Part shown: in pieces, positions 1 to 64,000 of the stretch
How the letters are laid out: every line of letters starts with the position of its first letter
How positions within the stretch are numbered: the first letter of the stretch is position 1
Source of the DNA: Shinella zoogloeoides
GTDB lineage: Bacteria; Pseudomonadota; Alphaproteobacteria; Rhizobiales; Rhizobiaceae
DNA length: 64,000 bases
Assembly (NCBI RefSeq): GCF_022682305.1
Contig: NZ_CP093528.1
Location: 186,001 to 250,000, forward strand
Direction of reading: 5' to 3'
The notes under the pieces: generated by a model
The model's database searches: none
Seen by the model: only the letters and a program-made list of their open reading frames with translations
Told to the model about the DNA's origin: nothing
Translations under genes and position numbers: made by a program

Positions 1-1
1 C

Positions 2-592
2 GGCGGCCATGGCGCGGAGCCGCAGGAGACGGCGGACCCCATCGTCTGCGGCGCGTCCATAGTCATGGCGCTGCAGACCATCGTCTCGCGCAACATCCAC
101 CCGCTCGATCCGACGGTGGTGACGGTCGGTTCCTTCCATGCCGGTTCGGCCAGCAACATCATCCCGAGCCGTGCGGAGATCGTCGTCGGCATCCGCTCCT
201 TCGACCCCACTGTCCGCGACGAGCTGGAGCGCCGCATCCGCCTCATCGCCGAGCGGCAGGCCGAAAGCTACGGCATGAGCGCGACGGTGAACTACCAGCG
301 CTTCTACGATGCGACGGTCAACCACAAGGCCGAAACGGATCTGGTGCGCGACCTTGCCGTGCGCTTTGCCGGTGCCGACAAGGTTGTCGACCTCGAGCGC
401 CCCTTCATGGGCAGCGAGGACTTCGCCTATATGCTGAAGGAACGGCCGGGCACCTATTTCTTCCTCGGCGGCCGGAGCGGGGAGGACGACAAGTCGCTTC
501 ACCACCCCGGCTACAATTTCAACGACGACCTGCTGCCGGTCGGCGCCGCCTTCTGGACGGAACTGACGGAGCACTATCTGCGCGCCGCCTGA
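2..592 (+). CDS. M20-family amidohydrolase (hippurate hydrolase-like), C-terminal part
   Basis: The gene enters from outside the window; the frame is open from base 2 and reads GGHGAEP before an internal Met at 65. The motif GGHGAEP, the dimerisation-domain text (GSFHAGSASNIIP) and the C-terminal MGSEDFAYM metal-ligand motif are characteristic of M20D metallopeptidases/amidohydrolases, which cleave N-acyl amino acids using a di-metal site. The N-terminal half with the first metal ligands is outside the window, so the substrate cannot be inferred. A strong terminator follows. Confidence 0.9.
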   Translation, partial: GGHGAEPQETADPIVCGASIVMALQTIVSRNIHPLDPTVVTVGSFHAGSASNIIPSRAEIVVGIRSFDPTVRDELERRIRLIAERQAESYGMSATVNYQRFYDATVNHKAETDLVRDLAVRFAGADKVVDLERPFMGSEDFAYMLKERPGTYFFLGGRSGEDDKSLHHPGYNFNDDLLPVGAAFWTELTEHYLRAA

Positions 593-667
593 AGCGGACA
601 GGGTAGGCCTGGTAAGGGAATCGCCGGCGTGTCTGTGAGCATCTCCGCCACATTCCTGCCGCAATTC

Positions 668-703
668 AATCGGCCCTGAATGGCGTTTCAGGGCCGATTT
701 TTT
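668..703 (+). terminator. Rho-independent terminator after the amidohydrolase gene
   Basis: A 12-bp perfect stem (669-680 with 687-698) encloses a 6-nt loop and runs into six T residues at 698-703. It lies 76 bp after the amidohydrolase stop. Confidence 0.9.
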
Positions 704-1187
704 ATGCGTCACACATTCGTGAAACTCTTGAAATCGCCGGTCCGGGTTTTTACCGCCGCAAGTGTTAACGATGCGCACCCGCGCTGCATTTTCTGCGTGC
801 GTTTTGGCGAAATCGCCAATCTGGCGGAAAAAATCCAATTTTAAATCAACAGATTAATGAGTTCGGCCCGTGCCCGGGCAAGCGACCCCGGCAGGTGATT
901 TCCTTGCGTTCCGTCCATTCCGGTTGTGGTCGGAAACGGTGGTTTTCATTGTTCAGAAAACGTTGACGGTTGTTTCCAAAAACAGACCCTTGCGTCCCAC
1001 AAATTGAGGGACCATCTTTAATTCACGAAAGCGGCACACCCCGTTTTCGGGAAGACAACCAAGGGAAAGACGATGTCGGAACTGTTGAAGCGAAGAGAGC
1101 CGTGAGCGCCCCGAAATGGCCCGCCCCGGCAATCGAGCAAGACCACACCGCCGCTTCCATAGACCCATATAGGAAAGGACAACGACC
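704..1187. other. Intergenic stretch without a supported gene
   Basis: This stretch is relatively AT-rich for the window up to about 870. The short open frames are antisense to or overlap the following small gene and have no recognisable content. It probably holds the promoter of the three tandem small secreted proteins. Just before the start at 1188 there is an AGGAAAGGA ribosome-binding sequence (about 1170-1178). Confidence 0.5.
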
Positions 1188-1445
1188 ATGACCAAGACCC
1201 TCAACACCACTTTCGCCGCCGCCCTCGTCGCGGCCTCCGTCTTCGGCGCCTCCGCCGCCTTCGCTTCCGGCGACTATTATGTCGGTGGCTCGCCGGACGC
1301 CGTGAGCAGCCAGAGCCAGAATGTCGACCGGTTCCAGACGAACAGCATCGGCGACAAGCATGTGGCCATCAAGCGTCACGCCCCCATCGCCCAGCCCTAT
1401 GACCATGGCGACTATCGCCCGGCCGGCTCGGACATGTCCCGCTAA
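1188..1445 (+). CDS. Small secreted protein, paralogue 1 of 3
   Basis: This 85-residue product begins with a clear Sec signal peptide (MTKTL, an alanine-rich hydrophobic core, cleavage after AFA near residue 26). The mature part starts SGDYYVGG and carries NSIGDKH and YDHGDYRP motifs. The same motifs occur in the next two genes, so this is a tandem family. The family is not recognised. The mature peptide of about 60 residues is small, polar and has no cysteines, so a periplasmic or exported role is likely. AGGAAAGGA lies upstream of ATG. Confidence 0.8.
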   Translation: MTKTLNTTFAAALVAASVFGASAAFASGDYYVGGSPDAVSSQSQNVDRFQTNSIGDKHVAIKRHAPIAQPYDHGDYRPAGSDMSR

Positions 1446-1461
1446 CCATTGCCAAGCGGAA

Positions 1462-1486
1462 AGCTTGCCGGCGGGGCCGGCAAGCT
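1462..1486 (+). other. Intergenic hairpin between paralogues 1 and 2
   Basis: An 11-bp perfect inverted repeat (1462-1472 and 1476-1486) has a GGG loop and no T tract. It lies between two co-oriented paralogous genes, where such a structure could act in mRNA stability or partial attenuation. This role is inferred. Confidence 0.6.
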
Positions 1487-1526
1487 CCCGGATATCGAAT
1501 GCAAGACTGAATCAAGGAATACGACC

Positions 1527-1775
1527 ATGACCAAGACCCTCTCCACCACCTTTGCCGCCGCCCTCATCGCCGCTTCCGTCTTTGGCGCCTCCACGGCTTT
1601 CGCCTCGGGCGACTACTATGTCGGCGGCGCGCCGGCACCGGTGCAGAGCCAGACGAATGTCGACGCCTTCCGCACCAACAGCATCGGCGACAAGCACGTC
1701 ATCAAGGGCCAGGCCGCAGAAGCCAGCTCCTATGACCATGGCGATTACCGCTCGGTCGCTCCGAACGCCAAGTAA
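1527..1775 (+). CDS. Small secreted protein, paralogue 2 of 3
   Basis: This 82-residue product has a signal peptide nearly identical to that of the gene at 1188, then SGDYYVGG, NSIGDKHV and YDHGDYR. The open frame extends upstream to 1449, but the Met at 1527 aligns with the paralogue starts and has AAGGAA ten bases upstream. It belongs to a tandem triplication of an unrecognised rhizobial secreted peptide. Function is unknown. Confidence 0.8.
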   Translation: MTKTLSTTFAAALIAASVFGASTAFASGDYYVGGAPAPVQSQTNVDAFRTNSIGDKHVIKGQAAEASSYDHGDYRSVAPNAK

Positions 1776-1829
1776 TTGACCGTCCTCCTCCCAAGACCTG
1801 AACCACAAGACAGAACAAGGAATATAACC

Positions 1830-2069
1830 ATGACCAAGATCTTCACCGCCGCCCTCGTCGCCGCTTCCGTCTTCGGTGCTTCCGCCGCCTTCGCCTCGGG
1901 CGAGTATTATGTCGGCGGTACGCCGGATGCCGTGAAGTCCCAGAACGTCGACCCGGTCCGCACGCACAGCATCGGCGACCGCGTTGCCGTCCGCGACACG
2001 ACCGTCGAATACAAGAACACGGACCGTGGCGATTATCGCCCGATGGTTCCGGCCGCCAACGCCAACTGA
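1830..2069 (+). CDS. Small secreted protein, paralogue 3 of 3
   Basis: This 79-residue product has the same layout: signal peptide ending AFA, then SGEYYVGG, HSIGDR and DRGDYRP. The upstream frame from 1776 is rejected as the start because the Met at 1830 matches its paralogues and is preceded by AAGGAA. It is the most diverged copy, with a more charged middle. It is followed by a stem-loop that probably ends the transcript. Confidence 0.8.
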   Translation: MTKIFTAALVAASVFGASAAFASGEYYVGGTPDAVKSQNVDPVRTHSIGDRVAVRDTTVEYKNTDRGDYRPMVPAANAN

Positions 2070-2093
2070 TCGGCGGCGCGATCCGGCGATTTT

Positions 2094-2125
2094 CGAAGCT
2101 CCTGGCGGACCTGCCGGGAGCTTCG
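2094..2125 (+). terminator. Stem-loop, probable transcript end of the secreted-peptide cluster
   Basis: A 13-bp stem (2094-2106 with 2113-2125, one G-T wobble) has a 6-nt loop 24 bases after the third paralogue. The T run after it is weak, so termination efficiency is uncertain. Confidence 0.55.
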
Positions 2126-2380
2126 CTCGTTGTGAACGCAACGCCTCTGCAACGTGGCTTAACGCTACGTAACGGCTTCCAGCCTCGCGCCAGCTTGTTT
2201 GCCTAGGGTTCTTCTCGGCCAGCATGCAGGCCCGCAGGCGAAAGACAGGACCGCACCCTCCTTTTGCCTAACCCCCGGGCCTGCATGTGGCCTCGAACAC
2301 GGTCCCGCCCCTTGCGACACCGGAACGCCTTTCCCCCCAAACGATCCTCTGCTATCCGGGTGCCCATGAAGGAGACCGGA

Positions 2381-2680
2381 ATGGCGAAGACTGCGGCTGA
2401 GTGCACCACGATGATGGAAATCCGGGAGAATATCGACCGGGTGGACAGCGCGCTGATGGCGCTCTTTGCCGAGCGCTGGAGCTTCATCGGCCGCGCGGCG
2501 GAGATCAAGGCGGGTCTCGGCATTCCCGCCGACGTGCCGGAGCGCGTCCGGCAGGTGCGGGATAACGCCCGCCGCAACGCCGAGGCGCTCGGCCTCGACG
2601 GCGCTTTCTACGAAGAGGTTTGGGCGCAGCTTATCCAGCGTGCCATCGCCTATGAGAAGGCGCAGCTCGGCGAGGCCTGA
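2381..2680 (+). CDS. Chorismate mutase, AroQ type
   Basis: This product of about 99 residues is mostly helical with the AroQ pattern: IRENIDRVDSALMALFAER at the N-terminus, AAEIKAG in the middle and a C-terminal IQRAIAYEK segment. AroQ mutases convert chorismate to prephenate for phenylalanine and tyrosine synthesis. The start at 2381 is chosen because AAGGAG sits seven bases upstream. The frame is open back to 2264, and an alternative Met at 2366 lies before the ribosome-binding site. The gene is monofunctional, with no fused dehydratase or dehydrogenase domain. Confidence 0.85.
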   Translation: MAKTAAECTTMMEIRENIDRVDSALMALFAERWSFIGRAAEIKAGLGIPADVPERVRQVRDNARRNAEALGLDGAFYEEVWAQLIQRAIAYEKAQLGEA

Positions 2681-2742
2681 AACTGCCCCAAGGCGCTCCA
2701 TGCGCACCTCGGCCGGCCCGTGGCATTTCCGGCAAAGACGCC

Positions 2743-3735
2743 TTAGCGCTGGTTGCGCTTGCCGAGATGGTCTTCCCAGTCGAGCGCCGTGCGCACGATG
2801 AAGGCAAGGTCGTCATGCTGTGGCGTCCAGCCAAGTTCCTGCATCGCCACGGAGGGATTGGCGACGATGAGGACTGCGTCGCCCGGCCGGCGGCCGGCGA
2901 AATGCACCGGGAACTCCCTGCCCGAAACGGCCTTCACCTGCTCCAGCACCTCCAGAACGGAAAACCCGCGGCCATAGCCGCAATTGGCGACGATGGAGCC
3001 GCCGCCCGCCCGCATGCGCTGCAGCGCCTTCAGATGCGCATTGGCAAGGTCGCTGACATGGATATAGTCGCGGATGCAGGTGCCGTCGGGCGTCGGGTAG
3101 TCCGTGCCGTAGACGTCCATGCCGCCGCGCTTGCCGAGGACGGCCTCGCAGGCGACCTTGATGAGATGCGTCGCGCCTTTGGTGGACTGGCCCGTGCGGC
3201 CGCGCGGATCGGCCCCCGCCACATTGAAATAACGCAGCGCCGTATAGGTGAAGTCGTGTGCGGCGGCCGTGTCGCGCAGCATGATCTCGGTCATCAGCTT
3301 GGAGGAGCCGTAGGGCGATTCCGGCCGGAGCGCGGCGGTTTCCACCACCGGCTCTGTGCCGTCCGGCGTGCCGTAGACGGCGGCGGTGGAGGAGAAGACG
3401 AAATGGGGCACCTTCGCCGCTACGGCGGCCGCGATCAGCGCCCGCGACTTGACCGTGTTGTTCTCGTAATAGGAGAGGGGGTCGGCGACCGATTCCGGCA
3501 CGACGATCGAGCCGGCGAAGTGGATGATCGCATCGACCGCGTTCTCGGAGAAGATACGTGCCAGCAGCGCCGTATCGGCGATGTCGCCTTCGTAGAAGCG
3601 CGCCTCCGGCGCCACGGCCCAACGGAAGCCGGTGGAAAGCCGGTCGAGCACCACGACCTCCTCGCCGGCATCGACGAGCGCCCACACCATATGGCTGCCG
3701 ATATAGCCCGCGCCGCCCGTAACCAGAACCGCCAT
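2743..3735 (-). CDS. galE: UDP-glucose 4-epimerase
   Basis: This 330-residue extended short-chain dehydrogenase/reductase has the N-terminal NAD motif GGAGYIG (residues 7-13), SSTAAVYG near 115-122 and the catalytic YxxxK pair at Y142/K146. It interconverts UDP-glucose and UDP-galactose for envelope polysaccharide synthesis. The start at 3735 gives the standard N-terminus MAVLVTGGAGYIG; the frame runs on upstream to 3795 without family similarity. The C-terminal RRPGDA and LGW segments are also typical of GalE. The gene is divergent from the ATPase at 3840. Confidence 0.93.
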   Translation of the reverse strand: MAVLVTGGAGYIGSHMVWALVDAGEEVVVLDRLSTGFRWAVAPEARFYEGDIADTALLARIFSENAVDAIIHFAGSIVVPESVADPLSYYENNTVKSRALIAAAVAAKVPHFVFSSTAAVYGTPDGTEPVVETAALRPESPYGSSKLMTEIMLRDTAAAHDFTYTALRYFNVAGADPRGRTGQSTKGATHLIKVACEAVLGKRGGMDVYGTDYPTPDGTCIRDYIHVSDLANAHLKALQRMRAGGGSIVANCGYGRGFSVLEVLEQVKAVSGREFPVHFAGRRPGDAVLIVANPSVAMQELGWTPQHDDLAFIVRTALDWEDHLGKRNQR

Positions 3736-3839
3736 GTCATTCCCCGAATCGTGCAAATTGGGAAGCATATCAGCCCGCATGCAGACGGGACGCAACCGCT
3801 ATTGCACCCGGCGTTCTTCAATCCACGAAAGACCAGATC

Positions 3840-4370
3840 ATGTCAGACCGTTTCATCGTGCTTTCCGGCTGCTCCGGCGGGGGGAAGTCAACCCTCCTTG
3901 AAGAGTTGCGCCGGCGTGGCCATGCGGTGGTGGAGGAGCCGGGTCGCCGCATCGTGCAGGAAGAACTGGCGGCAGGGGGCGACGCCCTGCCGTGGCGGGA
4001 CCTTGCCGCCTTCGCCCGCCGCGCCATCGCAATGGCGCTTGCCGACCGGGAACGGATGCACGACCACGATGGCCTCGTGTTCTTCGACCGAGGGCTGATA
4101 GATGCCGCATCGGCGCTCGAGGCGACCTGTGGAGAGCCGGTGATGGCCGCGCTTGCCACGCAGCATCGTTATAACAGCAAGGTCTTCCTCACACCGCCCT
4201 GGCCGGAAATCTATGCCGAAGACCCGGAGCGCCGGCACGGTTTCGACGCCGCGCTTTGCGAATATGCGCGCCTCGAAAAGACCTACCCGGCGCTCGGCTA
4301 CGAAACGGTTGTCCTGCCGAAGACGCCGGTGGATGCGCGCGCGGATTTCCTGCTCGCCCGGCTGGGCTGA
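3840..4370 (+). CDS. AAA/P-loop nucleotide-binding protein (AAA_28-like)
   Basis: This 176-residue protein opens with a Walker A loop GCSGGGKST at about residues 10-18. It has a FFDRGLID segment near residue 80 that resembles the nucleoside-kinase-like P-loop families. Homologues are usually annotated only as ATP-binding or AAA family. Kinase activity on a small substrate is possible but not shown by the sequence. It stands alone, convergent with the aminotransferase gene, whose stop directly abuts it. Confidence 0.75.
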   Translation: MSDRFIVLSGCSGGGKSTLLEELRRRGHAVVEEPGRRIVQEELAAGGDALPWRDLAAFARRAIAMALADRERMHDHDGLVFFDRGLIDAASALEATCGEPVMAALATQHRYNSKVFLTPPWPEIYAEDPERRHGFDAALCEYARLEKTYPALGYETVVLPKTPVDARADFLLARLG

Positions 4371-5537
4371 TCAGCGGGCGGCGATGTAGCGGGCGAGCCG
4401 GTCGGCCGCTTCGGCGACCTGCGCGGGGTCTCTCAGGAAGCAGGCGCGCATGAAAAGCGCACCGCCCGGACCGAAGGCCGTGCCGGGCGCAAGGCCCACA
4501 TTGGTGCGGTCGACGATATCGAGCGCGGCAAGGCGTGAATCCGTCACGCCGTCGATCTTCAGGAACGCATAGAGTGCGCCGTCTGGCTTCAGCGTCTCCA
4601 CCCGGTTGGTGGCGATCAGTGCATCGCAGAAGACGTCGCGGTTGCGCGCCGCCTTGTCGATATTCGCCTGCACGAAGGCATCGCCCTCGTCGAGCGCCAC
4701 GATCGCGCCCTGCTGCAGGAACTGCGGCACGCCGGAGGTGGAATACTGGATGAGGTTTTCCAGCACCTGGCCGATTTCCGGCGGCGCGACGATCCAGCCG
4801 ACACGCCAGCCGGTCATGGACCAGTTCTTCGAGAAGGAGTTGACGAAGACAACCCGGTCGCCTTCCTCCATCACGTCGAGGAAGGAAGGCGCGCGACCGC
4901 CGGCATAATGATAGAGCGCATAGATCTCGTCGGCCATGATCCAGAGATCGTGGCGCCGCGCGATGGCGAGGAGGTTCGCCAGGTCCTCGCGCGTCGCGGT
5001 CCATCCGGTGGGGTTCGACGGGGTGTTGACGAAGAGCGCGCGCGTCTTCGGCGTGATCGCAGCCTCGACGCGGTCAAGATCGATCTGCCAGCGACCGCCG
5101 GCAAAATCCAGCGGGACGGCGACTGCATTGGCCCCGGACAGCTCGGCCGCCGCCGCAAAATTCGGCCAGGCCGGTGTCAGATAGACCATGTCGTCGCCCG
5201 GCGAGACCAGCGCCTCGATGGCAAGCTTGATCGCCTGCATGCCGGAGCCGACCACATAGAAATGCTCGTCCGGCAGCTTTGCGCCGAAGCGGCGCGCATA
5301 ATAGCGCGAGAGCGCCGAGCGCAGTTCCGGGATGCCGCGCTGCCAAGTATAGAAGGTTTCACCGCGCAGGAGGGCGTCGGAGGCCGCACGCGCTATGAAA
5401 TCCGGCGTCGGCAGATCGCCTTCGCCCACCCAGAGCGGAATCAATCCCTCGCGCCCGCGCGCATAATTGACGACTTCGACGATCCCGCTTTCCGGCGCCC
5501 GGAGCGAGCGAGGGCTGAGGCTTTCGACGATGCTCAT
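4371..5537 (-). CDS. PLP-dependent class I/II aminotransferase
   Basis: This 388-residue fold-type I aminotransferase carries all expected landmarks: VGEGDLPTP near 37-45, NTPSNPTG around 171-178, the pyridine-ring Asp D203 in MADEIY, and the Schiff-base lysine K237 in SFSKNWSMTGWR. The closest groups are aspartate/aromatic aminotransferases. The exact amino-donor preference cannot be read from the sequence. Confidence 0.88.
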   Translation of the reverse strand: MSIVESLSPRSLRAPESGIVEVVNYARGREGLIPLWVGEGDLPTPDFIARAASDALLRGETFYTWQRGIPELRSALSRYYARRFGAKLPDEHFYVVGSGMQAIKLAIEALVSPGDDMVYLTPAWPNFAAAAELSGANAVAVPLDFAGGRWQIDLDRVEAAITPKTRALFVNTPSNPTGWTATREDLANLLAIARRHDLWIMADEIYALYHYAGGRAPSFLDVMEEGDRVVFVNSFSKNWSMTGWRVGWIVAPPEIGQVLENLIQYSTSGVPQFLQQGAIVALDEGDAFVQANIDKAARNRDVFCDALIATNRVETLKPDGALYAFLKIDGVTDSRLAALDIVDRTNVGLAPGTAFGPGGALFMRACFLRDPAQVAEAADRLARYIAAR

Positions 5538-5721
5538 GGATATTCACTCCGGTAAACCGCAATTCCGCTTTCGCCCGGCGGAACGAAGCGGCCAAGGTCT
5601 AGCCGGTTTTCCATGATCGTTCACGCGAGTTTCGCTGACAGATGCATCGAATTCGGTGATGGAAGAATGGCAGGTGATCGGCAGCGATCGACGGAGACGG
5701 AGTTCGTGAAGGCTGATGAAG

Positions 5722-5797
5722 TGGTGCCCGGAGGCGGATTTGAACCACCGACACGCGGATTTTCAATCCGCTGCTCTACCAACTGAGCTATCCGGGC
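5722..5797 (-). tRNA. tRNA-Phe (GAA)
   Basis: Read on the minus strand, a cloverleaf can be drawn: acceptor GCCCGGA pairing with TCCGGGC, D arm GCTCAGTTGGTAGAGC, anticodon loop TTGAAAA with GAA, T arm GGTTCAAATCC, and an encoded CCA. It is transcribed in the same direction as yacG and lies 174 bp downstream of it. Confidence 0.95.
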
Positions 5798-5971
5798 ATC
5801 CGGCTTGGATTTCCTTGGAAATCCGTGGGGCGCTTGGTTTCGCCCCGGAAGCGAGCGGGGTTATAGCATCTTGCAAAAATGTGTCCAGCCCCATCGGTGG
5901 TTTTTTGCGGGAAAAATGGTTGGCTTTTCAAGTTGTGGAAAAGATTGCATTTTTGCCGTGTGACAGGGCTG

Positions 5972-6181
5972 TCACATATCGTCTTCGTCGGCTTTCGCCT
6001 CGTCATCGGCGACGGGAATGGCGTAGGAGCCGGAGAGCCAGCGATTGAGATCGACGTCGCGGCAGCGATTGGAGCAGAAGGGATAGTGCTCGCGGGCCGA
6101 AGGGCGCTTGCAGATGGGGCAGGGCACGGCCTTGCGCAGGGGCGCCACGGTGGCGGAGGGCTTTTCGGTCTCGTCCGCCAT
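5972..6181 (-). CDS. yacG: YacG-family zinc-binding DNA gyrase inhibitor
   Basis: This 69-residue protein has the family zinc motif CPIC then CSNRC and the following DLNRWL. YacG proteins bind zinc and inhibit GyrB. The start at 6181 begins MADETEKP one base after the maf stop, so translation is probably coupled. The open frame upstream (to 6325) is maf in another frame. An acidic tail ends the protein. Confidence 0.9.
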   Translation of the reverse strand: MADETEKPSATVAPLRKAVPCPICKRPSAREHYPFCSNRCRDVDLNRWLSGSYAIPVADDEAKADEDDM

Positions 6182-6182
6182 G

Positions 6183-6803
6183 TCAGGCGTCCGCCCAGCC
6201 GGCATGCACGTCGAAGCCTTCGCCGGAGAGGAGAGCGAGGGTTTCGTAGAGGGGAAGGCCGACCACATTGGTATAGGAGCCGACCAGCTTGACGACGAAG
6301 CTGCCGGCAATGCCCTGGATGGCATAGCCGCCCGCCTTGCCGCGCCATTGGCCGGAGGCGAGGTAATGCTCGATGTCGGTGGTCGACAGCCGCTTGAAGC
6401 GCACCTTCGTGTCGATGACCTTCTGGCGCACGGTGCGATCCGGCGTGATGAGGCAGACGCCGGTGAAGACGCGGTGGCTGCGGCCGGACAGGAGATGCAG
6501 CGCGCTCGATGCCTCGTCGATCATTTCCGTCTTCGGCAGGATGCGCCGGCCGACGGAAACGACCGTATCGGCGGCCAGGATATAGCTGCCGGCAAAGGCG
6601 GGATCGCCCTTGATGGCGGCCAGCGCCGCCTGCGCCTTGCCGGTCGAAAGGCGCCGCGCGAGCGAGCGAGGATGCTCGGAACGCTTCGGCGTCTCGTCGA
6701 TATCCATCGGCATCAGGCGCGCGGGCTCGATGCCGGCCTGCGCGAGCAGTTCGACGCGGCGCGGCGAGCCGGAGGCGAGGATGAGCTTGTCGGTCTGCGC
6801 CAT
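6183..6803 (-). CDS. maf: Maf-family nucleotide pyrophosphatase
   Basis: This 206-residue protein begins with the Maf signature [13 protein letters not shown] and carries ILAADTVV in the middle and [10 protein letters not shown] towards the C-terminus. Maf/YhdE/YceF proteins hydrolyse non-canonical or damaged nucleoside triphosphates. It is immediately upstream of yacG, an order conserved in Rhizobiales. Confidence 0.93.
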
Positions 6804-6893
6804 GGGGTCTCCGGGAAAGCGCCGGGGGCGCCGTGTTTCGCTCCAGGGCCAGGGGCCGGGCGAGGGCGCTACCCCAGGGCTTTGAGAAGCGTC

Positions 6894-7112
6894 TTACTTG
6901 AAGCGGTAGGTGATGCGACCCTTGGTGAGGTCGTAGGGGGTCATTTCGACCAGCACCTTGTCGCCGGCGAGAACGCGGATGCGGTTCTTGCGCATGCGGC
7001 CCGCGGTGTGGGCGATGATCTCGTGCTCGTTTTCGAGCTTGACGCGGAAGGTTGCGTTCGGAAGCAGTTCCGTCACGACGCCGGGGAATTCGAGGACTTC
7101 TTCTTTTGCCAT
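6894..7112 (-). CDS. infA: Translation initiation factor IF-1
   Basis: The product is 72 residues, the family's exact usual length, with the S1/OB-fold text [23 protein letters not shown] and [14 protein letters not shown]-1 binds the ribosomal A site with IF-2 and IF-3 during initiation. It sits between the phosphatase gene and maf. Confidence 0.97.
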
Positions 7113-7257
7113 CTTGTGATGATATTCCTGTAGGGTGGATGAGGGCGAGCCGGATGCCCGCCTCGAAAAATTTGCCGGAAACTACACAATCCCCGGTGCT
7201 TTGTGAACACCGAAGCGCCGGCTTTCTGCATTTGCCGTTTTTCAGGCCGTTTCCGGT

Positions 7258-7722
7258 TCAGCCCGGACCCTTCAGCCGCTTCTCGATCAGCAGCTTCAGG
7301 TGCTCGCGAACCTCGCGGTAGGAATGCATGATCTGGTCGCGCGTGCCGGTGGCGACGGCGGGGTCCGGCGTCGGCCAGTACATGACGTCGACGGCCATGG
7401 AGCGGGTGAGTTCCAGCGCTGCATGGTGCGCTTCCGGCGCGAGCGTGACGATGAGGTCGAAATAGTCGTCCTCCAGCTCGTCCAGCGAATGGGGCGCATG
7501 GCGGCCGAGCGAAAGGCCGACCTCCCCGAGCACGGCGTCGACGAAGGGATCACGCTCGCCGGGGCGGATGCCTGCGGAGGCGACATAGGTGCCGGCGGGC
7601 AGGAGGCTGCGGGCCAATGTTTCGGCCATCGGCGAGCGTACGGCATTCATGCGGCACATGAAGAGAACCGAACGGGGCGTTCGCGACCGGGCTTTTTCGA
7701 GTGCCGGGGAAACGCCCTCCAT
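7258..7722 (-). CDS. Low-molecular-weight phosphatase / ArsC-like protein
   Basis: This 154-residue protein has the P-loop C-x5-R motif in FMCRMNAVRSPMAE and a late YWPTPDP segment, where the general-acid Asp of the low-molecular-weight tyrosine phosphatase fold is expected. The loop has Arg-Met-Asn in place of the usual Gly/Asn-rich core, as in the rhizobial clade next to UPF0262. It lies five bases after the UPF0262 gene, so they probably form one operon. The substrate (phosphoprotein or arsenate) is not determined. Confidence 0.8.
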   Translation of the reverse strand: MEGVSPALEKARSRTPRSVLFMCRMNAVRSPMAETLARSLLPAGTYVASAGIRPGERDPFVDAVLGEVGLSLGRHAPHSLDELEDDYFDLIVTLAPEAHHAALELTRSMAVDVMYWPTPDPAVATGTRDQIMHSYREVREHLKLLIEKRLKGPG

Positions 7723-7726
7723 CCGC

Positions 7727-8203
7727 TCACCCGCGCCAGTAGAGAACGCAGACCAGCGTGAACAGCCGCCGGGCGGTGTCGAAATCGAACTTGATCTTGC
7801 CCGAGAGCCTGTCCATCAGCGTTTGCGAGCCCTCGTTATGGATGCCGCGCCGGCCCATGTCGATCGCCTCGATCTGGCTGGGCGTGGAGGAGCGGATCGC
7901 CTGGTAATAGCTCTCGCAGATCAGGAAATAGTCCTTCACGATGCGGCGGAAGGGCGTCAGCGAGAGAATGTGGGTGGCGACATCCTCGCCGCCTTCCGTG
8001 CGGATGGCGAAGACTAGCTTGGAATCGAGCAGCGAGATGTTCAGGCGGTAGGGGCCGCCGGCATGGCCGATCGGCTCGAAGGTGTTTTCCTCGATGAGGT
8101 CGAAGATGGCAACGGCGCGTTCGTGCTCCACGTCGGGCGTGGCCCGGCCGATCGTATCGTCCAGCACCACATCGCAGAGACGGAAGTTGCCCTTCGTGCC
8201 CAT
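7727..8203 (-). CDS. UPF0262 family protein
   Basis: This 158-residue protein of the alphaproteobacterial UPF0262 family includes the text RKxGP-like [10 protein letters not shown] and LRLxF-like [21 protein letters not shown]. The function of the family is unknown. Conserved placement right after hisD (three bases between stop and start) and before the phosphatase is the main supporting evidence. Confidence 0.85.
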
Positions 8204-8206
8204 GCC

Positions 8207-9505
8207 TCACGTCTCCATGTTGAGCCGGATGGCGACGGAGCGGGCGTGGGCGCCGAGCCCTTCGGCTTCGGCAAGCGTGACGGCGGCGGGGCCGAGCGCG
8301 CGGAGCTGGTCGGGGCCGAGGCGCAGGATCGACGTGCGCTTCATGTAGTCGAGCACCGAGAGGCCCGAGGAGAAGCGGGCGGAACGAGCCGTCGGCAGCA
8401 CGTGGTTCGAGCCACCGACATAGTCGCCGATGACTTCGGGCGTATGGCGGCCGACGAAGATGGCGCCGGCGTTGCGGATTGCCGGTAGCAGGGCATCGGG
8501 ATCGGCGGTGGCGATCTCCAGATGCTCGGCGGCGATGCGGTTTGCCAGCGGCACGGCCTTTTTGAGATCGGGCACAAGAATGGTCGCGCCGAAATCGCGC
8601 CAGCTTGCGGCGGCCGTCTCCGAACGCGCCAGCGTCTTGAGCTGGCGCTCGACGGCGGCCTCGACGGCTTCGGCAAGGGCAGGGCTGTCGGTGACGAGGA
8701 TCGACTGGGCGCCGACATCGTGCTCGGCCTGGGCGAGCAGGTCTGCGGCAAGCCAGTCCGGATCGTTGTCGCTATCTGCGATGATGAGGACTTCCGAGGG
8801 GCCGGCGATCATGTCGATGCCGACCGTGCCGAAGACCTGGCGCTTGGCTGCGGCGACGAAGGCATTGCCGGGGCCGGTGATCTTGGCGACGGGGGCGATG
8901 GTCTGCGTGCCATAGGCGAGCGCGGCGACGGCCTGCGCGCCGCCGATGCGGTAGATCTCGTCGACGCCGGCAATGCGCGCGGCGGCGAGCACGGCGGGGT
9001 TGATCTCGCCTTCCTTGGCCGGTACGACCATGACGAGGCGCGGCACGCCGGCGACCTTGGCCGGCACGGCGTTCATCAGAACCGAACTCGGATAGCTCGC
9101 GGTGCCGCCCGGAACGTAGAGGCCGACGGCGTCGATGGCCGTCCAGCGCGAGCCGAGGCCGACGCCGATATCGTCCTCGTAGATGTCGTCCTTCGGCATC
9201 AGGCGGGAATGGTGCTTCTCGATGCGCTGGGCGGCAAGCTCGAGCGCGGCGATGATCTTCGGATCGACGGCATCATAGGCCGCCTCGATCTCCTCCAGCG
9301 TCACGCGCATGGAGGTGGTCGAAAAATCGAGGCCGTCGAACTTCTTCGTATAGTCGGCGAGCGCCTTGTCGCCGCGGGCGCGTACATCGTCGATGATGGT
9401 GCGAACGATGGCGTTGACGTCCTCGGAGACCTCGCGCTTGGTGGTCAGGAAGGCAGCGAACCGGGTTTCGAAATCGCCGCTCTGGTAGTTAAGTCTGATC
9501 GCCAA
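8207..9505 (-). CDS. hisD: Histidinol dehydrogenase
   Basis: HisD oxidises L-histidinol to histidine in two NAD-dependent steps with a zinc ion. The 432-residue product shows LYVPGGTA, GPGNAFVAAAKRQVFG, EHDVGAQS and AAEHLEI, all family landmarks with the zinc-binding and catalytic His/Glu. No ATG fits. The TTG at 9505 gives the expected N-terminus AIRLNYQSGDFE, and the longer frame to 9625 overlaps the DUF2948 gene and has no family similarity. The coding start thus lies 44 bp beyond the DUF2948 stop. Confidence 0.93.
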   Translation of the reverse strand: MAIRLNYQSGDFETRFAAFLTTKREVSEDVNAIVRTIIDDVRARGDKALADYTKKFDGLDFSTTSMRVTLEEIEAAYDAVDPKIIAALELAAQRIEKHHSRLMPKDDIYEDDIGVGLGSRWTAIDAVGLYVPGGTASYPSSVLMNAVPAKVAGVPRLVMVVPAKEGEINPAVLAAARIAGVDEIYRIGGAQAVAALAYGTQTIAPVAKITGPGNAFVAAAKRQVFGTVGIDMIAGPSEVLIIADSDNDPDWLAADLLAQAEHDVGAQSILVTDSPALAEAVEAAVERQLKTLARSETAAASWRDFGATILVPDLKKAVPLANRIAAEHLEIATADPDALLPAIRNAGAIFVGRHTPEVIGDYVGGSNHVLPTARSARFSSGLSVLDYMKRTSILRLGPDQLRALGPAAVTLAEAEGLGAHARSVAIRLNMET

Positions 9506-9549
9506 GTCACAAGTTCCCGTCGTCTCCCGGCAAAAGGCCGGATCACTGC

Positions 9550-9981
9550 TCAAACCGCCGGGTGGCGGGGCTTCAAGCTGGTTTCCCACGCTCCGCCGGT
9601 ATCTGCAAGCTGAACTTCGACGCATTCCACATCGAGGGCGACGGAAGCATTGCCGGAGAGCACGAGTTCGACGGTGCCGTCAGGGCCTTCGCCCGTCGGG
9701 GTGAAGTTTACGGCGAGGAGGGAGAAGACGCTTTCCTTGTCCTTGCGATCGATGCCGAGCGAGCGCACGGCATTGACGCGCTTGAAGGCGATGACGGCGC
9801 GGCGGCGCTCGAAGCTCTTGCCGCGCGCCTTTTCCCAGACGAAGCGGTTGATGGCGACCGAAAAGACCTGGTGACGGGCGTCATAGGCAAGGCCGTCGGT
9901 CTTGAAGACCGCGTCCTGCAGGTGGGCCGAGACGACGGAGAGGTCTTCCGCGTCGAGGGCGAGCAGTTTCAGGCTGTCCAT
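9550..9981 (-). CDS. DUF2948 family protein
   Basis: This 143-residue conserved alphaproteobacterial protein (LKLLALDAEDLSVVSAHLQDAV at the start, then FVWEKARG and RRRAVIAFKRV) occurs between murA and hisD in rhizobia. The start at 9981 has AAGGA eight bases upstream. The frame also contains a TTG two codons earlier. Biochemical function is unknown. Confidence 0.85.
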   Translation of the reverse strand: MDSLKLLALDAEDLSVVSAHLQDAVFKTDGLAYDARHQVFSVAINRFVWEKARGKSFERRRAVIAFKRVNAVRSLGIDRKDKESVFSLLAVNFTPTGEGPDGTVELVLSGNASVALDVECVEVQLADTGGAWETSLKPRHPAV

Positions 9982-10075
9982 TGGCAAGTCCTTCCCGCGG
10001 ATGGGCGGTATCTCGATTATTGATCACGAGATAGGACTGCGCGCGGCGGACTGCAACTCCGCCGCGCGCAGAAGG

Positions 10076-11368
10076 TTAGTCGCTGACGCGTTCGACGACC
10101 GCGCCGCAGCGCGTGAGCTTCTCTTCCAGTCGCTCGAAGCCGCGGTCGAGATGGTAGACACGTGAGACCGTGGTCTCGCCCTCGGCGGCAAGGCCGGCGA
10201 TGACGAGCGAGACGGAGGCGCGCAGGTCCGTCGCCATGACGGGCGCGCCGCGCAGCCGTTCCACACCCTCGATCTTCGCGGTCTGGCCGGAGAGCGAGAT
10301 CTTCGCGCCGAGGCGGGCAAGCTCCTGCACATGCATGAAACGGTTTTCGAAGATCGTCTCGGTGACGTGCGAAATGCCGTTCGACTTGGTCATCAGGCCC
10401 ATGAACTGCGCCTGAAGGTCCGTCGGGAAGCCCGGGAAGGGATCGGTCACGACGTCAACCGGCTTGATGCCGCCGCCGTTGCGCACGACGCGGATGCCGC
10501 TTTCCGTCGAGGTGATCTCGGCCCCGGAGCGACGGATCGCCTCGAGCGCGGTGTCGAGCAGAGCGGCGTCCGTGCCTTCCAGAACAACGTCACCGCCCGT
10601 CATGGCGACAGCCATGGCATAGGTGCCGGTCTCGATGCGATCAGGCAGCACGCGGTGGCGCGCGCCGGAAAGCTGGTCGACGCCTTCGATGGTGATGGTG
10701 GAGGTGCCGGCACCGGAAATCTTCGCGCCCATGGCGTTGAGGCACTTGGCGAGGTCCTGCACTTCCGGCTCGCGGGCGGCATTGCCGATCACGGTCGTGC
10801 CGCGGGCAAGGGTCGCGGCCATCAACATGACATGGGTCGCGCCGACGGAAACCTTGGGGAAGGTATAGCGCGCGCCGATCAGGCCGCCTTGGGGTGCCGT
10901 CGCCTCGACATAGCCGCCGTCGATCTCGATCTTCGCGCCGAGCGCGGCCAGCGCCTCGATGAAGAGATCGACCGGACGCGTGCCGATGGCGCAGCCGCCC
11001 GGCAGCGAGACGCGGGCCTTGCCTTCGCGGGCGAGGAGCGGGCCGATGACCCAGAAGGAAGCGCGCATCTTCGAGACCAGCTCGTAGGGGGCGGTCGTAT
11101 CGACGATGTTGCGCGAGGTGAAGTGAACGGTGCGCGAATAGCCTTCGCCCTGGCGCTCGCGGCGGCCGTTGACGGAGATATCGGCGCCGTGGTTGCCGAG
11201 GATGCGGATGAGCTGCTCGACGTCGGCAAGATGCGGCACGTTTTCCAGCGTCAGCGTGTCGTCGGTGAGGAGCGAGGCGATCATCAGCGGCAATGCGGCA
11301 TTCTTGGCGCCGGAGATCGGGATGATGCCCCGAAGCTCATTGCCGCCTACAATCCTGATACGATCCAT
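10076..11368 (-). CDS. murA: UDP-N-acetylglucosamine 1-carboxyvinyltransferase
   Basis: MurA transfers enolpyruvate from PEP to UDP-GlcNAc, the first committed step of peptidoglycan synthesis. The 430-residue product has K22-N23 in SGAKNAALP and the catalytic cysteine C126 in [10 protein letters not shown]; having Cys rather than Asp at that site predicts fosfomycin sensitivity. The full-length EPSP-synthase-like fold is covered, ending in the [16 protein letters not shown] segment. Confidence 0.96.
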
Positions 11369-11535
11369 GCGTGACTACGGGCCGTGCCCGCCTTTCCTAG
11401 TGAGTATAGGCTTTCGGAGATGGCGGCTTCTTAGAGCATCGCGATCGAAAAATGAAGACCGTGCCGGCCGCATGGTTATTTGCGCCCGGTTCCGGAAACC
11501 GTCCCCCGTAGCCTTCATGATGAAGACATCCCCGA

Positions 11536-11724
11536 CTAACCGTCCGATTCGTCTTTTTTTGCGGCAGGAAGCCCCACCGTCTCGTCCGCATTGCCCGCGC
11601 GCCGGGCGCGCGCCTGCTGCTTGCGGCGCTGCAGGTTGTCCCGCAGCGTTTTCGCCAGCCGCTCGGCCCGAAGCTCCGCTTCCGTCCTGGTCTTCCGGCT
11701 TTCCGTGTCGTCCTTGCCGCTCAT
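11536..11724 (-). CDS. Small charged hypothetical protein
   Basis: This 62-residue, strongly charged protein is rich in Arg, Lys and Glu (RAERLAKTLRDNLQRRKQQARARR), with predicted helical character and no membrane segment. The start at 11724 has GAGAAGGG upstream. Similar short basic proteins occur downstream of or near murA in Rhizobiaceae, but no function is known. Confidence 0.6.
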   Translation of the reverse strand: MSGKDDTESRKTRTEAELRAERLAKTLRDNLQRRKQQARARRAGNADETVGLPAAKKDESDG

Positions 11725-11870
11725 GCCCTTCTCATAATCAAATCCGCGCCCCGAAAAAAGCGGCGCCCGCACCAGATTTGTTGCGATAATCGCAAATTGG
11801 CCGCTTGCGCTGCCCGATCACCTGTGGCAATAGGCCCTCGCTCACGCGGAACAGCCCTGTTTCGCCGGAT

Positions 11871-11945
11871 GCTGCTATAGCTCAGGGGTAGAGCACTCCC
11901 TTGGTAAGGGAGAGGCCGAGAGTTCAAATCTCTCTAGCAGCACCA
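11871..11945 (+). tRNA. tRNA-Thr (GGT), integration target
   Basis: The cloverleaf has acceptor GCTGCTA pairing with TAGCAGC, anticodon stem CTCCC/GGGAG with loop TTGGTAA (anticodon GGT), T arm GAGTTCAAATCTC, and an encoded CCA. The 3' part of the gene lies inside the prophage att core, so the tRNA stays intact at the left junction. Confidence 0.95.
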
Positions 11946-11950
11946 TTCTT
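11894..11950 (+). repeat. attL core (57-bp direct repeat)
   Basis: Fifty-seven bases from the anticodon stem of tRNA-Thr to five bases past CCA are repeated exactly at 55708-55764, and the last 26-bp portion recurs at 62982-63007. The integrase gene stops 51 bp from it. This is the classic tRNA-site arrangement for tyrosine-recombinase phages. Confidence 0.95.
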
Positions 11951-12000
11951 TCAACCACTTAGCGCGCCCCGCGTTTCTGTCCTGACAGAAATGCTGACAG

Positions 12001-13107
12001 TTATCGCTTCCGACCCACGGTCGCGGCGATGCTCTTCTGATACTCCGGGCTGTGGTGGCCATACACGTCTTCGAGCATTTTCGGGCTCATTCCCAGATAG
12101 TGCGCGGCGTCCCAAATCTCGGCGCCGGCGAGCATGAGCCAAGTTGCAGCGGTGTGCCGCAGGATGTGTGGCGTAACCTCCTTGCCGAGGCCGGCCGCAT
12201 CTCGCGCAGACGCCCATGCCTTTCTCTGCTTGTCGACGGGACTTCCGCGATAATGAATGACGAAGGCGATGGGCGGCTTCGCGGCCATATCTTCCTTTCG
12301 CCAGCGCTTCAGAAAACCCATCAGCCGATCCGGAATGCGAACTGTCGGTCGCCGCTTCTTGGTCTCCTGCTCATCGTCGCCGCGGCGATGGATCACGCCG
12401 GCGTCCACATCGATGTACCCGCCCAGGGTGTTCGGAACCCATCCGAGCCGTCGCATGGCTCCTGATCGCGTGCCGGTGTATAGGCCGATTAGGATCAGTC
12501 TCCGCAGCGCCCGACCGGCGTCCTTGCTCTCGGCCTTCCGTGTGGCCCACAGCAGGCGCGCCGCCTGGTCACGCCTGAGCCAATCCGGACGCGCGTCCGA
12601 AGCCTGCGGCAGCGTTACCACCGGCAGTGCATCGAGGGGCGTTTCGGCGTGGTAGGCGTTGATTGCGGCCCTGAGAACCGTGAGTTCGCGGCGCGCTGTT
12701 TCCGCGCTGACCAGTTTCGGCTCTTTCGCCTTCTTCGCCTGCCGAATCGACTGGGCGGTACGAAACGATACATAGTCCTGGCAAGAAGAGCGCTTGACGT
12801 CAGACAGGAACTTTCCCTGCCACCAGCTTAGAAGCCGCTCGATCGCGTAGCTGGTGGTATCAGATCGCTGCCCAGGCGCGATTTCCCGGGCGTAGAAGGT
12901 CAAGATGTCTTCGACACGGAGTCGAGACGGACGACTGTCGCTCGGCGGCTGATACTTTTCGCCGATGTATTCTTTGAGCCGTTCCTCAGCGCTCTCGCGC
13001 TCTGCAAGGCTGCAGCCAGTGCCGCGCTTTGTTGTTCCGTCTCGGATGTACCAGAGGCCTGACTTCTTGTCGTACCAGAGACGGGCTCCCTTTGCTGGAC
13101 GCGGCAT
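12001..13107 (-). CDS. int: Tyrosine-family phage integrase
   Basis: This 368-residue recombinase has an N-terminal arm-binding-like part (ARLWYDKKSGLWYIRDG), a SAM-like core and a C-terminal catalytic domain. The catalytic domain carries Arg in TGTRSGAMRRL, the HILRHTAATW box, the second His in YGHHSPEY and the tyrosine nucleophile in that last motif. The start at 13107 has GAGGGAAAG upstream. The stop lies next to attL, and the gene should catalyse integration at tRNA-Thr. Its first 208 bp overlap the upstream HTH gene in another frame. Confidence 0.93.
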   Translation of the reverse strand: MPRPAKGARLWYDKKSGLWYIRDGTTKRGTGCSLAERESAEERLKEYIGEKYQPPSDSRPSRLRVEDILTFYAREIAPGQRSDTTSYAIERLLSWWQGKFLSDVKRSSCQDYVSFRTAQSIRQAKKAKEPKLVSAETARRELTVLRAAINAYHAETPLDALPVVTLPQASDARPDWLRRDQAARLLWATRKAESKDAGRALRRLILIGLYTGTRSGAMRRLGWVPNTLGGYIDVDAGVIHRRGDDEQETKKRRPTVRIPDRLMGFLKRWRKEDMAAKPPIAFVIHYRGSPVDKQRKAWASARDAAGLGKEVTPHILRHTAATWLMLAGAEIWDAAHYLGMSPKMLEDVYGHHSPEYQKSIAATVGRKR

Positions 13108-13292
13108 CTTTCCCTCATTTCCCTTATCGCTGCGCGGGTAACGAAGTCGCGTCGGCCAATCCGCTCGATGACGAGATTGCCCCTCGCAGCCTCGGCCCTC
13201 AACGTGGCTGGCTTGATGGCTCCTCTGAACACGATACAGCAAGCCTCGGCAAGCGTCATGGGCTCATCGTCTTCAATGCTCTGAGCACTCAT
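12900..13292 (-). CDS. Excisionase-like small DNA-binding protein, overlapping int
   Basis: This 130-residue product has an N-terminal winged-helix/Xis-like segment (MTLAEACCIVFRGAIKPATLRAEAARGN, then RRDFVTRAAIREM) and a low-complexity Ser/Thr/Ala tail. Start at 13292 overlaps the upstream stop (ATGA). The C-terminal half overlaps int in another frame for about 208 bp, so the N-terminal part is the more credible functional unit. The position beside int suggests a directionality factor. That role is inferred. Confidence 0.65.
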   Translation of the reverse strand: MSAQSIEDDEPMTLAEACCIVFRGAIKPATLRAEAARGNLVIERIGRRDFVTRAAIREMRERCRVQQREPVSGTTRSQASGTSETEQQSAALAAALQSARALRNGSKNTSAKSISRRATVVRLDSVSKTS

Positions 13293-13822
13293 ACCCTGCC
13301 CTCCTGCCAATTCTTGAATTCCGCCCGGAGCGAGAACCATCGCTGCCGGGCGCTTCCGTCCGTGTTCAGTTCGGCGCGCGACTGGATGGCCAGGATCGAG
13401 CGCACACGCGCATTCACTCGCTCGTCGTCCGTCGCCTCCAGGCTGTGACGCTCGCGCAGAAAGGTGCGGAAGGCCTGCTTGCCGCTCTGCATTGCGCATT
13501 CGGCGGCGAAGTCCCGCACATTGCGGCTCTGTGCGGTGCGATTGATCTCGGCGAGCGCGTCTCGGTACTTGGCCGCCAGGCGCTCGTAGGCGGCAAGCAG
13601 CCACGCGATATCTTCGTGCGCGTGGGTTATCAGCTCGCGATCGTCGACGAACACGCCGGCCGTGAACGTGCAGACTTCGGGAAGGTCGCCTACCTCGCCG
13701 GCGCGCACCGTGATCGTCTCGCCGAAGGCAATCTCCCAGGCCGGCGACGCCGAGGCGTGGCGGCTGCGGATTGCGTTCAAGCGGATCTGGGCTGGCGACG
13801 GTCGAAGCTCTTCTTGCGCCAT
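13289..13822 (-). CDS. Phage hypothetical protein
   Basis: This 177-residue protein is not recognised. It has a middle block ELITHAHEDIAWLLAAYERLAAKYRDALAEI that resembles the helical segment of many phage accessory proteins, and a C-terminal WFSLRAEFKNWQ segment. It starts at 13822, one base before the second recombinase ends, and overlaps the Xis-like start by ATGA. It is therefore probably co-translated in the leftward operon. Confidence 0.65.
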   Translation of the reverse strand: MAQEELRPSPAQIRLNAIRSRHASASPAWEIAFGETITVRAGEVGDLPEVCTFTAGVFVDDRELITHAHEDIAWLLAAYERLAAKYRDALAEINRTAQSRNVRDFAAECAMQSGKQAFRTFLRERHSLEATDDERVNARVRSILAIQSRAELNTDGSARQRWFSLRAEFKNWQEGRV

Positions 13823-13823
13823 C

Positions 13824-14729
13824 TCAGATCTCCGTCCGATACTGGTAACGGCCGAAACTCTCGGCGACGATGCGCTTGGCGTTGCGGTGCGGGCGCACAT
13901 AGATGCCGAGGAAGATCGCGAGGCTGCGCCAGCCGCCCGCTTCCATCACGCTGCGGATGTCGATGCCCATGTCGAGTGCGTTGTTCGCGAAGCTGGACCG
14001 GCCGCATGTGTGGCTCGGCTTGTAGGAGATACCGGCGCGCTCGCAGATCTTCCGGATGCGGGCGTTGACGGATTGCCGGTGCGAGAAGCCGAAGACGCGG
14101 TCTTCCGGTCTGGCGCTTGTCTGAAGGTCCGCAAGGCGCGCTGCGACCTCTCCGGTGAGCGAGCGGAGCGAATTACGATCGGTCTTGGTCTTGAGTAGCA
14201 GCACGCTCTTCTGCCGCAGATCGACCTCGCTCCAGCGCAGATTGATCGCCTCGGTAACGCGGGCGCCGGATGTCGCCATGAAAAGAACGAGCGCGGCAAC
14301 CCTGTTGTGGCCGTCGTGGACCGCCTGTCTGATGAAGGCGTGAAGCCATGTCGTCGAGGCTGGCTCGAGGCGCTTCGGTGTATCCTCTCGGAATCGGCGC
14401 AAGCGCGTATAGCCGCACCATCCGCGCTCATAGGCATGGATCATTACGGCTCGCGCCGGCGCGAGGGCTTGCCGGTTCAAGGTGGCGTTCGATCCGTCGG
14501 GGTAAAGCACCCGCGCCATCTGCTTTATGTCAAACGGGAAGATTTCCGAGAGCGGCTTGTCGCCAAAATGCTCGACAATTCGACGCAGGTACCGGGCCTC
14601 GCCGCCGTGCTCGATGTGGCTGGTGGCTGCCTCGGCAAACGACTTACCTCCGGCCGATGCCGGCCGCTGCGGAAAGCATGCGATGTCGCTGGCCTCCCAG
14701 CGCTCGGCGGTCGGCACGGAATCAGTCAT
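13824..14729 (-). CDS. Second tyrosine recombinase
   Basis: This 301-residue protein has the catalytic Arg in TSGARVTEAINLRWSEVDL, a modified HxxxR box (SHTCGRSSFANNAL instead of HxLRH), a GGWRS box and a terminal tyrosine in GIYVRPH. It therefore looks like a full recombinase distinct from the attL-proximal integrase. Similar second recombinases are common in rhizobial prophages. The role may be regulation, resolution or host-site choice. Activity is uncertain because of the unusual Cys-Gly in the box. Confidence 0.82.
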   Translation of the reverse strand: MTDSVPTAERWEASDIACFPQRPASAGGKSFAEAATSHIEHGGEARYLRRIVEHFGDKPLSEIFPFDIKQMARVLYPDGSNATLNRQALAPARAVMIHAYERGWCGYTRLRRFREDTPKRLEPASTTWLHAFIRQAVHDGHNRVAALVLFMATSGARVTEAINLRWSEVDLRQKSVLLLKTKTDRNSLRSLTGEVAARLADLQTSARPEDRVFGFSHRQSVNARIRKICERAGISYKPSHTCGRSSFANNALDMGIDIRSVMEAGGWRSLAIFLGIYVRPHRNAKRIVAESFGRYQYRTEI

Positions 14730-15099
14730 TGGTGCCTCTCGCAGTTAGGGTGTCGCACCAGGCGTGAAACCCGGTGATGATGGGTTTCACGTTGTCGGCG
14801 TCTGCCCATCCAGCGAAGCCAACGAAGGTCTTGTGGCTGAATGTGACGGCTTCCCGGTCCTCGAAGTAGCGCGAGCGGCATGTGAGAGCAGCCCAGCCGT
14901 TCGGCCAATCGACCGCCTTGATGCGCGGGTTCATCTTGAGGGTTCCATCAATGAGCTTGACGTTTTCCATCTCGACGGCGATGTGGTCGCGGAGGGACTG
15001 AAGATCCTCGAACGACAGGTCAGCGAAGGCTTTCCCTGTGGCGGCGAACCGCACCCGGGCGGTGTTGCGCGGCGAGGTATAGGTGTCGGTTTCAGCCAT
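14722..15099 (-). CDS. Phage hypothetical protein (gpW/DUF-like small early protein)
   Basis: This 125-residue product is not recognised. It begins MAETDTYTSPRN, contains a helical FEDLQSLRDHIAVEMENVK segment and a Trp-rich C-terminal half (VDWPNGWAALTCR, FVGFAGWADADN). It overlaps both neighbours by a few bases, which is evidence of real translation within the leftward operon. Confidence 0.6.
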   Translation of the reverse strand: MAETDTYTSPRNTARVRFAATGKAFADLSFEDLQSLRDHIAVEMENVKLIDGTLKMNPRIKAVDWPNGWAALTCRSRYFEDREAVTFSHKTFVGFAGWADADNVKPIITGFHAWCDTLTARGTND

Positions 15100-15316
15100 G
15101 GTCGACGTCCTTTGGATTGCTGGGGGTAAGGATCGCCTTCGCCGCGACAAGCCATGCGTCATACTCGGCGATGATGTTCGCGGCCCGTTGATCTGCCTCG
15201 TCCTCGATCATCAGCTCGCCGTTGACCGAATGAGCGCAGAAGATGTTCTCACGCTCGTCGGCGATGAAATCCGCCGCCTGGCGGAGAAGGCCACGGATGA
15301 TTGGATCACTCGACAT
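15092..15316 (-). CDS. Small phage hypothetical protein
   Basis: This 74-residue, acidic, helical protein (GLLRQAADFIADEREN, DQRAANIIAEYDAWLVAAK) starts at 15316 and overlaps the following gene start by eight bases. No family is recognised. Confidence 0.55.
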   Translation of the reverse strand: MSSDPIIRGLLRQAADFIADERENIFCAHSVNGELMIEDEADQRAANIIAEYDAWLVAAKAILTPSNPKDVDHG

Positions 15317-15521
15317 GGGCGCGCTCCCGGTCGTTAGCCTCGATGCGCCGGTAGAGTTCTGCCCTGCCGGCATCGAAGCCGTCTTCGCGGTCGGAAAACT
15401 GCCGCCAGAAGGCGAAGCGCTCTTCATTGGTTTGGCCGATCCCGGCCAGACGCTCGACGTCTCCGATGGTGACGCAATTGCGGGCCGAGGCAGGACGCTG
15501 CATGGTCTTGGGTTTACGCAT
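15306..15521 (-). CDS. Small phage hypothetical protein
   Basis: This 71-residue protein is rich in Arg and Glu, with the segment ERFAFWRQFSDREDGFDAGRAELYRRIEA. It overlaps both neighbouring genes by 8-11 bases, consistent with a compact translationally coupled block. Function is unknown. Confidence 0.55.
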   Translation of the reverse strand: MRKPKTMQRPASARNCVTIGDVERLAGIGQTNEERFAFWRQFSDREDGFDAGRAELYRRIEANDRERAHVE

Positions 15522-15879
15522 GGTCGCCCCCGTTCGCGGTAATGGTGTCCTCGGGCTCGTTCTCGTACGGGACGCGCTCAGCGAAAGCCTCGAGCGCCTT
15601 ATCGAGCGCGCAGGACTTCAAGCTCATGTCCTCGTTTACTTCCCAGAATTCACGGGCAGCGACGACAAGCTCGGTGACATCGGCGGGCAGAGTGCGCCGG
15701 TTCCAGGCTGCAACCCGCTGCTGGTCATCCTCGCGGTCCGACACGATGATATTTATGCTCGAGGCGATGCACGGATCATCGGACGGCGGGTGCATGAAGT
15801 GCTTTGCCGTGCGGTTCGAGAAGACGGCGCTCTCCTCGAGTTCGGCCGCGCAGAAGGGGCAAGGTGCGAGCTTAACCAT
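15514..15879 (-). CDS. Lar-family restriction-alleviation-like protein
   Basis: This 121-residue protein begins with the zinc-ribbon half CPFC and has the family signature VAAWNRR near residue 60. Lar (rac prophage) modulates type I restriction. Here only one CxxC is evident before AWNRR, so the zinc site may be incomplete. The C-terminal half is acidic and specific to this protein. Location in the early operon fits an anti-restriction role, which is inferred. Confidence 0.7.
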   Translation of the reverse strand: MVKLAPCPFCAAELEESAVFSNRTAKHFMHPPSDDPCIASSINIIVSDREDDQQRVAAWNRRTLPADVTELVVAAREFWEVNEDMSLKSCALDKALEAFAERVPYENEPEDTITANGGDHA

Positions 15880-16426
15880 GGTCGGCGTCCTTTGCTACGT
15901 TGGGGGTGCGGATGGCGGCGTTGCGATAGGCGTCGATAACGCTCAAGGCCTGCGACCTAGCATCGTCGAGCGCGTTGTGCGCCGTTCCGACGTAGGTGGG
16001 GCGTGTCCCAGTGAAATCGAGAAGCGTGCGCACGTCCCGCAGGGAACGATAATGCCAGGGCACGTGAAGCCGGCAGGCCTGAAACGCTGCCTCCAGCAGC
16101 ACGAGATCAAAGGATGGCGGCTTGGCCCATACCCGGGAGGCGTCGGCCCCGTGAGCAAAGTCGCTGAACTCACGCAGAGCGCAGTCGAGGGGCTGGCTTC
16201 CGGCAAACACGGCGTGGCGCGCATCGTCGGACTGGGTCATCCACCACTTTAGCGTGGATACGTCCATCCTGAGGCCGGCATCGACTGCGGACTGCGGGTC
16301 GATAGCGGAATAGAAATCCGCGCCAAGCGCGCCGGTTTCCGCATCGAAGGTGACCGCGCCAATACTGAGAATCACGCTTCCCGGGGCGGCGCCAAGTGTC
16401 TCGATGTCGATCATGAGGTCACGCAT
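15872..16426 (-). CDS. DnaQ-like 3'-5' exonuclease
   Basis: This 184-residue protein has the exonuclease motif I DIETLG at residues 7-12, motif II region FDLVLLEAAF and motif III HNALDDARSQA, so the DEDD metal-binding set is present. It resembles the phage exonuclease VIII/Rv2179c-like group. The ATG at 16426 lies inside the end of the reverse-transcriptase gene (eight-base overlap), so the two are translationally coupled. Whether it takes part in retrohoming is unknown; a general phage DNA role is equally possible. Confidence 0.8.
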   Translation of the reverse strand: MRDLMIDIETLGAAPGSVILSIGAVTFDAETGALGADFYSAIDPQSAVDAGLRMDVSTLKWWMTQSDDARHAVFAGSQPLDCALREFSDFAHGADASRVWAKPPSFDLVLLEAAFQACRLHVPWHYRSLRDVRTLLDFTGTRPTYVGTAHNALDDARSQALSVIDAYRNAAIRTPNVAKDADHG

Positions 16427-17453
16427 CGCCAGGGCCTTTCATCGGTGTGACGGGAATTGCGCGGCCGAGAGTGGCCGGCGGAACGTCAAGATTCTTGAGA
16501 AGATTGCGGCTGTCGGCCCAACGAGCGTGTCCGGTCCATGCTGCAAGGAAGCGCTCAAGGCGCAGGTGCTCTCCGGCGGTGCGGTAGGCCTTGATCTTTC
16601 GGCGGGCGCGCACCACGCTGTCGCGGCGCAGCAGCTTGTGCGTCGGCCAGATCCGATAACCGACGAAGTTCACGCCGCGGCTGACGGGCTGGATGCTCCA
16701 TTTGGAAAAGCGCAGGCCGAGACGTTCGCGGGAAAGCTCTTCGATGGAGGCGCGCACCTTGCGCAGGTGATCCGGATCGCGGCCGAGGACAACGATATCG
16801 TCCATGTAGCGATACCAGTACCGCTCGCCGAGATCCTGCTGGAGGTGACGGTCGACGACGCCGGCATAGATGTTCGCGAAAATCTGCGAGGTCAGGTTGC
16901 CGATAGGAAGGCCGATGCCTGTGCGCGGCAGCATGGCCTCCAGCAAGCGCAGGGTGGCCCGGCACGAGATTTTCGCCTCGATGATCTGCCAGAGCGCACC
17001 TCGCTCGATGGAGTAGAAGTAGCGTGAGAAATCCGTCTTCAGCGCGTAGAGCGGTCCGTCGCGATCCAGGCGGCGCATATCGGCCTGGAGGGTGATTGCC
17101 GCGGCATGGGTGCCCTTGCCCGGACGGCATGCGAAGCAGCGCGGCAGCAGGGTAGCATCGAAGATCGGCGCGATGACGCGGGCAACGGCCTGCTGTGCGA
17201 TACGATCCTCGAAGGGCAGAGCCGAGATCAGTCGTTCCTTCGGATCGAAGATGCGGAACTCGGCCGGCTCTCCCTGGATATAGGAGCCGTCGCGCATGGT
17301 GGCCGCCAGCAGATGCAGGTTGAGGACGGAGTATTCCTTGAATTCGAGATAGCCGGGGGTGAGGCGCTTGCCGCGCGCGGTCAGGCGCAGCGCCTCGCGC
17401 ATGTTGGCGTCGGCCGTGATCGATCCGATGAGGTTACGGTATTTCTTCGCCAT
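16419..17453 (-). CDS. DGR reverse transcriptase
   Basis: This 344-residue reverse transcriptase of the retron/group II-like lineage has the DGR-specific motif GNLTSQ (in place of the QGxxxSP of other families) and catalytic YMDD at residues 216-219. KTDFSRYFYSI supplies the first catalytic Asp and GVNFVGYRIW the late conserved block. It is predicted to make adenine-mutagenised cDNA from the TR RNA. The start at 17453 (MAKKYRNLI) is chosen although the frame stays open through the template repeat to 17807. It is the last retroelement gene before the DnaQ-like exonuclease. Confidence 0.95.
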   Translation of the reverse strand: MAKKYRNLIGSITADANMREALRLTARGKRLTPGYLEFKEYSVLNLHLLAATMRDGSYIQGEPAEFRIFDPKERLISALPFEDRIAQQAVARVIAPIFDATLLPRCFACRPGKGTHAAAITLQADMRRLDRDGPLYALKTDFSRYFYSIERGALWQIIEAKISCRATLRLLEAMLPRTGIGLPIGNLTSQIFANIYAGVVDRHLQQDLGERYWYRYMDDIVVLGRDPDHLRKVRASIEELSRERLGLRFSKWSIQPVSRGVNFVGYRIWPTHKLLRRDSVVRARRKIKAYRTAGEHLRLERFLAAWTGHARWADSRNLLKNLDVPPATLGRAIPVTPMKGPGDA

Positions 17454-17636
17454 GAGGGGCCTCGCGGCGAGACGCCGGCCGCGGGTTTCGACGGCGCGGA
17501 CGCCGCTACTCCCCGCTTTGCCGGACCTCGCAGTGTATTCGCCGAAGCTGGAAGGTTGGGCCGACCACCCTGACGCATTCGCGCCGGTGGAAAGTGGCCG
17601 ACGCGGCCGTGACCGTCGCCGAGCCGGAAAGGGGTC

Positions 17637-17757
17637 GTCGCAGGCGGCGCGGACGCCGAGGTTGCCGTTCGAATTGTCGGGCCAGTTGTCGAGGTTCGCG
17701 TAGCGCGAACCCGCGTTCGAGCCGTTGATCCAGGAGCCGCCGAAAATGGACGGGCGC
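17637..17757 (-). repeat. DGR template repeat (TR)
   Basis: This 121-bp non-coding copy of the variable region lies between avd (10 bp away) and the RT gene (183 bp away). On the minus strand it holds 20 adenines, 19 of them outside the invariant 3' end. Eight asparagine codons (AAC/AAT) dominate, the usual choice for maximal adenine-driven change. The 3' end runs into GACC, whereas the two VRs run into CACC, which marks an IMH*/IMH difference. It is probably transcribed as a structured RNA with the 5' part of the RT mRNA. Confidence 0.96.
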
Positions 17758-17767
17758 AACATAGCCA

Positions 17768-18136
17768 TTACCCCGACCTCCCATTGCCCTTCGCGGCGCG
17801 AATCCATGCTCCCAGCATCGCGCCGGTCTCGGCGATGTGGCGCAGCGCCACCTGATGCTTTCCGTGGGAGATCAGCTTTTCCGCAGTCGCAAAGCGCAAC
17901 CAGAAACGCAGCGTCGCCAGATGGGCATCCGCTGCATAGATCCGCGAAGGCTGTTTCGATTTCGCGGCCTGGTACAGGAGGCCGACCATGTCCATCAGCT
18001 GCCCGATCATGCTGTCGCGCAGCGCGCCGTGCCGGCGCGGGAAGGACTGGAGGATGGGATAGAGATAGGTCACGGTGGCCTCGTATTTCTCGACAATCGC
18101 CAGATCCCTGGCGTTCACATGTTCGTCGCGGTGCAT
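17768..18136 (-). CDS. avd: DGR accessory variability determinant (Avd-like)
   Basis: This 122-residue basic, all-helical protein has the bAvd-type four-helix pattern (IVEKYEATVTYLYPILQSFPRRHGALRDSMIGQLM, LLYQAAKSKQ, LRFWLRFATAEKLI). Avd forms a pentameric barrel that binds the RT and nucleic acid and is needed for mutagenic retrohoming. The start at 18136 is the best Met. The frame extends to a TTG at 18181 inside the VR1 hairpin, and no strong ribosome-binding site is seen, so the start is uncertain. TR follows ten bases after the stop. Confidence 0.9.
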   Translation of the reverse strand: MHRDEHVNARDLAIVEKYEATVTYLYPILQSFPRRHGALRDSMIGQLMDMVGLLYQAAKSKQPSRIYAADAHLATLRFWLRFATAEKLISHGKHQVALRHIAETGAMLGAWIRAAKGNGRSG

Positions 18137-18163
18137 GGCTGGCGATCGTCCGGTTCGGGAGGA

Positions 18164-18183
18164 ATTTGCGCTATCGCGCAAAT
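18164..18183. other. Hairpin/cruciform downstream of VR1
   Basis: A perfect 8-bp inverted repeat (18164-18171 with 18176-18183) has a four-base loop, GATA on the coding strand. It ends 17 bp from the edge of VR1 and contains the VP1 stop codon. A hairpin in this place is required for target recognition in the Bordetella phage DGR. Confidence 0.88.
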
Positions 18184-19115
18184 CCGGCAGGGTTCAGGTG
18201 GTCGCAGGCGGCGCGGACGCCGAGGCTGCCGAGCGAAAGGCCGGGCCAGTAGTCGAGGTACGCGCAGCGCGAACCCGCGCTCGAGCCGTCGAGCCAGGAG
18301 CCGCCGAAAAAGGACGGGCGCGGATCGTCAGGGTGTTCGTCGGTGCCTCGCTGCCACATGGTCCCGGTCGCATCGATAACGCCGCGGCGGCTGACGAAGC
18401 GGGCACCGCCATCCTCCATGCTTGCGGTCTTCACCGGGTCCTTGCTCCGCGAGCAGCGCTCCTTGACACCGTAGGCGCCGGCGAAGGCCTCTTCCGCGCC
18501 GATCAGGCGCTTACCGTGGTGCGCGCAGATCTCGACGGCCGTCGCGTGGTCGAGCTTCGCATATCTGCCCTTGCCGTCCAGGCGCTCGGGCAGGTCGCGT
18601 CCATCGGCGATGGTCGCGCCGCAGCGACTTGTGCCCTGCAAGTGATCGGCCGCGAGGAGATAGATATCCTCCCAGAAAAGGCGACCCTGACCGATCTCGA
18701 CCAGCGTCATGCCGCGCGGGTCCGGGCACGCCGGGCGGAAGCCGATATCCCATGAGGAATAGGGATTGATGGAGGGGGTACCGTCGCCGCCCTCGGTTCC
18801 TTCCGCGCAGCCGCTGGGGGCAAAATGGAACCCGGCGACGAAGCCGTTGGCGAGGGGATTGGCCGGCGCCAGTACCGTGGCGAAAGGCTTTCCGTTCTCA
18901 TGGATGCCGACGCCATAATCGTAGCCAGGCACGAGCGCCCCGGCGACGCCGAGCGGCGTATCCGTGTCGAAGCCGTAGGTGCCGCCATCGATCCGGATCA
19001 CGGTTCCCGCACGAATGCCAACTGCTTCCTTGCCGGAAACGTAGAGGATCGGCGCCGCAAGGTCGGCGCGCTCGATGATGATGTCATGCTGCTTGACTGC
19101 GGCGGCTGCCGTCAT
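18171..19115 (-). CDS. DGR variable protein 1 (C-type-lectin/FGE-sulfatase fold)
   Basis: This 314-residue target protein has an N-terminal part (residues 1-120) of unrecognised beta-rich fold containing GYDYGVGIHENGKPFA. The C-terminal FGE/CLec-type domain carries GTSRCGATIADG, GAYGVKE, the FFGGSW turn and the variable region ending GVRAACDHL. The FGE active-site cysteine pair is not apparent, so this is a binding rather than an enzymatic protein. The start at 19115 has AAAGGA upstream. No signal peptide is present. It is about half identical to VP2 from the FHFAP segment on. Confidence 0.92.
   Translation of the reverse strand: MTAAAAVKQHDIIIERADLAAPILYVSGKEAVGIRAGTVIRIDGGTYGFDTDTPLGVAGALVPGYDYGVGIHENGKPFATVLAPANPLANGFVAGFHFAPSGCAEGTEGGDGTPSINPYSSWDIGFRPACPDPRGMTLVEIGQGRLFWEDIYLLAADHLQGTSRCGATIADGRDLPERLDGKGRYAKLDHATAVEICAHHGKRLIGAEEAFAGAYGVKERCSRSKDPVKTASMEDGGARFVSRRGVIDATGTMWQRGTDEHPDDPRPSFFGGSWLDGSSAGSRCAYLDYWPGLSLGSLGVRAACDHLNPAGFAR
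18201..18321 (-). repeat. DGR variable region 1 (VR1)
   Basis: It aligns without gaps to TR at an offset of 564 bp. Thirteen positions differ, all at template adenines (coding-strand A to G, C or T), and none at the other 101 positions. Eleven of the 12 adenine-containing codons outside the fixed end encode a different residue. Confidence 0.96.
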
Positions 19116-19144
19116 GGTCGTAATCCTTTGCTGTAGGGAGGGTG

Positions 19145-19166
19145 CGCCCGCGCTTTCGCGCGCGCG
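19145..19166. other. Hairpin/cruciform downstream of VR2
   Basis: A GC-rich inverted repeat (19145-19153 with 19158-19166; eight pairs and one mismatch) has the loop GAAA on the coding strand. It ends 17 bp from the edge of VR2, the same distance as at VR1, although the stem sequences are unrelated. It lies just after the VP2 stop. Confidence 0.85.
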
Positions 19167-19168
19167 GA

Positions 19169-20050
19169 TCAGGTGGCCAGGTGGTCGCAGGCGGCGCGGA
19201 CGCCGAGGCCGCCGCCCGAAACGTCGGGCCAGACGTCGAGGTCCGCGCAGCGCGAACCCGCGAGCGAGCCGAAGAGCCAGGAGCCGCCGAAAATGGACGG
19301 GCGCGGGTCGTCGGGATCGCCGTCGGTGATCCAGCCCCAGACGTTGCCCGTGGCCTGCATGCTGCCGGTGGCGCTGGTGCGGGCGGCGTCGAGGCCGGTC
19401 ATCTTCGGATGCCCGTCGGCGGAACTGCGCTCCGTGACGCCGTAGGCGCTGGCACGGGCCTCGTCATAGGTCGACAGGCGCTTGCCGTATTTCGCAAGGA
19501 TCTCGACCGCGTCGTGATAGTTCAGGCGGTCGAGCGTTTCGCCGGTGGCGATGGTCGCGCCGCAGCGGCTCGTGCCGTAACGTTCGTGTTCGGTGCCAAG
19601 CCAGTAGATGTCATCCCAGAAGAGATGCGCGCCCCCGACCTGTACCAGCTTCATGCCGCGTGGATCCGGGCAGGCCGGGCGGAAGCCGATATCCCAGAGC
19701 GAGCAGGGATTGATGGCCGGCGTCGCGTCGCCGCCGGAGCGGGCCGAGGCGTTGCCGCCCGGTGCGAAATGAAAGCCGCCGATGCAGCCGGCGTCGATGG
19801 GGTTCTCCGGGCCAAGCAGGGAGGCGAAGGGCCGGCCTTCATCGAGGCGCACACCGTAATCCTCGCCTGGGATAAGATCGGGGACGGCAATCTCGGTGTC
19901 GCCAGGGAAGGTGAAGGCGCCGGCGTCGCCGTTGATCAGGGTGCCGGCGCGAATGGCGAGCGAAGCGCCGGAGGAAAGGAAAATCGTGGCGGATGCGTTG
20001 GCGCGCTGGATGCCGAGAGCGGGCGACTTGATGGATGCGTTCACGTTCAT
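19169..20050 (-). CDS. DGR variable protein 2 (C-type-lectin/FGE-sulfatase fold)
   Basis: This 293-residue paralogue of VP1 has an N-terminal part with IQRANASATIFLSSGASLAIRAG and GEDYGVRLDEG, then FHFAPGG, WDIGFRPACPDPRGM, GTSRCGATIATG and the CLec-type end with SIFGGSW and GVRAACDHL. Start at 20050 forms an ATGA overlap with the upstream 68-residue ORF and has GGAGAA upstream. The frame to 20197 is rejected. No signal peptide, membrane segment or tail-fibre motif is visible. Which ligand it binds is unknown. Confidence 0.92.
   Translation of the reverse strand: MNVNASIKSPALGIQRANASATIFLSSGASLAIRAGTLINGDAGAFTFPGDTEIAVPDLIPGEDYGVRLDEGRPFASLLGPENPIDAGCIGGFHFAPGGNASARSGGDATPAINPCSLWDIGFRPACPDPRGMKLVQVGGAHLFWDDIYWLGTEHERYGTSRCGATIATGETLDRLNYHDAVEILAKYGKRLSTYDEARASAYGVTERSSADGHPKMTGLDAARTSATGSMQATGNVWGWITDGDPDDPRPSIFGGSWLFGSLAGSRCADLDVWPDVSGGGLGVRAACDHLAT
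19184..19304 (-). repeat. DGR variable region 2 (VR2)
   Basis: It aligns without gaps to TR at an offset of 1547 bp. Fifteen positions differ, all at template adenines, and none elsewhere in 121 bp. The pattern of changes is mostly different from VR1, so the two targets have diversified separately from one template. Confidence 0.96.
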
Positions 20051-20253
20051 GGCGCTTCTCCGTTGGTGGGGTGGTTTCGGGTTGGCTCCGCGGCGTTGCT
20101 GCGCACGAGCTTGATTTTTCTGACAAAGCTTCCGGGCCGTTTCTTCCGGGCGTCGCGCTCGGCGATGAGGCTGTTGGCAGCCGAGATGTCGAGGCATGTC
20201 CCATCATGGAAGTGGACACGGAAGGTCGGCTTGGGCGCGCGATCAGTCTGCAT
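20047..20253 (-). CDS. Small basic phage protein upstream of VP2
   Basis: This 68-residue basic protein (TFRVHFHDGTCLDISAAN, then AERDARKKRPGSFVRKIKL) is not recognised. Its stop overlaps the VP2 start as ATGA and its start overlaps the preceding gene by 11 bases, which argues for real translation and for coupling of VP2 to the early operon. The gene may simply be a phage accessory protein. Confidence 0.6.
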   Translation of the reverse strand: MQTDRAPKPTFRVHFHDGTCLDISAANSLIAERDARKKRPGSFVRKIKLVRSNAAEPTRNHPTNGEAP

Positions 20254-20626
20254 GGGCGACTACCGCAGCGATCGTGACGAACCCGGCGCCATTGCAGCGG
20301 GCGCAAAGGGGCCAGTCCCGACTGGAGAGCGCGCCATGGGCGCGACCGGTTCCATGGCAGGACTTGCACTTGACGGCGCGGAGGACGGTTGCGATCCCGC
20401 GCGCCTCGGGCAACCTTGCTGCGTCGACCCGCAACTGCGCGCCGTTGAAGATGTGCAGCATGCCACGATAGGCGCTGCCTTCGCCGGTCGCCTCGACGAC
20501 GAACCGCTCGGCGCCGGCGCTGGTCTTGAAGGCCGCGACGATGGTGCCCGGGAATTCATAGTCGCCACCGACCTTGCGGACGGGGGTGCCGACCGGCAGG
20601 CGGGAGGTATCGTATCCCTCGGTCAT
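20243..20626 (-). CDS. Phage protein with DnaJ-like zinc motifs
   Basis: This 127-residue protein has an N-terminal SH3-like segment (GTPVRKVGGDYEFPGTIVAAF) and two C-terminal CxxCxGxG elements (CKSCHGTG and CARCNGAG) that should bind one zinc ion. The N-terminal segment is common among siphovirus and rhizobial phage hypotheticals. The start at 20626 overlaps the preceding stop (ATGA). The longer frame to 21136 is a shadow. Confidence 0.7.
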   Translation of the reverse strand: MTEGYDTSRLPVGTPVRKVGGDYEFPGTIVAAFKTSAGAERFVVEATGEGSAYRGMLHIFNGAQLRVDAARLPEARGIATVLRAVKCKSCHGTGRAHGALSSRDWPLCARCNGAGFVTIAAVVAHAD

Positions 20627-20955
20627 CGTCCGGCCTCCGCCATCATGTTGCGCTGAATGGTCGTGCCGGGAAGTGTGACGGGGCGAAGGTCGAAGCTGCC
20701 GGACTTGCGGACGAAGCGTCGCCAGACGACGATATGCCCCCGCGCCTGCGCCTGGTGCTCGATATCCAGGTCGCGCTTCCAGCGGTCGCGGCGGGGCGAG
20801 ACGTAGCGGTAGATATCGCCTTCTGTCTCGCCGATCTCGGCGGCGATCTCCGCCATGCTTGCGCCGGCCAGGTAGCGCTTGCGGATGATCCCCGCCGTCC
20901 TGGCTTCGATCCGGCCGGAAAGGGGCGGCCTGCCCGTGCTGATGGCGAAGGACAT
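20623..20955 (-). CDS. Small HTH phage protein
   Basis: This product of about 110 residues has a helix-turn-helix-like segment IIRKRYLAGASMAEIAAEIGETEGDIYRYV that resembles GcrA/sigma-4-type recognition helices, followed by a basic region. It is likely a DNA-binding early protein. Two Met codons lie at the start (20955 or 20958). It ends in an ATGA overlap with the next gene. Confidence 0.65.
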   Translation of the reverse strand: MSFAISTGRPPLSGRIEARTAGIIRKRYLAGASMAEIAAEIGETEGDIYRYVSPRRDRWKRDLDIEHQAQARGHIVVWRRFVRKSGSFDLRPVTLPGTTIQRNMMAEAGR

Positions 20956-21161
20956 CACAGCGCCTCCCGCGGCAGGAGCGAAGGATGGAGGACGCCCATG
21001 CCCTGCGCCGGGTCACGTTCCGGCATGTCGGCGAAGAAGGCGTGGCCGGCCTCGGCGGCGGCCAGCTCGACAAGCTGCTCGACCGGACGGTCATAGAGTT
21101 CCGCGGCGGCGCGCAGGCGCACGGCGGTTGCGGCATCGAGCATGACGGTGATCTTGTTCAT
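20955..21161 (-). CDS. Small phage hypothetical protein
   Basis: This 68-residue protein starts MNKITVMLDAATAVRLRAAAELYDRPVEQLVELAA, a beta strand followed by two helices as in ribbon-helix-helix proteins. The resemblance is weak. It overlaps the following gene start by a few bases. Confidence 0.55.
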   Translation of the reverse strand: MNKITVMLDAATAVRLRAAAELYDRPVEQLVELAAAEAGHAFFADMPERDPAQGMGVLHPSLLPREAL

Positions 21162-21227
21162 GGCAATGTCTCGGCGATGGTGTGGATGAAGGGCGGCCGC
21201 AGCCGCCCCGTTGCGGATCGGCGGACG

Positions 21228-22196
21228 TCAGGCCGTCATTTCCGGCGCGCCCTGGTAGGCGGGCAGGTCCGTCTCGCGGGCGGCGCGCTCCATGTCGCGC
21301 ATCACCTGCTCGGTCACGTAGACGTCCGGGCGGTAAAGCTGGAAGATCCACGTCACCTGCCCTTCACGGACGCGGTAGCGCAGGCGGACCGGCAGGCGGA
21401 TCGCCTCGCCCATGAAGAAGGGCGGAAGCTGGATGATGAAGAGCGAGGGCACGACGAGCTTGTCGCCCTTCATGTCGCGATGCTCCTCGGCCCAGGTGAT
21501 TTCGCCCTCGCCGCTCTGAAGCGTGACGCTGTTGGCGACACGCGTCGAGGCGTGCACCTTCAGGCCGATGGAAAGCAGCTTCAGCTCGTTCGGATAGGCG
21601 ACCTTGCCGCCGAGCTTCTCTTCCCAGTAGGAGACCTCTTCCTCGTGCGGCGCGGCCAGTTCGCTGATGTGATCCTCGATGAACTCGGCGAACGCCGCCT
21701 GGTTCATCGGCTCCTTGTCCTTGCCGACCCAGGCCTTCCATTCCTCCGACAGCGGGAACTTGTACTCGATGCGGTGCTGGCCGAACCGGGCTTCTCCGAC
21801 CGTGACCGGGATTTTGTCCTTGGTCCCGCCTGCTGAGTCGATTTCGTAGGTATTGTGAGGCTGGTGATAGTCGACGACCGCCGTGAGGCACGGCTGCCGC
21901 CAGTCGGTGTTCGCGAAGATCGCGGAATTGCCGAGCATGTGGCGCTTCGTCAGTTCGATGAAGCTTTCCAGCGTGGTCACCCTGGCCGTGCCGGCCTTGC
22001 GCTCCGGCGCACTGCGCCAGTTGTCGAAATGAGACTTCAGGTCGATAGCGCGGCCGGCGTTCGGGTCGAGAAGGACGGGAACGGATGTCGGGATGCCGTG
22101 CATCCCGGACGGCGCGGAAATCGTGGTGACGGCGAAGCCCTGCTTGCGGGCGAGGTCCGCGACGGCGGTAATGGCGGTTTCGGTGAGATGGTCCAT
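21228..22196 (-). CDS. DUF2303 family phage protein
   Basis: This 322-residue protein matches the DUF2303 layout: N-terminal TETAITAVADLARKQGF, a TTLESFIELTKRH helix, FANTDWRQPCLTAVVDYH and a long beta-rich C-terminal half ending YVTEQVMRDMERAA. DUF2303 proteins are early genes of many proteobacterial phages and defective prophages, with no known function. It is the largest gene in the first half of the leftward operon. Confidence 0.85.
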   Translation of the reverse strand: MDHLTETAITAVADLARKQGFAVTTISAPSGMHGIPTSVPVLLDPNAGRAIDLKSHFDNWRSAPERKAGTARVTTLESFIELTKRHMLGNSAIFANTDWRQPCLTAVVDYHQPHNTYEIDSAGGTKDKIPVTVGEARFGQHRIEYKFPLSEEWKAWVGKDKEPMNQAAFAEFIEDHISELAAPHEEEVSYWEEKLGGKVAYPNELKLLSIGLKVHASTRVANSVTLQSGEGEITWAEEHRDMKGDKLVVPSLFIIQLPPFFMGEAIRLPVRLRYRVREGQVTWIFQLYRPDVYVTEQVMRDMERAARETDLPAYQGAPEMTA

Positions 22197-22228
22197 GGAA
22201 AACGGTCTCCGTTAGGCGGGAAGCGGGG

Positions 22229-22591
22229 TCAGGAAGGGCGGGTGAAGGGCGTGCGGCCGTGGTCGATTTCCCGAGGGCCGCCGATCATGTCGAGCTGCTG
22301 CGGATGCTCGGTGGAGATGCTGCCGTCGTCGGTCAGGAAGTAGACCGTCGAACGGCGCGGCAGCTTGGGCATCTTGACCGGGGGAATTTCGGCATTGAAC
22401 TCGATCATGTCGCCGGCGGCGGTGAGCTTGAGTTCCAGCTTGACCGTGGCCGAGAACTTGCGGCTCGGCTGGGCGGCGACGAGGTCGGCCAGCGCGCGCT
22501 GCGTTTCCTGCAATGTGGCGGAAAGCTCCTCGTTGAGCTTGCCGCTTTCCAGCATGCCGAACAGCGTCTTGGCATCGCGGATGATTTTCAT
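22229..22591 (-). CDS. Phage hypothetical protein
   Basis: This 120-residue protein starts at 22591 with CAGGAG upstream and reads MKIIRDAKTLFGMLESGKLNEEL, then a beta-rich SRKFSATVKLELKLTAAGDMIEFNAE half. It is often found upstream of DUF2303 genes in rhizobial phages. No function is known. Confidence 0.65.
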   Translation of the reverse strand: MKIIRDAKTLFGMLESGKLNEELSATLQETQRALADLVAAQPSRKFSATVKLELKLTAAGDMIEFNAEIPPVKMPKLPRRSTVYFLTDDGSISTEHPQQLDMIGGPREIDHGRTPFTRPS

Positions 22592-22614
22592 GGGTGCACT
22601 CCTGTAGGGCGGAA

Positions 22615-22764
22615 TCAGACGCCGAAGGCGAGGAAGGCGGAGGCAAGGGCAAGGACGATCCATCCGCCTGCCAGCGCGAGGGCAAAGCCGGTGCGGCAGG
22701 GGCGAGCGACGGAACGATCCGGCGTGACGGGAACGTGATCGCGGGGCGGCTGGCGCATCGTCAT
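22615..22764 (-). CDS. Small membrane peptide
   Basis: This 49-residue product has one transmembrane helix in the C-terminal half (LALAGGWIVLALASAFLAFG) after a basic, proline-rich N-terminus. It starts inside the preceding gene's stop (ATGA at 22761-22764). Codon usage and spacing fit, but there is no homology evidence. Confidence 0.5.
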   Translation of the reverse strand: MTMRQPPRDHVPVTPDRSVARPCRTGFALALAGGWIVLALASAFLAFGV

Positions 22765-22886
22765 ACCCCCAGCCGGAGCGCCAGGACGGCGAGGATCGCG
22801 ATGCTGACGACCAGCGTCACCTCGGCGATGCGGTCGACGATGCGCAGGGCGAGACGACGCGGCGGGGGGATGACGACCTCTTTCAT
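22761..22886 (-). CDS. Small membrane peptide
   Basis: This 41-residue product consists of a basic start (PPPRRLALRIVDR) and one transmembrane helix (VTLVVSIAILAVLAL). Its stop overlaps the next start by ATGA. Two adjacent tiny membrane peptides in an early operon could target the host membrane or immunity. This role is inferred. Confidence 0.5.
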   Translation of the reverse strand: MKEVVIPPPRRLALRIVDRIAEVTLVVSIAILAVLALRLGV

Positions 22887-22890
22887 GGCG

Positions 22891-23091
22891 TCACGCCGCG
22901 CGGGCAGCGACGCGGGCGCGGCGCTGGATCACGGCCTTCTCGTTGGCGTGCGCCCGGGCGCGCTCCGAGAGGCGGTCGATCTCGTCCTGGGTGAAATGCA
23001 TGGCGAGCTGGTCGCGGGTGCATCCCTCGCCGTAGCGCAGCATGGCGTCCGCCATGTCGTTGATCAGGGTGGTGTCGGATTTCTGGTGCAT
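22891..23091 (-). CDS. First gene of the leftward operon, hypothetical
   Basis: This 66-residue protein has the segment DMADAMLRYGEGCTRDQLAMHF, then QDEIDRLSERARAHANEKAV, helical throughout and possibly DNA-binding. It is the first gene downstream of the palindromic site at 23200. Confidence 0.6.
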   Translation of the reverse strand: MHQKSDTTLINDMADAMLRYGEGCTRDQLAMHFTQDEIDRLSERARAHANEKAVIQRRARVAARAA

Positions 23092-23199
23092 TGCCGTCTC
23101 CGTTTCAGGGGTGATCCGGAGTGGCGGGCCGCTGAGGCCTGAGGAGGAGAGGGGGTTAAGCCTGCGGCCCGCCGTTCCGGGGAACAGCCAAAAGCTAAT

Positions 23200-23215
23200 G
23201 CGTAATATAATACGC
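23200..23215. promoter_or_regulatory. Putative repressor operator O1
   Basis: Inverted repeat GCGTA-N6-TACGC lies about 110 bp upstream of the leftward operon's first gene and 130 bp upstream of 23345. It has the same arms and spacer length as the site at 24910. AT-rich surroundings and a nearby GTAATTAC palindrome at 23237-23244 suggest a promoter region. Confidence 0.65.
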
Positions 23216-23344
23216 TGTCAACCGAAAAATACGTACGTAATTACGCAGAATCGTTTTAAGCGAAAACATGGAAGAATAACAGGCTGTTGACTTTAATCGT
23301 GCGAGTTGCAGACTGTAGAACCAAAGCCAAAAATGGAGCGAGGG

Positions 23345-24163
23345 ATGAGGCTGCTTGGTGGGGCGTTGTTGGCTCTTGTTGTTTTTGCGTCGCCCGCCGC
23401 AGCGGGCTTTAATAGCTGGACCTCGGAATCGACGCCCGACCCCTTTACGGGCGGCGTAAAGGTTGAGGTCAACTACTCAAGCTCTCTACGCTCAGGCATC
23501 TTCATTTTGTGTGATTCTGCCGACCATGGGCTTGAGGTTAGGGCGATTGCTGGCTGGGACTATGTCGCCGATCTAGATAAGCTAGACGCGGAGGGGAAAA
23601 TTGCAGTCGACGGCAAGGTAATCCTGGATGTGAAGGGAAAGCCTGGCGCGTACGGAAACAACGTTGCCGGCGTGAGTTTTGTGCTTAAACTAGATGAAGC
23701 TCGAACTCTGGTGGATGCGTTAGCGGGCGCTCAATCTCAAGTCGCGATCAAGGACGGCATCAGCGCCGAACCACACCTTATGGGCGCGCGCGGAAGTACG
23801 AAATCCGCCTCATCGCTTCAGAAGTGCTTGTCAGCGCAGTTGCAGCGCGGCGGAACTGATTCAGCCAAAGAAGGCGGGAGCGACAGTGGCGAATCTCCAG
23901 GTGCGGGCGAAGGAAGGCGCATGGCTATGTTTGTGCTCTCCGCTTTCGCAACAGAGCAAAGATGCAAAAACTATAAGTTAAGGTCGGAGAATCTCCCAAA
24001 GGATGAACCCTCAGCAGAGGTTAAGGCTGAATTCCAGAGAATCCTTAAGGCCGAAAAAGAGCAGGTTGCAAATTCACTTGCTAAGTTTAGCTGCCATGCG
24101 TCCGCCGCCGAGGTAATGAAGTACACCGATCTCTCGTACGATGACGTTTGGTCTGTTCAATAG
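23345..24163 (+). CDS. Secreted protein of unknown function, possible lysogenic-conversion gene
   Basis: This 272-residue product has a Sec signal peptide (MRLLGGALLALVVFASPAAAG) and a beta-rich first half. The linker is Gly/Ser-rich near residue 200 (KEGGSDSGESPGAGEG), followed by a helical, Lys-rich end. It is rightward, between the leftward operon and the convergent repressor, and AT-richer than its neighbours. These features are typical of a moron expressed from the lysogen. No family is recognised. Confidence 0.65.
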   Translation: MRLLGGALLALVVFASPAAAGFNSWTSESTPDPFTGGVKVEVNYSSSLRSGIFILCDSADHGLEVRAIAGWDYVADLDKLDAEGKIAVDGKVILDVKGKPGAYGNNVAGVSFVLKLDEARTLVDALAGAQSQVAIKDGISAEPHLMGARGSTKSASSLQKCLSAQLQRGGTDSAKEGGSDSGESPGAGEGRRMAMFVLSAFATEQRCKNYKLRSENLPKDEPSAEVKAEFQRILKAEKEQVANSLAKFSCHASAAEVMKYTDLSYDDVWSVQ

Positions 24164-24169
24164 AGTCGA

Positions 24170-24850
24170 TCACACGCCGAAAAGTTCGTTGGTTGTCAAG
24201 ATTTTATGCATAGCATGAATCGATTCGCGAGGAATTGATATCTGAGCCTGCGGATTATGCTTATCAAGAATAATGCTTGTTTCGGAACGTTTGGCCAGTA
24301 GTCCAATAGTAGACTCATAGGAGCCGTCGATCTGTTTGCACTGGACAACGACCGGATCCCCAAAACGTGGCGGCTTGTGCGGTGTTACATAGATAAGTTC
24401 GCCCGGCCAGTACTGCGGTATCATTGAAACGCCCTCAACGAAAAGCGCATAGATATCCTTCGCAAGGAAGAGCGCGGGCGGTCGTCTAACATAATCCACG
24501 GGGTCAGGCGTGATCTGAAACGATCCGCCATTGTGCGAGGCTGCGGCCGTTCCCAGCACGGGTATGTCGAGCGGAAGAGATTGGCGGGGCGGTAACGTTG
24601 GTGGCGTCTTTTGTGAGCTATTATACTCAACAAGCTCTTGTAGGCTCTGGACACCCATAAGCCACTCCGGCGTTGTTTCTAGTGCCGCGGCAATCTTATT
24701 GATGGTGTCTATCCGAGGATTTTTTGTGGTCCCGTCCAATATCTTCCGCAAGGTCTCCTTAGCGCCCGTAGCCTCGATTGAGACACGTTGCGCGGCTTTG
24801 CCTGTTTCTTTCAGGCGCTGATTAATCCGAGAAATCAACATATTGCTCAT
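24170..24850 (-). CDS. CI/LexA-like phage repressor (S24 peptidase)
   Basis: This 226-residue protein has an N-terminal HTH (QRVSIEATGAKETLRKILDGTTKNPRIDTINKIAAAL) and a C-terminal S24 domain with the Ser-Met motif EGVSMIP and a hydrophobic GELIYV strand. Such repressors hold lysogeny and self-cleave with RecA after DNA damage. The start at 24850 lies at the edge of a palindrome resembling its likely operator, so self-regulation is probable. Confidence 0.9.
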   Translation of the reverse strand: MSNMLISRINQRLKETGKAAQRVSIEATGAKETLRKILDGTTKNPRIDTINKIAAALETTPEWLMGVQSLQELVEYNSSQKTPPTLPPRQSLPLDIPVLGTAAASHNGGSFQITPDPVDYVRRPPALFLAKDIYALFVEGVSMIPQYWPGELIYVTPHKPPRFGDPVVVQCKQIDGSYESTIGLLAKRSETSIILDKHNPQAQISIPRESIHAMHKILTTNELFGV

Positions 24851-24852
24851 TA

Positions 24853-24870
24853 TGCGTATTGTATGACGCA
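24853..24870. promoter_or_regulatory. Putative repressor operator O2
   Basis: A near-palindrome with 5-bp arms TGCGT and ACGCA lies right at the repressor start, with central spacing different from the other two sites. It could serve in autoregulation. The half-sites match O1 and O3 (GCGTA and TACGC). Confidence 0.5.
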
Positions 24871-24909
24871 TTCCCTTGCTTTGGTAGGATATTAAATTAC
24901 GTTGACATG

Positions 24910-24925
24910 GCGTATTAAATTACGC
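24910..24925. promoter_or_regulatory. Putative repressor operator O3 with adjacent promoter
   Basis: GCGTA-N6-TACGC, same arms and spacer as O1, directly follows a TTGACA at 24902-24907 that could be the -35 box of the rightward early promoter. The first rightward gene starts at 24937. Confidence 0.65.
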
Positions 24926-24936
24926 ATTCATTCGGG

Positions 24937-25188
24937 ATGACCCTCCGAGAGAACCTCATTTTGACCGCGACCACGTATTGCTCGATCACGGGCATGTCCA
25001 AGGCACGCCTGTCGACGATCATATTCTCAGGTGGTCGGCGCTTGCTGATGATCGAAGCTGGCGGTGATATTGGGACTGAGCGATTTGAGCGAGCTATGCG
25101 GTGGCTCTCGGATAATTGGCCAGAAGGTAAGGCGTGGCCCGAGGGTGTCGCCCGGCCGCGGCCTCGTGTTCATGAGGCCGCCGAATGA
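24937..25188 (+). CDS. First rightward early protein, possibly Cro-like
   Basis: This 83-residue protein has a helical segment with SITGMSKARLSTIIFSGGRRL that suits an HTH, and an acidic tail. It sits where Cro stands in lambdoid phages, divergent from the repressor, but similarity is not clear enough to name it. A terminator lies 73 bp downstream. Confidence 0.6.
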   Translation: MTLRENLILTATTYCSITGMSKARLSTIIFSGGRRLLMIEAGGDIGTERFERAMRWLSDNWPEGKAWPEGVARPRPRVHEAAE

Positions 25189-25260
25189 CGCATCTCTCCC
25201 TCTCCTCCCTGTGCGTGGCTTCCGGCCGATTGGATGACGGCCGCGCGGCGCGCGCCACCT

Positions 25261-25297
25261 GGTGCCGGCGCTTTCGTTTCGCTCCGGCACCTTTTTT
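25261..25297 (+). terminator. Rho-independent terminator in the early rightward region
   Basis: An 8-bp perfect GC-rich stem (25261-25268 with 25284-25291) is followed by six T residues. The loop is 15 nt. It lies between the cro-position gene and the next early gene, where lambdoid phages have an N-controlled terminator. Confidence 0.8.
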
Positions 25298-25413
25298 CTT
25301 TCCTCCCGCATGTGGCCCTCCCTGATCTGACGGGCCGACACTAGGCGCGGCGGGTTCGCGCCTCACTGAATCCTTTCCTGAATTTGTTTCCTTGCATTTC
25401 GCGGGGTGTTTTC

Positions 25414-25878
25414 GTGCGCCTTATCTCTGCCGAACTGGTTTCCATGCTCAAGGGGGCGACCGACGCCTGCTTCCGCCTCGGCGGCGGCGTCACCTCCCTT
25501 GCCCTCCTCACCCGCGTCGGTGTCTCGACGCTGTCCAAATATGCCAGCAACGGGCACGAGCACGCGGACCTGCTCGTGCCCGTCGATGTCGCCATCGAGG
25601 CGGACATGCGCGCCGGCTCGCCGGTGATCGTGTCCGAAATGGCGCGGCAGCTCGGGTTCCGGCTGGAGCCGCTGGAGCGGCGCGTCGCCATCGCCGAGAC
25701 TCTGTCCGAAGCCGATGTGCTGAAGATCATGGACAAGGCGGCGGATGTCTGGCGCATGGCGCGGGAGGCCTTCGCCGACGGCCGGCTCGACGCGCTGGAG
25801 CGGCGCGATCTCGGCCAGCAGCTGCGCCGCGTCATCCGCGCCTGCGAATGCGTGCTCTCCCGGCTGGAGGGCGTGTGA
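25414..25878 (+). CDS. Early regulatory protein, CII-like position
   Basis: This product of about 154 residues includes MLKGATDACFRLGGGVTSLALLTRVGVSTLSKYASNG, a probable HTH, then a helical C-terminal half. The start is uncertain: GTG at 25414 with GGGG upstream or ATG at 25444. It resembles phage regulatory proteins of the CII-position group in rhizobial prophages. Its stop overlaps the next start (TGATG). Confidence 0.6.
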   Translation: MRLISAELVSMLKGATDACFRLGGGVTSLALLTRVGVSTLSKYASNGHEHADLLVPVDVAIEADMRAGSPVIVSEMARQLGFRLEPLERRVAIAETLSEADVLKIMDKAADVWRMAREAFADGRLDALERRDLGQQLRRVIRACECVLSRLEGV

Positions 25879-26123
25879 TGCGGGAAGCCCTGAAAAAATC
25901 GCCCGTCATTGGCGGGTCACTTTCCCCCGCCGCCCGCGCCATGGTGCGCCGCGCCTGGACAAGCCCGGACAAGACGACCTTCCTGCAGCGAGCGTCGGAC
26001 GAGCGTGCGGCGGAGGAAGCCGTTTCCGCCCGCTATCTCGCGCCGCTGTCCGGCCATGACGACATCTGGCGCATCACCGCGCGGGGAGAGGCCTATATGG
26101 CGGCCCTGATGAGGGCGCACTGA
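25878..26123 (+). CDS. Small phage hypothetical protein
   Basis: This 81-residue basic protein (SPAARAMVRRAWTSPDKTTFLQRASDERAAEEAV) has an ITARGEAYMAAL segment. Coupled by overlap with both neighbours, it is likely a real early gene of unknown function. Confidence 0.6.
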   Translation: MREALKKSPVIGGSLSPAARAMVRRAWTSPDKTTFLQRASDERAAEEAVSARYLAPLSGHDDIWRITARGEAYMAALMRAH

Positions 26124-27457
26124 TGGACGCGCCGAAGCTCTCTCCCGAACAGACCGCCATCGTCGACCTGGCGCTGGAGGAGGGATCGTATCGATCCACC
26201 GCGGAACGGGACCGCAAGCGATGCCGCACCCTGAACGCCAAGGGGCTGCTGCGGCGCGACCCGAAGGACGGCGACCTGTGGTATCCGAGCGAGACCGCCT
26301 CCAGCCTCTTCGGCAAGGTCGTCTCCGCCGATGCGGCCGTTCCCGCCACTGTCGGACGGGCCGGCACCCCGCAGATCGCCACCATGATCCAGTCGGCGCT
26401 CAGCCTCTTCGACGAGGGCGATATCGAGCGGGCGCGCATCATCGCGGATGGGGCCTACGACCTCTCCCAGGCGGAGGCGCGCTTCGCCGCGAAATACGAG
26501 GCGACCCGCCATCTCGTGCCGAAGCTGCGCCAGATGCAGGGCGATGCCCTGTTCGTGGAAACGCAATGCAAGATCGAGGTGGCGAAGGCCTACGATGCGG
26601 CGCAGGCCGCCGGTCAGGCCGCCACGCGCGGCCGCCCGAAAAATGTTCCAGACGGGAACATTTTCACGGCCGACGAAGCCGGGCTTTCCCGCAAGGAAAT
26701 CCACGAGGCCCGAAAGCTCGCCGCAGCGGAGGCCGAATCGCCCGGCATCGCGCGCCGTGCCATCGATGCGCGCATTGCGCAGGGCCTCGCTCCGACCCGG
26801 GCGAGCCTGCGGCATGCCATCGGCACGCGCAGCGCGACGAAGGAAGAGCGAGGCGACAATCTCTACCAGACGCCACCGGAGGCCATGCATGCGCTGCTGG
26901 CGCTGGAGGACTTCTCGCCGACCGTGTGGGAGCCGGCCTGCGGGCGGGGCGCGATCAGCGGCATGCTGGAGGCGGCGGGCTACGCCGTCGTGCTCTCCGA
27001 TGTTGTCGACTATGCAACGGCGGACGCAAGCGGCGAGTTGCAGGCGGTCATCGATTTCCGCGAGACGAAGCGCGGCGACGGAGAGTGCCACGACATCGTG
27101 ACGAACCCGCCCTACGGCGAGGTGATGAACGCCTTCATCGCCCATGCGCTGCGGGTGCACAAGCCGCGGAAGATGGCGCTGCTGCTCAACTCCAACGCCT
27201 ATTTCGGGTTCGAGGATCCGGATCGCGTCTTCATCATGGAGACCTGCCCGCCCGCCCGGCGCTACGCCTTCTCGCGCCGCCTGCCGATGATGCACCGGGA
27301 CGGCTGGGATGGGCCAAAGGCCTCCTCGCAGATGAATACCGAATGGTTCGTCTGGGAGCGCCAGGCGGATGGTGGCTATGGCGACACGACCGTCAGCCGC
27401 CGCGTCGACTGGGCGAACTACATGCCGAGGGCCGCGCCGGAAAGCGAGGCGACATGA
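26123..27457 (+). CDS. DNA N6-adenine methyltransferase-like protein
   Basis: This 444-residue protein has an N-terminal helical region and a C-terminal methyltransferase domain with the SAM-binding EPACGRGAIS motif and the catalytic TNPPYGEV (NPPY) motif. Between them is a KVP-type linker. N6-adenine methylation protects phage DNA from host restriction and can affect gene regulation. It starts at 26123 overlapping the preceding stop. Its target sequence cannot be deduced. Confidence 0.85.
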   Translation: MDAPKLSPEQTAIVDLALEEGSYRSTAERDRKRCRTLNAKGLLRRDPKDGDLWYPSETASSLFGKVVSADAAVPATVGRAGTPQIATMIQSALSLFDEGDIERARIIADGAYDLSQAEARFAAKYEATRHLVPKLRQMQGDALFVETQCKIEVAKAYDAAQAAGQAATRGRPKNVPDGNIFTADEAGLSRKEIHEARKLAAAEAESPGIARRAIDARIAQGLAPTRASLRHAIGTRSATKEERGDNLYQTPPEAMHALLALEDFSPTVWEPACGRGAISGMLEAAGYAVVLSDVVDYATADASGELQAVIDFRETKRGDGECHDIVTNPPYGEVMNAFIAHALRVHKPRKMALLLNSNAYFGFEDPDRVFIMETCPPARRYAFSRRLPMMHRDGWDGPKASSQMNTEWFVWERQADGGYGDTTVSRRVDWANYMPRAAPESEAT

Positions 27458-28131
27458 GCATCGGGCGGACTTTTCCGGAGGCGGTCATCTCCGTCGGCGA
27501 TGCCTCCGCGCGCGTCAAGGCGATGCGCATCACCTGCGCCGAATGCGGGGCCGTCGCCTATTTCCCGCACCAGACGGGCAAGGCGCGCAAGCCGCCGGTC
27601 GCGGCGCAGCAGAATTTCCAGAACAAGGGCTGGGTGGTGGGGAGCGGTCCGCGCAAGGACTTCTGCCCCATCCATGCGCAGCCCGCCGCAAGAAAGGGCC
27701 ATGGCATGAAAGAGAAGAGCTTCGCGGCGGCGGCAACGGCCGAGCCGCCGCCGACCTCGACGGTCGAGGACCGGCGCCTGATCAACATGAAGCTGGCGGA
27801 GGTCTATGCCGAGGGCGGATACGCCTCTCCGTGGACCGACCAGCGTGTCGCGGACGATCTCGGCGTCCCGCGCGCGTGGGTGACGGAAATCCGCGAAGGG
27901 TTCTATGGGCCGGAAGGCTCCAATCCGCTCTTCGACCAGTTCCTCGCCGAAAGCGCGGCGCTCCAGCACATGCAGGGCGAGATCGTCGAGGCGCGCAAGG
28001 GGGTGCTGGATTTTATCCGCAAGGCCAATGACGAGGCGGCGAAGGTCCGCATGCGCTGCGACGAGTTCGACAGCAAGGTCCGTGAGGTGCAGGCGCTTGC
28101 CAAGCGCGTGGAGCGGGAGATCGGCCGATGA
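27454..28131 (+). CDS. Phage hypothetical protein with zinc-like CxxC
   Basis: This 225-residue protein has an N-terminal CAEC...CPIH pair (possible zinc site), a Pro/Ala linker, and a C-terminal helical region with an HTH-like WTDQRVADDLGVPRAWVTEIREG segment and a long coiled-coil (EIVEARKGVLDFIRKANDEAAKVRMR). It starts at 27454 with an ATGA overlap with the adenine methyltransferase. The much longer open frame 26221-28131 is a shadow upstream of this point. Confidence 0.7.
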   Translation: MSIGRTFPEAVISVGDASARVKAMRITCAECGAVAYFPHQTGKARKPPVAAQQNFQNKGWVVGSGPRKDFCPIHAQPAARKGHGMKEKSFAAAATAEPPPTSTVEDRRLINMKLAEVYAEGGYASPWTDQRVADDLGVPRAWVTEIREGFYGPEGSNPLFDQFLAESAALQHMQGEIVEARKGVLDFIRKANDEAAKVRMRCDEFDSKVREVQALAKRVEREIGR

Positions 28132-28168
28132 GCAGCCTCGTACCGATCATAGAGGAGCTGGGTGCGTG

Positions 28169-30064
28169 ATGTTCCGGGAAACGCTTTTCGCTTCCTCCGT
28201 CGCCGCGCCGCCCCGTTCCGCGCGTCCGCTTATCGTCGACAGCTTCGCCGGGGGCGGCGGCGCTTCGACCGGGATAGAAATGGCCCTCGGCCGCTCGCCC
28301 GATATCGCCATCAACCATAACCCGGCGGCGCTGGCGCTGCATGCGGCGAACCATCCCGATACCCTGCATCTGTCGGAGAATATCTACCGGGTCGACCCGC
28401 TCGACCATGTTGCCGGCCGGCATGTCGGCCTCGCGCATTTCTCACCGGACTGCAAGCACTTCTCCAAGGCGAAGGGCGGCAAGCCCGTCGAGCGCAATAT
28501 CCGCGATCTCGCCTGGATCATCGTGCTGTGGGCGGAGCGGGCGAAACCCGACGTCATCACCATGGAGAATGTCGAGGAATGGAAGGACTGGGGTCCGCTC
28601 GTCGAGACGGATCGCGGCCTGATGCCGGATCCGGAGCGCCGCGGCGAGACCTTCAAGGAATGGCTGAAGGCCATGCGGAAGCACGGCTATCGCCGGATCG
28701 AATGGCGCGAGCTTCGGGCCTGCGATTACGGCGCGCCCACCATCCGTAAGCGCCTGTTCCTCGTCGCAAGGCGCGACGGCAAGCCGATCGTGTGGCCGGA
28801 GCCGACACATGGCGCGCCAGGCGATGCCGATGTTGCCGCCGGCAGGAAGCTGCCATGGCGCACGGCGGCGGAATGCATCGACTGGTCGCTGCCGTGCCCG
28901 TCGATCTTCGATACCGCCGCGGAGATATGGGAAAAATACAAGCTTCGCGCAGTCCGGCCGTTGGCTGCCGCCAGCATGGCGCGTGTCGCCCGTGGAACGG
29001 GTCGTTACGCGGTTCGCGTCAAGCATGCCGTGATCGTGCCCTCGGTCGTGCGCTTCAATACGGGAGCTACCGGCCAGGATGTGCGCGAGCCGTTGTCCAC
29101 GATCACGGCAGACAGCTACATCAAACGGCCCGGCGGATGCGCTCCGCTCGGGATCATTGCGCCTCACCTGATGACAATGCGGAATGCGGGAAAGCCGTTC
29201 AATGGGGCGGACGAGCCTGCACATACGATCACAGCCGGCGGCGCAGGTCTCACTGTTGTCGTTCCGACGCTCGTTGGTTGCGGCGGCAGGTCGGGACAGT
29301 CCCGTCCGCGCACCGGGGACGAGCCGATGGCGACAATCACGGCAAAGGCGGACACCTGCGTCGCGGCGGTCTTTCTGGCCCAGCATAATAACGATTCGCG
29401 CCGCGATGGGGGCGTGAACCCTGGGAGGTCGGCGAACGAGCCGATGTCTACCGTAACCCAGAGCGGCAGCCATCAGGGTGTTGTCTCCGCCTTCGTCGCT
29501 CGCCAGTTTGGCGCGAGCGTCGGCCATGGCGCCGATGAACCATCAGCGACGGTCACCGCCGGCGTCAACAAGTCGCAACTCGTGGCCCCCTTCCTGCACG
29601 CCTATTATGGGAGCGATCAGGATACCCCTGAAACAGAGCCGTTCCATACCGTCACGACGAAGCCCCGCTTCAGCCATGTTGAATGCGAACTTGCGATCCC
29701 TCCCTTCACCGAGGACATGGCGCCTCGGGCACGGGAGGTCGCGGATTTCCTGCGCTCACACGGCGTCTGGGATGAGCGCGAATTCGTCACGATGGAGGTC
29801 GACGGGCTGACCCTCGTCATGACGGACATCGGTATGCGCATGCTGACGCCGCGCGAGCTTTACAACGCGCAAGGGTTCCCGCCTGACTACGTGATCGACG
29901 GCGGATGGCAGGTCGACGAGGCAACCGGTGACCCGGTCTGGATCGGCTTCCCGAAATCCGTACAGGTCTCCTGCGTCGGCAACAGCGTCTCGCCGCCGGT
30001 GATGGCCGCGCTGGTCGCGGCGAATTGCCCGGACCTTGCCGCATGGCGGGAGGCGGCGGAATGA
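28169..30064 (+). CDS. DNA cytosine-5 methyltransferase (phage type)
   Basis: This 631-residue C5 methyltransferase has motif I DSFAGGGGASTG, the catalytic-site SPDCKHFSKAKGG (Cys nucleophile in PDC), ENVEEW motif, RKRLFLVARR (motif VIII) and a terminal GNSVSPP (motif X). Between VIII and the end are six imperfect repeats around EPxxTIT. The first Met with a ribosome-binding site (GAGGAGCTGG) is 28169. A 13-codon peptide (28128-28169) leads into it by TGATG overlap. Expected role is protection from host restriction. Confidence 0.93.
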   Translation: MFRETLFASSVAAPPRSARPLIVDSFAGGGGASTGIEMALGRSPDIAINHNPAALALHAANHPDTLHLSENIYRVDPLDHVAGRHVGLAHFSPDCKHFSKAKGGKPVERNIRDLAWIIVLWAERAKPDVITMENVEEWKDWGPLVETDRGLMPDPERRGETFKEWLKAMRKHGYRRIEWRELRACDYGAPTIRKRLFLVARRDGKPIVWPEPTHGAPGDADVAAGRKLPWRTAAECIDWSLPCPSIFDTAAEIWEKYKLRAVRPLAAASMARVARGTGRYAVRVKHAVIVPSVVRFNTGATGQDVREPLSTITADSYIKRPGGCAPLGIIAPHLMTMRNAGKPFNGADEPAHTITAGGAGLTVVVPTLVGCGGRSGQSRPRTGDEPMATITAKADTCVAAVFLAQHNNDSRRDGGVNPGRSANEPMSTVTQSGSHQGVVSAFVARQFGASVGHGADEPSATVTAGVNKSQLVAPFLHAYYGSDQDTPETEPFHTVTTKPRFSHVECELAIPPFTEDMAPRAREVADFLRSHGVWDEREFVTMEVDGLTLVMTDIGMRMLTPRELYNAQGFPPDYVIDGGWQVDEATGDPVWIGFPKSVQVSCVGNSVSPPVMAALVAANCPDLAAWREAAE

Positions 30065-31287
30065 GCCATGACGCAACCAATTGGGCGATCAAGCAGCGCG
30101 GCATAAAACCGGCGCTGAAGGTGGTGCTATGGAACCTCTGCGACCGCTATCATCCGGACAACGGATGCTTCCCCAGTCAGGACACGCTGGCCGCCGATTG
30201 CGAGGTGCCGCGCTCGACCCTCAACGTCTACCTGAAGGAGCTGGAGGACGCCGGCCTGATCGCCCGCGAGCAGCGCCGCGAGCGTGGTTCGAACAGGCAG
30301 GAGCGGACGCGCTACCGGTTCCCCTTCGAGCCTGATTTCCCAGAGAAAACCACACCAAATCCGAGTCCAGAATCTGGACACGGGGCCGAGTCCAGAAATG
30401 ACGTCGAGCCGAGTCCAGAAAATGGCGAAAGCCGAGTCCAGAATCTGGACAGTAACCCTGTAAGGGAACCAGTAAAGGAAACCGGTAAGGGGAGAGAGGG
30501 CGAGCGCGAGGCGCGGGAAGGGGTGCAGGAGCCGTGTGGCGATGCGGTCGTGGAAACGCCGGCCTCGGTCGAGCGGGCCTTCCGCCGATGGTTCCCGACC
30601 TGGCCGAGCTATGTCAGTGACAGCGAGGACGCCGCCCGCAAGGTTTGGTTCGATCTCTGTGCTGCCGACCGGGCAAGCGCTATCGACCGGATGGGCGATT
30701 ATCTCGAAGCGGTGAAGGGAAGCGGCCGCAAGATCATCTGCTCGGCAGCCGTCTACCTGCGGGAGCGCCGCTGGGAAAAACTGCCGGCCAGGGCTGCCGT
30801 CGAACAAACCGCAGGTCCGGAAGGGCCTTTCGGCAAGGCTTGGGGAGCGAAGCGGCTCTGCGAACTGATGCAGCCGCACCGCCCGCTTCCGGCCCTGCCC
30901 GGGTTCATCGAGCGGATGATCCTCGACGGCAAGCTCGACAGGGCCAGCGAAGAGCGTTCGCGCCTCGCAAAGTTCGGATGGCCGGTCGTGACCGACATGC
31001 ACGAGCGGGCGGCGAGTTGCCGCGGCGTGCTGGTGTCCCAATCGATCAAGGCGCTCGGGGCCGGGTTTGTGCCCGTGAAGGTGGGGAGCGAGATGTGGGA
31101 GGCGTGGCGCCGCCTGCACGAGCGCCGGAGCTGGCCATGGCTGCCAGACACGGGCCGCCAGCAGTTCGTGTATTTCCCGCCGCCGCCGGATGGCGTGGGC
31201 GGGAGCGTGGATGATGCCGTGGCCATGGCCATGGCGGAATTCGAGGCGTTGGCGAGGGGGATGAGAGGCGATGAACATGCAGCATAG
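30061..31287 (+). CDS. HTH replication-initiation-like protein
   Basis: This 408-residue protein has an N-terminal HTH_36-type winged helix (VVLWNLCDRYHPDNGCFPSQDTLAADCEVPRSTLNVYL), a repetitive Pro/Ser/Glu linker with NPSPESG-type repeats, and a C-terminal helical domain. Proteins of this layout initiate replication in many phages (O-protein/DnaC-adjacent type). The partner helicase loader gene is not seen. Start overlaps the methyltransferase stop. Function is assigned by domain and position only. Confidence 0.7.
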   Translation: MSHDATNWAIKQRGIKPALKVVLWNLCDRYHPDNGCFPSQDTLAADCEVPRSTLNVYLKELEDAGLIAREQRRERGSNRQERTRYRFPFEPDFPEKTTPNPSPESGHGAESRNDVEPSPENGESRVQNLDSNPVREPVKETGKGREGEREAREGVQEPCGDAVVETPASVERAFRRWFPTWPSYVSDSEDAARKVWFDLCAADRASAIDRMGDYLEAVKGSGRKIICSAAVYLRERRWEKLPARAAVEQTAGPEGPFGKAWGAKRLCELMQPHRPLPALPGFIERMILDGKLDRASEERSRLAKFGWPVVTDMHERAASCRGVLVSQSIKALGAGFVPVKVGSEMWEAWRRLHERRSWPWLPDTGRQQFVYFPPPPDGVGGSVDDAVAMAMAEFEALARGMRGDEHAA

Positions 31288-31912
31288 GGATTTCACCGGC
31301 AGCCTGATCGGCGATGGTGGTCATGTCCGCTTTGGCGAGCGCATGAAGGCCATCCGGCAGGACCACCTCCACCGCTTCGCCACCGGTGGTGCGCCGGATG
31401 ATTCGCCCTGGTTCGTGCTTTGCGTCTTGCCAGGGCGTGAAAAGGCTGTGGAAAAACACCTTGCAGAGGCGGGCGTTGAGGTTTTTGTTCCGATGCGTAT
31501 GGGGCCTGAACGTCGCCGTCATCATCGTGTCCTGCCCGCTAAGGCGGAGACGATCTTCACCGGTTATGTCTTCGTCCGCTGCTCGCGATCCGTTGAGGCC
31601 TTTACTGCTTTCCTCGGCGTCGAGCATGTCGAGGGCTTCGTCGGCGGCTTTGAGAATCCGTATCCCGTAGATGCGGATTGCATTGAGGAATTTCGGCGGA
31701 AGGCCGATGCCGGCGCGTATGACTATGAGCGGCCGGCAAGCCTCTTCCGGCGTGGTGCGAAGGTGGTGATTGCCGAAGGGCCGTTCGTCGGGTTCGGTGG
31801 CGAAATCCTGTCTGTCGGCTCCAAGGCGCGCGGCGATGCGGTGGTGGAGCTGATGCTGTTCGGCCGTCCGCGCGCCATCATCGTGCCGCTTGCAATCCTC
31901 GCTCCTCCGTGA
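31271..31912 (+). CDS. NusG/RfaH-like transcription factor
   Basis: This 213-residue protein has an N-terminal NusG domain (WFVLCVLPGREKAVEKHLAEAGVEVFVP) and a C-terminal KOW-like segment (GAKVVIAEGPFVGFGGEILSV). The length and the unusual N-terminal extension distinguish it from host NusG. It is directly upstream of a terminator and the head genes, so it is a candidate late antiterminator. Compare RfaH and phage NusG paralogues. Confidence 0.8.
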   Translation: MNMQHRDFTGSLIGDGGHVRFGERMKAIRQDHLHRFATGGAPDDSPWFVLCVLPGREKAVEKHLAEAGVEVFVPMRMGPERRRHHRVLPAKAETIFTGYVFVRCSRSVEAFTAFLGVEHVEGFVGGFENPYPVDADCIEEFRRKADAGAYDYERPASLFRRGAKVVIAEGPFVGFGGEILSVGSKARGDAVVELMLFGRPRAIIVPLAILAPP

Positions 31913-32037
31913 CTATCGTCTGTCCACGGTTGATCCGGTTCTTAGTGACCTTCGCTCTCGCGCCCGGACCCCGCTCTGACCTTCTCCCTTGTGAGAGACC
32001 GATTCAGGGCCAGTGCGACAGCTATGACCAGATGATG

Positions 32038-32061
32038 AGGCGGCCGAGAGGTCGCCTTTTT
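32038..32061 (+). terminator. Terminator between the NusG-like gene and the late genes
   Basis: An 8-bp stem (32038-32045 with 32050-32057, one G-T wobble) has a GAGA loop and T5. It stands between the regulator and the packaging/head genes; the first possible start codon of the next gene follows almost at once. Confidence 0.75.
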
Positions 32062-32068
32062 CTTGTCT

Positions 32069-32629
32069 ATGGGTATGAGCGCCGAACTGCATTTTGATGC
32101 GTCCGAGATTGATGCTCTCGGTCGAGCCATCGCCCGCTTGCCCGGTGAGATCAAGACCAAGGCGTTCGCCAGAGCCATGCGCCGCATGCGAGACATGGCC
32201 CGGGTACGAATCGTGCGCGTATCTGCAAAGCGTGCGGATTTGCCCGTCGGTATGGTGCGCGATCTGACGACGGCGGCATTCAATGCGGGCGGCAATACCG
32301 TAGAGGTCGTGATGCGGTCCGGATGGATCGGACTTGCGAAGCTGCCGCACCAGGAGACGGCTGAAGGTGTTCACGTCAAAGGTCGCGGCATGCTTAAGTC
32401 TGCGTTCCGGGCGAAAATGGAGAGCGAACACGTCGGCGTTTTCATCAACACGCGTGGTCTGAACAAAAAGAGCGGCCGCAACAATGCGATCCGTGAACTG
32501 TTCGGCCCGAACCCGGCGCACGATGTGACGAACAATCCGGATGAGTACATCAAGGTGCTCGCCGAACTGATCGAGGAGCACCTCGCCCCTCGCGTCCTGC
32601 ACGAGCTGGGTCGCCTCCTTCCGGGGTGA
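32069..32629 (+). CDS. Minor tail GpZ-like protein
   Basis: This product of about 186 residues has the helical basic N-terminal half typical of phage minor tail/tail-completion proteins of the GpZ group (AIARLPGEIKTKAFARAMRRMRDMARVRIVRVSAKRADLP), then a beta segment. Assigned by pattern only. Unusually it precedes the terminase genes. There are Met codons at 32069 and 32075 and no good ribosome-binding site, possibly because the mRNA starts near here. Confidence 0.55.
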   Translation: MGMSAELHFDASEIDALGRAIARLPGEIKTKAFARAMRRMRDMARVRIVRVSAKRADLPVGMVRDLTTAAFNAGGNTVEVVMRSGWIGLAKLPHQETAEGVHVKGRGMLKSAFRAKMESEHVGVFINTRGLNKKSGRNNAIRELFGPNPAHDVTNNPDEYIKVLAELIEEHLAPRVLHELGRLLPG

Positions 32630-32770
32630 CCCCCCCCCTTCTCGGGTCCTTCCCCGGTACTCCACCCTTGCGGGCCGGGACGAGCCCGAAATTTCGCTAG
32701 TCAGATCACTTGAAAAACTGACCTGACACCCCTGACTGACATTGCGGAAACCCTGACAAGAGCCTGACGA

Positions 32771-33379
32771 ATGAGCGCGACAGACGATGGCGGCGTTTGG
32801 GTCTCCGTGGCCGACCTCGCCAAACGCAAAGGCGTGACGCGACAGAGCGCCAGCGAGAGGATCGCCAAGCTGGAGCGTGACGGGTTGATCGTCACGCGGC
32901 GAGAAGGACGCAGCAAGCTGGTTGAGTTGGCGACCTATGACCGTATCGTCGGCCAGGTCGGCGACCTTTTCCGCGAGCAGGCGGCGGAGACGAAGCAGGC
33001 CGCAACGCGGGAACCGCAAGCCAGCGGCCCGCTCCGCGACGCCCAGGCCGAGCGCGCTCAATATGAAGCGAAGCTCAAGGCCCTCGATTTCGCCGAACGT
33101 ACCGGGCAGGTGGTTGCTGTTCGCGGTCCGCACGGCGTCGAGACGGCCATGATCCGGATCGTCGAGCAGATCGTGCGCGAATTACAGCAGCCGTTCGACT
33201 GGATTCCCGATCTCGTCGAAGCCGCATCGCAAGGTGAGCCAGCGATGCGGCGCGTCCTTCGCAAGAAAATCCATGAACAGCGGCAAGCCATTTCCGCAAA
33301 GATGACATCGCTTCTCGGCGAAGCGCTCGAAGCAGAAGCAGCCGGTGTCGATGTCGACCTGGCGTCCGGAGACGAATGA
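32771..33379 (+). CDS. Terminase small subunit-like DNA-binding protein
   Basis: This 202-residue protein has an N-terminal winged HTH (WVSVADLAKRKGVTRQSASERIAKLERDGLI) and a helical C-terminal half that could oligomerise. It directly precedes, with a TGA/ATG overlap, a GpA-type large terminase, the position of lambda Nu1. It should recognise the pac/cos site. Confidence 0.75.
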   Translation: MSATDDGGVWVSVADLAKRKGVTRQSASERIAKLERDGLIVTRREGRSKLVELATYDRIVGQVGDLFREQAAETKQAATREPQASGPLRDAQAERAQYEAKLKALDFAERTGQVVAVRGPHGVETAMIRIVEQIVRELQQPFDWIPDLVEAASQGEPAMRRVLRKKIHEQRQAISAKMTSLLGEALEAEAAGVDVDLASGDE

Positions 33380-35388
33380 TGAGGATCACGCTAAAGCGCT
33401 CAGCCCTTGCGGTTCTGGCTGCCGTCGTCGCGGCCGGCGTCATGCCGGAGGACCGGCTTATGCCTTCCGCCTGGGCTGAGACTCATCTCCATGTGCCGGA
33501 CGGGCCGAAGGCTGGCAGCCTCTGGGATGCAAGCCTTACGCCCTACATCCGCGAGCCGCTCGACATGATGGCCACGGACAGCGGTGTCAACGAGGTGGCC
33601 GTCCGCAAGTCGGCGCAGACCGGCTTCACCATCATGATCATCGCCGCGGCCGGGCACATGATCGACACCGAACCGTGCCGCGCGATGATCGTGCAGCCCA
33701 CGACCGGTGCGCTGTCCGACTTCAACAAGGACAAGCTGTCCGTCTCGATCGACACGTCTCCGACCCTCAAGCGGAAGGTTAGGCCGCAGACATCGCGTGA
33801 CGGCGATGCATCGACCACCACATCGAAGCGCTATGCCGGTGGGTCACTGACGCTGGCTATCGCCAATTCCGCGGCGGATCTTCGATCGAAGACGATCAAG
33901 AAGGCCTATCTCGACGAGATCGACGAGTATCCGGATGACCTTGACGGCCAGGGCGATCCGCTCGCCATGATCGAGGCCCGTCAGGAATCCTTCCTGATGT
34001 CCGGCGAGTGGCTGCGCGCCTATGTTTCAACCCCGACCGTCAAGGGTGCGTCGAAGATCGAAGATCTCTTCGATGCGGGGGACCAGCGATATTGGTGCAT
34101 GCCCTGCCCCGGCTGCGGCGACGATTTCCGTTTTGTCTTCGACAGGAAGCATTTCCGGTTCAACGATGCCTATCCCTACGAGGCGCACTATGTGACGCCC
34201 TGCTGCGGCTCCATCGTCGAGGCGCATGAGAAGGTCGCGCTGATGCGCAAGGGCCATTGGGTCCCATTCGCATCTCGGCCTGGCACATATCCGTCCTATC
34301 ATTTCGACGCGCTCAGCTCGCCGTTCGTGCCGTGGGACAAGATTGCGTCGCGGTTTCTTTCTGCCAATGGCGATCCGCTCAAGCTGAAGGCGTTTCACAA
34401 CCTGACGCTTGGGCTTGCCTACGAGATGAAAGGCGATGCCCCGGATCACGTCCGCCTCATGGAGCGGCGGAGCGAGGTGCTCAAGCGCGGATACATACCC
34501 GCGCAGGGCCTCATCCTCACCGGCGCGGCCGACGTGCAGGGCGGTGGCATCTGGTACTCGATCCGTGCCTATGGCTCCGACCGCCAGTCTTATGTCGTCG
34601 ACGCCGACTTCATCGCCGGGGACACCGACGATCCTCACGCCGGTGCGTTCCTCAAGCTTGAGGAAATTCGCACAAAAAAGTGGCCGGACGCTTTTGGCAA
34701 GACGCGTGAAGTCGACCTCTTTGCCGTGGACTCCGGTTTCCGGGCGCATGTGGTCTATACATGGGTGCGCGGCAAGATGCGCACCTTCGCGGTAAAGGGC
34801 CTTGACGGATGGTCCCGGCCTGCCCTTGGCCAGCCGTCAAAGGTCGATATCGACTTTCGGGGTGAGCGCGTGCGCGGCGGTGCCATGGTGTGGGGTGTTG
34901 GCACCTGGTCATTGAAAGGCGCGTTTTATGCGGATCTCCGCAAAGAGGGCATGGCCGCCGGGCAGCCCGTCGATCCCCCTGGTTACATTCACTTTGGCAC
35001 ATGGATGGATGAGGCGTACTTCCGGCAGATCACGTCGGAGTATCTTGGGACCGTAAAGGTCAAAGGCCGCGTCAAACGGCAATGGGTTCCGCGAGCCGGG
35101 GAGGAAAACCATCTTCTCGACTGCGAAGTCTACAATAACGCCTTGGCTGATTACCTCGGCGTATCGCGTATGACACCTCAGGAATGGTCACGCCTTGCCG
35201 CCCTGCGGGGTGTACCGGAGAGTGTGCGTTCGCCCGATCTTTTTGCGCCGGAGCCGCTGATCGCCAGTGTTCCTGTAACGCAGTCCGCCGATGAGCAGTC
35301 TGCCATCGTCGAGATCGTCAGCGATAGACGCGACGATGATGGTTCCGTCGATTGGTTCGATAACTCCTCCTCTTTCTGGGACCGGTGA
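33376..35388 (+). CDS. Terminase large subunit, GpA family
   Basis: This 670-residue GpA-family protein has VAVRKSAQTGFTIMIIAAAGH (Walker A-like), KKAYLDEIDEYP (Walker B DE), a CMPCPGCG...CCGS zinc element and the C-terminal nuclease-type aspartates in AVDSGFRAHVVY. It packages concatemeric DNA and cuts cos or pac sites. The N-terminal hydrophobic stretch is odd for a terminase and may be a start artefact (alternative Met further in, e.g. residue 23). Confidence 0.92.
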   Translation: MMRITLKRSALAVLAAVVAAGVMPEDRLMPSAWAETHLHVPDGPKAGSLWDASLTPYIREPLDMMATDSGVNEVAVRKSAQTGFTIMIIAAAGHMIDTEPCRAMIVQPTTGALSDFNKDKLSVSIDTSPTLKRKVRPQTSRDGDASTTTSKRYAGGSLTLAIANSAADLRSKTIKKAYLDEIDEYPDDLDGQGDPLAMIEARQESFLMSGEWLRAYVSTPTVKGASKIEDLFDAGDQRYWCMPCPGCGDDFRFVFDRKHFRFNDAYPYEAHYVTPCCGSIVEAHEKVALMRKGHWVPFASRPGTYPSYHFDALSSPFVPWDKIASRFLSANGDPLKLKAFHNLTLGLAYEMKGDAPDHVRLMERRSEVLKRGYIPAQGLILTGAADVQGGGIWYSIRAYGSDRQSYVVDADFIAGDTDDPHAGAFLKLEEIRTKKWPDAFGKTREVDLFAVDSGFRAHVVYTWVRGKMRTFAVKGLDGWSRPALGQPSKVDIDFRGERVRGGAMVWGVGTWSLKGAFYADLRKEGMAAGQPVDPPGYIHFGTWMDEAYFRQITSEYLGTVKVKGRVKRQWVPRAGEENHLLDCEVYNNALADYLGVSRMTPQEWSRLAALRGVPESVRSPDLFAPEPLIASVPVTQSADEQSAIVEIVSDRRDDDGSVDWFDNSSSFWDR

Positions 35389-35390
35389 AC

Positions 35391-35597
35391 ATGCAGACCA
35401 GTTGGACGCAGGCCGATCTCACAGCGATCGAGGCTGCAATTGCCACCGGCGCCCGCCGTGTGCGGTTTCAGACGCATGAGGTTGAGTATCAGTCGATGGC
35501 CGACCTGCTTAAAGCGCGCGACGTCATTCGTGATGCGCTTTGCAAGCCGGAGACTGACAGCAACGTTCTCTTCGCTGAATATAGCGGTGGCTACTGA
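35391..35597 (+). CDS. GpW-like head-tail joining protein
   Basis: This 68-residue protein matches the GpW family by length and pattern (SWTQADLTAIEAAIATGARRVRF, ADLLKARDVIRDAL). GpW in lambda joins the finished head to the tail after packaging. It is sandwiched between terminase and portal, which is the classic position. Start at 35391; an in-frame GTG lies at 35385. Confidence 0.85.
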   Translation: MQTSWTQADLTAIEAAIATGARRVRFQTHEVEYQSMADLLKARDVIRDALCKPETDSNVLFAEYSGGY

Positions 35598-37069
35598 TGA
35601 ACCTGCTCGACAAAGTCGTTTCCGTGTTTTCGCCGGAAGCGGGCGTCAAGCGCGCGGCCGCGCGGTCCATGCTCGACCAGTACCGCGAGCGCGAGTACGC
35701 GGCGGCCCAGCATGGACGGCGCAACAAGGCCTGGCGGGCGCGTAGCACATCGGCCAACGTCGAAGTCGGTGGTGCGCTTCGTGCGCTTCGTGACAGGGCT
35801 AGGGCATTCGTGCGTGACCGATGGGCCGGTCAGCGTATCCTCGATGTTCTTGTGTCGCATGTGGTCGGGACGGGCATTCTTGTCGTTGCCGACACAGGAA
35901 GCGACCGTGCAGACAAGGCGTTCAATTCCGTATTCGAGGAATGGCAGGAAATCTGCGACGCGGAAGGCGTCTTGAATTTCGGTGCTCACCAGGCGCTCTC
36001 CGTTCGATCGATGGTGGAGGGCGGTGAGGATGTGACGCGGTTTATCGATCTCTCCATGAGTGAGGCGAACGGCACGGTTCCATTCCGACTGCTTGGCCTG
36101 GAAGGCGATTGCATCGACACTTCTCGTGACAGGATCGATGGTGGCGGTTCTCGCCTTGGTGTCGAGCTTGGCGACTGGGGCCGCAGGCTGGGGCTATGGC
36201 TTCATCGAGAGCATCCTGGCGATGCATATGCGTCGCCGGTCGGCGGCTCTTCGCTCGTCGAATGGGGTGACTTGTGTCATATCTATCGGCCGCTTCGGCG
36301 AGGCCAGATCCGGGGCCTTTCGTGGTTCGCGCCGCTCCTGCTCTCGGCGAACGAGATACAGGATCTCATGGAGGCGGCGATCGTGCAGGCCCGCACGCAA
36401 GCCAGCTTCGCCGGTTTCATGAAGCGTCAGCCCGGAGGGATGGCCGTCCTCGGCGGCGAGAAGGACGATAAGGGCAAGTCCATCACCCGGATCGAACCGG
36501 GTATGATTGTCGACATAGGCGAATCCGACATCACATTCGCCAACCCCTCATCGCAGTCGGCATTTGCTGAGACGTACATTGCCGGAATGCAGGCGATGGC
36601 GGCTGGCGCTGGCCTAACCTACGATCAATTGACCGGCGATCTCAGGCAGGCGAACTATTCCAGCCTTCGCGCCGGCAAGATAGAGTTCCGTCGCCTCGTC
36701 GAGCAGATCCAGTGGCATATTGTCGGCCCGCGCCTCTGTATGCCGATCGCACGACGCTTCACCGATCGGGCGATCCTCTCGGGGAGGCTGCAACGCCGTC
36801 GCGATGGTTATCGCACACGGCTCGTCATGCCGGCAAACGAGCCGATTGATCCGAAGAAGGACCTTGAGGCGGATATTCTCGCTGTTCGTTCCGGCCGGAT
36901 GTCGCCACAGGACTTCATTTCGGGATGGGGTAACGACTGGCGGACCGTCGTCACTGACTTCAAGGCTTTCTTCGCTTTCGCCGACGACCAAAAAATCGTC
37001 TTGGACATTGATCCGCGGCGGCCGGTGAATGGCAGCCAGAAGCCCGCCGATCCATCTCCGCAGGAGTGA
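35597..37069 (+). CDS. Portal protein, lambda family
   Basis: This 490-residue lambda-type portal has NVEVGGALRALRDRARAFVRDRW, RIEPGMIVDIGESDITFANPSSQSAF, and LTYDQLTGDLRQANYSSLRAG, all family landmarks. It forms the 12-mer DNA gate at one capsid vertex. The gene follows GpW with TGATGA overlap. Confidence 0.95.
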   Translation: MNLLDKVVSVFSPEAGVKRAAARSMLDQYREREYAAAQHGRRNKAWRARSTSANVEVGGALRALRDRARAFVRDRWAGQRILDVLVSHVVGTGILVVADTGSDRADKAFNSVFEEWQEICDAEGVLNFGAHQALSVRSMVEGGEDVTRFIDLSMSEANGTVPFRLLGLEGDCIDTSRDRIDGGGSRLGVELGDWGRRLGLWLHREHPGDAYASPVGGSSLVEWGDLCHIYRPLRRGQIRGLSWFAPLLLSANEIQDLMEAAIVQARTQASFAGFMKRQPGGMAVLGGEKDDKGKSITRIEPGMIVDIGESDITFANPSSQSAFAETYIAGMQAMAAGAGLTYDQLTGDLRQANYSSLRAGKIEFRRLVEQIQWHIVGPRLCMPIARRFTDRAILSGRLQRRRDGYRTRLVMPANEPIDPKKDLEADILAVRSGRMSPQDFISGWGNDWRTVVTDFKAFFAFADDQKIVLDIDPRRPVNGSQKPADPSPQE

Positions 37070-37076
37070 AAATCAC

Positions 37077-37706
37077 ATGAGCAACGTTATCAGGCTTCCG
37101 AAGCTCATTCGGGAGGCAGAGGTTCGTGCCCAGTCTTTCGATGAGGCGGCAAACACCATAGACGTCGTCTTCACGACCGGTGCGACCGGGCGGCGCGTAT
37201 CCTGGGTGGATGGAGAATTCGATGAAGAGCTTGTCGTCAACAAGAAGAGCGTCCGCCTCGACCGCTTGAACAACGGTGCGCCTTTCCTCGACACGCATTC
37301 GAAGTGGTCGCTTTCGGACGTGCTTGGCTCCGTGGTTCGTGGAAGCGCCCGTATCGACGGTTCCTTGGGGATTGCCAAGGTTCTCCTGTCCCGTGCTGCC
37401 GATGTCGCCGACCGCGTCGCCAAGATCAAGGAGGGCGTCGTCTCCAATATTTCTGTCGGCTATCGCATTCACGCCGTGGAAAAGAAAGAACGCGCAGGCC
37501 AGACGCCTTTGCATCGCGTCATTGACTGGGAGCCATGGGAGATTTCGGCCGTGCCGATCCCTTTCGACGCCGGCGCCCAGATCCGCGCGACATCCAACGA
37601 AGACGAGACTTTTGCCTGCCGCATCATCAGCGATCCGGCAGACGTGTGCGAGCTGGTCCGCATTCGCATGCGCATGGCCGCCGCGCAACATGGTTTGGCG
37701 AGTTAG
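37077..37706 (+). CDS. HK97-type prohead protease
   Basis: This 209-residue S78-like protease has FLDTHSKWSLSDVLGSV (His) and KEGVVSNISVGYRIHAVE (Ser-type site) and ends in a short linker. It matures the capsid by cleaving the delta domain of the head protein. The start at 37077 (MSNVIRL) is just after the portal stop. Confidence 0.88.
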   Translation: MSNVIRLPKLIREAEVRAQSFDEAANTIDVVFTTGATGRRVSWVDGEFDEELVVNKKSVRLDRLNNGAPFLDTHSKWSLSDVLGSVVRGSARIDGSLGIAKVLLSRAADVADRVAKIKEGVVSNISVGYRIHAVEKKERAGQTPLHRVIDWEPWEISAVPIPFDAGAQIRATSNEDETFACRIISDPADVCELVRIRMRMAAAQHGLAS

Positions 37707-37773
37707 CGGACCCCGCACCGTCATTGCCCGTCAACCGCCGTCCGGGGCGCGGCATCTCCTCAAGGAGTGAAAG

Positions 37774-39267
37774 ATGAAAACTCTCAAGGAAATGCGGGAG
37801 CACCTTGCCACGCTCAAGGCGCGTGCTGCCGCGAAATTCGCTGAAGTCAAGGATGGCATGGAGCCGGATGCGGCGCGTGCTATCGAAGACGAGCATAAGG
37901 GTATCCTCAAGGAAATCGGCGAAACCGAGGCCGAAATCGCGAAGCGTGAAGCCGAGATCGAGGAGGTCGATGGGCGTGCAGCGGCTGTCGTGTCGACGCC
38001 TGCTTCGACTGCTCTGCTCACGACGGAGGGGCAGCGCTCCGCCGAAATCATGACGCTCGGCCGTCAGGCGGGCATGGACGATGCTGCGATCACCGACGCG
38101 CTGCGCGCTGGCGTGAGCGTGGTAGACTTCCGCGTTCGAGCCTTCGATCATCTCGCAGCCCGTTCGGCGGCCACCCAGACCCAGCCTGCGCGGGTCCTGC
38201 GTGACGAACAGGAAACCCGACGTGCAGCAATGACCGAAGCACTCGCCTATCGTATGGGTGCGGCGATCCCTCAGGCTGGGCCTAGCGAAGCTGCGCGTCC
38301 GTTCATGTCGCGCGGACTTATCGAGATCGCAGCCGAATCTATCGGCCATCGCGGCGGCATGGTTCTCAATGCGCGCCAGATCGACGACATCTACACGCGC
38401 GCTTCGCACACAACCTCCGACTTCCCGGCAATCTTCGAGGGTGCAATCAACCGTACGCTCGAAGGTCGCTATGCGCTTGCCCAGCCGACCTATCGCCGGA
38501 TTTCGCGGAAGCGTAACTTCCGCGACTTCCGTCCGCACACCTCCGTAAAGCTCGGCGATTTCCCGATGCTGAAGAAGGTCCTCGAAGATGGGGAGATCAA
38601 GTACGGCACCTTCTCGGAAGGTAAGGAGCAGATCTCCGTCTTCAGCTACGCGATCGCACTGCGCATTACCAGACAGATGCTGATCAACGACGATCTCGGC
38701 GCCATCTCGGAAATGCTCGGCAGTTACGGGTCTTCCGTCGCGCTCTTCGAGGAACTGACGTTCTATGCCGGCGCATTCAACGGGAAGTTGGCGGATGGCA
38801 AGGATGTCTTCCACACTGACCACGGCAACGTCGCCGGAGCCGCAAGCGCGATCACCGTAGACGATGTCGGCAAGGGTCGCGCAGCGCTTTCCAAACAGAA
38901 GTCGCTCGACGGCAACCCGCTGCTGGAAAACCGCGCACGCATCCTGCTCGTCGGCCCGGACAAGATCACGGAGGCGGAAAAGCTCGTTGCCTCCATCACG
39001 CCTGCAACGGTCTCAAACGTCAACATCTTCTCCGGTCGCCTGGAACCCGTCGAAACCGCGCAGATCACCGGCAATGCCTGGTATCTCTTTGCCGATCCCG
39101 CCTCGGGCATCTCGAACTATCGCTGGGGATACCTTGATGGATACGAGGCGCCGCGCGTGCGCTTCGACGAGCCGTTCGGGCAGCAGGGTTTCGCCATGTC
39201 CGTCGAGCACGACTTCGGCTGCGGCCCGACCGACTTCCGTGGCGGATACAAGAACGCCGGCGCGTAA
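37774..39267 (+). CDS. Major capsid protein with N-terminal scaffold-like coiled coil
   Basis: This 497-residue protein has an N-terminal coiled coil (KEMREHLATLKARAAAKFAEVKDGM, KEIGETEAEIAKREAEIEEV) that would serve as the delta/scaffold domain, and a C-terminal HK97/GpT-like fold with FYAGAFNGKLADGKDVFHTDHGN. The cleavage site is probably between them. Products assemble the icosahedral head. Confidence 0.88.
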   Translation: MKTLKEMREHLATLKARAAAKFAEVKDGMEPDAARAIEDEHKGILKEIGETEAEIAKREAEIEEVDGRAAAVVSTPASTALLTTEGQRSAEIMTLGRQAGMDDAAITDALRAGVSVVDFRVRAFDHLAARSAATQTQPARVLRDEQETRRAAMTEALAYRMGAAIPQAGPSEAARPFMSRGLIEIAAESIGHRGGMVLNARQIDDIYTRASHTTSDFPAIFEGAINRTLEGRYALAQPTYRRISRKRNFRDFRPHTSVKLGDFPMLKKVLEDGEIKYGTFSEGKEQISVFSYAIALRITRQMLINDDLGAISEMLGSYGSSVALFEELTFYAGAFNGKLADGKDVFHTDHGNVAGAASAITVDDVGKGRAALSKQKSLDGNPLLENRARILLVGPDKITEAEKLVASITPATVSNVNIFSGRLEPVETAQITGNAWYLFADPASGISNYRWGYLDGYEAPRVRFDEPFGQQGFAMSVEHDFGCGPTDFRGGYKNAGA

Positions 39268-39347
39268 ACGGTATCCACGAATAAGCCAGCGAGAGACAAG
39301 CCTTCTCGCTGGCGCTTGAACGACACTCCACTCATGAGGATTGCACC

Positions 39348-39680
39348 ATGAAGAACTTCATTCAGCCGGGTAGCGCCATTGACAGCATCGCACCGTCGGG
39401 CGGGGTCGTGTCCGGCCGCCCGGTCATCATCGGTTCTCTGATCGGCATCTCCTCGGTCACGGCCGATGAAGGCAAGCCGTTCGTGCTCCAGCGCGAAGGC
39501 GTCTATCGCCTGCCGAAGGTCTCCGCGCAGGCGTGGACCCAGGGCGCCAAGATCTACTGGACGAGCAGCAACCAGGCCACGACGACCTCCAGCGGAAACA
39601 CGCTCATCGGTATCGCCGCAGCCGCTGCCGATAATCCGAGCGATTTCGGTGATGTCCTGCTTGGTCCGACAACGGTCTGA
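39348..39680 (+). CDS. DUF2190 capsid decoration protein
   Basis: This 110-residue Gly/Ala-rich protein (GSAIDSIAPSGGVVSGRPVIIGSLIG, TQGAKIYWTSSN) is of the DUF2190 family, which decorates the outside of HK97-fold capsids in several phages. Location directly after the capsid gene agrees. Confidence 0.85.
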   Translation: MKNFIQPGSAIDSIAPSGGVVSGRPVIIGSLIGISSVTADEGKPFVLQREGVYRLPKVSAQAWTQGAKIYWTSSNQATTTSSGNTLIGIAAAAADNPSDFGDVLLGPTTV

Positions 39681-39682
39681 CC

Positions 39683-40078
39683 GTGACGGACTTCCAGCGG
39701 CTCGCCAGCCTGTCCCGCATCGCCGTCGAACGTGTTCATGGCGATGCGGTGACCGTCTTCCCGACCACGCGCGGGACGGATGTCAACGCCACCGCGAAGG
39801 TCGTCGACGGGGCGGCGTATGAAACCGTTGCGTGCTTCTTCGAAAACACGCTCGCGGAGAACGATGCGCTTTCGCGTCCTTTGACCGGACAGGGGCGGCT
39901 GCAGAATGCGGCTCCGGCGATCACCGCATCGATCCGTCTGATCGACGGGAAATCCCTTGAGGCTGGTTTTCTTCTCCGTCGTGACGGTGACGGTCGCGAC
40001 TTCGAGATTGCAAGCTTCAAGCCTGATGGTGTCGGGACCGTGCTTGCCGTTCTCAATGCAAAAAGGTCGAGGTCCTGA
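39683..40078 (+). CDS. Head-tail connector-like protein
   Basis: This 131-residue protein is not clearly recognised. It is mostly beta-rich with LEAGFLLRRDGDGRDFEIASFKPDG. Position between DUF2190 and tail genes suggests a head completion role. Start is GTG at 39683. Confidence 0.6.
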   Translation: MTDFQRLASLSRIAVERVHGDAVTVFPTTRGTDVNATAKVVDGAAYETVACFFENTLAENDALSRPLTGQGRLQNAAPAITASIRLIDGKSLEAGFLLRRDGDGRDFEIASFKPDGVGTVLAVLNAKRSRS

Positions 40079-40791
40079 TGCTTTCCGCGACTGCCGTGCG
40101 CCTCGCCGCCATTGAGGTTCTTTGCCCGACCGCCATGCGCGAAAGCGGGACCGGCTTTCCGACGCTGGCGCAGCACCGCGTCTTCGATAGCCGACAGGTC
40201 GCGTTTCAGGATATCGACCTCTCGAAGGCCTTCACGCCGGTGCTGGTGCTGCATACGGCCGAAAGCGGCGCCACGCTTCGCGGGGCCGTCGCCGGGGCTG
40301 ACGATCGCGCCGGCACGACGGTCCTCGATATCGTTGCGGAGATCGCGGTGGCCGGCGACGACGAGGGCGACAGCGAGGTTTATGTTCGCTCCGAGGATGA
40401 TCCTCAGGCGCGCCTGGTGCTGGAGGCCTTGACCGCGCAGGTGCTGTATCTCCTGGAGCATGCCCCGAGCGGCCGGCTCTTCCGTAAATATGCACGCTCG
40501 ATTTCCTCGATCGAGATCAGGACGTACGGCTCTCCCGAACTGGGCGTACGTTTTTTGCGCAACACGATCCGCCTGCGTATCGACATTCCGGATGATGACT
40601 TCGACGTGCCGAATGGGTCTCTCCCGGAGCCGTGCCGAAGCCTTCACATGGAGCTGCCGGCCGGTTCCTATGCCAAAGAGAAGCTCGACGAACTGGCCGC
40701 ATTCTTCGTCATGCAATCCCTTCCTGACCTTCAGAATGCGGGCATCACGACCGATCTCGGCGTGACGGGCGAAGGCCTGCCGCAGAGTTAA
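40078..40791 (+). CDS. Phage hypothetical, head-tail region
   Basis: This 237-residue protein overlaps the previous stop by ATGA. It has a FRKYARSISSIEIRTYGSPELGVRFLRNTIRL segment and a helical end. It is probably a tail terminator or head-tail adaptor. No family is named with confidence. Confidence 0.6.
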   Translation: MLSATAVRLAAIEVLCPTAMRESGTGFPTLAQHRVFDSRQVAFQDIDLSKAFTPVLVLHTAESGATLRGAVAGADDRAGTTVLDIVAEIAVAGDDEGDSEVYVRSEDDPQARLVLEALTAQVLYLLEHAPSGRLFRKYARSISSIEIRTYGSPELGVRFLRNTIRLRIDIPDDDFDVPNGSLPEPCRSLHMELPAGSYAKEKLDELAAFFVMQSLPDLQNAGITTDLGVTGEGLPQS

Positions 40792-40806
40792 CCAGAGGAC
40801 ATCGTC

Positions 40807-41001
40807 ATGGATCTTTACCGACCTGCGCAGGGGCGGCGCGTGCCGCTGCCTGGCAGCAATCAGGCCTGGCCGGCGAGCGGCCTGCCGGCCGATCTCTCCA
40901 ATCCGTATGTCGCGCGGCTCGTGCGCGACGGCGATCTCGAAAAAGTCCCGGCAACGGAGGGCCAGCGGAAGGCCCGGAAACCCGCAGGAGATGACGCATG
41001 A
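40807..41001 (+). CDS. DUF2635 family protein
   Basis: This 64-residue protein matches DUF2635 (Mu gp38-like), with the signature RRVPLPGSNQAWPASG and VARLVRDGDL. It is typically placed immediately before the sheath gene of Mu-like tails and overlaps it here. Confidence 0.8.
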   Translation: MDLYRPAQGRRVPLPGSNQAWPASGLPADLSNPYVARLVRDGDLEKVPATEGQRKARKPAGDDA

Positions 41002-42503
41002 CCAGCAATATTCCGGGCAACCTGACGGCCCCGATCCTCGCCTTCGACGTCACGTCCGGCGGGCAGTTCGAAAACGAGAGCCGCGTGATCCTGATCGGCC
41101 ACGGCCTCAGCACCGCCACGCTCGCCCCCGGCGCCGTCGCTATCTGCTCGTCCTCGATGGACGCCCGCATCCTTGCAGGGGCAGGGTCTATGCTGGAAGG
41201 CATGTTCCTTGCCGCCAGGCGCAACGCGCCCGCGCAGGAAATCTGGATCGGCAATGTCGCCGACACGGGTACGGTGGAGGTGCGCACGATCACCTGCTCG
41301 GCTCCTCCTGCCGCCGGCGGGCAGGGTATTCTCTCCATCGCCGGCCGGACGATCTCCATCGAGATCGCGGCCGGGGCGACAGCGGCGAATGTCGCCACCG
41401 CTCTCGTCACGGCGATCAACGGCTATTATGACCGGCTGTCGAAGCGCTCGCTGCCGTATACGGCGGCTATCGACGGGGAGGACGCGACGATCGTCCGCGT
41501 TACCGCCCGCCATAAGGGTGTCTATGCCGCCGGGCATGATTTCCACATTCCGGTTTCCGACGGAAACAATGCCTTCACCGGCAAGCTCGCTTTCGCCACC
41601 GCGACGGCCGGCGCCGGCGTGCCGGACATCTCCAATGTCCTGGCGGCTATGGGCGACGATCCCTTCGAAACGATGATTTCAGCCTTCGGGGATACCGATA
41701 ATCTCACGAAGGCGACCGGCTTCCTCAACAACATCTCCGGCCGCTGGTCCTACGCGCAGCAGCTTTACGGCCACTACTTCTACACAAAGACCGGATCGTC
41801 GGCGGATATCACCACGGCCGGCCTTGCGCGGGACAACTGGCACCTGACCCTCGTGCCTCGGCTCGCCTCCGGCGGTAACGCGGAGCCGGACTACGAATTC
41901 CTCGCCGGTATCATCGGGCGCATCGCGCCCTGGCTCGGCGGCGGTTCGAATGGCGACGTCTCGCGCAACCAGACCGGCCTCATCGTCGACGGTGTCTCGA
42001 CGCCGCGCGATCGTGGGTACTGGCCGGAATACGAGACGCGCGAGGCCTGGCTGAAGAACGGCGTCTCGACGTGGAAGGTCTCGCGCACCGGCGAGGTGAC
42101 GATCGACAAGATCATCACGCAGCAGCAGACGACGAACGGCGCGCCGGACACGACGTTCCGCGATATCCAGCGGCCCTACCAGCTGATGTACGCGCTGAAG
42201 AAGTTCCGGGCGGACCTCGCTGCCGAGCATTCCAACAAGGCGATCTCCAACGACAATCCGGACAACCTCGATGCGCTGACCACGGTGAAGGACATCAAGG
42301 CGACGCTGGTGCACAGCTACCTGGAGATGTCCGGCGTGCTGGAGAACGCCAACGCGGCGATCGAGGCGATGACGGTGGTGCGCGATCCAGAGAACCCGAA
42401 CCGCGTCAACATTCATCTGCCGCTCGACTTCGTGAACCCGCTCGACATCTTCGCGGGTCTCGCCGTCGCCAACAGCCAGATCAACACCAATCTCGCGGCC
42501 TGA
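40998..42503 (+). CDS. Contractile tail sheath protein
   Basis: This 501-residue Mu gpL-type sheath has the subtilisin-like-domain text and LNNISGRWSYAQQLYGHYFYTKTGS, and the C-terminal TTVKDIKATLVHSYLEMSG conserved block. It shows that the phage is a myovirus. It polymerises around the tube and contracts during infection. Confidence 0.93.
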   Translation: MTSNIPGNLTAPILAFDVTSGGQFENESRVILIGHGLSTATLAPGAVAICSSSMDARILAGAGSMLEGMFLAARRNAPAQEIWIGNVADTGTVEVRTITCSAPPAAGGQGILSIAGRTISIEIAAGATAANVATALVTAINGYYDRLSKRSLPYTAAIDGEDATIVRVTARHKGVYAAGHDFHIPVSDGNNAFTGKLAFATATAGAGVPDISNVLAAMGDDPFETMISAFGDTDNLTKATGFLNNISGRWSYAQQLYGHYFYTKTGSSADITTAGLARDNWHLTLVPRLASGGNAEPDYEFLAGIIGRIAPWLGGGSNGDVSRNQTGLIVDGVSTPRDRGYWPEYETREAWLKNGVSTWKVSRTGEVTIDKIITQQQTTNGAPDTTFRDIQRPYQLMYALKKFRADLAAEHSNKAISNDNPDNLDALTTVKDIKATLVHSYLEMSGVLENANAAIEAMTVVRDPENPNRVNIHLPLDFVNPLDIFAGLAVANSQINTNLAA

Positions 42504-42530
42504 TCCGCCGCGCTAAGAAGGACCTGAGAC

Positions 42531-42905
42531 ATGGGCAAGAAAGACTTTGGCGGCGTGATCCGCATGCGGCTTTCGACCGGCGAGATCATTCCGCTGCGCG
42601 GTACGCTCAACATGAGCACGTCCGGCATCGCAAGCGAGGCCGTGACCAACCAGGACGGCTCCGTCGACAGGACGATGACGCCGACGGCGCGTCGCGCGGA
42701 GATCACCTTCGCGGACCGTGGACTCGACCACAACAAGCTGATGCAGTCCGACCGCTTCAACGTGACTTTCATCGAGGAGAGCACGGGCGTTACGCATTAT
42801 TTCACGCGGGCATTTCTCGTCGGCGACCCCGTCAAGAACCGCATCACCGGCGAGGTGACGGGCATTTCCATCGCCGCCGAGGCGTATCGGAAGACGGAGG
42901 ACTGA
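42531..42905 (+). CDS. Tail tube protein, Mu gpM-like
   Basis: This 124-residue beta-rich protein has LRGTLNMSTSGIASEAVTNQDGSVDRTM and RRAEITFADRGLD, matching the GpM tail-tube family. It follows the sheath gene as in Mu. Confidence 0.88.
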   Translation: MGKKDFGGVIRMRLSTGEIIPLRGTLNMSTSGIASEAVTNQDGSVDRTMTPTARRAEITFADRGLDHNKLMQSDRFNVTFIEESTGVTHYFTRAFLVGDPVKNRITGEVTGISIAAEAYRKTED

Positions 42906-42908
42906 TCG

Positions 42909-43274
42909 ATGGCGAACATCACCGTCCCGCTCTCGAAGAGCTATACCGGCCATGACGGTCCGTTCTCCTCCGTCGATCTGCGCGAGCCGACCTTCAAGGA
43001 AATCTACATCGACGGTCTCGGCGAGCCGCAGCAATGGCAGCCCGGCCCGAACGGCCAGCCCGTCCTCATCACCCTGCCGGACGTAATCAACGCCTATGTC
43101 GAACGCCTGGCCGTCAAGCCGACCGCCGACAATCTCGGCCAGTTGAACGCGCGTGACAGCCTGGCGCTGGCGACGAAGGTGAAGGCTTTTTTCACGGCCG
43201 AGCCGGAACAGACGAGGTCGCCGACGTCCTCGTCTTCCGGCTCGGATGGGACGCGGATCGCGTCGGGCGAATGA
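42909..43274 (+). CDS. Tail assembly chaperone, zero-frame product (PhageTail_E/Mu gp41-like)
   Basis: This 121-residue protein has EPTFKEIYIDGLGEPQQW and YVERLAVKPTADNL, matching the tail assembly chaperone E family. After the slippery heptamer at 43187-43193 the frame turns into Ser/Thr-rich low complexity, as expected where coding sense moves to the -1 frame. The chaperone pair guides polymerisation of the tape measure. Confidence 0.85.
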   Translation: MANITVPLSKSYTGHDGPFSSVDLREPTFKEIYIDGLGEPQQWQPGPNGQPVLITLPDVINAYVERLAVKPTADNLGQLNARDSLALATKVKAFFTAEPEQTRSPTSSSSGSDGTRIASGE

Positions 43275-43336
43275 CGCTCGCGCAGATCCACTACTGGTTT
43301 GAACGGGCAATCGCCATGAAGGAGCGCCAGCCGTGA
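43187..43336 (+). other. Programmed -1 frameshift site and extension of the tail chaperone
   Basis: The sequence T-TTT-TTC at 43187-43193 is an X-XXY-YYZ slippery heptamer in the chaperone frame. After a -1 shift the text continues HGRAGTDEVADVLVFRLGW and ends at TGA 43334-43336, overlapping the tape-measure GTG. The extension is 47 codons and resembles the GT part of Mu-type chaperones. Confidence 0.85.
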
Positions 43337-45213
43337 CGAGAGAAGTCGAAGCTCGCCTCAAGATATCGGCCGTCGACAAGACGGGCCGCGTCATGCAGCA
43401 GCTTGCGGGTCGCATGCAGCAGGTCAACCGGCAGGCTGCATCCTTGAACCGCCAGCAGGGCATGCTCGGAAAGACGACCGCATCGACCATGGCCGTCATG
43501 TCGCGTTATCTCGCGCCTGCGGCTGTAGCGGCATTCTCCGCCGGCGCCCTGAAAAACTTCGCTGCGGTTGAGCGTCAAATGACTCGCATCGGCATCACGG
43601 CCGACGCCAGCGCCGCTGAGACCGAAGACGCGTTTCGGCGCATGCAGACCGTCTCTAAGGAGATGGCCCTGCCGGTGGACGCGGCAGTGACTGCTGTCGA
43701 TACACTGGTTTCGTCCGGGCTGTCGCTGAAGGACGCCATGGACTTCCTGCCGTCCGTCCTGGCGACGGCGCAAGCTTCCGGCTCCGCGACTGAGGATATC
43801 GCCAACACTGCGATCAAGGCGGCCTCCGCGCTGAAGATCGAGGCCTCGCAAATGCAGCGAGCCTTCGACATCATGGTCATGGGCGGCAAGGCAGGGCAGT
43901 TCGAACTTAAGGATATGGCGACTTATATCCCCGAGCTTGCCAATTCGTTCGCGTCACTCGGCTATTCGGGCGAGGAAGGCCTGAAGCAGCTTATCGCTAT
44001 GTTGCAGACGATCCGTGAGGATACCGGCTCTGCGTCTGCGGCGGCCACCCAGGCGCAGAACATCTTCGGCAAGATGTTCAACGACGATACGGCGAAGAAA
44101 TTCGCCAAGTTCGGGATCGATCTGCGCAAGGAACTGAAGGCGGCGCAAGAGCAAGGGGAGGGCGCCCTGCAGGCATTCGTCCGTTTATCCCAGGAGGCGA
44201 TCAAGGGGGACCTCTCCAAGCTTCCCCAGCTCTTCACCGATCAGGAATTCCGGCTCGGCATGCAGTCGCTCATAACGAGTACGGATAGCTGGAGAGGCTT
44301 TCTCGAATCGGTCAATTCAGCCGAGGTTGACGGCACGGTATTCCGCGATCTGGAGCGTGTAACGAAAGATGCCCAGGCGAGTATCGATAGGCTCTCAGGA
44401 AGCTGGGATGCGCTGGTGAAACGCTTCGGTGAGAAGGTGGCAACCGTCGCCACGCCGGCCATCGACGCTGTCGTTTCAGCAACCGATAAGCAGGATGCCA
44501 TCGACAATGCACTGAAAAAACGTGGTATGGGTTATCTGAAAAGCCAAATTTACCAGGTTGGTCTCAGCCAGAAGGATCAGGATCTCCTTGCCATCGAGGG
44601 GGGCTTTAAAGATCCGGGTCTCCGCGAAAAATACCAGTTCGGCCCGGGTCTGCCGGAGGGGTGGAAGCCGGAAAACGAATTTCCCGGTGGAGGAACGTCC
44701 GGCGGGAAGATGCCCGAAGTCGGTCCCATACCTCGTTTCCGACCCACCGATTTGAATGCTGTCCCCGGTCGTGACCGGATCACTGCCGCAATGCTTGCGC
44801 GCCGTGGCGAAATCGAATTCGCCAATAACAGTGCGTCCGTCGTCGGATTGCGACCCGAACAGCGCAATGCAGATCTCCAGCATCTCCTCGCCAATCTTGA
44901 TCGTGTCGAGAAAGGTGGCAGCGGTCGGCCCTGGATGGATGATGGCGAAAAGGTCGGTACCGAGGTCGGTGCGGCGGCGATCGAGCGAATGAGTTCGGAT
45001 GCGCGCGCGGTGGGTTCGGAAGTTGGTAGCGTCGTACAGGAGGCAATGAGAGCCATTGCGCCGCAGATCGGCGCAGCGATCGCCCAGGCGTTTGCCGCCG
45101 GAGCCAGCCAGGTGAAGGTCGGCGTGAATGTCGGTGGCGGCGTCCGGATCAACGCCGATCTTGGCCGATCCATGCCGGCGAGCCTGGGTCTGCCGCCGAG
45201 CACGTCGCGATAG
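43333..45213 (+). CDS. Tape measure protein
   Basis: This 626-residue protein has the usual layout: N-terminal helical region with KISAVDKTGRVMQQLAGRMQQVNRQAA, hydrophobic AAVAAFSAGAL, then long alternating helices and a C-terminal Gly-rich region. It sets tail length and is expelled during infection. Short for a myovirus, so the tail is probably short. Starts with GTG at 43333 overlapping the frameshift extension. Confidence 0.9.
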   Translation: MTREVEARLKISAVDKTGRVMQQLAGRMQQVNRQAASLNRQQGMLGKTTASTMAVMSRYLAPAAVAAFSAGALKNFAAVERQMTRIGITADASAAETEDAFRRMQTVSKEMALPVDAAVTAVDTLVSSGLSLKDAMDFLPSVLATAQASGSATEDIANTAIKAASALKIEASQMQRAFDIMVMGGKAGQFELKDMATYIPELANSFASLGYSGEEGLKQLIAMLQTIREDTGSASAAATQAQNIFGKMFNDDTAKKFAKFGIDLRKELKAAQEQGEGALQAFVRLSQEAIKGDLSKLPQLFTDQEFRLGMQSLITSTDSWRGFLESVNSAEVDGTVFRDLERVTKDAQASIDRLSGSWDALVKRFGEKVATVATPAIDAVVSATDKQDAIDNALKKRGMGYLKSQIYQVGLSQKDQDLLAIEGGFKDPGLREKYQFGPGLPEGWKPENEFPGGGTSGGKMPEVGPIPRFRPTDLNAVPGRDRITAAMLARRGEIEFANNSASVVGLRPEQRNADLQHLLANLDRVEKGGSGRPWMDDGEKVGTEVGAAAIERMSSDARAVGSEVGSVVQEAMRAIAPQIGAAIAQAFAAGASQVKVGVNVGGGVRINADLGRSMPASLGLPPSTSR

Positions 45214-45225
45214 CGGGAGCCGGAT

Positions 45226-45684
45226 ATGCGGGACTGGACGAAGACACTGCGCCGGGCGAGCTTCCGCGGCGTGGAATTCTGGGTGGACGACGATGAGCTT
45301 GGCGGCGGCAAGCGCATGGGTATCCACGAATATGCCGACGGCCGACAGCCCCTTCTCGAGGAGATGGGGCTTTCGACGTCGACCTTCACTGCGACGGCAT
45401 ACCTGCTTGGTGACGACAGCGATGTCCGCGCGATGCGCCTTGTCGCCGCCGCGCAGGCCGCCGGGCCGGGCCGGCTCGTCCTGCCCATGGACAGGGGGCA
45501 GATGGCATCCATCGTCGATTTCCGGCGCGTCCGCGCGAAGGACCGCATGGGCTTCATCGCATTCGATTTCACGGCTTTGCCCTATTCCAGCGAGGCGGGC
45601 GCCGTCCTCGGTGGCGCGGACATCGCGTCCGCCGTCCTCAACGGTCTTGCCGCGGCCGCGCGCAGCTTCGGGAGCCTTTTCTGA
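45226..45684 (+). CDS. DNA circularisation protein, N-terminal half (Mu gpN-like)
   Basis: This 152-residue protein matches the N-terminal domain of the DNA circularisation/gpN group (RRASFRGVEFWVDDDELGGGKRMGIHEY, FTATAYLLGDDSD). In Mu, gpN is one protein of about 490 residues. Here the C-terminal part is a separate gene that follows with a one-base overlap. Confidence 0.85.
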   Translation: MRDWTKTLRRASFRGVEFWVDDDELGGGKRMGIHEYADGRQPLLEEMGLSTSTFTATAYLLGDDSDVRAMRLVAAAQAAGPGRLVLPMDRGQMASIVDFRRVRAKDRMGFIAFDFTALPYSSEAGAVLGGADIASAVLNGLAAAARSFGSLF

Positions 45685-46307
45685 TGCCCGCCAGCCGTAC
45701 AGATATCGCGGGTTGGCTCGCCATCCTTGCCGGCTCGCTCGTCGCCGACACGCTGGACGCCGCGGACCTGGCGAACCGCACGGCGGTCGCGACGGATCTG
45801 GAGGGCGAAGCGTTCGCCGCCGAGGTCCTTTCTATCATGCGGGTCATCGCCGAAAGCGTGGAGACGCCGGCAGGTTTCGATGTCGTCGCGGTTCCGGTGG
45901 GTTTCGATGCCGATACGCTTGCAGCTGCCACGATCCTCACGGCCTTCGGCCTGGGTATTGCCGGGCCGCGGGTGGCCTGGTCTTCCCGACCGCAGGCCCG
46001 CACCGCGCGAAGCCGCATCGCCGCTCACGGCGAGGCCGCCCTTGCAGCGGTCGCCGGGATGGGGGCGGGTGCGGTGGATCTCTACCGCTACCTGTCGCGC
46101 ATCGTAGAGATCGCCGTGCTGATCGTGTCGGACCGGGCGGCGACGGCTGTGCCGATCGTTCGGGTGGAGACCGGCATATCGCTTCCGTCCACGGTGCTTG
46201 CCTATCACCTTTACGGCGATGCTGCCCGGGCACAATCGCTGGTCGAGATCGCGCGTAGCACGACGCCCATGCTGATGCCGATCGGCTTCGACGCCCTGGA
46301 GAGCTGA
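45684..46307 (+). CDS. DNA circularisation protein, C-terminal half
   Basis: This 207-residue protein corresponds to the C-terminal region of gpN-like proteins (AGPRVAWSSRPQARTARSRIAAHGEAAL, PSTVLAYHLYGDAARA). It is separate from the N-terminal half by an overlap of start and stop (TGATG). Separate translation may alter stoichiometry in the baseplate; a single stop mutation is the alternative explanation. Confidence 0.75.
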   Translation: MPASRTDIAGWLAILAGSLVADTLDAADLANRTAVATDLEGEAFAAEVLSIMRVIAESVETPAGFDVVAVPVGFDADTLAAATILTAFGLGIAGPRVAWSSRPQARTARSRIAAHGEAALAAVAGMGAGAVDLYRYLSRIVEIAVLIVSDRAATAVPIVRVETGISLPSTVLAYHLYGDAARAQSLVEIARSTTPMLMPIGFDALES

Positions 46308-46310
46308 CCT

Positions 46311-47384
46311 GTGCGATATCCCATGGACCGGCCCTTCGAGGCCGTCGTCGTCGAAGGGCTGCCGAAGGTCCTGACGATCGACATCACCATATCGGCAGAG
46401 GAGGCCGCGCGCTCGGCAAGCGGCACCTTCGCCATCATAGGACCCGGCGTCCCGGTATTCCCTGGCCTTCCGACCAGGATCACGGCGAACGGAGACCTGC
46501 TGCTGACCGGCTACGTGCGCGACGTCACGCCGGGGTATTCGGGGAGCGCCCGTTCGCTCGATTGCTCGTTCGTTTCCCGCACGATCGACCTGATCGAGAC
46601 CTCGGCGGACCATGCCTCGGGCGAAATTCTGAACAAGGACATCGTCGCCATCGCGCGGGAGCTGGATAGTACAGGCATCGGCATCGAGACGGATGGATCG
46701 TCGTTTCCGGTCGAACCCCGGCACAAGCTCATGGAGGGGGAGCCTGTCTATTCCTCCATCGAGCGGCGCGTGCGGGGGCGCGGGGTGCTGATTCATGACA
46801 CCGAAAAGGGGCGGCTCAAGCTGTCGACGAAGCCGGGCGGTGTTCATGCCGGAACCCTGAAGCGTGGCGTGAACATCCTGACGGATGGCGCGAGCGCGAG
46901 CTTCACCGAACAGGGCCGGTATTCCGACATTATGGTTCGGGGGCAGCAAACGGAAGGTACGCAGAAGCAGCATCTGCGACCGGAGACGAAGGTGAAGGAT
47001 AGCGGCGTCGCCCGCAAGCGGGTGCTTATCCTGCCGCACGAGGGGCAGGCCTCCATCGACCGGATGCGCAAGCGGGCGACCTGGCAGGCGCGGCGTATGG
47101 CGGGCAACAGCGTGACGGCGAGCCTTCCCGTCAGCGGATGGCGGGACGAGAAGGGCCGGTTCTGGCAACCCAACTGGCTGGTGGATGTGGACGATGACTG
47201 GCTCGGCATCAAGGGGATGATGATCATCAAGAGCGTGACCCTGTCGCAGGATGCCGACGACAAAACGAAGGCGGTCCTCTCCCTGGCGGATCCGCGTGCG
47301 CTCGGCGGCGAGAATCCACGCGGCCGGACGGCCGGCGGCTACGCGGCGCCGGGCGTGACCGAGGCGGAGTACGAGGACGAATGA
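46311..47384 (+). CDS. Baseplate hub protein (late control D / Mu gpP-like)
   Basis: This 357-residue protein has LTGYVRDVTPGYSGSARSLDCSFVSRTIDLIE and RGRGVLIHDTEKGRLKLS typical of the gpD/VgrG-like hub. The hub links the tube with the spike. Start is GTG at 46311, three bases after the previous stop. Confidence 0.85.
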   Translation: MRYPMDRPFEAVVVEGLPKVLTIDITISAEEAARSASGTFAIIGPGVPVFPGLPTRITANGDLLLTGYVRDVTPGYSGSARSLDCSFVSRTIDLIETSADHASGEILNKDIVAIARELDSTGIGIETDGSSFPVEPRHKLMEGEPVYSSIERRVRGRGVLIHDTEKGRLKLSTKPGGVHAGTLKRGVNILTDGASASFTEQGRYSDIMVRGQQTEGTQKQHLRPETKVKDSGVARKRVLILPHEGQASIDRMRKRATWQARRMAGNSVTASLPVSGWRDEKGRFWQPNWLVDVDDDWLGIKGMMIIKSVTLSQDADDKTKAVLSLADPRALGGENPRGRTAGGYAAPGVTEAEYEDE

Positions 47385-47863
47385 AACGCTTCGAATTCGA
47401 CGGCCGGTATGCCGAGCGCGGCGGCCAGCAATTCGTTTCGGGGCGCGGCTCGAAATCGGACGGCTGGACCGAGATCCATCGCATAGAGACGCATGGCTTC
47501 GCTTCCGTTCCGGTGAAGGGCGCGCAGGGCCTGCTGCTGCCCATGCCTAGCAATCCGGACGTTGCCTTCGTGCTTGGTGGGGAGCATCCCGATCTTCGGC
47601 CGAAGGACCTGCCGCAAGGCGGGAAAGCGCTCTACGACGCCGGCGGCAACGTGATCAAGATGCTGCTCGGCGACGGGGTGACGTTCGATCTCGCCGGGGC
47701 AGCCTATACGGTCCGCAAGGGCGGCGTCACCTTCATGATTTCCGGCGACGGCGTCGACATTGTCGGCGGATACCTGAAGGTCAACGGGGTTCGTGTCGAC
47801 GAGACCCACCGGCACGACAATGTCGAGACAGGTACCGGCACGTCCGGAACAGTCGTTCCCTAG
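47381..47863 (+). CDS. Baseplate spike (Mu gp45/gpV-like)
   Basis: This 160-residue protein has an N-terminal OB-like part and a beta-helical end with VDETHRHDNVETGTGTSG: the HxH at the apex should hold an iron ion and tip the spike that pierces the outer membrane. Confidence 0.85.
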   Translation: MKRFEFDGRYAERGGQQFVSGRGSKSDGWTEIHRIETHGFASVPVKGAQGLLLPMPSNPDVAFVLGGEHPDLRPKDLPQGGKALYDAGGNVIKMLLGDGVTFDLAGAAYTVRKGGVTFMISGDGVDIVGGYLKVNGVRVDETHRHDNVETGTGTSGTVVP

Positions 47864-47875
47864 AGGTCCAGGCTC

Positions 47876-48412
47876 ATGCTTCGCATCATTCCGCTCGACG
47901 AGAGCGAGGAACCCTACCGCGCGCCGGATATCGGATGGGACGGCGTTGCTGGAGACCTGATCCTCAATGCGCTTGACCATCCGACCGCGCCCGGCGACCT
48001 GCGCGCCGAGCAGGGCCTTGCAACGCAGGTGCTGATCCACCTGATGACGGATCGCCGTGTCGAGGAAAGCGAATTGCCGGAAGGCGAGCAGAACCGGGGA
48101 TGGTTCGGCGACAGCTTCGACCTGATGGACGGCGAAGGGCCGCTCGGCTCGCGGCTGTGGCTGCTGCGCCGGCGGGAAATCTACGAAGGCATCGAGATCG
48201 ATGTCGACGACTATGTGCGGGAGGCCCTGGAGCCGCTGATCGCACAGGGCGCGGTCGCCTCGATCGACGTGGCGGTGACCGTCGACCGGCCCGGCAACCG
48301 GGTCGACTACGTCGTGACGTTGACCGGCCGTGACGGCGCCCGGGTCTATGAACGGAAATTCGAACTTCTCTGGAGGCAGATCAATGGCGTGGTCCATCCG
48401 CTCGCTGGCTGA
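47876..48412 (+). CDS. Mu gp46-like baseplate wedge protein
   Basis: This 178-residue protein carries EQNRGWFGDSFDLMDGEGPLGSRLWLLRRREI, the gp46 hallmark, and a C-terminal SIDVAVTVDRPGNRVDYVV segment. It belongs to the LysM/gp25-like wedge complex. Confidence 0.88.
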   Translation: MLRIIPLDESEEPYRAPDIGWDGVAGDLILNALDHPTAPGDLRAEQGLATQVLIHLMTDRRVEESELPEGEQNRGWFGDSFDLMDGEGPLGSRLWLLRRREIYEGIEIDVDDYVREALEPLIAQGAVASIDVAVTVDRPGNRVDYVVTLTGRDGARVYERKFELLWRQINGVVHPLAG

Positions 48413-49463
48413 GGCATCGCAGGCAATCCGCGGTGCTTTCCGGCAGCATCTTCCCGGAACGGATACCGCGCTCAAGAACAACTTCGTGACGGTCGTCACG
48501 AAAGTGCTGGCCGGCATGTCGCAGGAATTCGAACTGCGCATGGGCTTCGTTGCGCGCCAGATCTTCGCGCGGACGGCATCGCTGCCCTTCCTTATTCTGC
48601 ATGGCGCCGATGTCGGAATCTTCCGCAAGCCGGCTGCCGCTGCAAGCGGCGTCATCGAAGGCGTCGGCGAACCCAACAAGGTCTATCCTGCGGGAGTGCG
48701 TTTCGTCTCCGGCAACAATACCTACATTTCGACGTCTCCTGCGCAGACAAGCCCGGTCGGTGTCGTATTCTTCGCCGTTACCGCCGAAGACAGGGGGAGC
48801 GTCACAAACCGTGCGGCGGGTGGTCTCCTGACGCTTTCAGCCCCCGGGCTGGAGCCGACGTTGGGAAACAACTTCACCGTCACGGCTGCAGGGCTTGGTG
48901 GCGGCGCAGACATTGAGGACATCGAGGAGCTGCGGGGGCGTGTGCTTTTCCGCAAGGCGAACCCGCCCGGCGCCGGGAAGCTCTCGGATTACGAGCGTAT
49001 CGTGCGAGACGTGCCTGGCGTCCTGAAGGCCTGGGCCTATCGCGACGGAGTGACGCCTTCGTTCCTGGTGGTGTTCTTTCTGTTCGACGGCCGGCCGGAT
49101 CGGATTCCGACGGAGGGTGACAGGATCGTCGTGCAGGCCGCCGTCGATGAACATCGCCTGATCCGTGTCAACGACAGCGTGGTCGAGGCTCCGACACCCG
49201 CGCCGCTGAACCCGATCATCGCAAATCTCATGACCGACAGCTCGGACGTGCGGATGCGCATCGCCGCCGCGATCGATCAGGTACTTTACGAGAAGGCCAG
49301 ACCCGGTGTTGCCGGCGATGTGTTCTGGCTCTCGCGCAGCTGGATATCGGAAGCTGTTTCCGGCGTGGTCGGCGAGGATAGTCACGAGCTTCGATGGCCG
49401 CTCGACGACCTGCCCTATACGGGTGGCCGGTATCCGGTCGCCGGCACCATCAGCTTTGTTTGA
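48384..49463 (+). CDS. Baseplate J-like protein (Mu gp47)
   Basis: This 359-residue protein matches baseplate J/gp47 (AGVRFVSGNNTYISTS, ADIEDIEELRGRVLFRKANPPGAGKLSDYERIVRDVPGV). It joins the wedge between gp46 and the sheath. Start at 48384 has GGAGG upstream; the frame from 48330 is upstream of that. Confidence 0.9.
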   Translation: MAWSIRSLAEASQAIRGAFRQHLPGTDTALKNNFVTVVTKVLAGMSQEFELRMGFVARQIFARTASLPFLILHGADVGIFRKPAAAASGVIEGVGEPNKVYPAGVRFVSGNNTYISTSPAQTSPVGVVFFAVTAEDRGSVTNRAAGGLLTLSAPGLEPTLGNNFTVTAAGLGGGADIEDIEELRGRVLFRKANPPGAGKLSDYERIVRDVPGVLKAWAYRDGVTPSFLVVFFLFDGRPDRIPTEGDRIVVQAAVDEHRLIRVNDSVVEAPTPAPLNPIIANLMTDSSDVRMRIAAAIDQVLYEKARPGVAGDVFWLSRSWISEAVSGVVGEDSHELRWPLDDLPYTGGRYPVAGTISFV

Positions 49464-49474
49464 CCGTGTGTGCC

Positions 49475-50266
49475 ATGGCTAGGCGGAATTCGTACGAACA
49501 TACAGTCACCGCCGGATTTACGCCGGTATCGATCCCCGTTCTGGATGTGCCGACCGACGCACTCTCCGCGCCATCGAACGACGACCTGATTTCATCTGGT
49601 ATTTCGTTCTGGCCCACGGGCGCGGCCTGGGGGTCGCCGGACGGCGAAGCTGTTTCGCTTCGGTCGGTCTTTGCTCGCTTTACGCGGGTTCTGCTTTCGC
49701 CCTTCGAGTGGCTCTATGCCAGGTCGTGGCGTCTGGCCCTGGAATCGAGCGCGCAGACGTTGAGCGAGACGCTTGACGGCTGGGAGGCGGACTATGGGTT
49801 GCCGGAGCGCTGCTTCCTGGGTGAGCAATCCGCAACACAGCGGCTTACCGCCCTCCGCCGGAAAGTGAATGCGACGCCGATCTCGGTTCCCGAGGATTTC
49901 GTGCGGCTCGCGTCCGACCTCGGGTTCGAAATCGAGATCGAGGAGCCTTGTATCTTCGAGTGCGGCTTTTCGGAATGCGGGAGTTACCACCCGGTCGGGT
50001 CGCCGACGGAAGAGACGTACTGGATCGTGCGCGTCAAGGGCGCGTCAATTAGTTACTTCGAAATTGGCACAAGCCAGGCCGGCGAGGATCGCCTGTTCGC
50101 GTTAGGCGAGGCAGAACAGATCCTCTGTCTTCTGCGCCAGCATGCACCTGGCTGGGCGCTCCCGATCCTCCAGCCGTGGATCTACCTCGACTATCTCACG
50201 ACCGAGGACGGCACCCCCATCATCGACGAGTACGGCAATCAGATACTCGTCACTATTGACCCCTGA
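49475..50266 (+). CDS. Tail protein of the YmfQ/gp48 group (DUF2313)
   Basis: This 263-residue protein has a FWPTGAAWGSPDGEAVSLRSVFARFTRVLLSPFEWL segment and GWEADYGLPERC, with ILQPWIYLDY near the end. It connects the wedge to tail fibres in Mu-type tails. Start at 49475 chosen by alignment to typical N-termini. Confidence 0.82.
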   Translation: MARRNSYEHTVTAGFTPVSIPVLDVPTDALSAPSNDDLISSGISFWPTGAAWGSPDGEAVSLRSVFARFTRVLLSPFEWLYARSWRLALESSAQTLSETLDGWEADYGLPERCFLGEQSATQRLTALRRKVNATPISVPEDFVRLASDLGFEIEIEEPCIFECGFSECGSYHPVGSPTEETYWIVRVKGASISYFEIGTSQAGEDRLFALGEAEQILCLLRQHAPGWALPILQPWIYLDYLTTEDGTPIIDEYGNQILVTIDP

Positions 50267-50281
50267 AGCGCGAGGAAAACG

Positions 50282-51190
50282 ATGGACTACAATGCACCCT
50301 ATGGCAGCGCCGATCCGAATGCCGGCTATGTCGACCGTAACACCCCGGGCGCGGTCTCCGGTTCGAGGGTGCCGGCGGCCGCCGTCGAGATGCCGCAGCG
50401 CGAGATCGTCACCGTGATCAAGAATGCGGGTCTCACTCCGAACAAGGCAGACCCGACGCAACTCGACCAGGCGATCGATCAGAAGATTCTTGCTGCCACA
50501 GGCGGCGGCGGTGATGACAACTACGTCCTCATGACGCAAGCGCGCATCCGCCTGCCGATTTTTCCCGACATCCAGACATCCGATGGTCGGCTGCCTGTCG
50601 TCTCCCCTTCGGGCGGGCAGGTGCGCGTCCCGACCGGCTATGAGTTCCTGCATCGTGGCATCTTTTTGGTGACGACCGAGCAGATTGATTTCGCGACCGC
50701 GGCGAACAAGATCTATCACCTCCGCTGGAATCCGACTGACGGGTTCTCGCTGAAAGACCTCGCCGATGCAGGATACAATCCGTCCGCCGTGGCGGAGACC
50801 AACGCCGCGTTCGATAGCGGCTATGACGACATGCTCGTGGCGCGGGTGGTCACCAACTCCAGCAACGTGCCGACGATTACGAACCTGACTAACAAGCATG
50901 ATCTTCGAGCGACAGGTGAACTCAATACAGCGATGGACAACAGCGAATTCGACAACGATGCACTTCCGTCTCAGATCACTAAGTTCCGAACGATCTCACT
51001 GAATTGGGCCCGGTCGCCGCAAGCCTATTTGACCGCGGCGAACGATATCCGGCCTGATCATCGTGTCGTTACAGGCGCGTCCTCCATTGGTGAGTTCAGT
51101 ATTGGCGTGCGCGCTGACAGTCGATACAGCCTCGCACTGTGGGGGCAAGGCGACAATGATATTCGTATGGGCTGGGCTGCGAGGACATAA
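50282..51190 (+). CDS. Tail fibre-like protein
   Basis: This 302-residue protein has an N-terminal adaptor-like segment (YNAPYGSADPNAGYVDRNTPGAVSGSRVPAAAVEMPQREIV) common to rhizobial phage tail fibres, then a beta-rich shaft and a short end. It is probably the fibre or its adaptor. Confidence 0.75.
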   Translation: MDYNAPYGSADPNAGYVDRNTPGAVSGSRVPAAAVEMPQREIVTVIKNAGLTPNKADPTQLDQAIDQKILAATGGGGDDNYVLMTQARIRLPIFPDIQTSDGRLPVVSPSGGQVRVPTGYEFLHRGIFLVTTEQIDFATAANKIYHLRWNPTDGFSLKDLADAGYNPSAVAETNAAFDSGYDDMLVARVVTNSSNVPTITNLTNKHDLRATGELNTAMDNSEFDNDALPSQITKFRTISLNWARSPQAYLTAANDIRPDHRVVTGASSIGEFSIGVRADSRYSLALWGQGDNDIRMGWAART

Positions 51191-51192
51191 CG

Positions 51193-51978
51193 ATGGCCGT
51201 CAGGATTGACCACCTAAACCCGACCGCGCTGCCGTCTAGGCTCCATGAGGTTCCGGCAATTCGGGATGGGGTAACCGTTAAATTAACAATCTCTCAAATA
51301 CTTGAATTGCTTAATACTGAAGACATCAGCGGGCTATCTGACGCCTTGGAGACCAAAGCTGAAAAGGCTCTCATAATTTCTGCCGATGGTCTCGCTACTG
51401 GCGGTGGTGATATTTCCGAGAACCGCACAATCACGGTACCCAAAGCAAACACTTCGCAGGCGCAGGGCCGTACGAGTGACACCGTGGCGTTGACGCCACT
51501 AACGGGTGACAAGTTGGTGGCGGCGCGTGATTCCCTCAGTATTCACGTCCGAGACCAGAAAACGTCGGGAATGAGTGGCGGGGCGACAAGTTCGGGCGAC
51601 AACGTTCGTACTTTGAACACCGTTGTCACGAACGGGATACCTGGTGCCTCTCTTGCGTCCAACAAGATAACCCTTCCAGCCGGCGTCTACGAAGTGGAGA
51701 TCTCGGCGCCGGCTATCGCCGTCAACCGCCACAAGATCGACCTGCGCGACGCGGTGTCGCTCACATATCTCATGAATGGATCATCCGAGTATTCCCCGCC
51801 AGGATCATCGGCAACCAAGTCTATCATCAGTGATCGCTTGACTCTTGCAGCAACGACGCAGCTCGAAATCGTCCACGGCATGCAGACAGCCAACGCGGCC
51901 AATGGCTTCGGAGTGGAGGCAAGTTTGAGTGGTCGTCCTGAAGTATACACCAAAGCGAAGTTCTGGAAGGTCGATTAA
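51193..51978 (+). CDS. Tail fibre/receptor-binding candidate
   Basis: This 261-residue protein has a GGGDISENRTITVPKANTSQAQG shaft-type segment and a C-terminal beta-rich domain with ITLPAGVYEVEISAPAIAVNRHKI, resembling C1q/TNF-like or other jelly-roll receptor-binding tips. AT-richer than its neighbours, as for horizontally exchanged receptor-binding genes. It is not linked to the DGR by any repeat that I can see. Confidence 0.65.
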   Translation: MAVRIDHLNPTALPSRLHEVPAIRDGVTVKLTISQILELLNTEDISGLSDALETKAEKALIISADGLATGGGDISENRTITVPKANTSQAQGRTSDTVALTPLTGDKLVAARDSLSIHVRDQKTSGMSGGATSSGDNVRTLNTVVTNGIPGASLASNKITLPAGVYEVEISAPAIAVNRHKIDLRDAVSLTYLMNGSSEYSPPGSSATKSIISDRLTLAATTQLEIVHGMQTANAANGFGVEASLSGRPEVYTKAKFWKVD

Positions 51979-51979
51979 G

Positions 51980-52357
51980 ATGCCCCACGTTCTGATTGAA
52001 AATGGCATTGTTGTTCAACTCGACCTGACCGGAAATCCGCCAGATGGCTATATCGAATGCCCTGACGAGGTGCAGCCGGGATATACCTATGACGGCGAGA
52101 CGTGGGCCGCTCCGCCGATCCCGGGACCACCGGAGCCTGTCAGCATCGTTTACCCCGTCGATCTCTGGTCCCGCATGACTGACGCCGAGGCTGATGCGGT
52201 GGTGCAGGCGATGACGACTCAGCCGGTTCGAATCCAGAACATATTCCGCGCCGCTTCATCCTATCGTAGCGATCATGAGCTTTGGCCGCTGCTGGTCAGC
52301 GTGGCGACCAGTCTGTTCGGCTCCGAACGCGCGGCGGAAATCCTCGCCGCCTCCTGA
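51980..52357 (+). CDS. Tail fibre accessory/assembly protein
   Basis: This 125-residue protein begins MPHVLIENGIVVQLDLTGNPPDGYIECPDEVQPGYTYDG, reminiscent of the small tail fibre chaperones in Mu and rhizobial phages, with an acidic helical end. Position after the fibre genes supports it. Confidence 0.65.
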   Translation: MPHVLIENGIVVQLDLTGNPPDGYIECPDEVQPGYTYDGETWAAPPIPGPPEPVSIVYPVDLWSRMTDAEADAVVQAMTTQPVRIQNIFRAASSYRSDHELWPLLVSVATSLFGSERAAEILAAS

Positions 52358-52383
52358 CAGCTTTAACTCAACAGGACATTGTC

Positions 52384-52602
52384 ATGCGCCCCGTCGCTAA
52401 CTGGCGGGCGGTGCTTCGCTATGCGTGGTCCATCCGCCTCATCGCCCTCGCCGGCATTCTTTCCGGCATCGAAGTCGCCCTGCCGCTGGCGGGCGACGTG
52501 CTTCCCATCCCGACCGGCCTCTTTGCCGGGCTTTCCCTCCTCGTCACCGCAGCGGCATTCGTCGCCCGAATTGTCGCGCAGAAAGGAATTTCCGATGAGT
52601 AA
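52384..52602 (+). CDS. Putative holin
   Basis: This 72-residue protein has two hydrophobic segments (SIRLIALAGILSGIEVALPL and GLFAGLSLLVTAAAFVARIV) separated by a short loop, and lies immediately upstream of the endolysin, overlapping its start. The topology fits a class II holin, which opens the inner membrane at lysis time. Confidence 0.75.
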   Translation: MRPVANWRAVLRYAWSIRLIALAGILSGIEVALPLAGDVLPIPTGLFAGLSLLVTAAAFVARIVAQKGISDE

Positions 52603-53098
52603 GCGCGCGAAGGCGGCTCTCGCCTCCGGTCTCGGTGTCGTCGCCCTGGTCGCGACCTATCTGGCCGGACCTTGGGAGGGCAAAGAGAACCTTGCCTATT
52701 ATGACCGGCTGGGGAAGGTCTGGACCGTCTGCCACGGCGAGACGAAGGATGTGAAGGCTGGCGATCGCCACAGCGACCAGGAATGCCTGCGGATGCTCTA
52801 TGAGCGGCTGGAGCGCGACTATCGCCGACCGCTGGCAAAGTGCATCGGCAATTTCGACACCCTGCCGCTCGGCCTCCAGGCCTCGTTGCTCGACGCCGGC
52901 TACAATGTCGGGGTTGCGGCGATCTGCAAGTCGACGGCCGCCAAGCGTGCCATGGCGAAAAACTATCGGGGCGCTTGCGAGGCGGTCGCCTGGTTCAATC
53001 GTGCCGGCGGCAAAGTCATCGAAGGGTTGAAGCGTCGGCGGGAATACGGCGACGCGACGCGGATCGGTGAACTCGAACTCTGCCTTGCAGGGTTGTAG
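52595..53098 (+). CDS. Signal-arrest-release endolysin (GH24 lysozyme)
   Basis: This 167-residue protein has an N-terminal transmembrane anchor (ALASGLGVVALVATYLAG) rich in Gly and Ala, consistent with a SAR signal, followed by a GH24 lysozyme domain with catalytic triad-like E28, D37 and T44 (WEGKENLAYYDRLGKVWT). A pinholin mechanism may operate. Start overlaps the holin. Confidence 0.85.
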   Translation: MSKRAKAALASGLGVVALVATYLAGPWEGKENLAYYDRLGKVWTVCHGETKDVKAGDRHSDQECLRMLYERLERDYRRPLAKCIGNFDTLPLGLQASLLDAGYNVGVAAICKSTAAKRAMAKNYRGACEAVAWFNRAGGKVIEGLKRRREYGDATRIGELELCLAGL

Positions 53099-53100
53099 CT

Positions 53101-53547
53101 ATGCCGTCACTCTTCGCGCTCGCGCGCTTCCTTGGGCTGCAAGGCCTGATCATCGTCGCCGTGCTGATCTTCTACGAAGGATTACCCGGCGCGAATTATC
53201 TGACGCCCTACCTGCGGTTCGTTCCGGCTGTCGGTCCTATGGTCGATGACCTGGCGCAAGGCCGTGTCGGCCGGGTGCGCAACGCCGGCCGGCTGGAGGA
53301 GCGGCTTGTCTGGCAAGAGGGGCAGCGCCGCGCCGAGTTGGCACGGGCCGCTGCGCGCGCCGAGGCACAAGTGAAGATCGACGCGGTAGAGCGGGACTAC
53401 CTCGCTCGCCAATCGACCGATGCTGTCCGCATTTCCGAACTGGAGAAAGCCCTTGAAGACGAACAGACGAGCGTTCCTGCTCCTGGTTGTGGTCCTGCCG
53501 TGTCTCGCCGGCTGCGCGACATCCTCGATGCCATCGGGCGGGATTGA
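53101..53547 (+). CDS. Inner-membrane spanin (Rz-like)
   Basis: This 148-residue protein has an N-terminal membrane segment (LGLQGLIIVAVLIFYEG) and a long periplasmic coiled coil (RRAELARAAARAEAQVKIDAVERDYLARQ), the spanin layout. It pairs with the lipoprotein encoded out of frame inside its 3' end. Confidence 0.78.
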   Translation: MPSLFALARFLGLQGLIIVAVLIFYEGLPGANYLTPYLRFVPAVGPMVDDLAQGRVGRVRNAGRLEERLVWQEGQRRAELARAAARAEAQVKIDAVERDYLARQSTDAVRISELEKALEDEQTSVPAPGCGPAVSRRLRDILDAIGRD

Positions 53548-53734
53548 TCCGGCCGTAATCCCGCAGAGCCTGAAACAGGCGTGCCGGCCGGTAGTCGATC
53601 TCCCGGAAGGAGCGCTGTCGTCGACAACCACCGAGCGGCTTTGGGGTCAGGACAGGGCGGCACTTGGGGAGTGTCGGCGACGGCATGCGGCGCTGGTGAA
53701 ATCCATTGATGCGGTCGAGGAGCAAATGAAATGA
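53453..53734 (+). CDS. Outer-membrane spanin lipoprotein (Rz1-like), embedded
   Basis: This product of about 93 residues has a lipobox LPCLAGC after a hydrophobic segment. It starts at a TTG (53453, GGAGAA upstream) inside the Rz frame and overlaps it by 95 bp, the classic nested Rz/Rz1 arrangement. An ATG at 53420 is the alternative start. Confidence 0.78.
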   Translation: MKTNRRAFLLLVVVLPCLAGCATSSMPSGGIDPAVIPQSLKQACRPVVDLPEGALSSTTTERLWGQDRAALGECRRRHAALVKSIDAVEEQMK

Positions 53735-54072
53735 GTCCACCCGAGATTGACGCCGCCGTACATCAGCAGCTCGGCGCGCTGGACGCGAAGATGGATCGCG
53801 TTCTGGCAGATCAGGACCAAGCTCGTGCTGACCGTAAGCAGCAATACTCCAAGCTGGAGAACCTTGAGCGTCGGCTGGATGATGTCGACAGGAAATCAGA
53901 GGCCCTGAAGAGCCAGCTCACCCAGGTGAAAACCACGACAGAGGAGATCGACCGCTGGAAGGAGCGGTTTTTGGGGATGCGTATGCTGATTGTGTTCGTT
54001 GCGGCCACATTCGGTGCAACGCTGGGAGCGTTCGGCAAATGGGTAGCCATCAAGCTCGGGTGGTCTGGCTAG
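53731..54072 (+). CDS. Coiled-coil membrane protein (DUF1515-like)
   Basis: This 113-residue protein has a long coiled coil (QQYSKLENLERRLDDVDRKSEALKSQLTQV) and a C-terminal transmembrane helix (MLIVFVAATFGATLGAFG). DUF1515-like proteins are common at the end of lysis cassettes in rhizobial phages. Starts by ATGA overlap with Rz1. Confidence 0.65.
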   Translation: MSPPEIDAAVHQQLGALDAKMDRVLADQDQARADRKQQYSKLENLERRLDDVDRKSEALKSQLTQVKTTTEEIDRWKERFLGMRMLIVFVAATFGATLGAFGKWVAIKLGWSG

Positions 54073-54200
54073 ACGGGACCCCACATCATCCAGGCTGCGG
54101 CGAAATTCAGGGTGCCTGCCGCAAACATCACCCAGATCGTCGGCCGCTTGAAAGCGAGAACAGCGGACAGGATGGCTAGTGCAGATATGAGATAGGTCAT
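54069..54200 (-). CDS. Small membrane peptide, convergent with the lysis operon
   Basis: This 43-residue product (MTYLISALAILSAVLAFK, then TIWVMFAAGTLNFAAAWMMW) has two short transmembrane stretches. It lies leftward next to the SRAP gene (start three bases before the SRAP stop), so it may be co-transcribed with it. No homology evidence. Confidence 0.5.
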   Translation of the reverse strand: MTYLISALAILSAVLAFKRPTIWVMFAAGTLNFAAAWMMWGPV

Positions 54201-54203
54201 CGG

Positions 54204-54851
54204 TTATAGCAGCCTCCGCTCAACTTCTGGCTCGCTCTTCTTGCGCACCCACAGCTCCGATGTTTTCTCCATGACGATCTCGTCGGCAGGGAAAACACGC
54301 TTCTGGAATGCGACCGCATCCTCAAAGCTTCCATGAAGCCATTGATCGTACTCATCGCGGTGGAGCAGCACCGGCATCCGGTCATGCACAGCTGTCACGG
54401 CTTCATTGGCGTCGGTCATCACGCCGGAGTAGACCGGTCCCCACTCGTCGCTGACCCGCCAAAGACCCGCCCAGGCAAAAATGGGCTCATCCCTCAAGCT
54501 GAACCACGTCCTCGTCATCTTGCCCTTCACACCCTCGGCCTCGGCGAAAGCTGTTAGCGGGATTAGGCAGCGCCACTGCGGTTTCCGCGCCAATCCGACC
54601 CACATTGGCTTGTTCAGGTCAGCGATGTTATTGACCGGCTTGGGCTTGGCGTCCGGCTTCATTCCCTTCAGTCGCAACGGGAAGCCCCACGTCATCGATT
54701 GCAAGATCGGTGCGCCATCCTCTTCTCGGACGACTAACCCCGGAGTTCCGGGATAAATCTCGTCAGGCGCATTCGAACTCGTAGCAGTCGCCACACGGAA
54801 GTGAGATGCGATCTCCTCCGCGGATTTCTTCATATTGTAGAGATTGCACAT
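54204..54851 (-). CDS. SOS response-associated peptidase-like protein (SRAP/YedK/HMCES)
   Basis: This 215-residue SRAP-fold protein starts directly with the catalytic Cys2 (MCNLYNMKKS) and has PVNNIADLNKPMWVGLARKPQWRCLIPLTAFAE and the VHDRMPVLL (His) block. SRAP proteins form thiazolidine crosslinks with abasic sites in single-stranded DNA. Start at 54851 is dictated by Cys2. It lies leftward, outside the lysis operon, so it may be expressed in the lysogen. Confidence 0.88.
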   Translation of the reverse strand: MCNLYNMKKSAEEIASHFRVATATSSNAPDEIYPGTPGLVVREEDGAPILQSMTWGFPLRLKGMKPDAKPKPVNNIADLNKPMWVGLARKPQWRCLIPLTAFAEAEGVKGKMTRTWFSLRDEPIFAWAGLWRVSDEWGPVYSGVMTDANEAVTAVHDRMPVLLHRDEYDQWLHGSFEDAVAFQKRVFPADEIVMEKTSELWVRKKSEPEVERRLL

Positions 54852-54915
54852 ATTGGCCTCCCCGCTCGTCAAAAGGATAGGGTGGGACATTCAGCCCGGC
54901 AAGGCCGCCCTTTGC

Positions 54916-55257
54916 CTAGCGCTTCGCCGGCCACTTGGCCATGCGCTCTTCCAGATCGCGAATTACCTTGGCGACCAGCGGCGGTCGTGGGCCAGTCGCG
55001 AGGCAGCCGGCATCGTACCAGTCCTCGACGCGTTTCGCCGCTTCAGCTGCCGTCTCCTCCCATCCCCTATCAGGGAGCGGCCTTTCGAACCCCCACCAGC
55101 ATGAACAATTTCGCGCCCATAAATACGTGCCGGCCTTCGGACTTGTCACGTCCAGGTGAATCCGCCCAATCGTAAGCCGGTCATGTTGGGCGATCCAGTC
55201 CTTCCTATCCTCGCCGGGCCACGTAACGCGCCACTCGTACTTCCGCTGCCAGGTCAT
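54916..55257 (-). CDS. Phage hypothetical protein
   Basis: This 113-residue, Trp-rich basic protein (MTWQRKYEWRVTWPGEDRKDWIAQHDRLTIGRIHLD) is not recognised. Its start overlaps the end of the upstream gene (ATGA). Confidence 0.6.
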   Translation of the reverse strand: MTWQRKYEWRVTWPGEDRKDWIAQHDRLTIGRIHLDVTSPKAGTYLWARNCSCWWGFERPLPDRGWEETAAEAAKRVEDWYDAGCLATGPRPPLVAKVIRDLEERMAKWPAKR

Positions 55258-55508
55258 CGCGCCATCTGCCTTACGATCCACCTGTTCGTTCCCTTGTTGC
55301 CGCATCCCTTGCAGCGAAGGAGCGATTCCCTCTGGTGGATGTAGGTGTGGTCGCCAAACCGACGCCCTAGCTCCCAGCGATCAACCCAGCCTTCGCGCTC
55401 GCACTTCGAGCATCGGCCGCCAAGCTCGTACCATTCGATGAGGTTTCGGAACGTGGCTCGGTCATTCCCGAATATGCCATCAAGAAGCTGTGGTTCTGCT
55501 TTGCGCAT
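55254..55508 (-). CDS. Small zinc-ribbon-like phage protein
   Basis: This 84-residue protein has two CxxC pairs (CSKCEREG and CKGCGNKG), typical of a small zinc ribbon, with RNLIEWYELGG before them. It is the last gene before the right att site; the start at 55508 uses the second Met. Confidence 0.6.
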   Translation of the reverse strand: MRKAEPQLLDGIFGNDRATFRNLIEWYELGGRCSKCEREGWVDRWELGRRFGDHTYIHQRESLLRCKGCGNKGTNRWIVRQMAR

Positions 55509-55707
55509 GCGGCATCTCCATCCGAAGGGCCGCATCCTTCGTTCTCTATGTGTTCACGTTCCCCTGTGGAGTAAATGATTGAGATATGAGGTAGAGTCAA
55601 GCCGGCATGCACTGACAGAAACCTGACAGATACTTGAGAACAGATCGTGAAGTTTCTGTCATCGACATCGGATGAAGCGCCTGATTATCAGGCGTTCTGC
55701 GTTCCAT

Positions 55708-55764
55708 CACTCCCTTGGTAAGGGAGAGGCCGAGAGTTCAAATCTCTCTAGCAGCACCATTCTT
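55708..55764 (+). repeat. Prophage attR / left end of the second island (57-bp direct repeat)
   Basis: Exact copy of 11894-11950: anticodon arm and T arm of tRNA-Thr and the CCA. It lacks the 5' half of the tRNA, so it is not a functional gene. It is also the left boundary of the second island. Confidence 0.95.
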
Positions 55765-55838
55765 CTCCGTTGTTTTTCAAATAGTTGAATGATGGCAAGC
55801 CGTTGAGGTGGCCCGACTCCTATACAAGGGTCGTGTAC

Positions 55839-57131
55839 ATGGTGCTTCGAATGGCGAATCCGACCAAGAATAAACACGGGGTCTATATGTACGCCGTGCG
55901 CGTTCCTACCGATCTCGTTGAGGCCGTGGGGAAGCGGGTCTACTCGATTTCATTGCGGACAAAAGACCCTAAAATCGCTCGCGAACGCTTCAACGCGATG
56001 GTGGCGCAGAAAGATCGCGAACACGCTGCCCTGCGCCGAGCGCCTGAAGCCATTTCTTTCGCGTCTATTGTGGCCATGGCTGGCGAGGTCTACCGCGAGC
56101 AGAGGGCTAATGCCGAGGTGGCAGCGGGGCCGGGTGATTTGGGGATGATCTGGGAAGCTCTCAACGCCCGTGCTGAGAACCGCCCTTGGCTGGCAGAAGT
56201 CGCCGATGCAAAGTTGTTGGAACACGGCCTGTCTGGCGATCAGCGTAGCCGTGAGCTTCTTGCGGAGAAGGTGGCCGATGCGTTCCGCAGCCTTGCGGGG
56301 GAGGTCTCCAAGATGGAGCGTGGGGACTTCTCCCCCGACCCAAACCTGTCCAAGTTCTCGGCAGCGGAAGCGGCCAAGCCGACGAAAGGCACCGCCGTTA
56401 CGGAGTTGCTGGCCCTGTGGGAGCGGGAGCATTTGGCCCACGGCAGGGCCGCAAAGACCACCGCCGACTATCGGAACATCGTGAAGCATTTCACCAAGCA
56501 CGTCGGCCATGACGACGCCAGCAGGGTGACGCGCGGCATAATCAAAAACTTCTGTGACCATTTGGTACATGAGAAGGGTCTATCCGCGAAGACGGTCAAC
56601 GGCCGCTACCTGACCTGCCTAAAGGCAATCTTCCGGGTGGGCTATGAGCGCGAGCTGATCGACCACAATCCAGCCGCAGCCGTTCAACAGAAGGTCGTAA
56701 AGAAGGCGCAGAGCCGCCCACCGGGCTTCACTGACGCAGAGGCCAAACTGATCCTATCCCTTGCCAACCGGGCCATGCTGCCCCCGTCTGACGGGTCCAG
56801 AGACCGGCGCTCCATGCATAACAAGCGAGTCGCCAGGTGGGTGCCTTGGGTCTTGTGCTACACGGGCGCGCGGGTTGCTGAGATAACGCAGTTGCGCAAA
56901 GAGGATGTGCAGGAGACGGAAGGCGTCCCGTTCATTCGGATCACGCCTGAGGCCGGGAGCGTGAAGACCGGGCAATATCGTGACGTGCCGCTACATCCAC
57001 ATCTTGTCGAGATGGGTTTCCTTGATTTCGTCCGAGCGTCACCAGAGGGGCCGCTGTTCTATGAGGCCAAGACCGAAGCCAAGCGCAAAGGCAAGGGAAT
57101 CACGCAACCGCAGTGGGCTGGCAATGAGCTA
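55839..57131 (+). pseudogene. Truncated tyrosine integrase of the second island
   Basis: About 430 residues of a DUF6538/tyrosine-recombinase-like integrase (NKHGVYMYAVRVPTDLVEAVGKRVYSIS, then the catalytic Arg region CYTGARVAEITQLRKED) run up to a TA immediately before the IS at 57132. The HxxR box and nucleophilic tyrosine are missing; the stop at 57216-57218 lies in the IS. Start at 55839 is preferred over 55785. Confidence 0.88.
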
Positions 57132-57148
57132 GGCTCAGGACTCGTTGA

Positions 57149-57538
57149 TCAGAGCCAGAAGATAACGGTTGCAGCGAGAGCGATGGCGGAGAGAAAGGCC
57201 ATTGGGCATCTGTCGTAGCGCGTAGCGACACGCCGCCAGTCTTTGAGACGCCCGAACATGATCTCGATCCGGTTGCGCCGTTTGTAGCGGCGTTTGTCGT
57301 ATTTGATGGTCTTGTTGCGGGATTTGCGACCCGGAATGCAGGGCGTGATCCCCTTCGCCTGTAACGCGTTACGATACCAGTCGGCATCATAGCCACGGTC
57401 GGCCAGCAGCCACTTGGCCTTGGGAAGCTCATCAAGCAAGGCGGCAGCACCGGTGTAATCGCTGACCTGACCGGCTGTTATGAAGAAACTGATCGGGCGA
57501 CCACTCGCATCCGTTACGGCATGAAGCTTGGTGTTCAT
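57149..57538 (-). CDS. IS5-family transposase, second frame (orfB)
   Basis: This 129-residue C-terminal part has MNTKLHAVTDASGRPISFFITAGQVSDYTGA (DDE second Asp region) and RNRIEMFGRLKDWRRVATRYDR-type end (E). IS427-group elements express the full transposase by frameshift from orfA. Confidence 0.85.
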   Translation of the reverse strand: MNTKLHAVTDASGRPISFFITAGQVSDYTGAAALLDELPKAKWLLADRGYDADWYRNALQAKGITPCIPGRKSRNKTIKYDKRRYKRRNRIEIMFGRLKDWRRVATRYDRCPMAFLSAIALAATVIFWL

Positions 57539-57558
57539 GCCGCCTTTCGTGCGTCCGA

Positions 57559-57909
57559 TCAGGCGGCCCGCGCCCCCTTTTTTACCCGCAGGCTGGAAGC
57601 CGTGCGGTGGGCCTTGAGATAGGTCGCGTCGATCATAATCGTCTTGCGATCCGTTGCCTCAGGCAAAGCCAAGCCTTCCATCATCTGGATAAAGATGCCC
57701 TTGTCGCCCCAGCGCTTCCAGCGGTTATAAAGCGTCTTGGCCGGGCCATATTCCTTCGGCGCATCGCACCACCGGAGACCGTTGCGGTTGACGAAAATGA
57801 TGCCGCTCAGAACGCGTCGGTCATCAACGCGCTGGCGACCATGGCTCTTGGGAAAATAAGGCTGAAGACGGGCCATCTGCTCGTCCGTCAGCCAAAACAA
57901 ATTACTCAT
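57559..57909 (-). CDS. IS5-family transposase, first frame (orfA)
   Basis: This 116-residue N-terminal part (DEQMARLQPYFPKSHGRQRVDDRRVLSGIIFVNRNGLRW, MIDATYLKAHRTA with the first Asp) ends before the second frame. Together they make one DDE transposase. Confidence 0.85.
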   Translation of the reverse strand: MSNLFWLTDEQMARLQPYFPKSHGRQRVDDRRVLSGIIFVNRNGLRWCDAPKEYGPAKTLYNRWKRWGDKGIFIQMMEGLALPEATDRKTIMIDATYLKAHRTASSLRVKKGARAA

Positions 57910-57973
57910 CAGTCGGGCTCCTATACGCCCGTCTGAATCACAGCCGTCAGTTCAAATCAATGGGTCCTGACCC

Positions 57974-58934
57974 TAGCGCTGCCTGACTTTCAGCGCGATT
58001 TTGTATGGTCTCCTACCCAGGTTGTTGATCTATTAGAAAGTATAGCTCGAGAATGGCCAATAGGCTCGCTGCTTCTCCTAAAGGGGCCGCAGCCGTTTGC
58101 TTTTAGGTCAATTGATTCCGCACCTGACGTACTGCATCCAGAGCTTGACCTCTATGTTTTGGATGGGCAGCAGCGGGTCACCTCAGTCTATCACGCAATC
58201 CAGAATGTCTCACCATTCGTCTATTTTGTAGATTTCGCTAATGCCACTAGAGAAGACGACGAAGTAATATCTTGGGACCGGCGCATAAGGTTTGAGCGCA
58301 AGTATAAAACGCTTGAAAGCAGAGCGGAAGCTGGGGTCGCGCTGGTATGCGATTTTTGGGACAATGAGCGGTTTCATGCTTGGCTAGACCGCATCGCTGA
58401 CGCTCAGCGTCGGAATGAGTTCGTCAGCTTCCGCGAACGGCGTCTCGGAGGCCTCCAGTCAAAAGTCTATAAACTGTTAGCGACTGAGTTGGAGCAGGGA
58501 ATCGAACTTGAAGCGCTGGCTAAGATTTTCGAGACTCTAAATAAAACAGGTGTGAGACTTAACGCCTTCGATCTTTTGGTTGCAAAGCTCTACCCTCCAC
58601 CGACTAGCTTTAATCTTCGGGAAAAGTGGGATAGCGCCAAGAGAGATAGTCAAGTTCTTTCGAAGTTCGACCCTGATGGGCTCGAAATAGTTAAGATGAT
58701 AGCGCTTTTGGTCCGTGGCCGAAAAGGGAGATCCTTCTCCAAGGGTGTTCGGCAGGGCGATGTCCTCTCATTGGACCCGCAGTTGATATCGCGTTACTGG
58801 GATGATGCTGTCTCTCTTTACGTCAGAGCACTCACAAAAATGCAGGAGTTTGGAGTTGTCGCGTCGTACCTTGTACCAAATTGGTCGATGGTGCTGGGGT
58901 TGGCGGGATGTTTGGAGTACGGCTTTGAGGCTAG
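57974..58934 (+). pseudogene. DUF262 (GmrS-like) protein fragment
   Basis: In frame from the IS boundary the text reads LPDFQRDFVWSPTQVVDLLESI and LDGQQRVTSV, the DUF262/ParB-like nuclease motifs (DGQQR), so the N-terminus lies beyond the deletion. The visible ORF starts at 58159. It is cut at 58934 by the IS3-family element. Such proteins form part of type IV restriction (GmrSD) or related defence systems. The gene is dead. Confidence 0.8.
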
Positions 58935-59036
58935 TGAACCGCACCGGGTTTGCCGGAGACCCCAACTTGTGAGAAGTAGGGTCTATGAACCGCACCGGGT
59001 TTGCCGGAGACCCCAACTTGTGAGAAGTAGGGTCTA
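58935..59036 (+). repeat. Tandem duplication of the IS3-family left end (2 x 51 bp)
   Basis: The 51-bp segment beginning TGAACCGCACCGGG occurs twice in direct tandem (58935 and 58986) with identical sequence and runs up to the orfA start. It is the left terminal inverted repeat plus leader region of the element. Confidence 0.9.
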
Positions 59037-59365
59037 TGACAAGCAAGACGACGAACAAGTTTTCTCCCGAAGTGCGCGCCCGCGCCGTTCGAATGGTTGT
59101 CGAGCATGAAGCAGAGCATCCTTCGCGGTGGGCGGCCGTGTCTTCCATAGCTGCCAAGATCGGCTGCTCGGCGCATACGCTCAATGAATGGGTGAAGAAG
59201 GCTGAGGTGGACAGCGGCAAGCGAGCTGGCCTGCCGAGTGACGTCGCCGAGAAGATGAAGGCTCTGGAGCGGGAGAACCGCGAGCTTCGTCAGGCCAACG
59301 AGATTTTGCGCAAAGCCTCTGCGTATTTTGCGATGGCGGAGCTCGACCGCCCAATGAAGCGATGA
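59036..59365 (+). CDS. IS3-family transposase orfA
   Basis: This 109-residue HTH_Tnp_1 protein ([49 protein letters not shown]) has a C-terminal leucine-zipper-like [15 protein letters not shown]. It is fused to orfB by programmed frameshift in IS3 elements. Confidence 0.9.
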
Positions 59366-60267
59366 TTTCCTTCATCGACGAACACCGCTCGGTGCTCGGG
59401 GTCGAGCCGATCTGCAGGCTGCTGCCGATTGCCCCGTCCACCTATTATGAAGTCGTCGCCAAGCGCACGGACGTGGGTCGCCTATCGGCCCGCGCCCGGC
59501 GCGATATGGCTATGAAAGTCGAGATACGCCGGGTGTTCAACGAGAACTTCCAGGTCTATGGCGTGCGGAAAGTGTGGCGACAGTTGCAGCGAGAAGGCTT
59601 CGATATCGCTCGCTGCACCGTCGCAAGGCTCATGAGAATGATGGGTCTTCAAGGCATCATTCGTGGCAAGCCGATCAAAACCACTGTATCGGACAAGTCT
59701 GCCCCGTGTCCGCTCGACCGCGTCAATCGCCACTTCAAGGCTCCCGCGCCGAACATGCTGTGGTTATCCGATTTCACCTATGTCGCGACCTGGCAGGGCT
59801 TCGTTTACGTGGCCTTCGTGATCGATGCCTTTGCCCGACGTATCGTCGGTTGGCGGGCAAGCCGGACTGCCCATGCGGGCTTTGTCCTCGATGCTCTGGA
59901 GCAGGCACTTCATGATCGGCGGCCCGTCAAACGGGGCGGGCTGGTTCATCATTCCGACCGCGGCTCGCAATACGTGTCGATTCGCTATTCTGAGCGGCTG
60001 GCGGAGGCGGGCATCGAGCCGTCTGTCGGGAGCGTCGGTGATTCCTATGACAACGCTCTCGCCGAAACGATCAACGGCCTTTACAAAGCCGAGGTCATCC
60101 ATCGCCGGGGACCATGGCGCAACTTCGAAGCCGTGGAGTTCGCCACACTCGAATGGGTGGACTGGTTCAACAACCGACGCCTTCTGGAGCCCATCGGCAA
60201 CATACCGCCAGCCGAGGCAGAAGAACGATACCATGCCATGCTGGACGCGCCAGCCATGGCCGCATAA
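59362..60267 (+). CDS. IS3-family transposase orfB
   Basis: This 301-residue DDE integrase-core protein has [28 protein letters not shown] (first D), [14 protein letters not shown] (second D) and a C-terminal E in [13 protein letters not shown]. Overlaps orfA by four bases (ATGA). Confidence 0.92.
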
Positions 60268-60306
60268 CTTAAACCAAACGGTCTCCGGTAAACTCGGCGC
60301 GGTTCA

Positions 60307-60644
60307 AATTGCTTTCAATCCCCGCACGCTCAAATGGGTTGATATTGCGTGGCTTGACGGCGTTGATTCTAGCCAGCGGTATTTCCGATCCGATTACGGG
60401 AGAGGAGTTATTTGGCTCAACAAAAGTAGAATGGTATGAGCTGTCAGAGAGGGGGCAACTTTTGAAGTTGGCTCAAAGTACCACAATTGCTCAGACAATA
60501 TTAATTTCAACAGATGGGCTTAGGAGATTTAATTTTAGCTCGAGTTTGGTAGCGGATTTGATGGGCGGCGCTTACTTGAAAGAGCAGGGGTTCGATCTCT
60601 CTACGATGCGTAGAACTTCAAGTTTCTTGAAGGGTGTGCTCTGA
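60307..60644 (+). pseudogene. Unrecognised gene fragment between two IS elements
   Basis: The open frame 60309-60644 reads ISDPITGEELFGSTKVEWYELSERGQLLKLAQ and ends FLKGVL. It begins directly at the IS end, so its true N-terminus is lost. AT-richer than the host. Function unknown. Confidence 0.5.
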
Positions 60645-60779
60645 ATGGTGAAGCGTGCTATATATGCAGTAGTAATCACTGCAATATTCCTGCTGACTGC
60701 TTTTTTGGTATGGTTTTACGGGCCTCTGGTCGCAAGCTCTCTGGAGAGCACATTAAGAGAGGTGGCTCGGTTTGTCTGA
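60645..60779 (+). pseudogene. Small membrane protein, C-terminus cut by an IS
   Basis: This 44-residue product begins MVKRAIYAVVITAIFLLTAFLVWF (one transmembrane helix). Its TGA stop consists of the first bases of the following IS, so the true end is unknown. Its ATG is one base after the TGA of the preceding fragment, so they were probably co-translated. Confidence 0.5.
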
Positions 60780-60818
60780 ACAGCTTCGGGCGTTTCGCTA
60801 AGTGGATTTCCGCCTCGA

Positions 60819-61649
60819 TTATGCCGCCACCATCATTGGTGTCAGCGCGTTGAAGTAGGCCTGATCCGGCGTCCGCCGGTCAAGGGATGAATGTGGGCGT
60901 CTGGTGTTGTAGAAGTTCAGATATCGGGCGATGCCAGCGCGTGCCTCGGACACAGTCTTGTAGGCATGGAGGTAGACTTCCTCGTATTTGATCGAACGCC
61001 AGAGCCGCTCGACGAAGACATTGTCTCGCCACGCACCCTTGCCATCCATCGAGATGGCGATCTGTGACCTCTTCAGCACGGCGGTGAAGTCGATGGAGGT
61101 GAACTGCGATCCCTGGTCGGTATTGAAGATTTCCGGCCTGCCATGACGGGCAAGTGCCTCCTCCACCGCCTCGATGCAGAAGGCTGCTTCCATCGTGATC
61201 GACAACCGCCATGACAAGACCTTCCGGCTGAACCAGTCCACGACGGCGCACAGATAGACAAATCCCCGCGCCATGGGGATGTAGGTCAGGTCCATTGCCC
61301 ACACCTGATTGGGCCGAGTGACTGCCAGCTTTCGTAGGAGGTAGGGATAAATTTTGTGCCCTGGCGCTGGTTTCGAGGTGTTCGGGCGGCGGTAGATCGC
61401 CTCGATGCCCATCTTCTTCATCAGCGTGGCGACGTGTCGCCGCCCGGTCTCCAGACCTTCTCCTCTCAAGAGCCCTTGCAACATCCGACTTCCGGCAAAG
61501 GGGTAGTCGAGATGCAATTCGTCAATCCGGCGCATAAGGGCCAGATCGCCGTCAGACACCGGACGAGGCAGATAGTAGACGCTGCCACGGCTGAAGCCGA
61601 GAAGCTTCGCCTGGCGCACGACGGATAGCTTGTGCTCGCGGTCGATCAT
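60819..61649 (-). CDS. IS3-family transposase orfB (second element)
   Basis: This 276-residue DDE transposase has MDLTYIPMARGFVYLCAVVDWFSRKVLSW (first D), IFNTDQGSQFTSIDF (second D) and the final E in RLWRSIKYEEVYL. The rve integrase-core region matches IS3. Overlaps orfA by four bases. Confidence 0.92.
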   Translation of the reverse strand: MIDREHKLSVVRQAKLLGFSRGSVYYLPRPVSDGDLALMRRIDELHLDYPFAGSRMLQGLLRGEGLETGRRHVATLMKKMGIEAIYRRPNTSKPAPGHKIYPYLLRKLAVTRPNQVWAMDLTYIPMARGFVYLCAVVDWFSRKVLSWRLSITMEAAFCIEAVEEALARHGRPEIFNTDQGSQFTSIDFTAVLKRSQIAISMDGKGAWRDNVFVERLWRSIKYEEVYLHAYKTVSEARAGIARYLNFYNTRRPHSSLDRRTPDQAYFNALTPMMVAA

Positions 61650-61957
61650 TTCTTTCCGCCCAGCAATCCCGCCTTGCCGAGCGCACCGGATAAAAAATCG
61701 TTCTCCAGTGTCAGTTCGCCGATTTTCGCGTGCAGCGTTTTGACATCGATGGTCGGACCCGACGGCTCCGCTTTCGTTTCATCGCCGAACACACCTGTCG
61801 CCCCCTCAAGGAGCTGGTCTTTCCATTGCTTGATCTGGTTGGCGTGCACATCGAACTGCTGGGACAACTCCACCAGCGTCTGCTCACCTCGGATGGCGGC
61901 AAGTGCCACCTTCGCCTTGAAAGCCGGGCTATGGTTCCGGCGCGGTCGTCTCGTCAT
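61646..61957 (-). CDS. IS3-family transposase orfA (second element)
   Basis: This 103-residue HTH protein (RRNHSPAFKAKVALAAIRGEQTLVELSQQFDVHANQIKQWKDQLLEG) ends with a zipper-like LTLENDFLSGALGKAGLL. The Met at 61957 matches typical starts. Confidence 0.88.
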   Translation of the reverse strand: MTRRPRRNHSPAFKAKVALAAIRGEQTLVELSQQFDVHANQIKQWKDQLLEGATGVFGDETKAEPSGPTIDVKTLHAKIGELTLENDFLSGALGKAGLLGGKK

Positions 61958-62102
61958 GGTCTCTCCTGTTCCCGGCATCTAAGCCGAAGTCAGGCAGAAA
62001 CTCCACTTATCCCCGCTGTGCAGATTTCCCGAGCCAGCTCTAAGAGCGGAGCTCCCGAATTGCCAACCCCCTGACGGAATCCTTAGCGATGATTGCAATT
62101 CC

Positions 62103-62747
62103 GTGTTCGCCCGCCTCGGCCAAGTTGGCGATCTTTTCGGGCCGATCTCGTCCCTTTTCTCCGGGCTTGCCCTTCTTGCTGTCGCGGTGACAATTTGGAT
62201 TGACGTCTCGAGCCGCCGGGTTAGCAGAAAGCCTTTGGTCATTTGTCAAATAAGCGAAGTAGAACGTATCGTATTTGATGAGCCCGTATCGACTAGGCCT
62301 CGAGGCGTGCGATTTAAAGCCAGCTTCGATGTACGGGCGCTGAATGATGTCGCTATGAATGTGGTGGTTAGCGCGAAGTTGAAAGGTAAAGGATGGGCCA
62401 AAACAATGGAACAGGTGCCTTTACCTGTCCCATTGACGCATGGAGGTGGGGCCGAAACCATAACCGTTGCAGTCCGGTTGGATGCGTCTGGTATCGGCGA
62501 TCTAATACGGTCGTATGACCAGCGCGAGGAAATTGCGCTCGAGGTGAGCGCAGCGTGTCAAAGCCTCGAAGGAATTAGGTGGACCACCAGCGTTGATTAC
62601 GTGCTCAGTTTTCGAGACTCGGATGGTGAGAAAATAAAAGCGTTAGATGCGACAGATCAGGCTGTATGCGAGGCGCAATGGGCCAATCAAGTGATGGTGC
62701 AGCCCGAGTATCGTGTGCGTGTTGGTAGTTGGAATCATCTACGGTGA
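62103..62747 (+). CDS. Membrane-anchored protein of unknown function
   Basis: This product of about 214 residues has an N-terminal transmembrane helix (SSLFSGLALLAVAVTIWID) then a beta-rich cytoplasmic or periplasmic domain. It starts from GTG at 62103, but the frame is open back to the IS boundary at 62022, so the N-terminus may be truncated. AT-richer than the host. No family is recognised. Confidence 0.55.
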   Translation: MFARLGQVGDLFGPISSLFSGLALLAVAVTIWIDVSSRRVSRKPLVICQISEVERIVFDEPVSTRPRGVRFKASFDVRALNDVAMNVVVSAKLKGKGWAKTMEQVPLPVPLTHGGGAETITVAVRLDASGIGDLIRSYDQREEIALEVSAACQSLEGIRWTTSVDYVLSFRDSDGEKIKALDATDQAVCEAQWANQVMVQPEYRVRVGSWNHLR

Positions 62748-62981
62748 GTTTTCTCACGATGTGTGGCTCGTGAGCGGTTACGCGCCGCACGGGTTAAATG
62801 AGAGTTCTCTGAGCTAACTTGGATTCGAGCTTGAGGGCGGGGAGCCCTATGAGCGTTACTTCTGTGGCCAAAAGACTCAGTTGTCCTCGGACTGCACGCA
62901 TAACCATACTCATGTACACGCCCCTAGACAATTCCTCCGGAAAGCCCTACAAAACCAGCATTCCAATGGTCTCCGGGTCGG

Positions 62982-63007
62982 GTTCAAATCTCTCTAGCAG
63001 CACCATT
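62982..63007 (+). repeat. Third att copy (26 bp)
   Basis: Twenty-six bases from the T arm of tRNA-Thr to just beyond the CCA recur here, after which ordinary host sequence begins. It marks the distal end of the second island. Confidence 0.9.
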
Positions 63008-63085
63008 TTTCCCCATTGGAAATGCTGGTTACTCAGGCGCTTATGGTGCTGAGGCGCGGTGCGAGCACCGTTCCCTTCGCCCTCA

Positions 63086-63193
63086 TCATTGGATGATGCA
63101 CGTCCCCGGCCAATCGCTGCACTGGCGGCCCGCGCAGTTCGATAAAGCCAGAGTGACGAGCAGGATGCAGGTGATGGTGGCAATTTTCCTCAA
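63086..63193 (-). CDS. Small lipoprotein
   Basis: This 35-residue product from a TTG start (63193, AAAGGA eight bases upstream) reads RKIATITCILLVTLALSNCAG: a lipoprotein signal with the lipobox Cys, then GRQCSDWPGTCIIQ. Such tiny lipoproteins of the Rhizobiaceae are unannotated; the long upstream frame to 63340 is rejected. Confidence 0.55.
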   Translation of the reverse strand: MRKIATITCILLVTLALSNCAGRQCSDWPGTCIIQ

Positions 63194-63594
63194 TGCGTCG
63201 TTCCTTTGCGTCCGACAATATACTCGGCATTCGACAAATCGACCGGGCCGCCGGCCAACTCGATACCGGCCGCCCAGCGATGCGCCGTTCATGCCGGCGG
63301 TCAATCCCGCCAGAGGGGGCAGTACCCCATGCCGAAACACATGGACGGGAGCTGTGTCAACCGGACCGTAGGATTATCCGCCGGGCCTGTCGTCGGCCAA
63401 GGGGCACGTCGCCGACCGAATCTCGAGCGGTGTCGCGCCAGGAGAAACGGTCGGCCTCACTTTTTCCCTTCGGAGCAGCACGGCTCGGCCCTTGGCTTTG
63501 TGTGCCTTGCCCATCGCAAGCCCCTGCTCCGGCGCTACTTCTCGCAGGCGCGGAAACCCGATATTGCGGAAGGGTCGCGTTACGGGGATCGCTC
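63194..63594. other. Region without a supported gene
   Basis: Several overlapping frames exist, but none has a good start or recognisable content. I see no clear terminator or RNA gene. It probably contains the promoter of the gene at 63595. Confidence 0.4.
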
Positions 63595-64000
63595 ATGGAT
63601 TTCATGCGTCTGCTACAGTCGCTGGAGGAACTGCTCTACGAGCTGGCGTCCTGGCTCGTCTTCTATCCGGTGACGCTCTGGCGCACGCTTACCCGCCCGC
63701 GCGAGATGATGCGCTATGCCGACAGCGAGCTCGGCGATACGCTTGAAAAACGCTATACGGATACGCTAAGTCCACCGCTCTTCCTGCTTCTCACGCTCCT
63801 CCTTGCCCATGGACTGGAACTGGCGCTGATCGCGCGCCGGGATGACAGCCTGTTGCCTGCCGTCATGCGGGACGATGCGAACCTGCTCATCTTCCGCGCC
63901 TTCCTGTTCAGCATCTTCCCTCTGCTCATGGCGGTGCGGCTTTTGAAACGGGCCGGTCTTCCGCTCGATCGTGAAACGCTGAAGGCGCCGTTCTATAGCC
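63595..64000 (+). CDS. Conserved membrane protein, N-terminal part
   Basis: The frame is open to the end of the window (135 codons). The product has at least two transmembrane stretches (LSPPLFLLLTLLLAHGLELAL, LLIFRAFLFSIFPLLMAVRLL) after a hydrophobic start region (LASWLVFYPVTLWRTLTRP). It resembles the Yip1/permease-like membrane proteins of Rhizobium. The C-terminus is outside. Confidence 0.7.
   Translation, partial: MDFMRLLQSLEELLYELASWLVFYPVTLWRTLTRPREMMRYADSELGDTLEKRYTDTLSPPLFLLLTLLLAHGLELALIARRDDSLLPAVMRDDANLLIFRAFLFSIFPLLMAVRLLKRAGLPLDRETLKAPFYS

Follow-up and report, generated by a model that had tools for sequence, protein, structure and literature searches.

The stretch of DNA analysed in this study (the window) comprises 64,000 nucleotides of Shinella zoogloeoides and contains a prophage of 43.8 kb with a diversity-generating retroelement (DGR) cassette inside it. 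The closest named relatives of the host MurA protein, at 90-91%, come from Rhizobiales bacterium 63-7, Ensifer and Gellertiella, and unnamed ones reach 94%. A prophage location had been claimed in an earlier sequence-only reading and was borne out by perfect 57-bp att repeats, an integrase and contractile-tail genes. The features that delimit the prophage and its tail genes are as follows.

11871-11945: tRNA-Thr, overlapping the left att repeat
11894..11950, strand not applicable: left att repeat, 57 bp, identical to 55708-55764 and overlapping the 3' part of tRNA-Thr
12001..13242, minus strand: integrase (Pfam Phage_integrase, E 1.9e-13), adjoining tRNA-Thr
40998..42503, plus strand: tail sheath gene of a contractile tail (PHROG 165, E 3.9e-112), on the strand opposite to the DGR
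48330..49463, plus strand: baseplate wedge gene (PHROG 6, E 2.7e-41), about 31 kb from the DGR
55708..55764, strand not applicable: right att repeat, 57 bp, a perfect match to 11894-11950

The cassette is found on the minus strand in the integrase arm, with the tail genes on the other strand, and consists of two Mtd-type genes, an Avd gene, a template repeat (TR) and a reverse transcriptase (RT) together with the elements listed below.

16419..17453, minus strand: DGR RT, 344 aa (Pfam RVT_1, E 1.4e-16), GNLTSQ and YMDD intact
17474..17609, minus strand: Phage_DGR structured RNA (Rfam RF03022, E 6.8e-9, 65.4 bits, gathering score 50)
17636, minus strand: first base 3' of the repeat core, G in TR and C in both variable regions (VRs)
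17637..17757, minus strand: TR, 121 bp with 20 adenines
17768..18136, minus strand: Avd accessory gene (Pfam bAvd, E 5.5e-26)
18164..18183, minus strand: hairpin after VR1, perfect 8-bp stem, half A/T, loop GATA
18171..19115, minus strand: target 1 (T1), 314 aa, Mtd-type
18201..18321, minus strand: VR1, 121 bp, differing from TR at 13 positions, each an A in TR
19145..19166, minus strand: hairpin after VR2, stem of 5 bp, one mismatch and 3 bp, loop GAAA
19169..20050, minus strand: target 2 (T2), 293 aa, Mtd-type paralogue of T1
19184..19304, minus strand: VR2, 121 bp, differing from TR at 15 positions, each an A in TR

TR, VR1 and VR2 were found to align without gaps, and all 28 differences between the template and its two copies fall on the 20 TR adenines, with none at the other 101 positions. 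Thirteen of the twenty adenines are changed in VR1 and fifteen in VR2 (hypergeometric P for all differences falling on A; 7.9e-13 and 2.9e-15 respectively), and the computed alignment agrees with the earlier count in the length of TR, in both numbers and in the restriction to template adenines. VR1 and VR2 have eleven changed adenines in common, of which four carry the same base, a number near the expectation for independence. By codon position, nine of the TR adenines occur at position 1 and eleven at position 2. Only three copies of the repeat were found in the whole 5.14-Mb genome (E 2.5e-71, 6.4e-41 and 3.3e-38), the next best match having an E value of 0.014, and no further VR copy was observed in a genome-wide search with E up to 1. 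A template that is matched at every position except the adenines confirms a real DGR, and the alignment, Pfam, Rfam and the genome-wide repeat search together uphold the claim of one template with two paralogous targets. The DGR in the window is likely to be a working one.

The RT is of the DGR type with an intact catalytic motif, as both the GNLTSQ and the YMDD motifs claimed earlier were located in a protein that matches RVT_1; the pattern GxxxSQ is a mark of DGR RTs. In an alignment it shares 53% identity with BPP-1 Brt (54% by tblastn) and 74-79% with three other relatives, and BPP-1 Brt is its best match among phage records. The start of the gene is most likely at 17453 rather than 17807, since the former is common to four aligned relatives and the longer reading frame would swallow TR. 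The Phage_DGR RNA is positioned just 3' of TR, between TR and the RT gene. The gene noted before as Avd-like is an Avd by its Pfam match, which was obtained with the stretch 17768-18133, and its start is taken as an inner ATG of the reading frame.

Both targets are related to Mtd. T1 matches the mtd_2nd family (PF21916) with 33.9 bits and T2 with 23.6 bits, 1 bit below the cut-off of 24.6. At E 0.001, PF21916 is found in every one of the 48 proteins of the T2 alignment. T2 also matches PHROG 11262, a tail-protein family (E 2.3e-67), and the PDB sequence of Mtd (E 1.5e-42), and its predicted model finds 1yu3 in Foldseek (E 4.6e-22). The VRs thus lie in targets of the CLec fold whose models match Mtd, with low pLDDT in the VR part. 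The Mtd N-terminal domain (PF18454) is absent by Pfam from T1, from T2 and from all 48 members of the T2 alignment, and for this reason the targets are called Mtd-type and not Mtd. A gene supplying this domain was found neither in the genome nor in 14 related phage records in a search that did match BPP-1, with a model of 37 positions and limited sensitivity. Among 50,697 records of isolated phages there is no close relative of T2, the best reaching 36%. T1 and T2 are 48.5% identical outside the VR and the T1 clade is supported with an SH-aLRT of 100, on which grounds a recent duplication of the targets was rejected.

The two targets are likely receptor-binding tail proteins, a role suggested by the PHROG tail-protein family and the Mtd fold. 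A competing explanation gives them no place in the tail: they would act as secreted, cytoplasmic or surface binders, produced in the lysogen or soon after induction, with the DGR serving that role. The position of the cassette in the leftward integrase arm is in its favour, as in all eight related records with a Baseplate_J match the DGR occurs on the opposite strand, 26-37 kb away; the missing N-terminal domain points in the same direction, although its absence is weak evidence because Mtd_N was found in only 3 of 20 distant relatives scanned. The family and fold matches stand against this explanation, as does the lack of any obvious signal peptide on the targets when inspected by eye, and we regard it as unlikely.

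The hairpins that follow both VRs do not occur after the window TR, and their loops are BPP-1-like. The downstream hairpin or cruciform with a 4-nt GRNA loop has been described as a DGR requirement, with stems of 7-10 bp that are GC-rich (PMC3240598). The hairpin after VR1 is of this GRNA-loop kind and folds as DNA with -9.4 kcal/mol (z -4.15), while that after VR2, with its imperfect stem, folds with -12.7 kcal/mol, only modestly better than shuffled sequences (z -1.81), of which 6 in 200 are at least as stable. In the whole set of loci, a GRNA-loop hairpin of at least 5 bp was found after 117 of 164 VRs and after none of 122 TRs. The base at 17636 lies directly outside the core and is not an adenine, and its change from G to C may represent an IMH*/IMH-like boundary; the same G-to-C step right after the core was observed at 109 of the 164 VRs.

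A total of 140 roughly non-redundant loci were tallied after 19 of 159 had been dropped, from the tallies and from the target tree, as near-duplicates or degenerate; some close pairs, L165/L166 among them, were retained. One VR was found in 80 loci, two in 41, three in one and none in 18; the last figure includes L024, L056, L099 and L130, for which a wider search gave a VR in the first and doubtful VRs in the others, kept outside the tally. At 26 loci, of which the window is one, VR1 and VR2 both match a single TR: 298 of 580 adenines are changed in VR1 and 312 of 580 in VR2, against 10 and 5 respectively of 2517 other bases, which corresponds to 51-54% of adenines and 0.2-0.4% of other bases. 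Because the search for VRs is biased towards repeats that agree with TR outside its adenines, loci were also picked by target gene alone. Of the 42 loci with two target genes picked in this way, 41 have two matched VRs and L166 has one; target genes without a matched VR were found among the relatives in L020, L105, L131 and L159.

The RTs of the two-target relatives are 69-92% identical to that of the window. In the target tree the VR1-type genes group together in a single clade (28 rows, SH-aLRT 100), and T1 distances correlate with T2 distances (r 0.81). Nine rows were too short for this tree (one each from L033, L086, L119, L126 and L166, and both from L084 and L148), and the tree further omits 19 of the other 135, which belong to distant loci. 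For the first tree, 15 loci yielded no frame that could be used, and frameless loci are also missing from the later one. Judged by these sequence comparisons, the two-target pair is an old arrangement that has long been kept.

Three related pairs of two-target loci with 94-96% identity were observed to differ in VR1 as well as in VR2, and most of these differences are at TR adenines. In L096/L146, TR is unchanged (0 of 123 positions) and the rest differs at 192 of 3946, while VR1 has 18 differences and VR2 has 10, all 28 at TR adenines (P 7.7e-17 and 1.4e-8); the rate of change in this VR2, all of it at A, is not significantly above that of its flanks (p 0.08). Both VRs have also changed, mostly at A, in L076/L077 and L075/L078. 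The single-target pair L112/L113 shows 20 differences in the VR, 19 of them at TR adenines, and none at 4032 positions elsewhere. No VR change was found in the five comparable two-target pairs with at least 99% identity (L017/L071, L064/L065, L073/L171, L084/L085 and L096/L097), a count from which L083/L084, L083/L085, L167/L168 and L047/L082 are excluded with only one VR or none covered. Among the best 80 loci from scans of viral contigs, there was likewise no near-identical two-target pair with different VRs. Some of the five pairs may come from the same isolate or sample.

These observations bear on whether only one target is live, with the other a passive duplicate that still resembles a VR. 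The five unchanged pairs are compatible with this, as are the predominance of loci with one VR (80 of 140) and the lone matched VR of L166. A passive copy would, however, gather non-A differences while TR drifts, and the near-absence of such differences from both VRs in the 26 loci, the 41 loci with two matched VRs and the three pairs with changes in both make this explanation quite improbable. At adenines changed in both VRs of the 26 loci, the same base was found in 73 of 173 cases (0.42 against 0.385 expected, p 0.31), and the base changes in VR1 and VR2 look independent. Although T1 and T2 are similar tandem neighbours, this independence and the separate match of each VR to TR at non-A positions make it scarcely credible that the VRs diversify by mutual recombination and not from TR. 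The relatives, through the 26 loci and the related pairs, thus point to a single TR as the source from which both VRs are rewritten.

From sequence, we consider it very probable that a single TR, with Avd and RT, acts to rewrite two adjacent Mtd-type genes of this prophage at their 3' ends, the products being likely receptor-binding tail proteins. RT and Avd are predicted to copy TR into adenine-mutated cDNA, which would replace the variable 3' ends of T1 and T2, while the hairpins and the G/C boundary would direct the cDNA to the VRs and keep it from returning to TR, on the model established for BPP-1. One old duplication probably gave rise to the T1/T2 pair, and both copies may have been kept since the two proteins bind different ligands or occupy different positions. 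Through the rewriting of both genes, the attachment specificity of the phage is likely to vary.

A wider reading, which is tentative and rather doubtful, concerns a clade of temperate Rhizobiales phages with two anciently split Mtd-type binders that mutate independently from one template to give combinatorial specificity; their cassette would have moved from a late tail operon to the integrase arm, where the binders are diversified and made under lysogeny-arm control before tails are built. Homologous tandem targets kept through this extent of RT divergence, with both VRs tracking one template, provide a clean natural system for asking whether the targets yield two receptors, form a mixed oligomer or allow a choice of which is expressed, as well as how one template satisfies two protein scaffolds.

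The earlier suggestion that two-target phage DGRs are rare is weak. Multiple VRs are reported for 271 of 948 DGRs in one survey, 216 of these with one TR (PMC6642488), about 13% of DGRs are quoted as having two target genes (PMC10743442) and two VRs occur in 41 of the 140 loci here. Two targets alone are therefore not new; what is new is the pair as an old, kept arrangement. The portions of the survey available to us do not describe a conserved Mtd pair (PMC6642488), and no paper on such a pair in Rhizobiales phages was found among the titles and abstracts listed in open-licence PMC. In the gut phages nd4 and nd12 (tentaclins), one TR likewise serves two VR-bearing CLec-type targets; these have different topology, with one VR near the 5' end of its gene, whereas both window targets are Mtd-type with 3' VRs (PMC10743442). 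The DGR of Treponema denticola also combines one TR with several VR-bearing targets, the extra ones being remote on the bacterial chromosome, unlike the tandem in the window (PMC4891356). Another close likeness is to the tropism-switching DGR of the Bordetella phage BPP-1 (brt, TR, avd, mtd), which shares the order target-avd-TR-RT, an RT of 53-54% identity, a target homologous to the window target over Mtd residues 59-378 and the GRNA-loop hairpin after the VR. BPP-1 has one target where the window has two, and the window differs further in the lack of the Mtd N-terminal domain and in its contractile tail. Finally, mtd of BPP-1 adjoins a tail fibre gene, whereas the window cassette belongs to the integrase arm and does not share a strand with the tail genes.

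The cassette is best read as a working DGR (diversity-generating retroelement) of the type found in the Bordetella phage BPP-1, with two live targets. Reading leftward, its order is T2, T1, avd, the template repeat (TR), the Phage_DGR RNA and the reverse transcriptase (RT):

19169-20050, minus strand, T2, Mtd-type target gene carrying VR2 at its 3' end
18171-19115, minus strand, T1, Mtd-type target gene carrying VR1 at its 3' end
17768-18136, minus strand, avd, accessory gene
17637-17757, minus strand, TR
17474-17609, minus strand, Phage_DGR RNA
16419-17453, minus strand, RT

The variable regions VR1 and VR2 differ from the TR at 13 and 15 positions respectively, every one of them at the TR's 20 adenines, and the replacement bases summed over both are G (13), T (10) and C (5). 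Immediately past the core, the TR has a G where both VRs have a C; this step was found at 109 of 164 VRs in a roughly non-redundant set, with the remaining VRs showing other changes.

Related loci were collected by RT search (46 from genome_contigs, the best 80 from viral_contigs, then 31 more), giving a total of 159 after L013 and the window were added. An RT match at E 1e-30 was found in five of 394 host-family genomes, the window's own genome included. TR/VR pairs were identified by a script that allowed changes at A and penalised others, and 19 near-duplicate or degenerate loci were left out. Among the 140 kept, no VR was found in 18, one in 80, two in 41 and three in one; a second target has thus turned up repeatedly in this branch. 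In L029, L102, L149, L150, L157 and L167 the second VR is distant or oddly placed; in the L157 DGR (7015-11734) it lies downstream of the RT, and in L102 (2718-2793) it is 6.4 kb off on the opposite strand. Since this scoring gives an advantage to VRs that agree with the TR outside A, the target genes themselves were counted as well, by tblastn with the VR part removed. Two genes with two VRs were found in 41 loci, three with three in one, one with one in 74 and two with one in a single locus (L166), while five loci have one gene and no VR (L020, L024, L105, L131 and L159; the VR of L024 does turn up on a wider search), five have a VR only and 13 have neither. The L013 RT is interrupted by one internal TGA, and its VR still has only one non-A difference from its TR.

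Both VRs appear to be rewritten. In the 26 two-target loci, some of which are close kin and hence non-independent, 298/580 adenines and 10/2517 other bases are changed in VR1, and 312/580 and 5/2517 in VR2 (L031, with three targets, is represented by the two VRs closest to its TR). Where an adenine is changed in both VRs, the same base is found in 73 of 173 cases (expected fraction 0.385; p 0.31). Three related pairs were compared. L096 and L146 have an identical TR and differ at 192/3946 positions in the rest, with 18 differences in VR1 and 10 in VR2, all at A. L076 and L077 differ at 164/3033 positions in the rest, three in the TR, 20 in VR1 (19 at A) and 17 in VR2 (14 at A); the corresponding values for L075 and L078 are 216/3809, two, 15 (13 at A) and 16 (14 at A). 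VR change exceeds that of the flanks at below 0.005 in five of the six tests, the value for VR2 of L096/L146 being 0.08. Counting against the rewriting of both VRs, the VRs are identical in all five comparable pairs at 99% identity or more. Single-target relatives do show VR change without divergence elsewhere: L112 and L113 differ at 20 VR positions (19 at A) and 0/4032 others, and L115 and L116 at 14 (13 at A) and 3/4028. In the hankyphage, according to one study, DGR activity is known in lysogen cultures and in packaged virion DNA (PMC12135933).

BPP-1 requires a hairpin or cruciform directly after its VR, and the phage examples described have GC-rich stems of 7-10 bp with 4-nt GRNA loops (PMC3240598). 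In the window, VR1 is followed by an 8-bp stem, half A/T, with the loop GATA, and VR2 by a stem of 5 bp, a mismatch and 3 bp with the loop GAAA; no GRNA-loop hairpin was found after the TR. The DNA folding z is -4.15 after VR1 and -1.81 after VR2, so that VR2 has the weaker hairpin. At -0.76, folding of the sequence 3' of the TR is no better than that of shuffled versions. A GRNA loop on a stem of at least 5 bp was found after 117 of 164 VRs and none of 122 TRs (98 and none for at least 6 bp), and six of the VRs lack any GRNA loop.

The T1/T2 pair is probably old. In a tree of 116 target proteins with the VR part removed (quick search, no bootstrap, midpoint root), the VR1-side genes form one clade of 28 rows (SH-aLRT 100). 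Its members are T1 of 26 loci with more than one target, from Rhizobium, Shinella, Mesorhizobium and others, plus the lone targets of L018 and L019. Within it, L031 has three targets and L142 the target order swapped. With the root placed as drawn, the T2-side genes are not united in a single clade. Other pairs, among them L025, L106, L143, L155 and L161, fall outside the T1 clade, and their two-target sets thus appear to have arisen separately. Identity between T1 and T2 inside one locus is 42-60% (48.5% in the window), and the distance matrices correlate at 0.81 for T1-T2, 0.71 for T1-RT and 0.69 for T2-RT (Mantel p 0.0002 each), as expected if the cassette were inherited jointly.

The window is positions 186001-250000 of contig C1 in a 5.14-Mb genome, and its 43.8-kb prophage is bounded by a perfect 57-bp repeat (11894-11950 and 55708-55764), the left copy overlapping a tRNA-Thr gene (11871-11945). 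The left arm, a minus-strand run as read off the ORF list, carries an integrase, a second integrase-like gene, an exonuclease-like gene and the DGR. A 41-bp repeat (78%) also occurs in this arm (15096-15136 and 15876-15916), close to where two minus-strand ORFs start or their neighbours end. The plus-strand right side carries a GpA-type terminase, capsid, tail sheath, tape measure, baseplate genes, fibre-like genes and an endolysin. Given the tail sheath gene, the phage is contractile-tailed, unlike BPP-1, a podovirus. ORF 30025-31287 contains three 24-nt repeats (30357-30451; two close copies, one at 71%) around the palindrome TCCAGAATCTGGA; together they might be an initiator-binding cluster.

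BPP-1's single target gene, mtd, adjoins a tail fibre gene, whereas the window's DGR lies in the integrase arm, about 4 kb from the integrase on the same strand and 31 kb from the baseplate on the opposite one. This layout agrees with related phage records. An integrase match was found in 14 of 16 (two under the family cut-off), within 10 kb of the RT in 13 and also on the same strand in 12; the integrase of L064 is exceptional in lying at the far end of its contig, and that of L073 in lying on the opposite strand. Baseplate_J lies on the strand opposite the DGR, 26-37 kb off, in all eight records with a match, and the tape measure (PhageMin_Tail) is likewise opposite in 8/8 (nine matches, one under the cut-off). 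The DGR comes after baseplate genes in L049, L050, L054, L055 and L058. We infer that in the window's branch the cassette was relocated to the integrase arm. A tail role for the predicted binders T1 and T2, and the reason for two targets, we likewise infer. In two phage records named Escherichia phage T7 (LR745708 and LR745707), which are possibly engineered, the tail fibre gene 17 contains a stretch resembling Mtd.

A second integrating element seems to lie in tandem behind the prophage (55708-63010). An integrase-like ORF (55785-57218, plus strand) stands directly past the right att repeat, and a third, partial att-like copy lies at 62954-63010 (65% over 57 bp, tRNA end conserved). An Rfam ALIL pseudoknot (59320-59436, 112.7 bits) overlaps a transposase-like ORF (59362-60267), and a second such ORF is found at 60819-61649; all three ORFs were named by eye. 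Finally, a 51-bp unit is duplicated head to tail with no difference at 58935-59036, where it overlaps a long reading frame.
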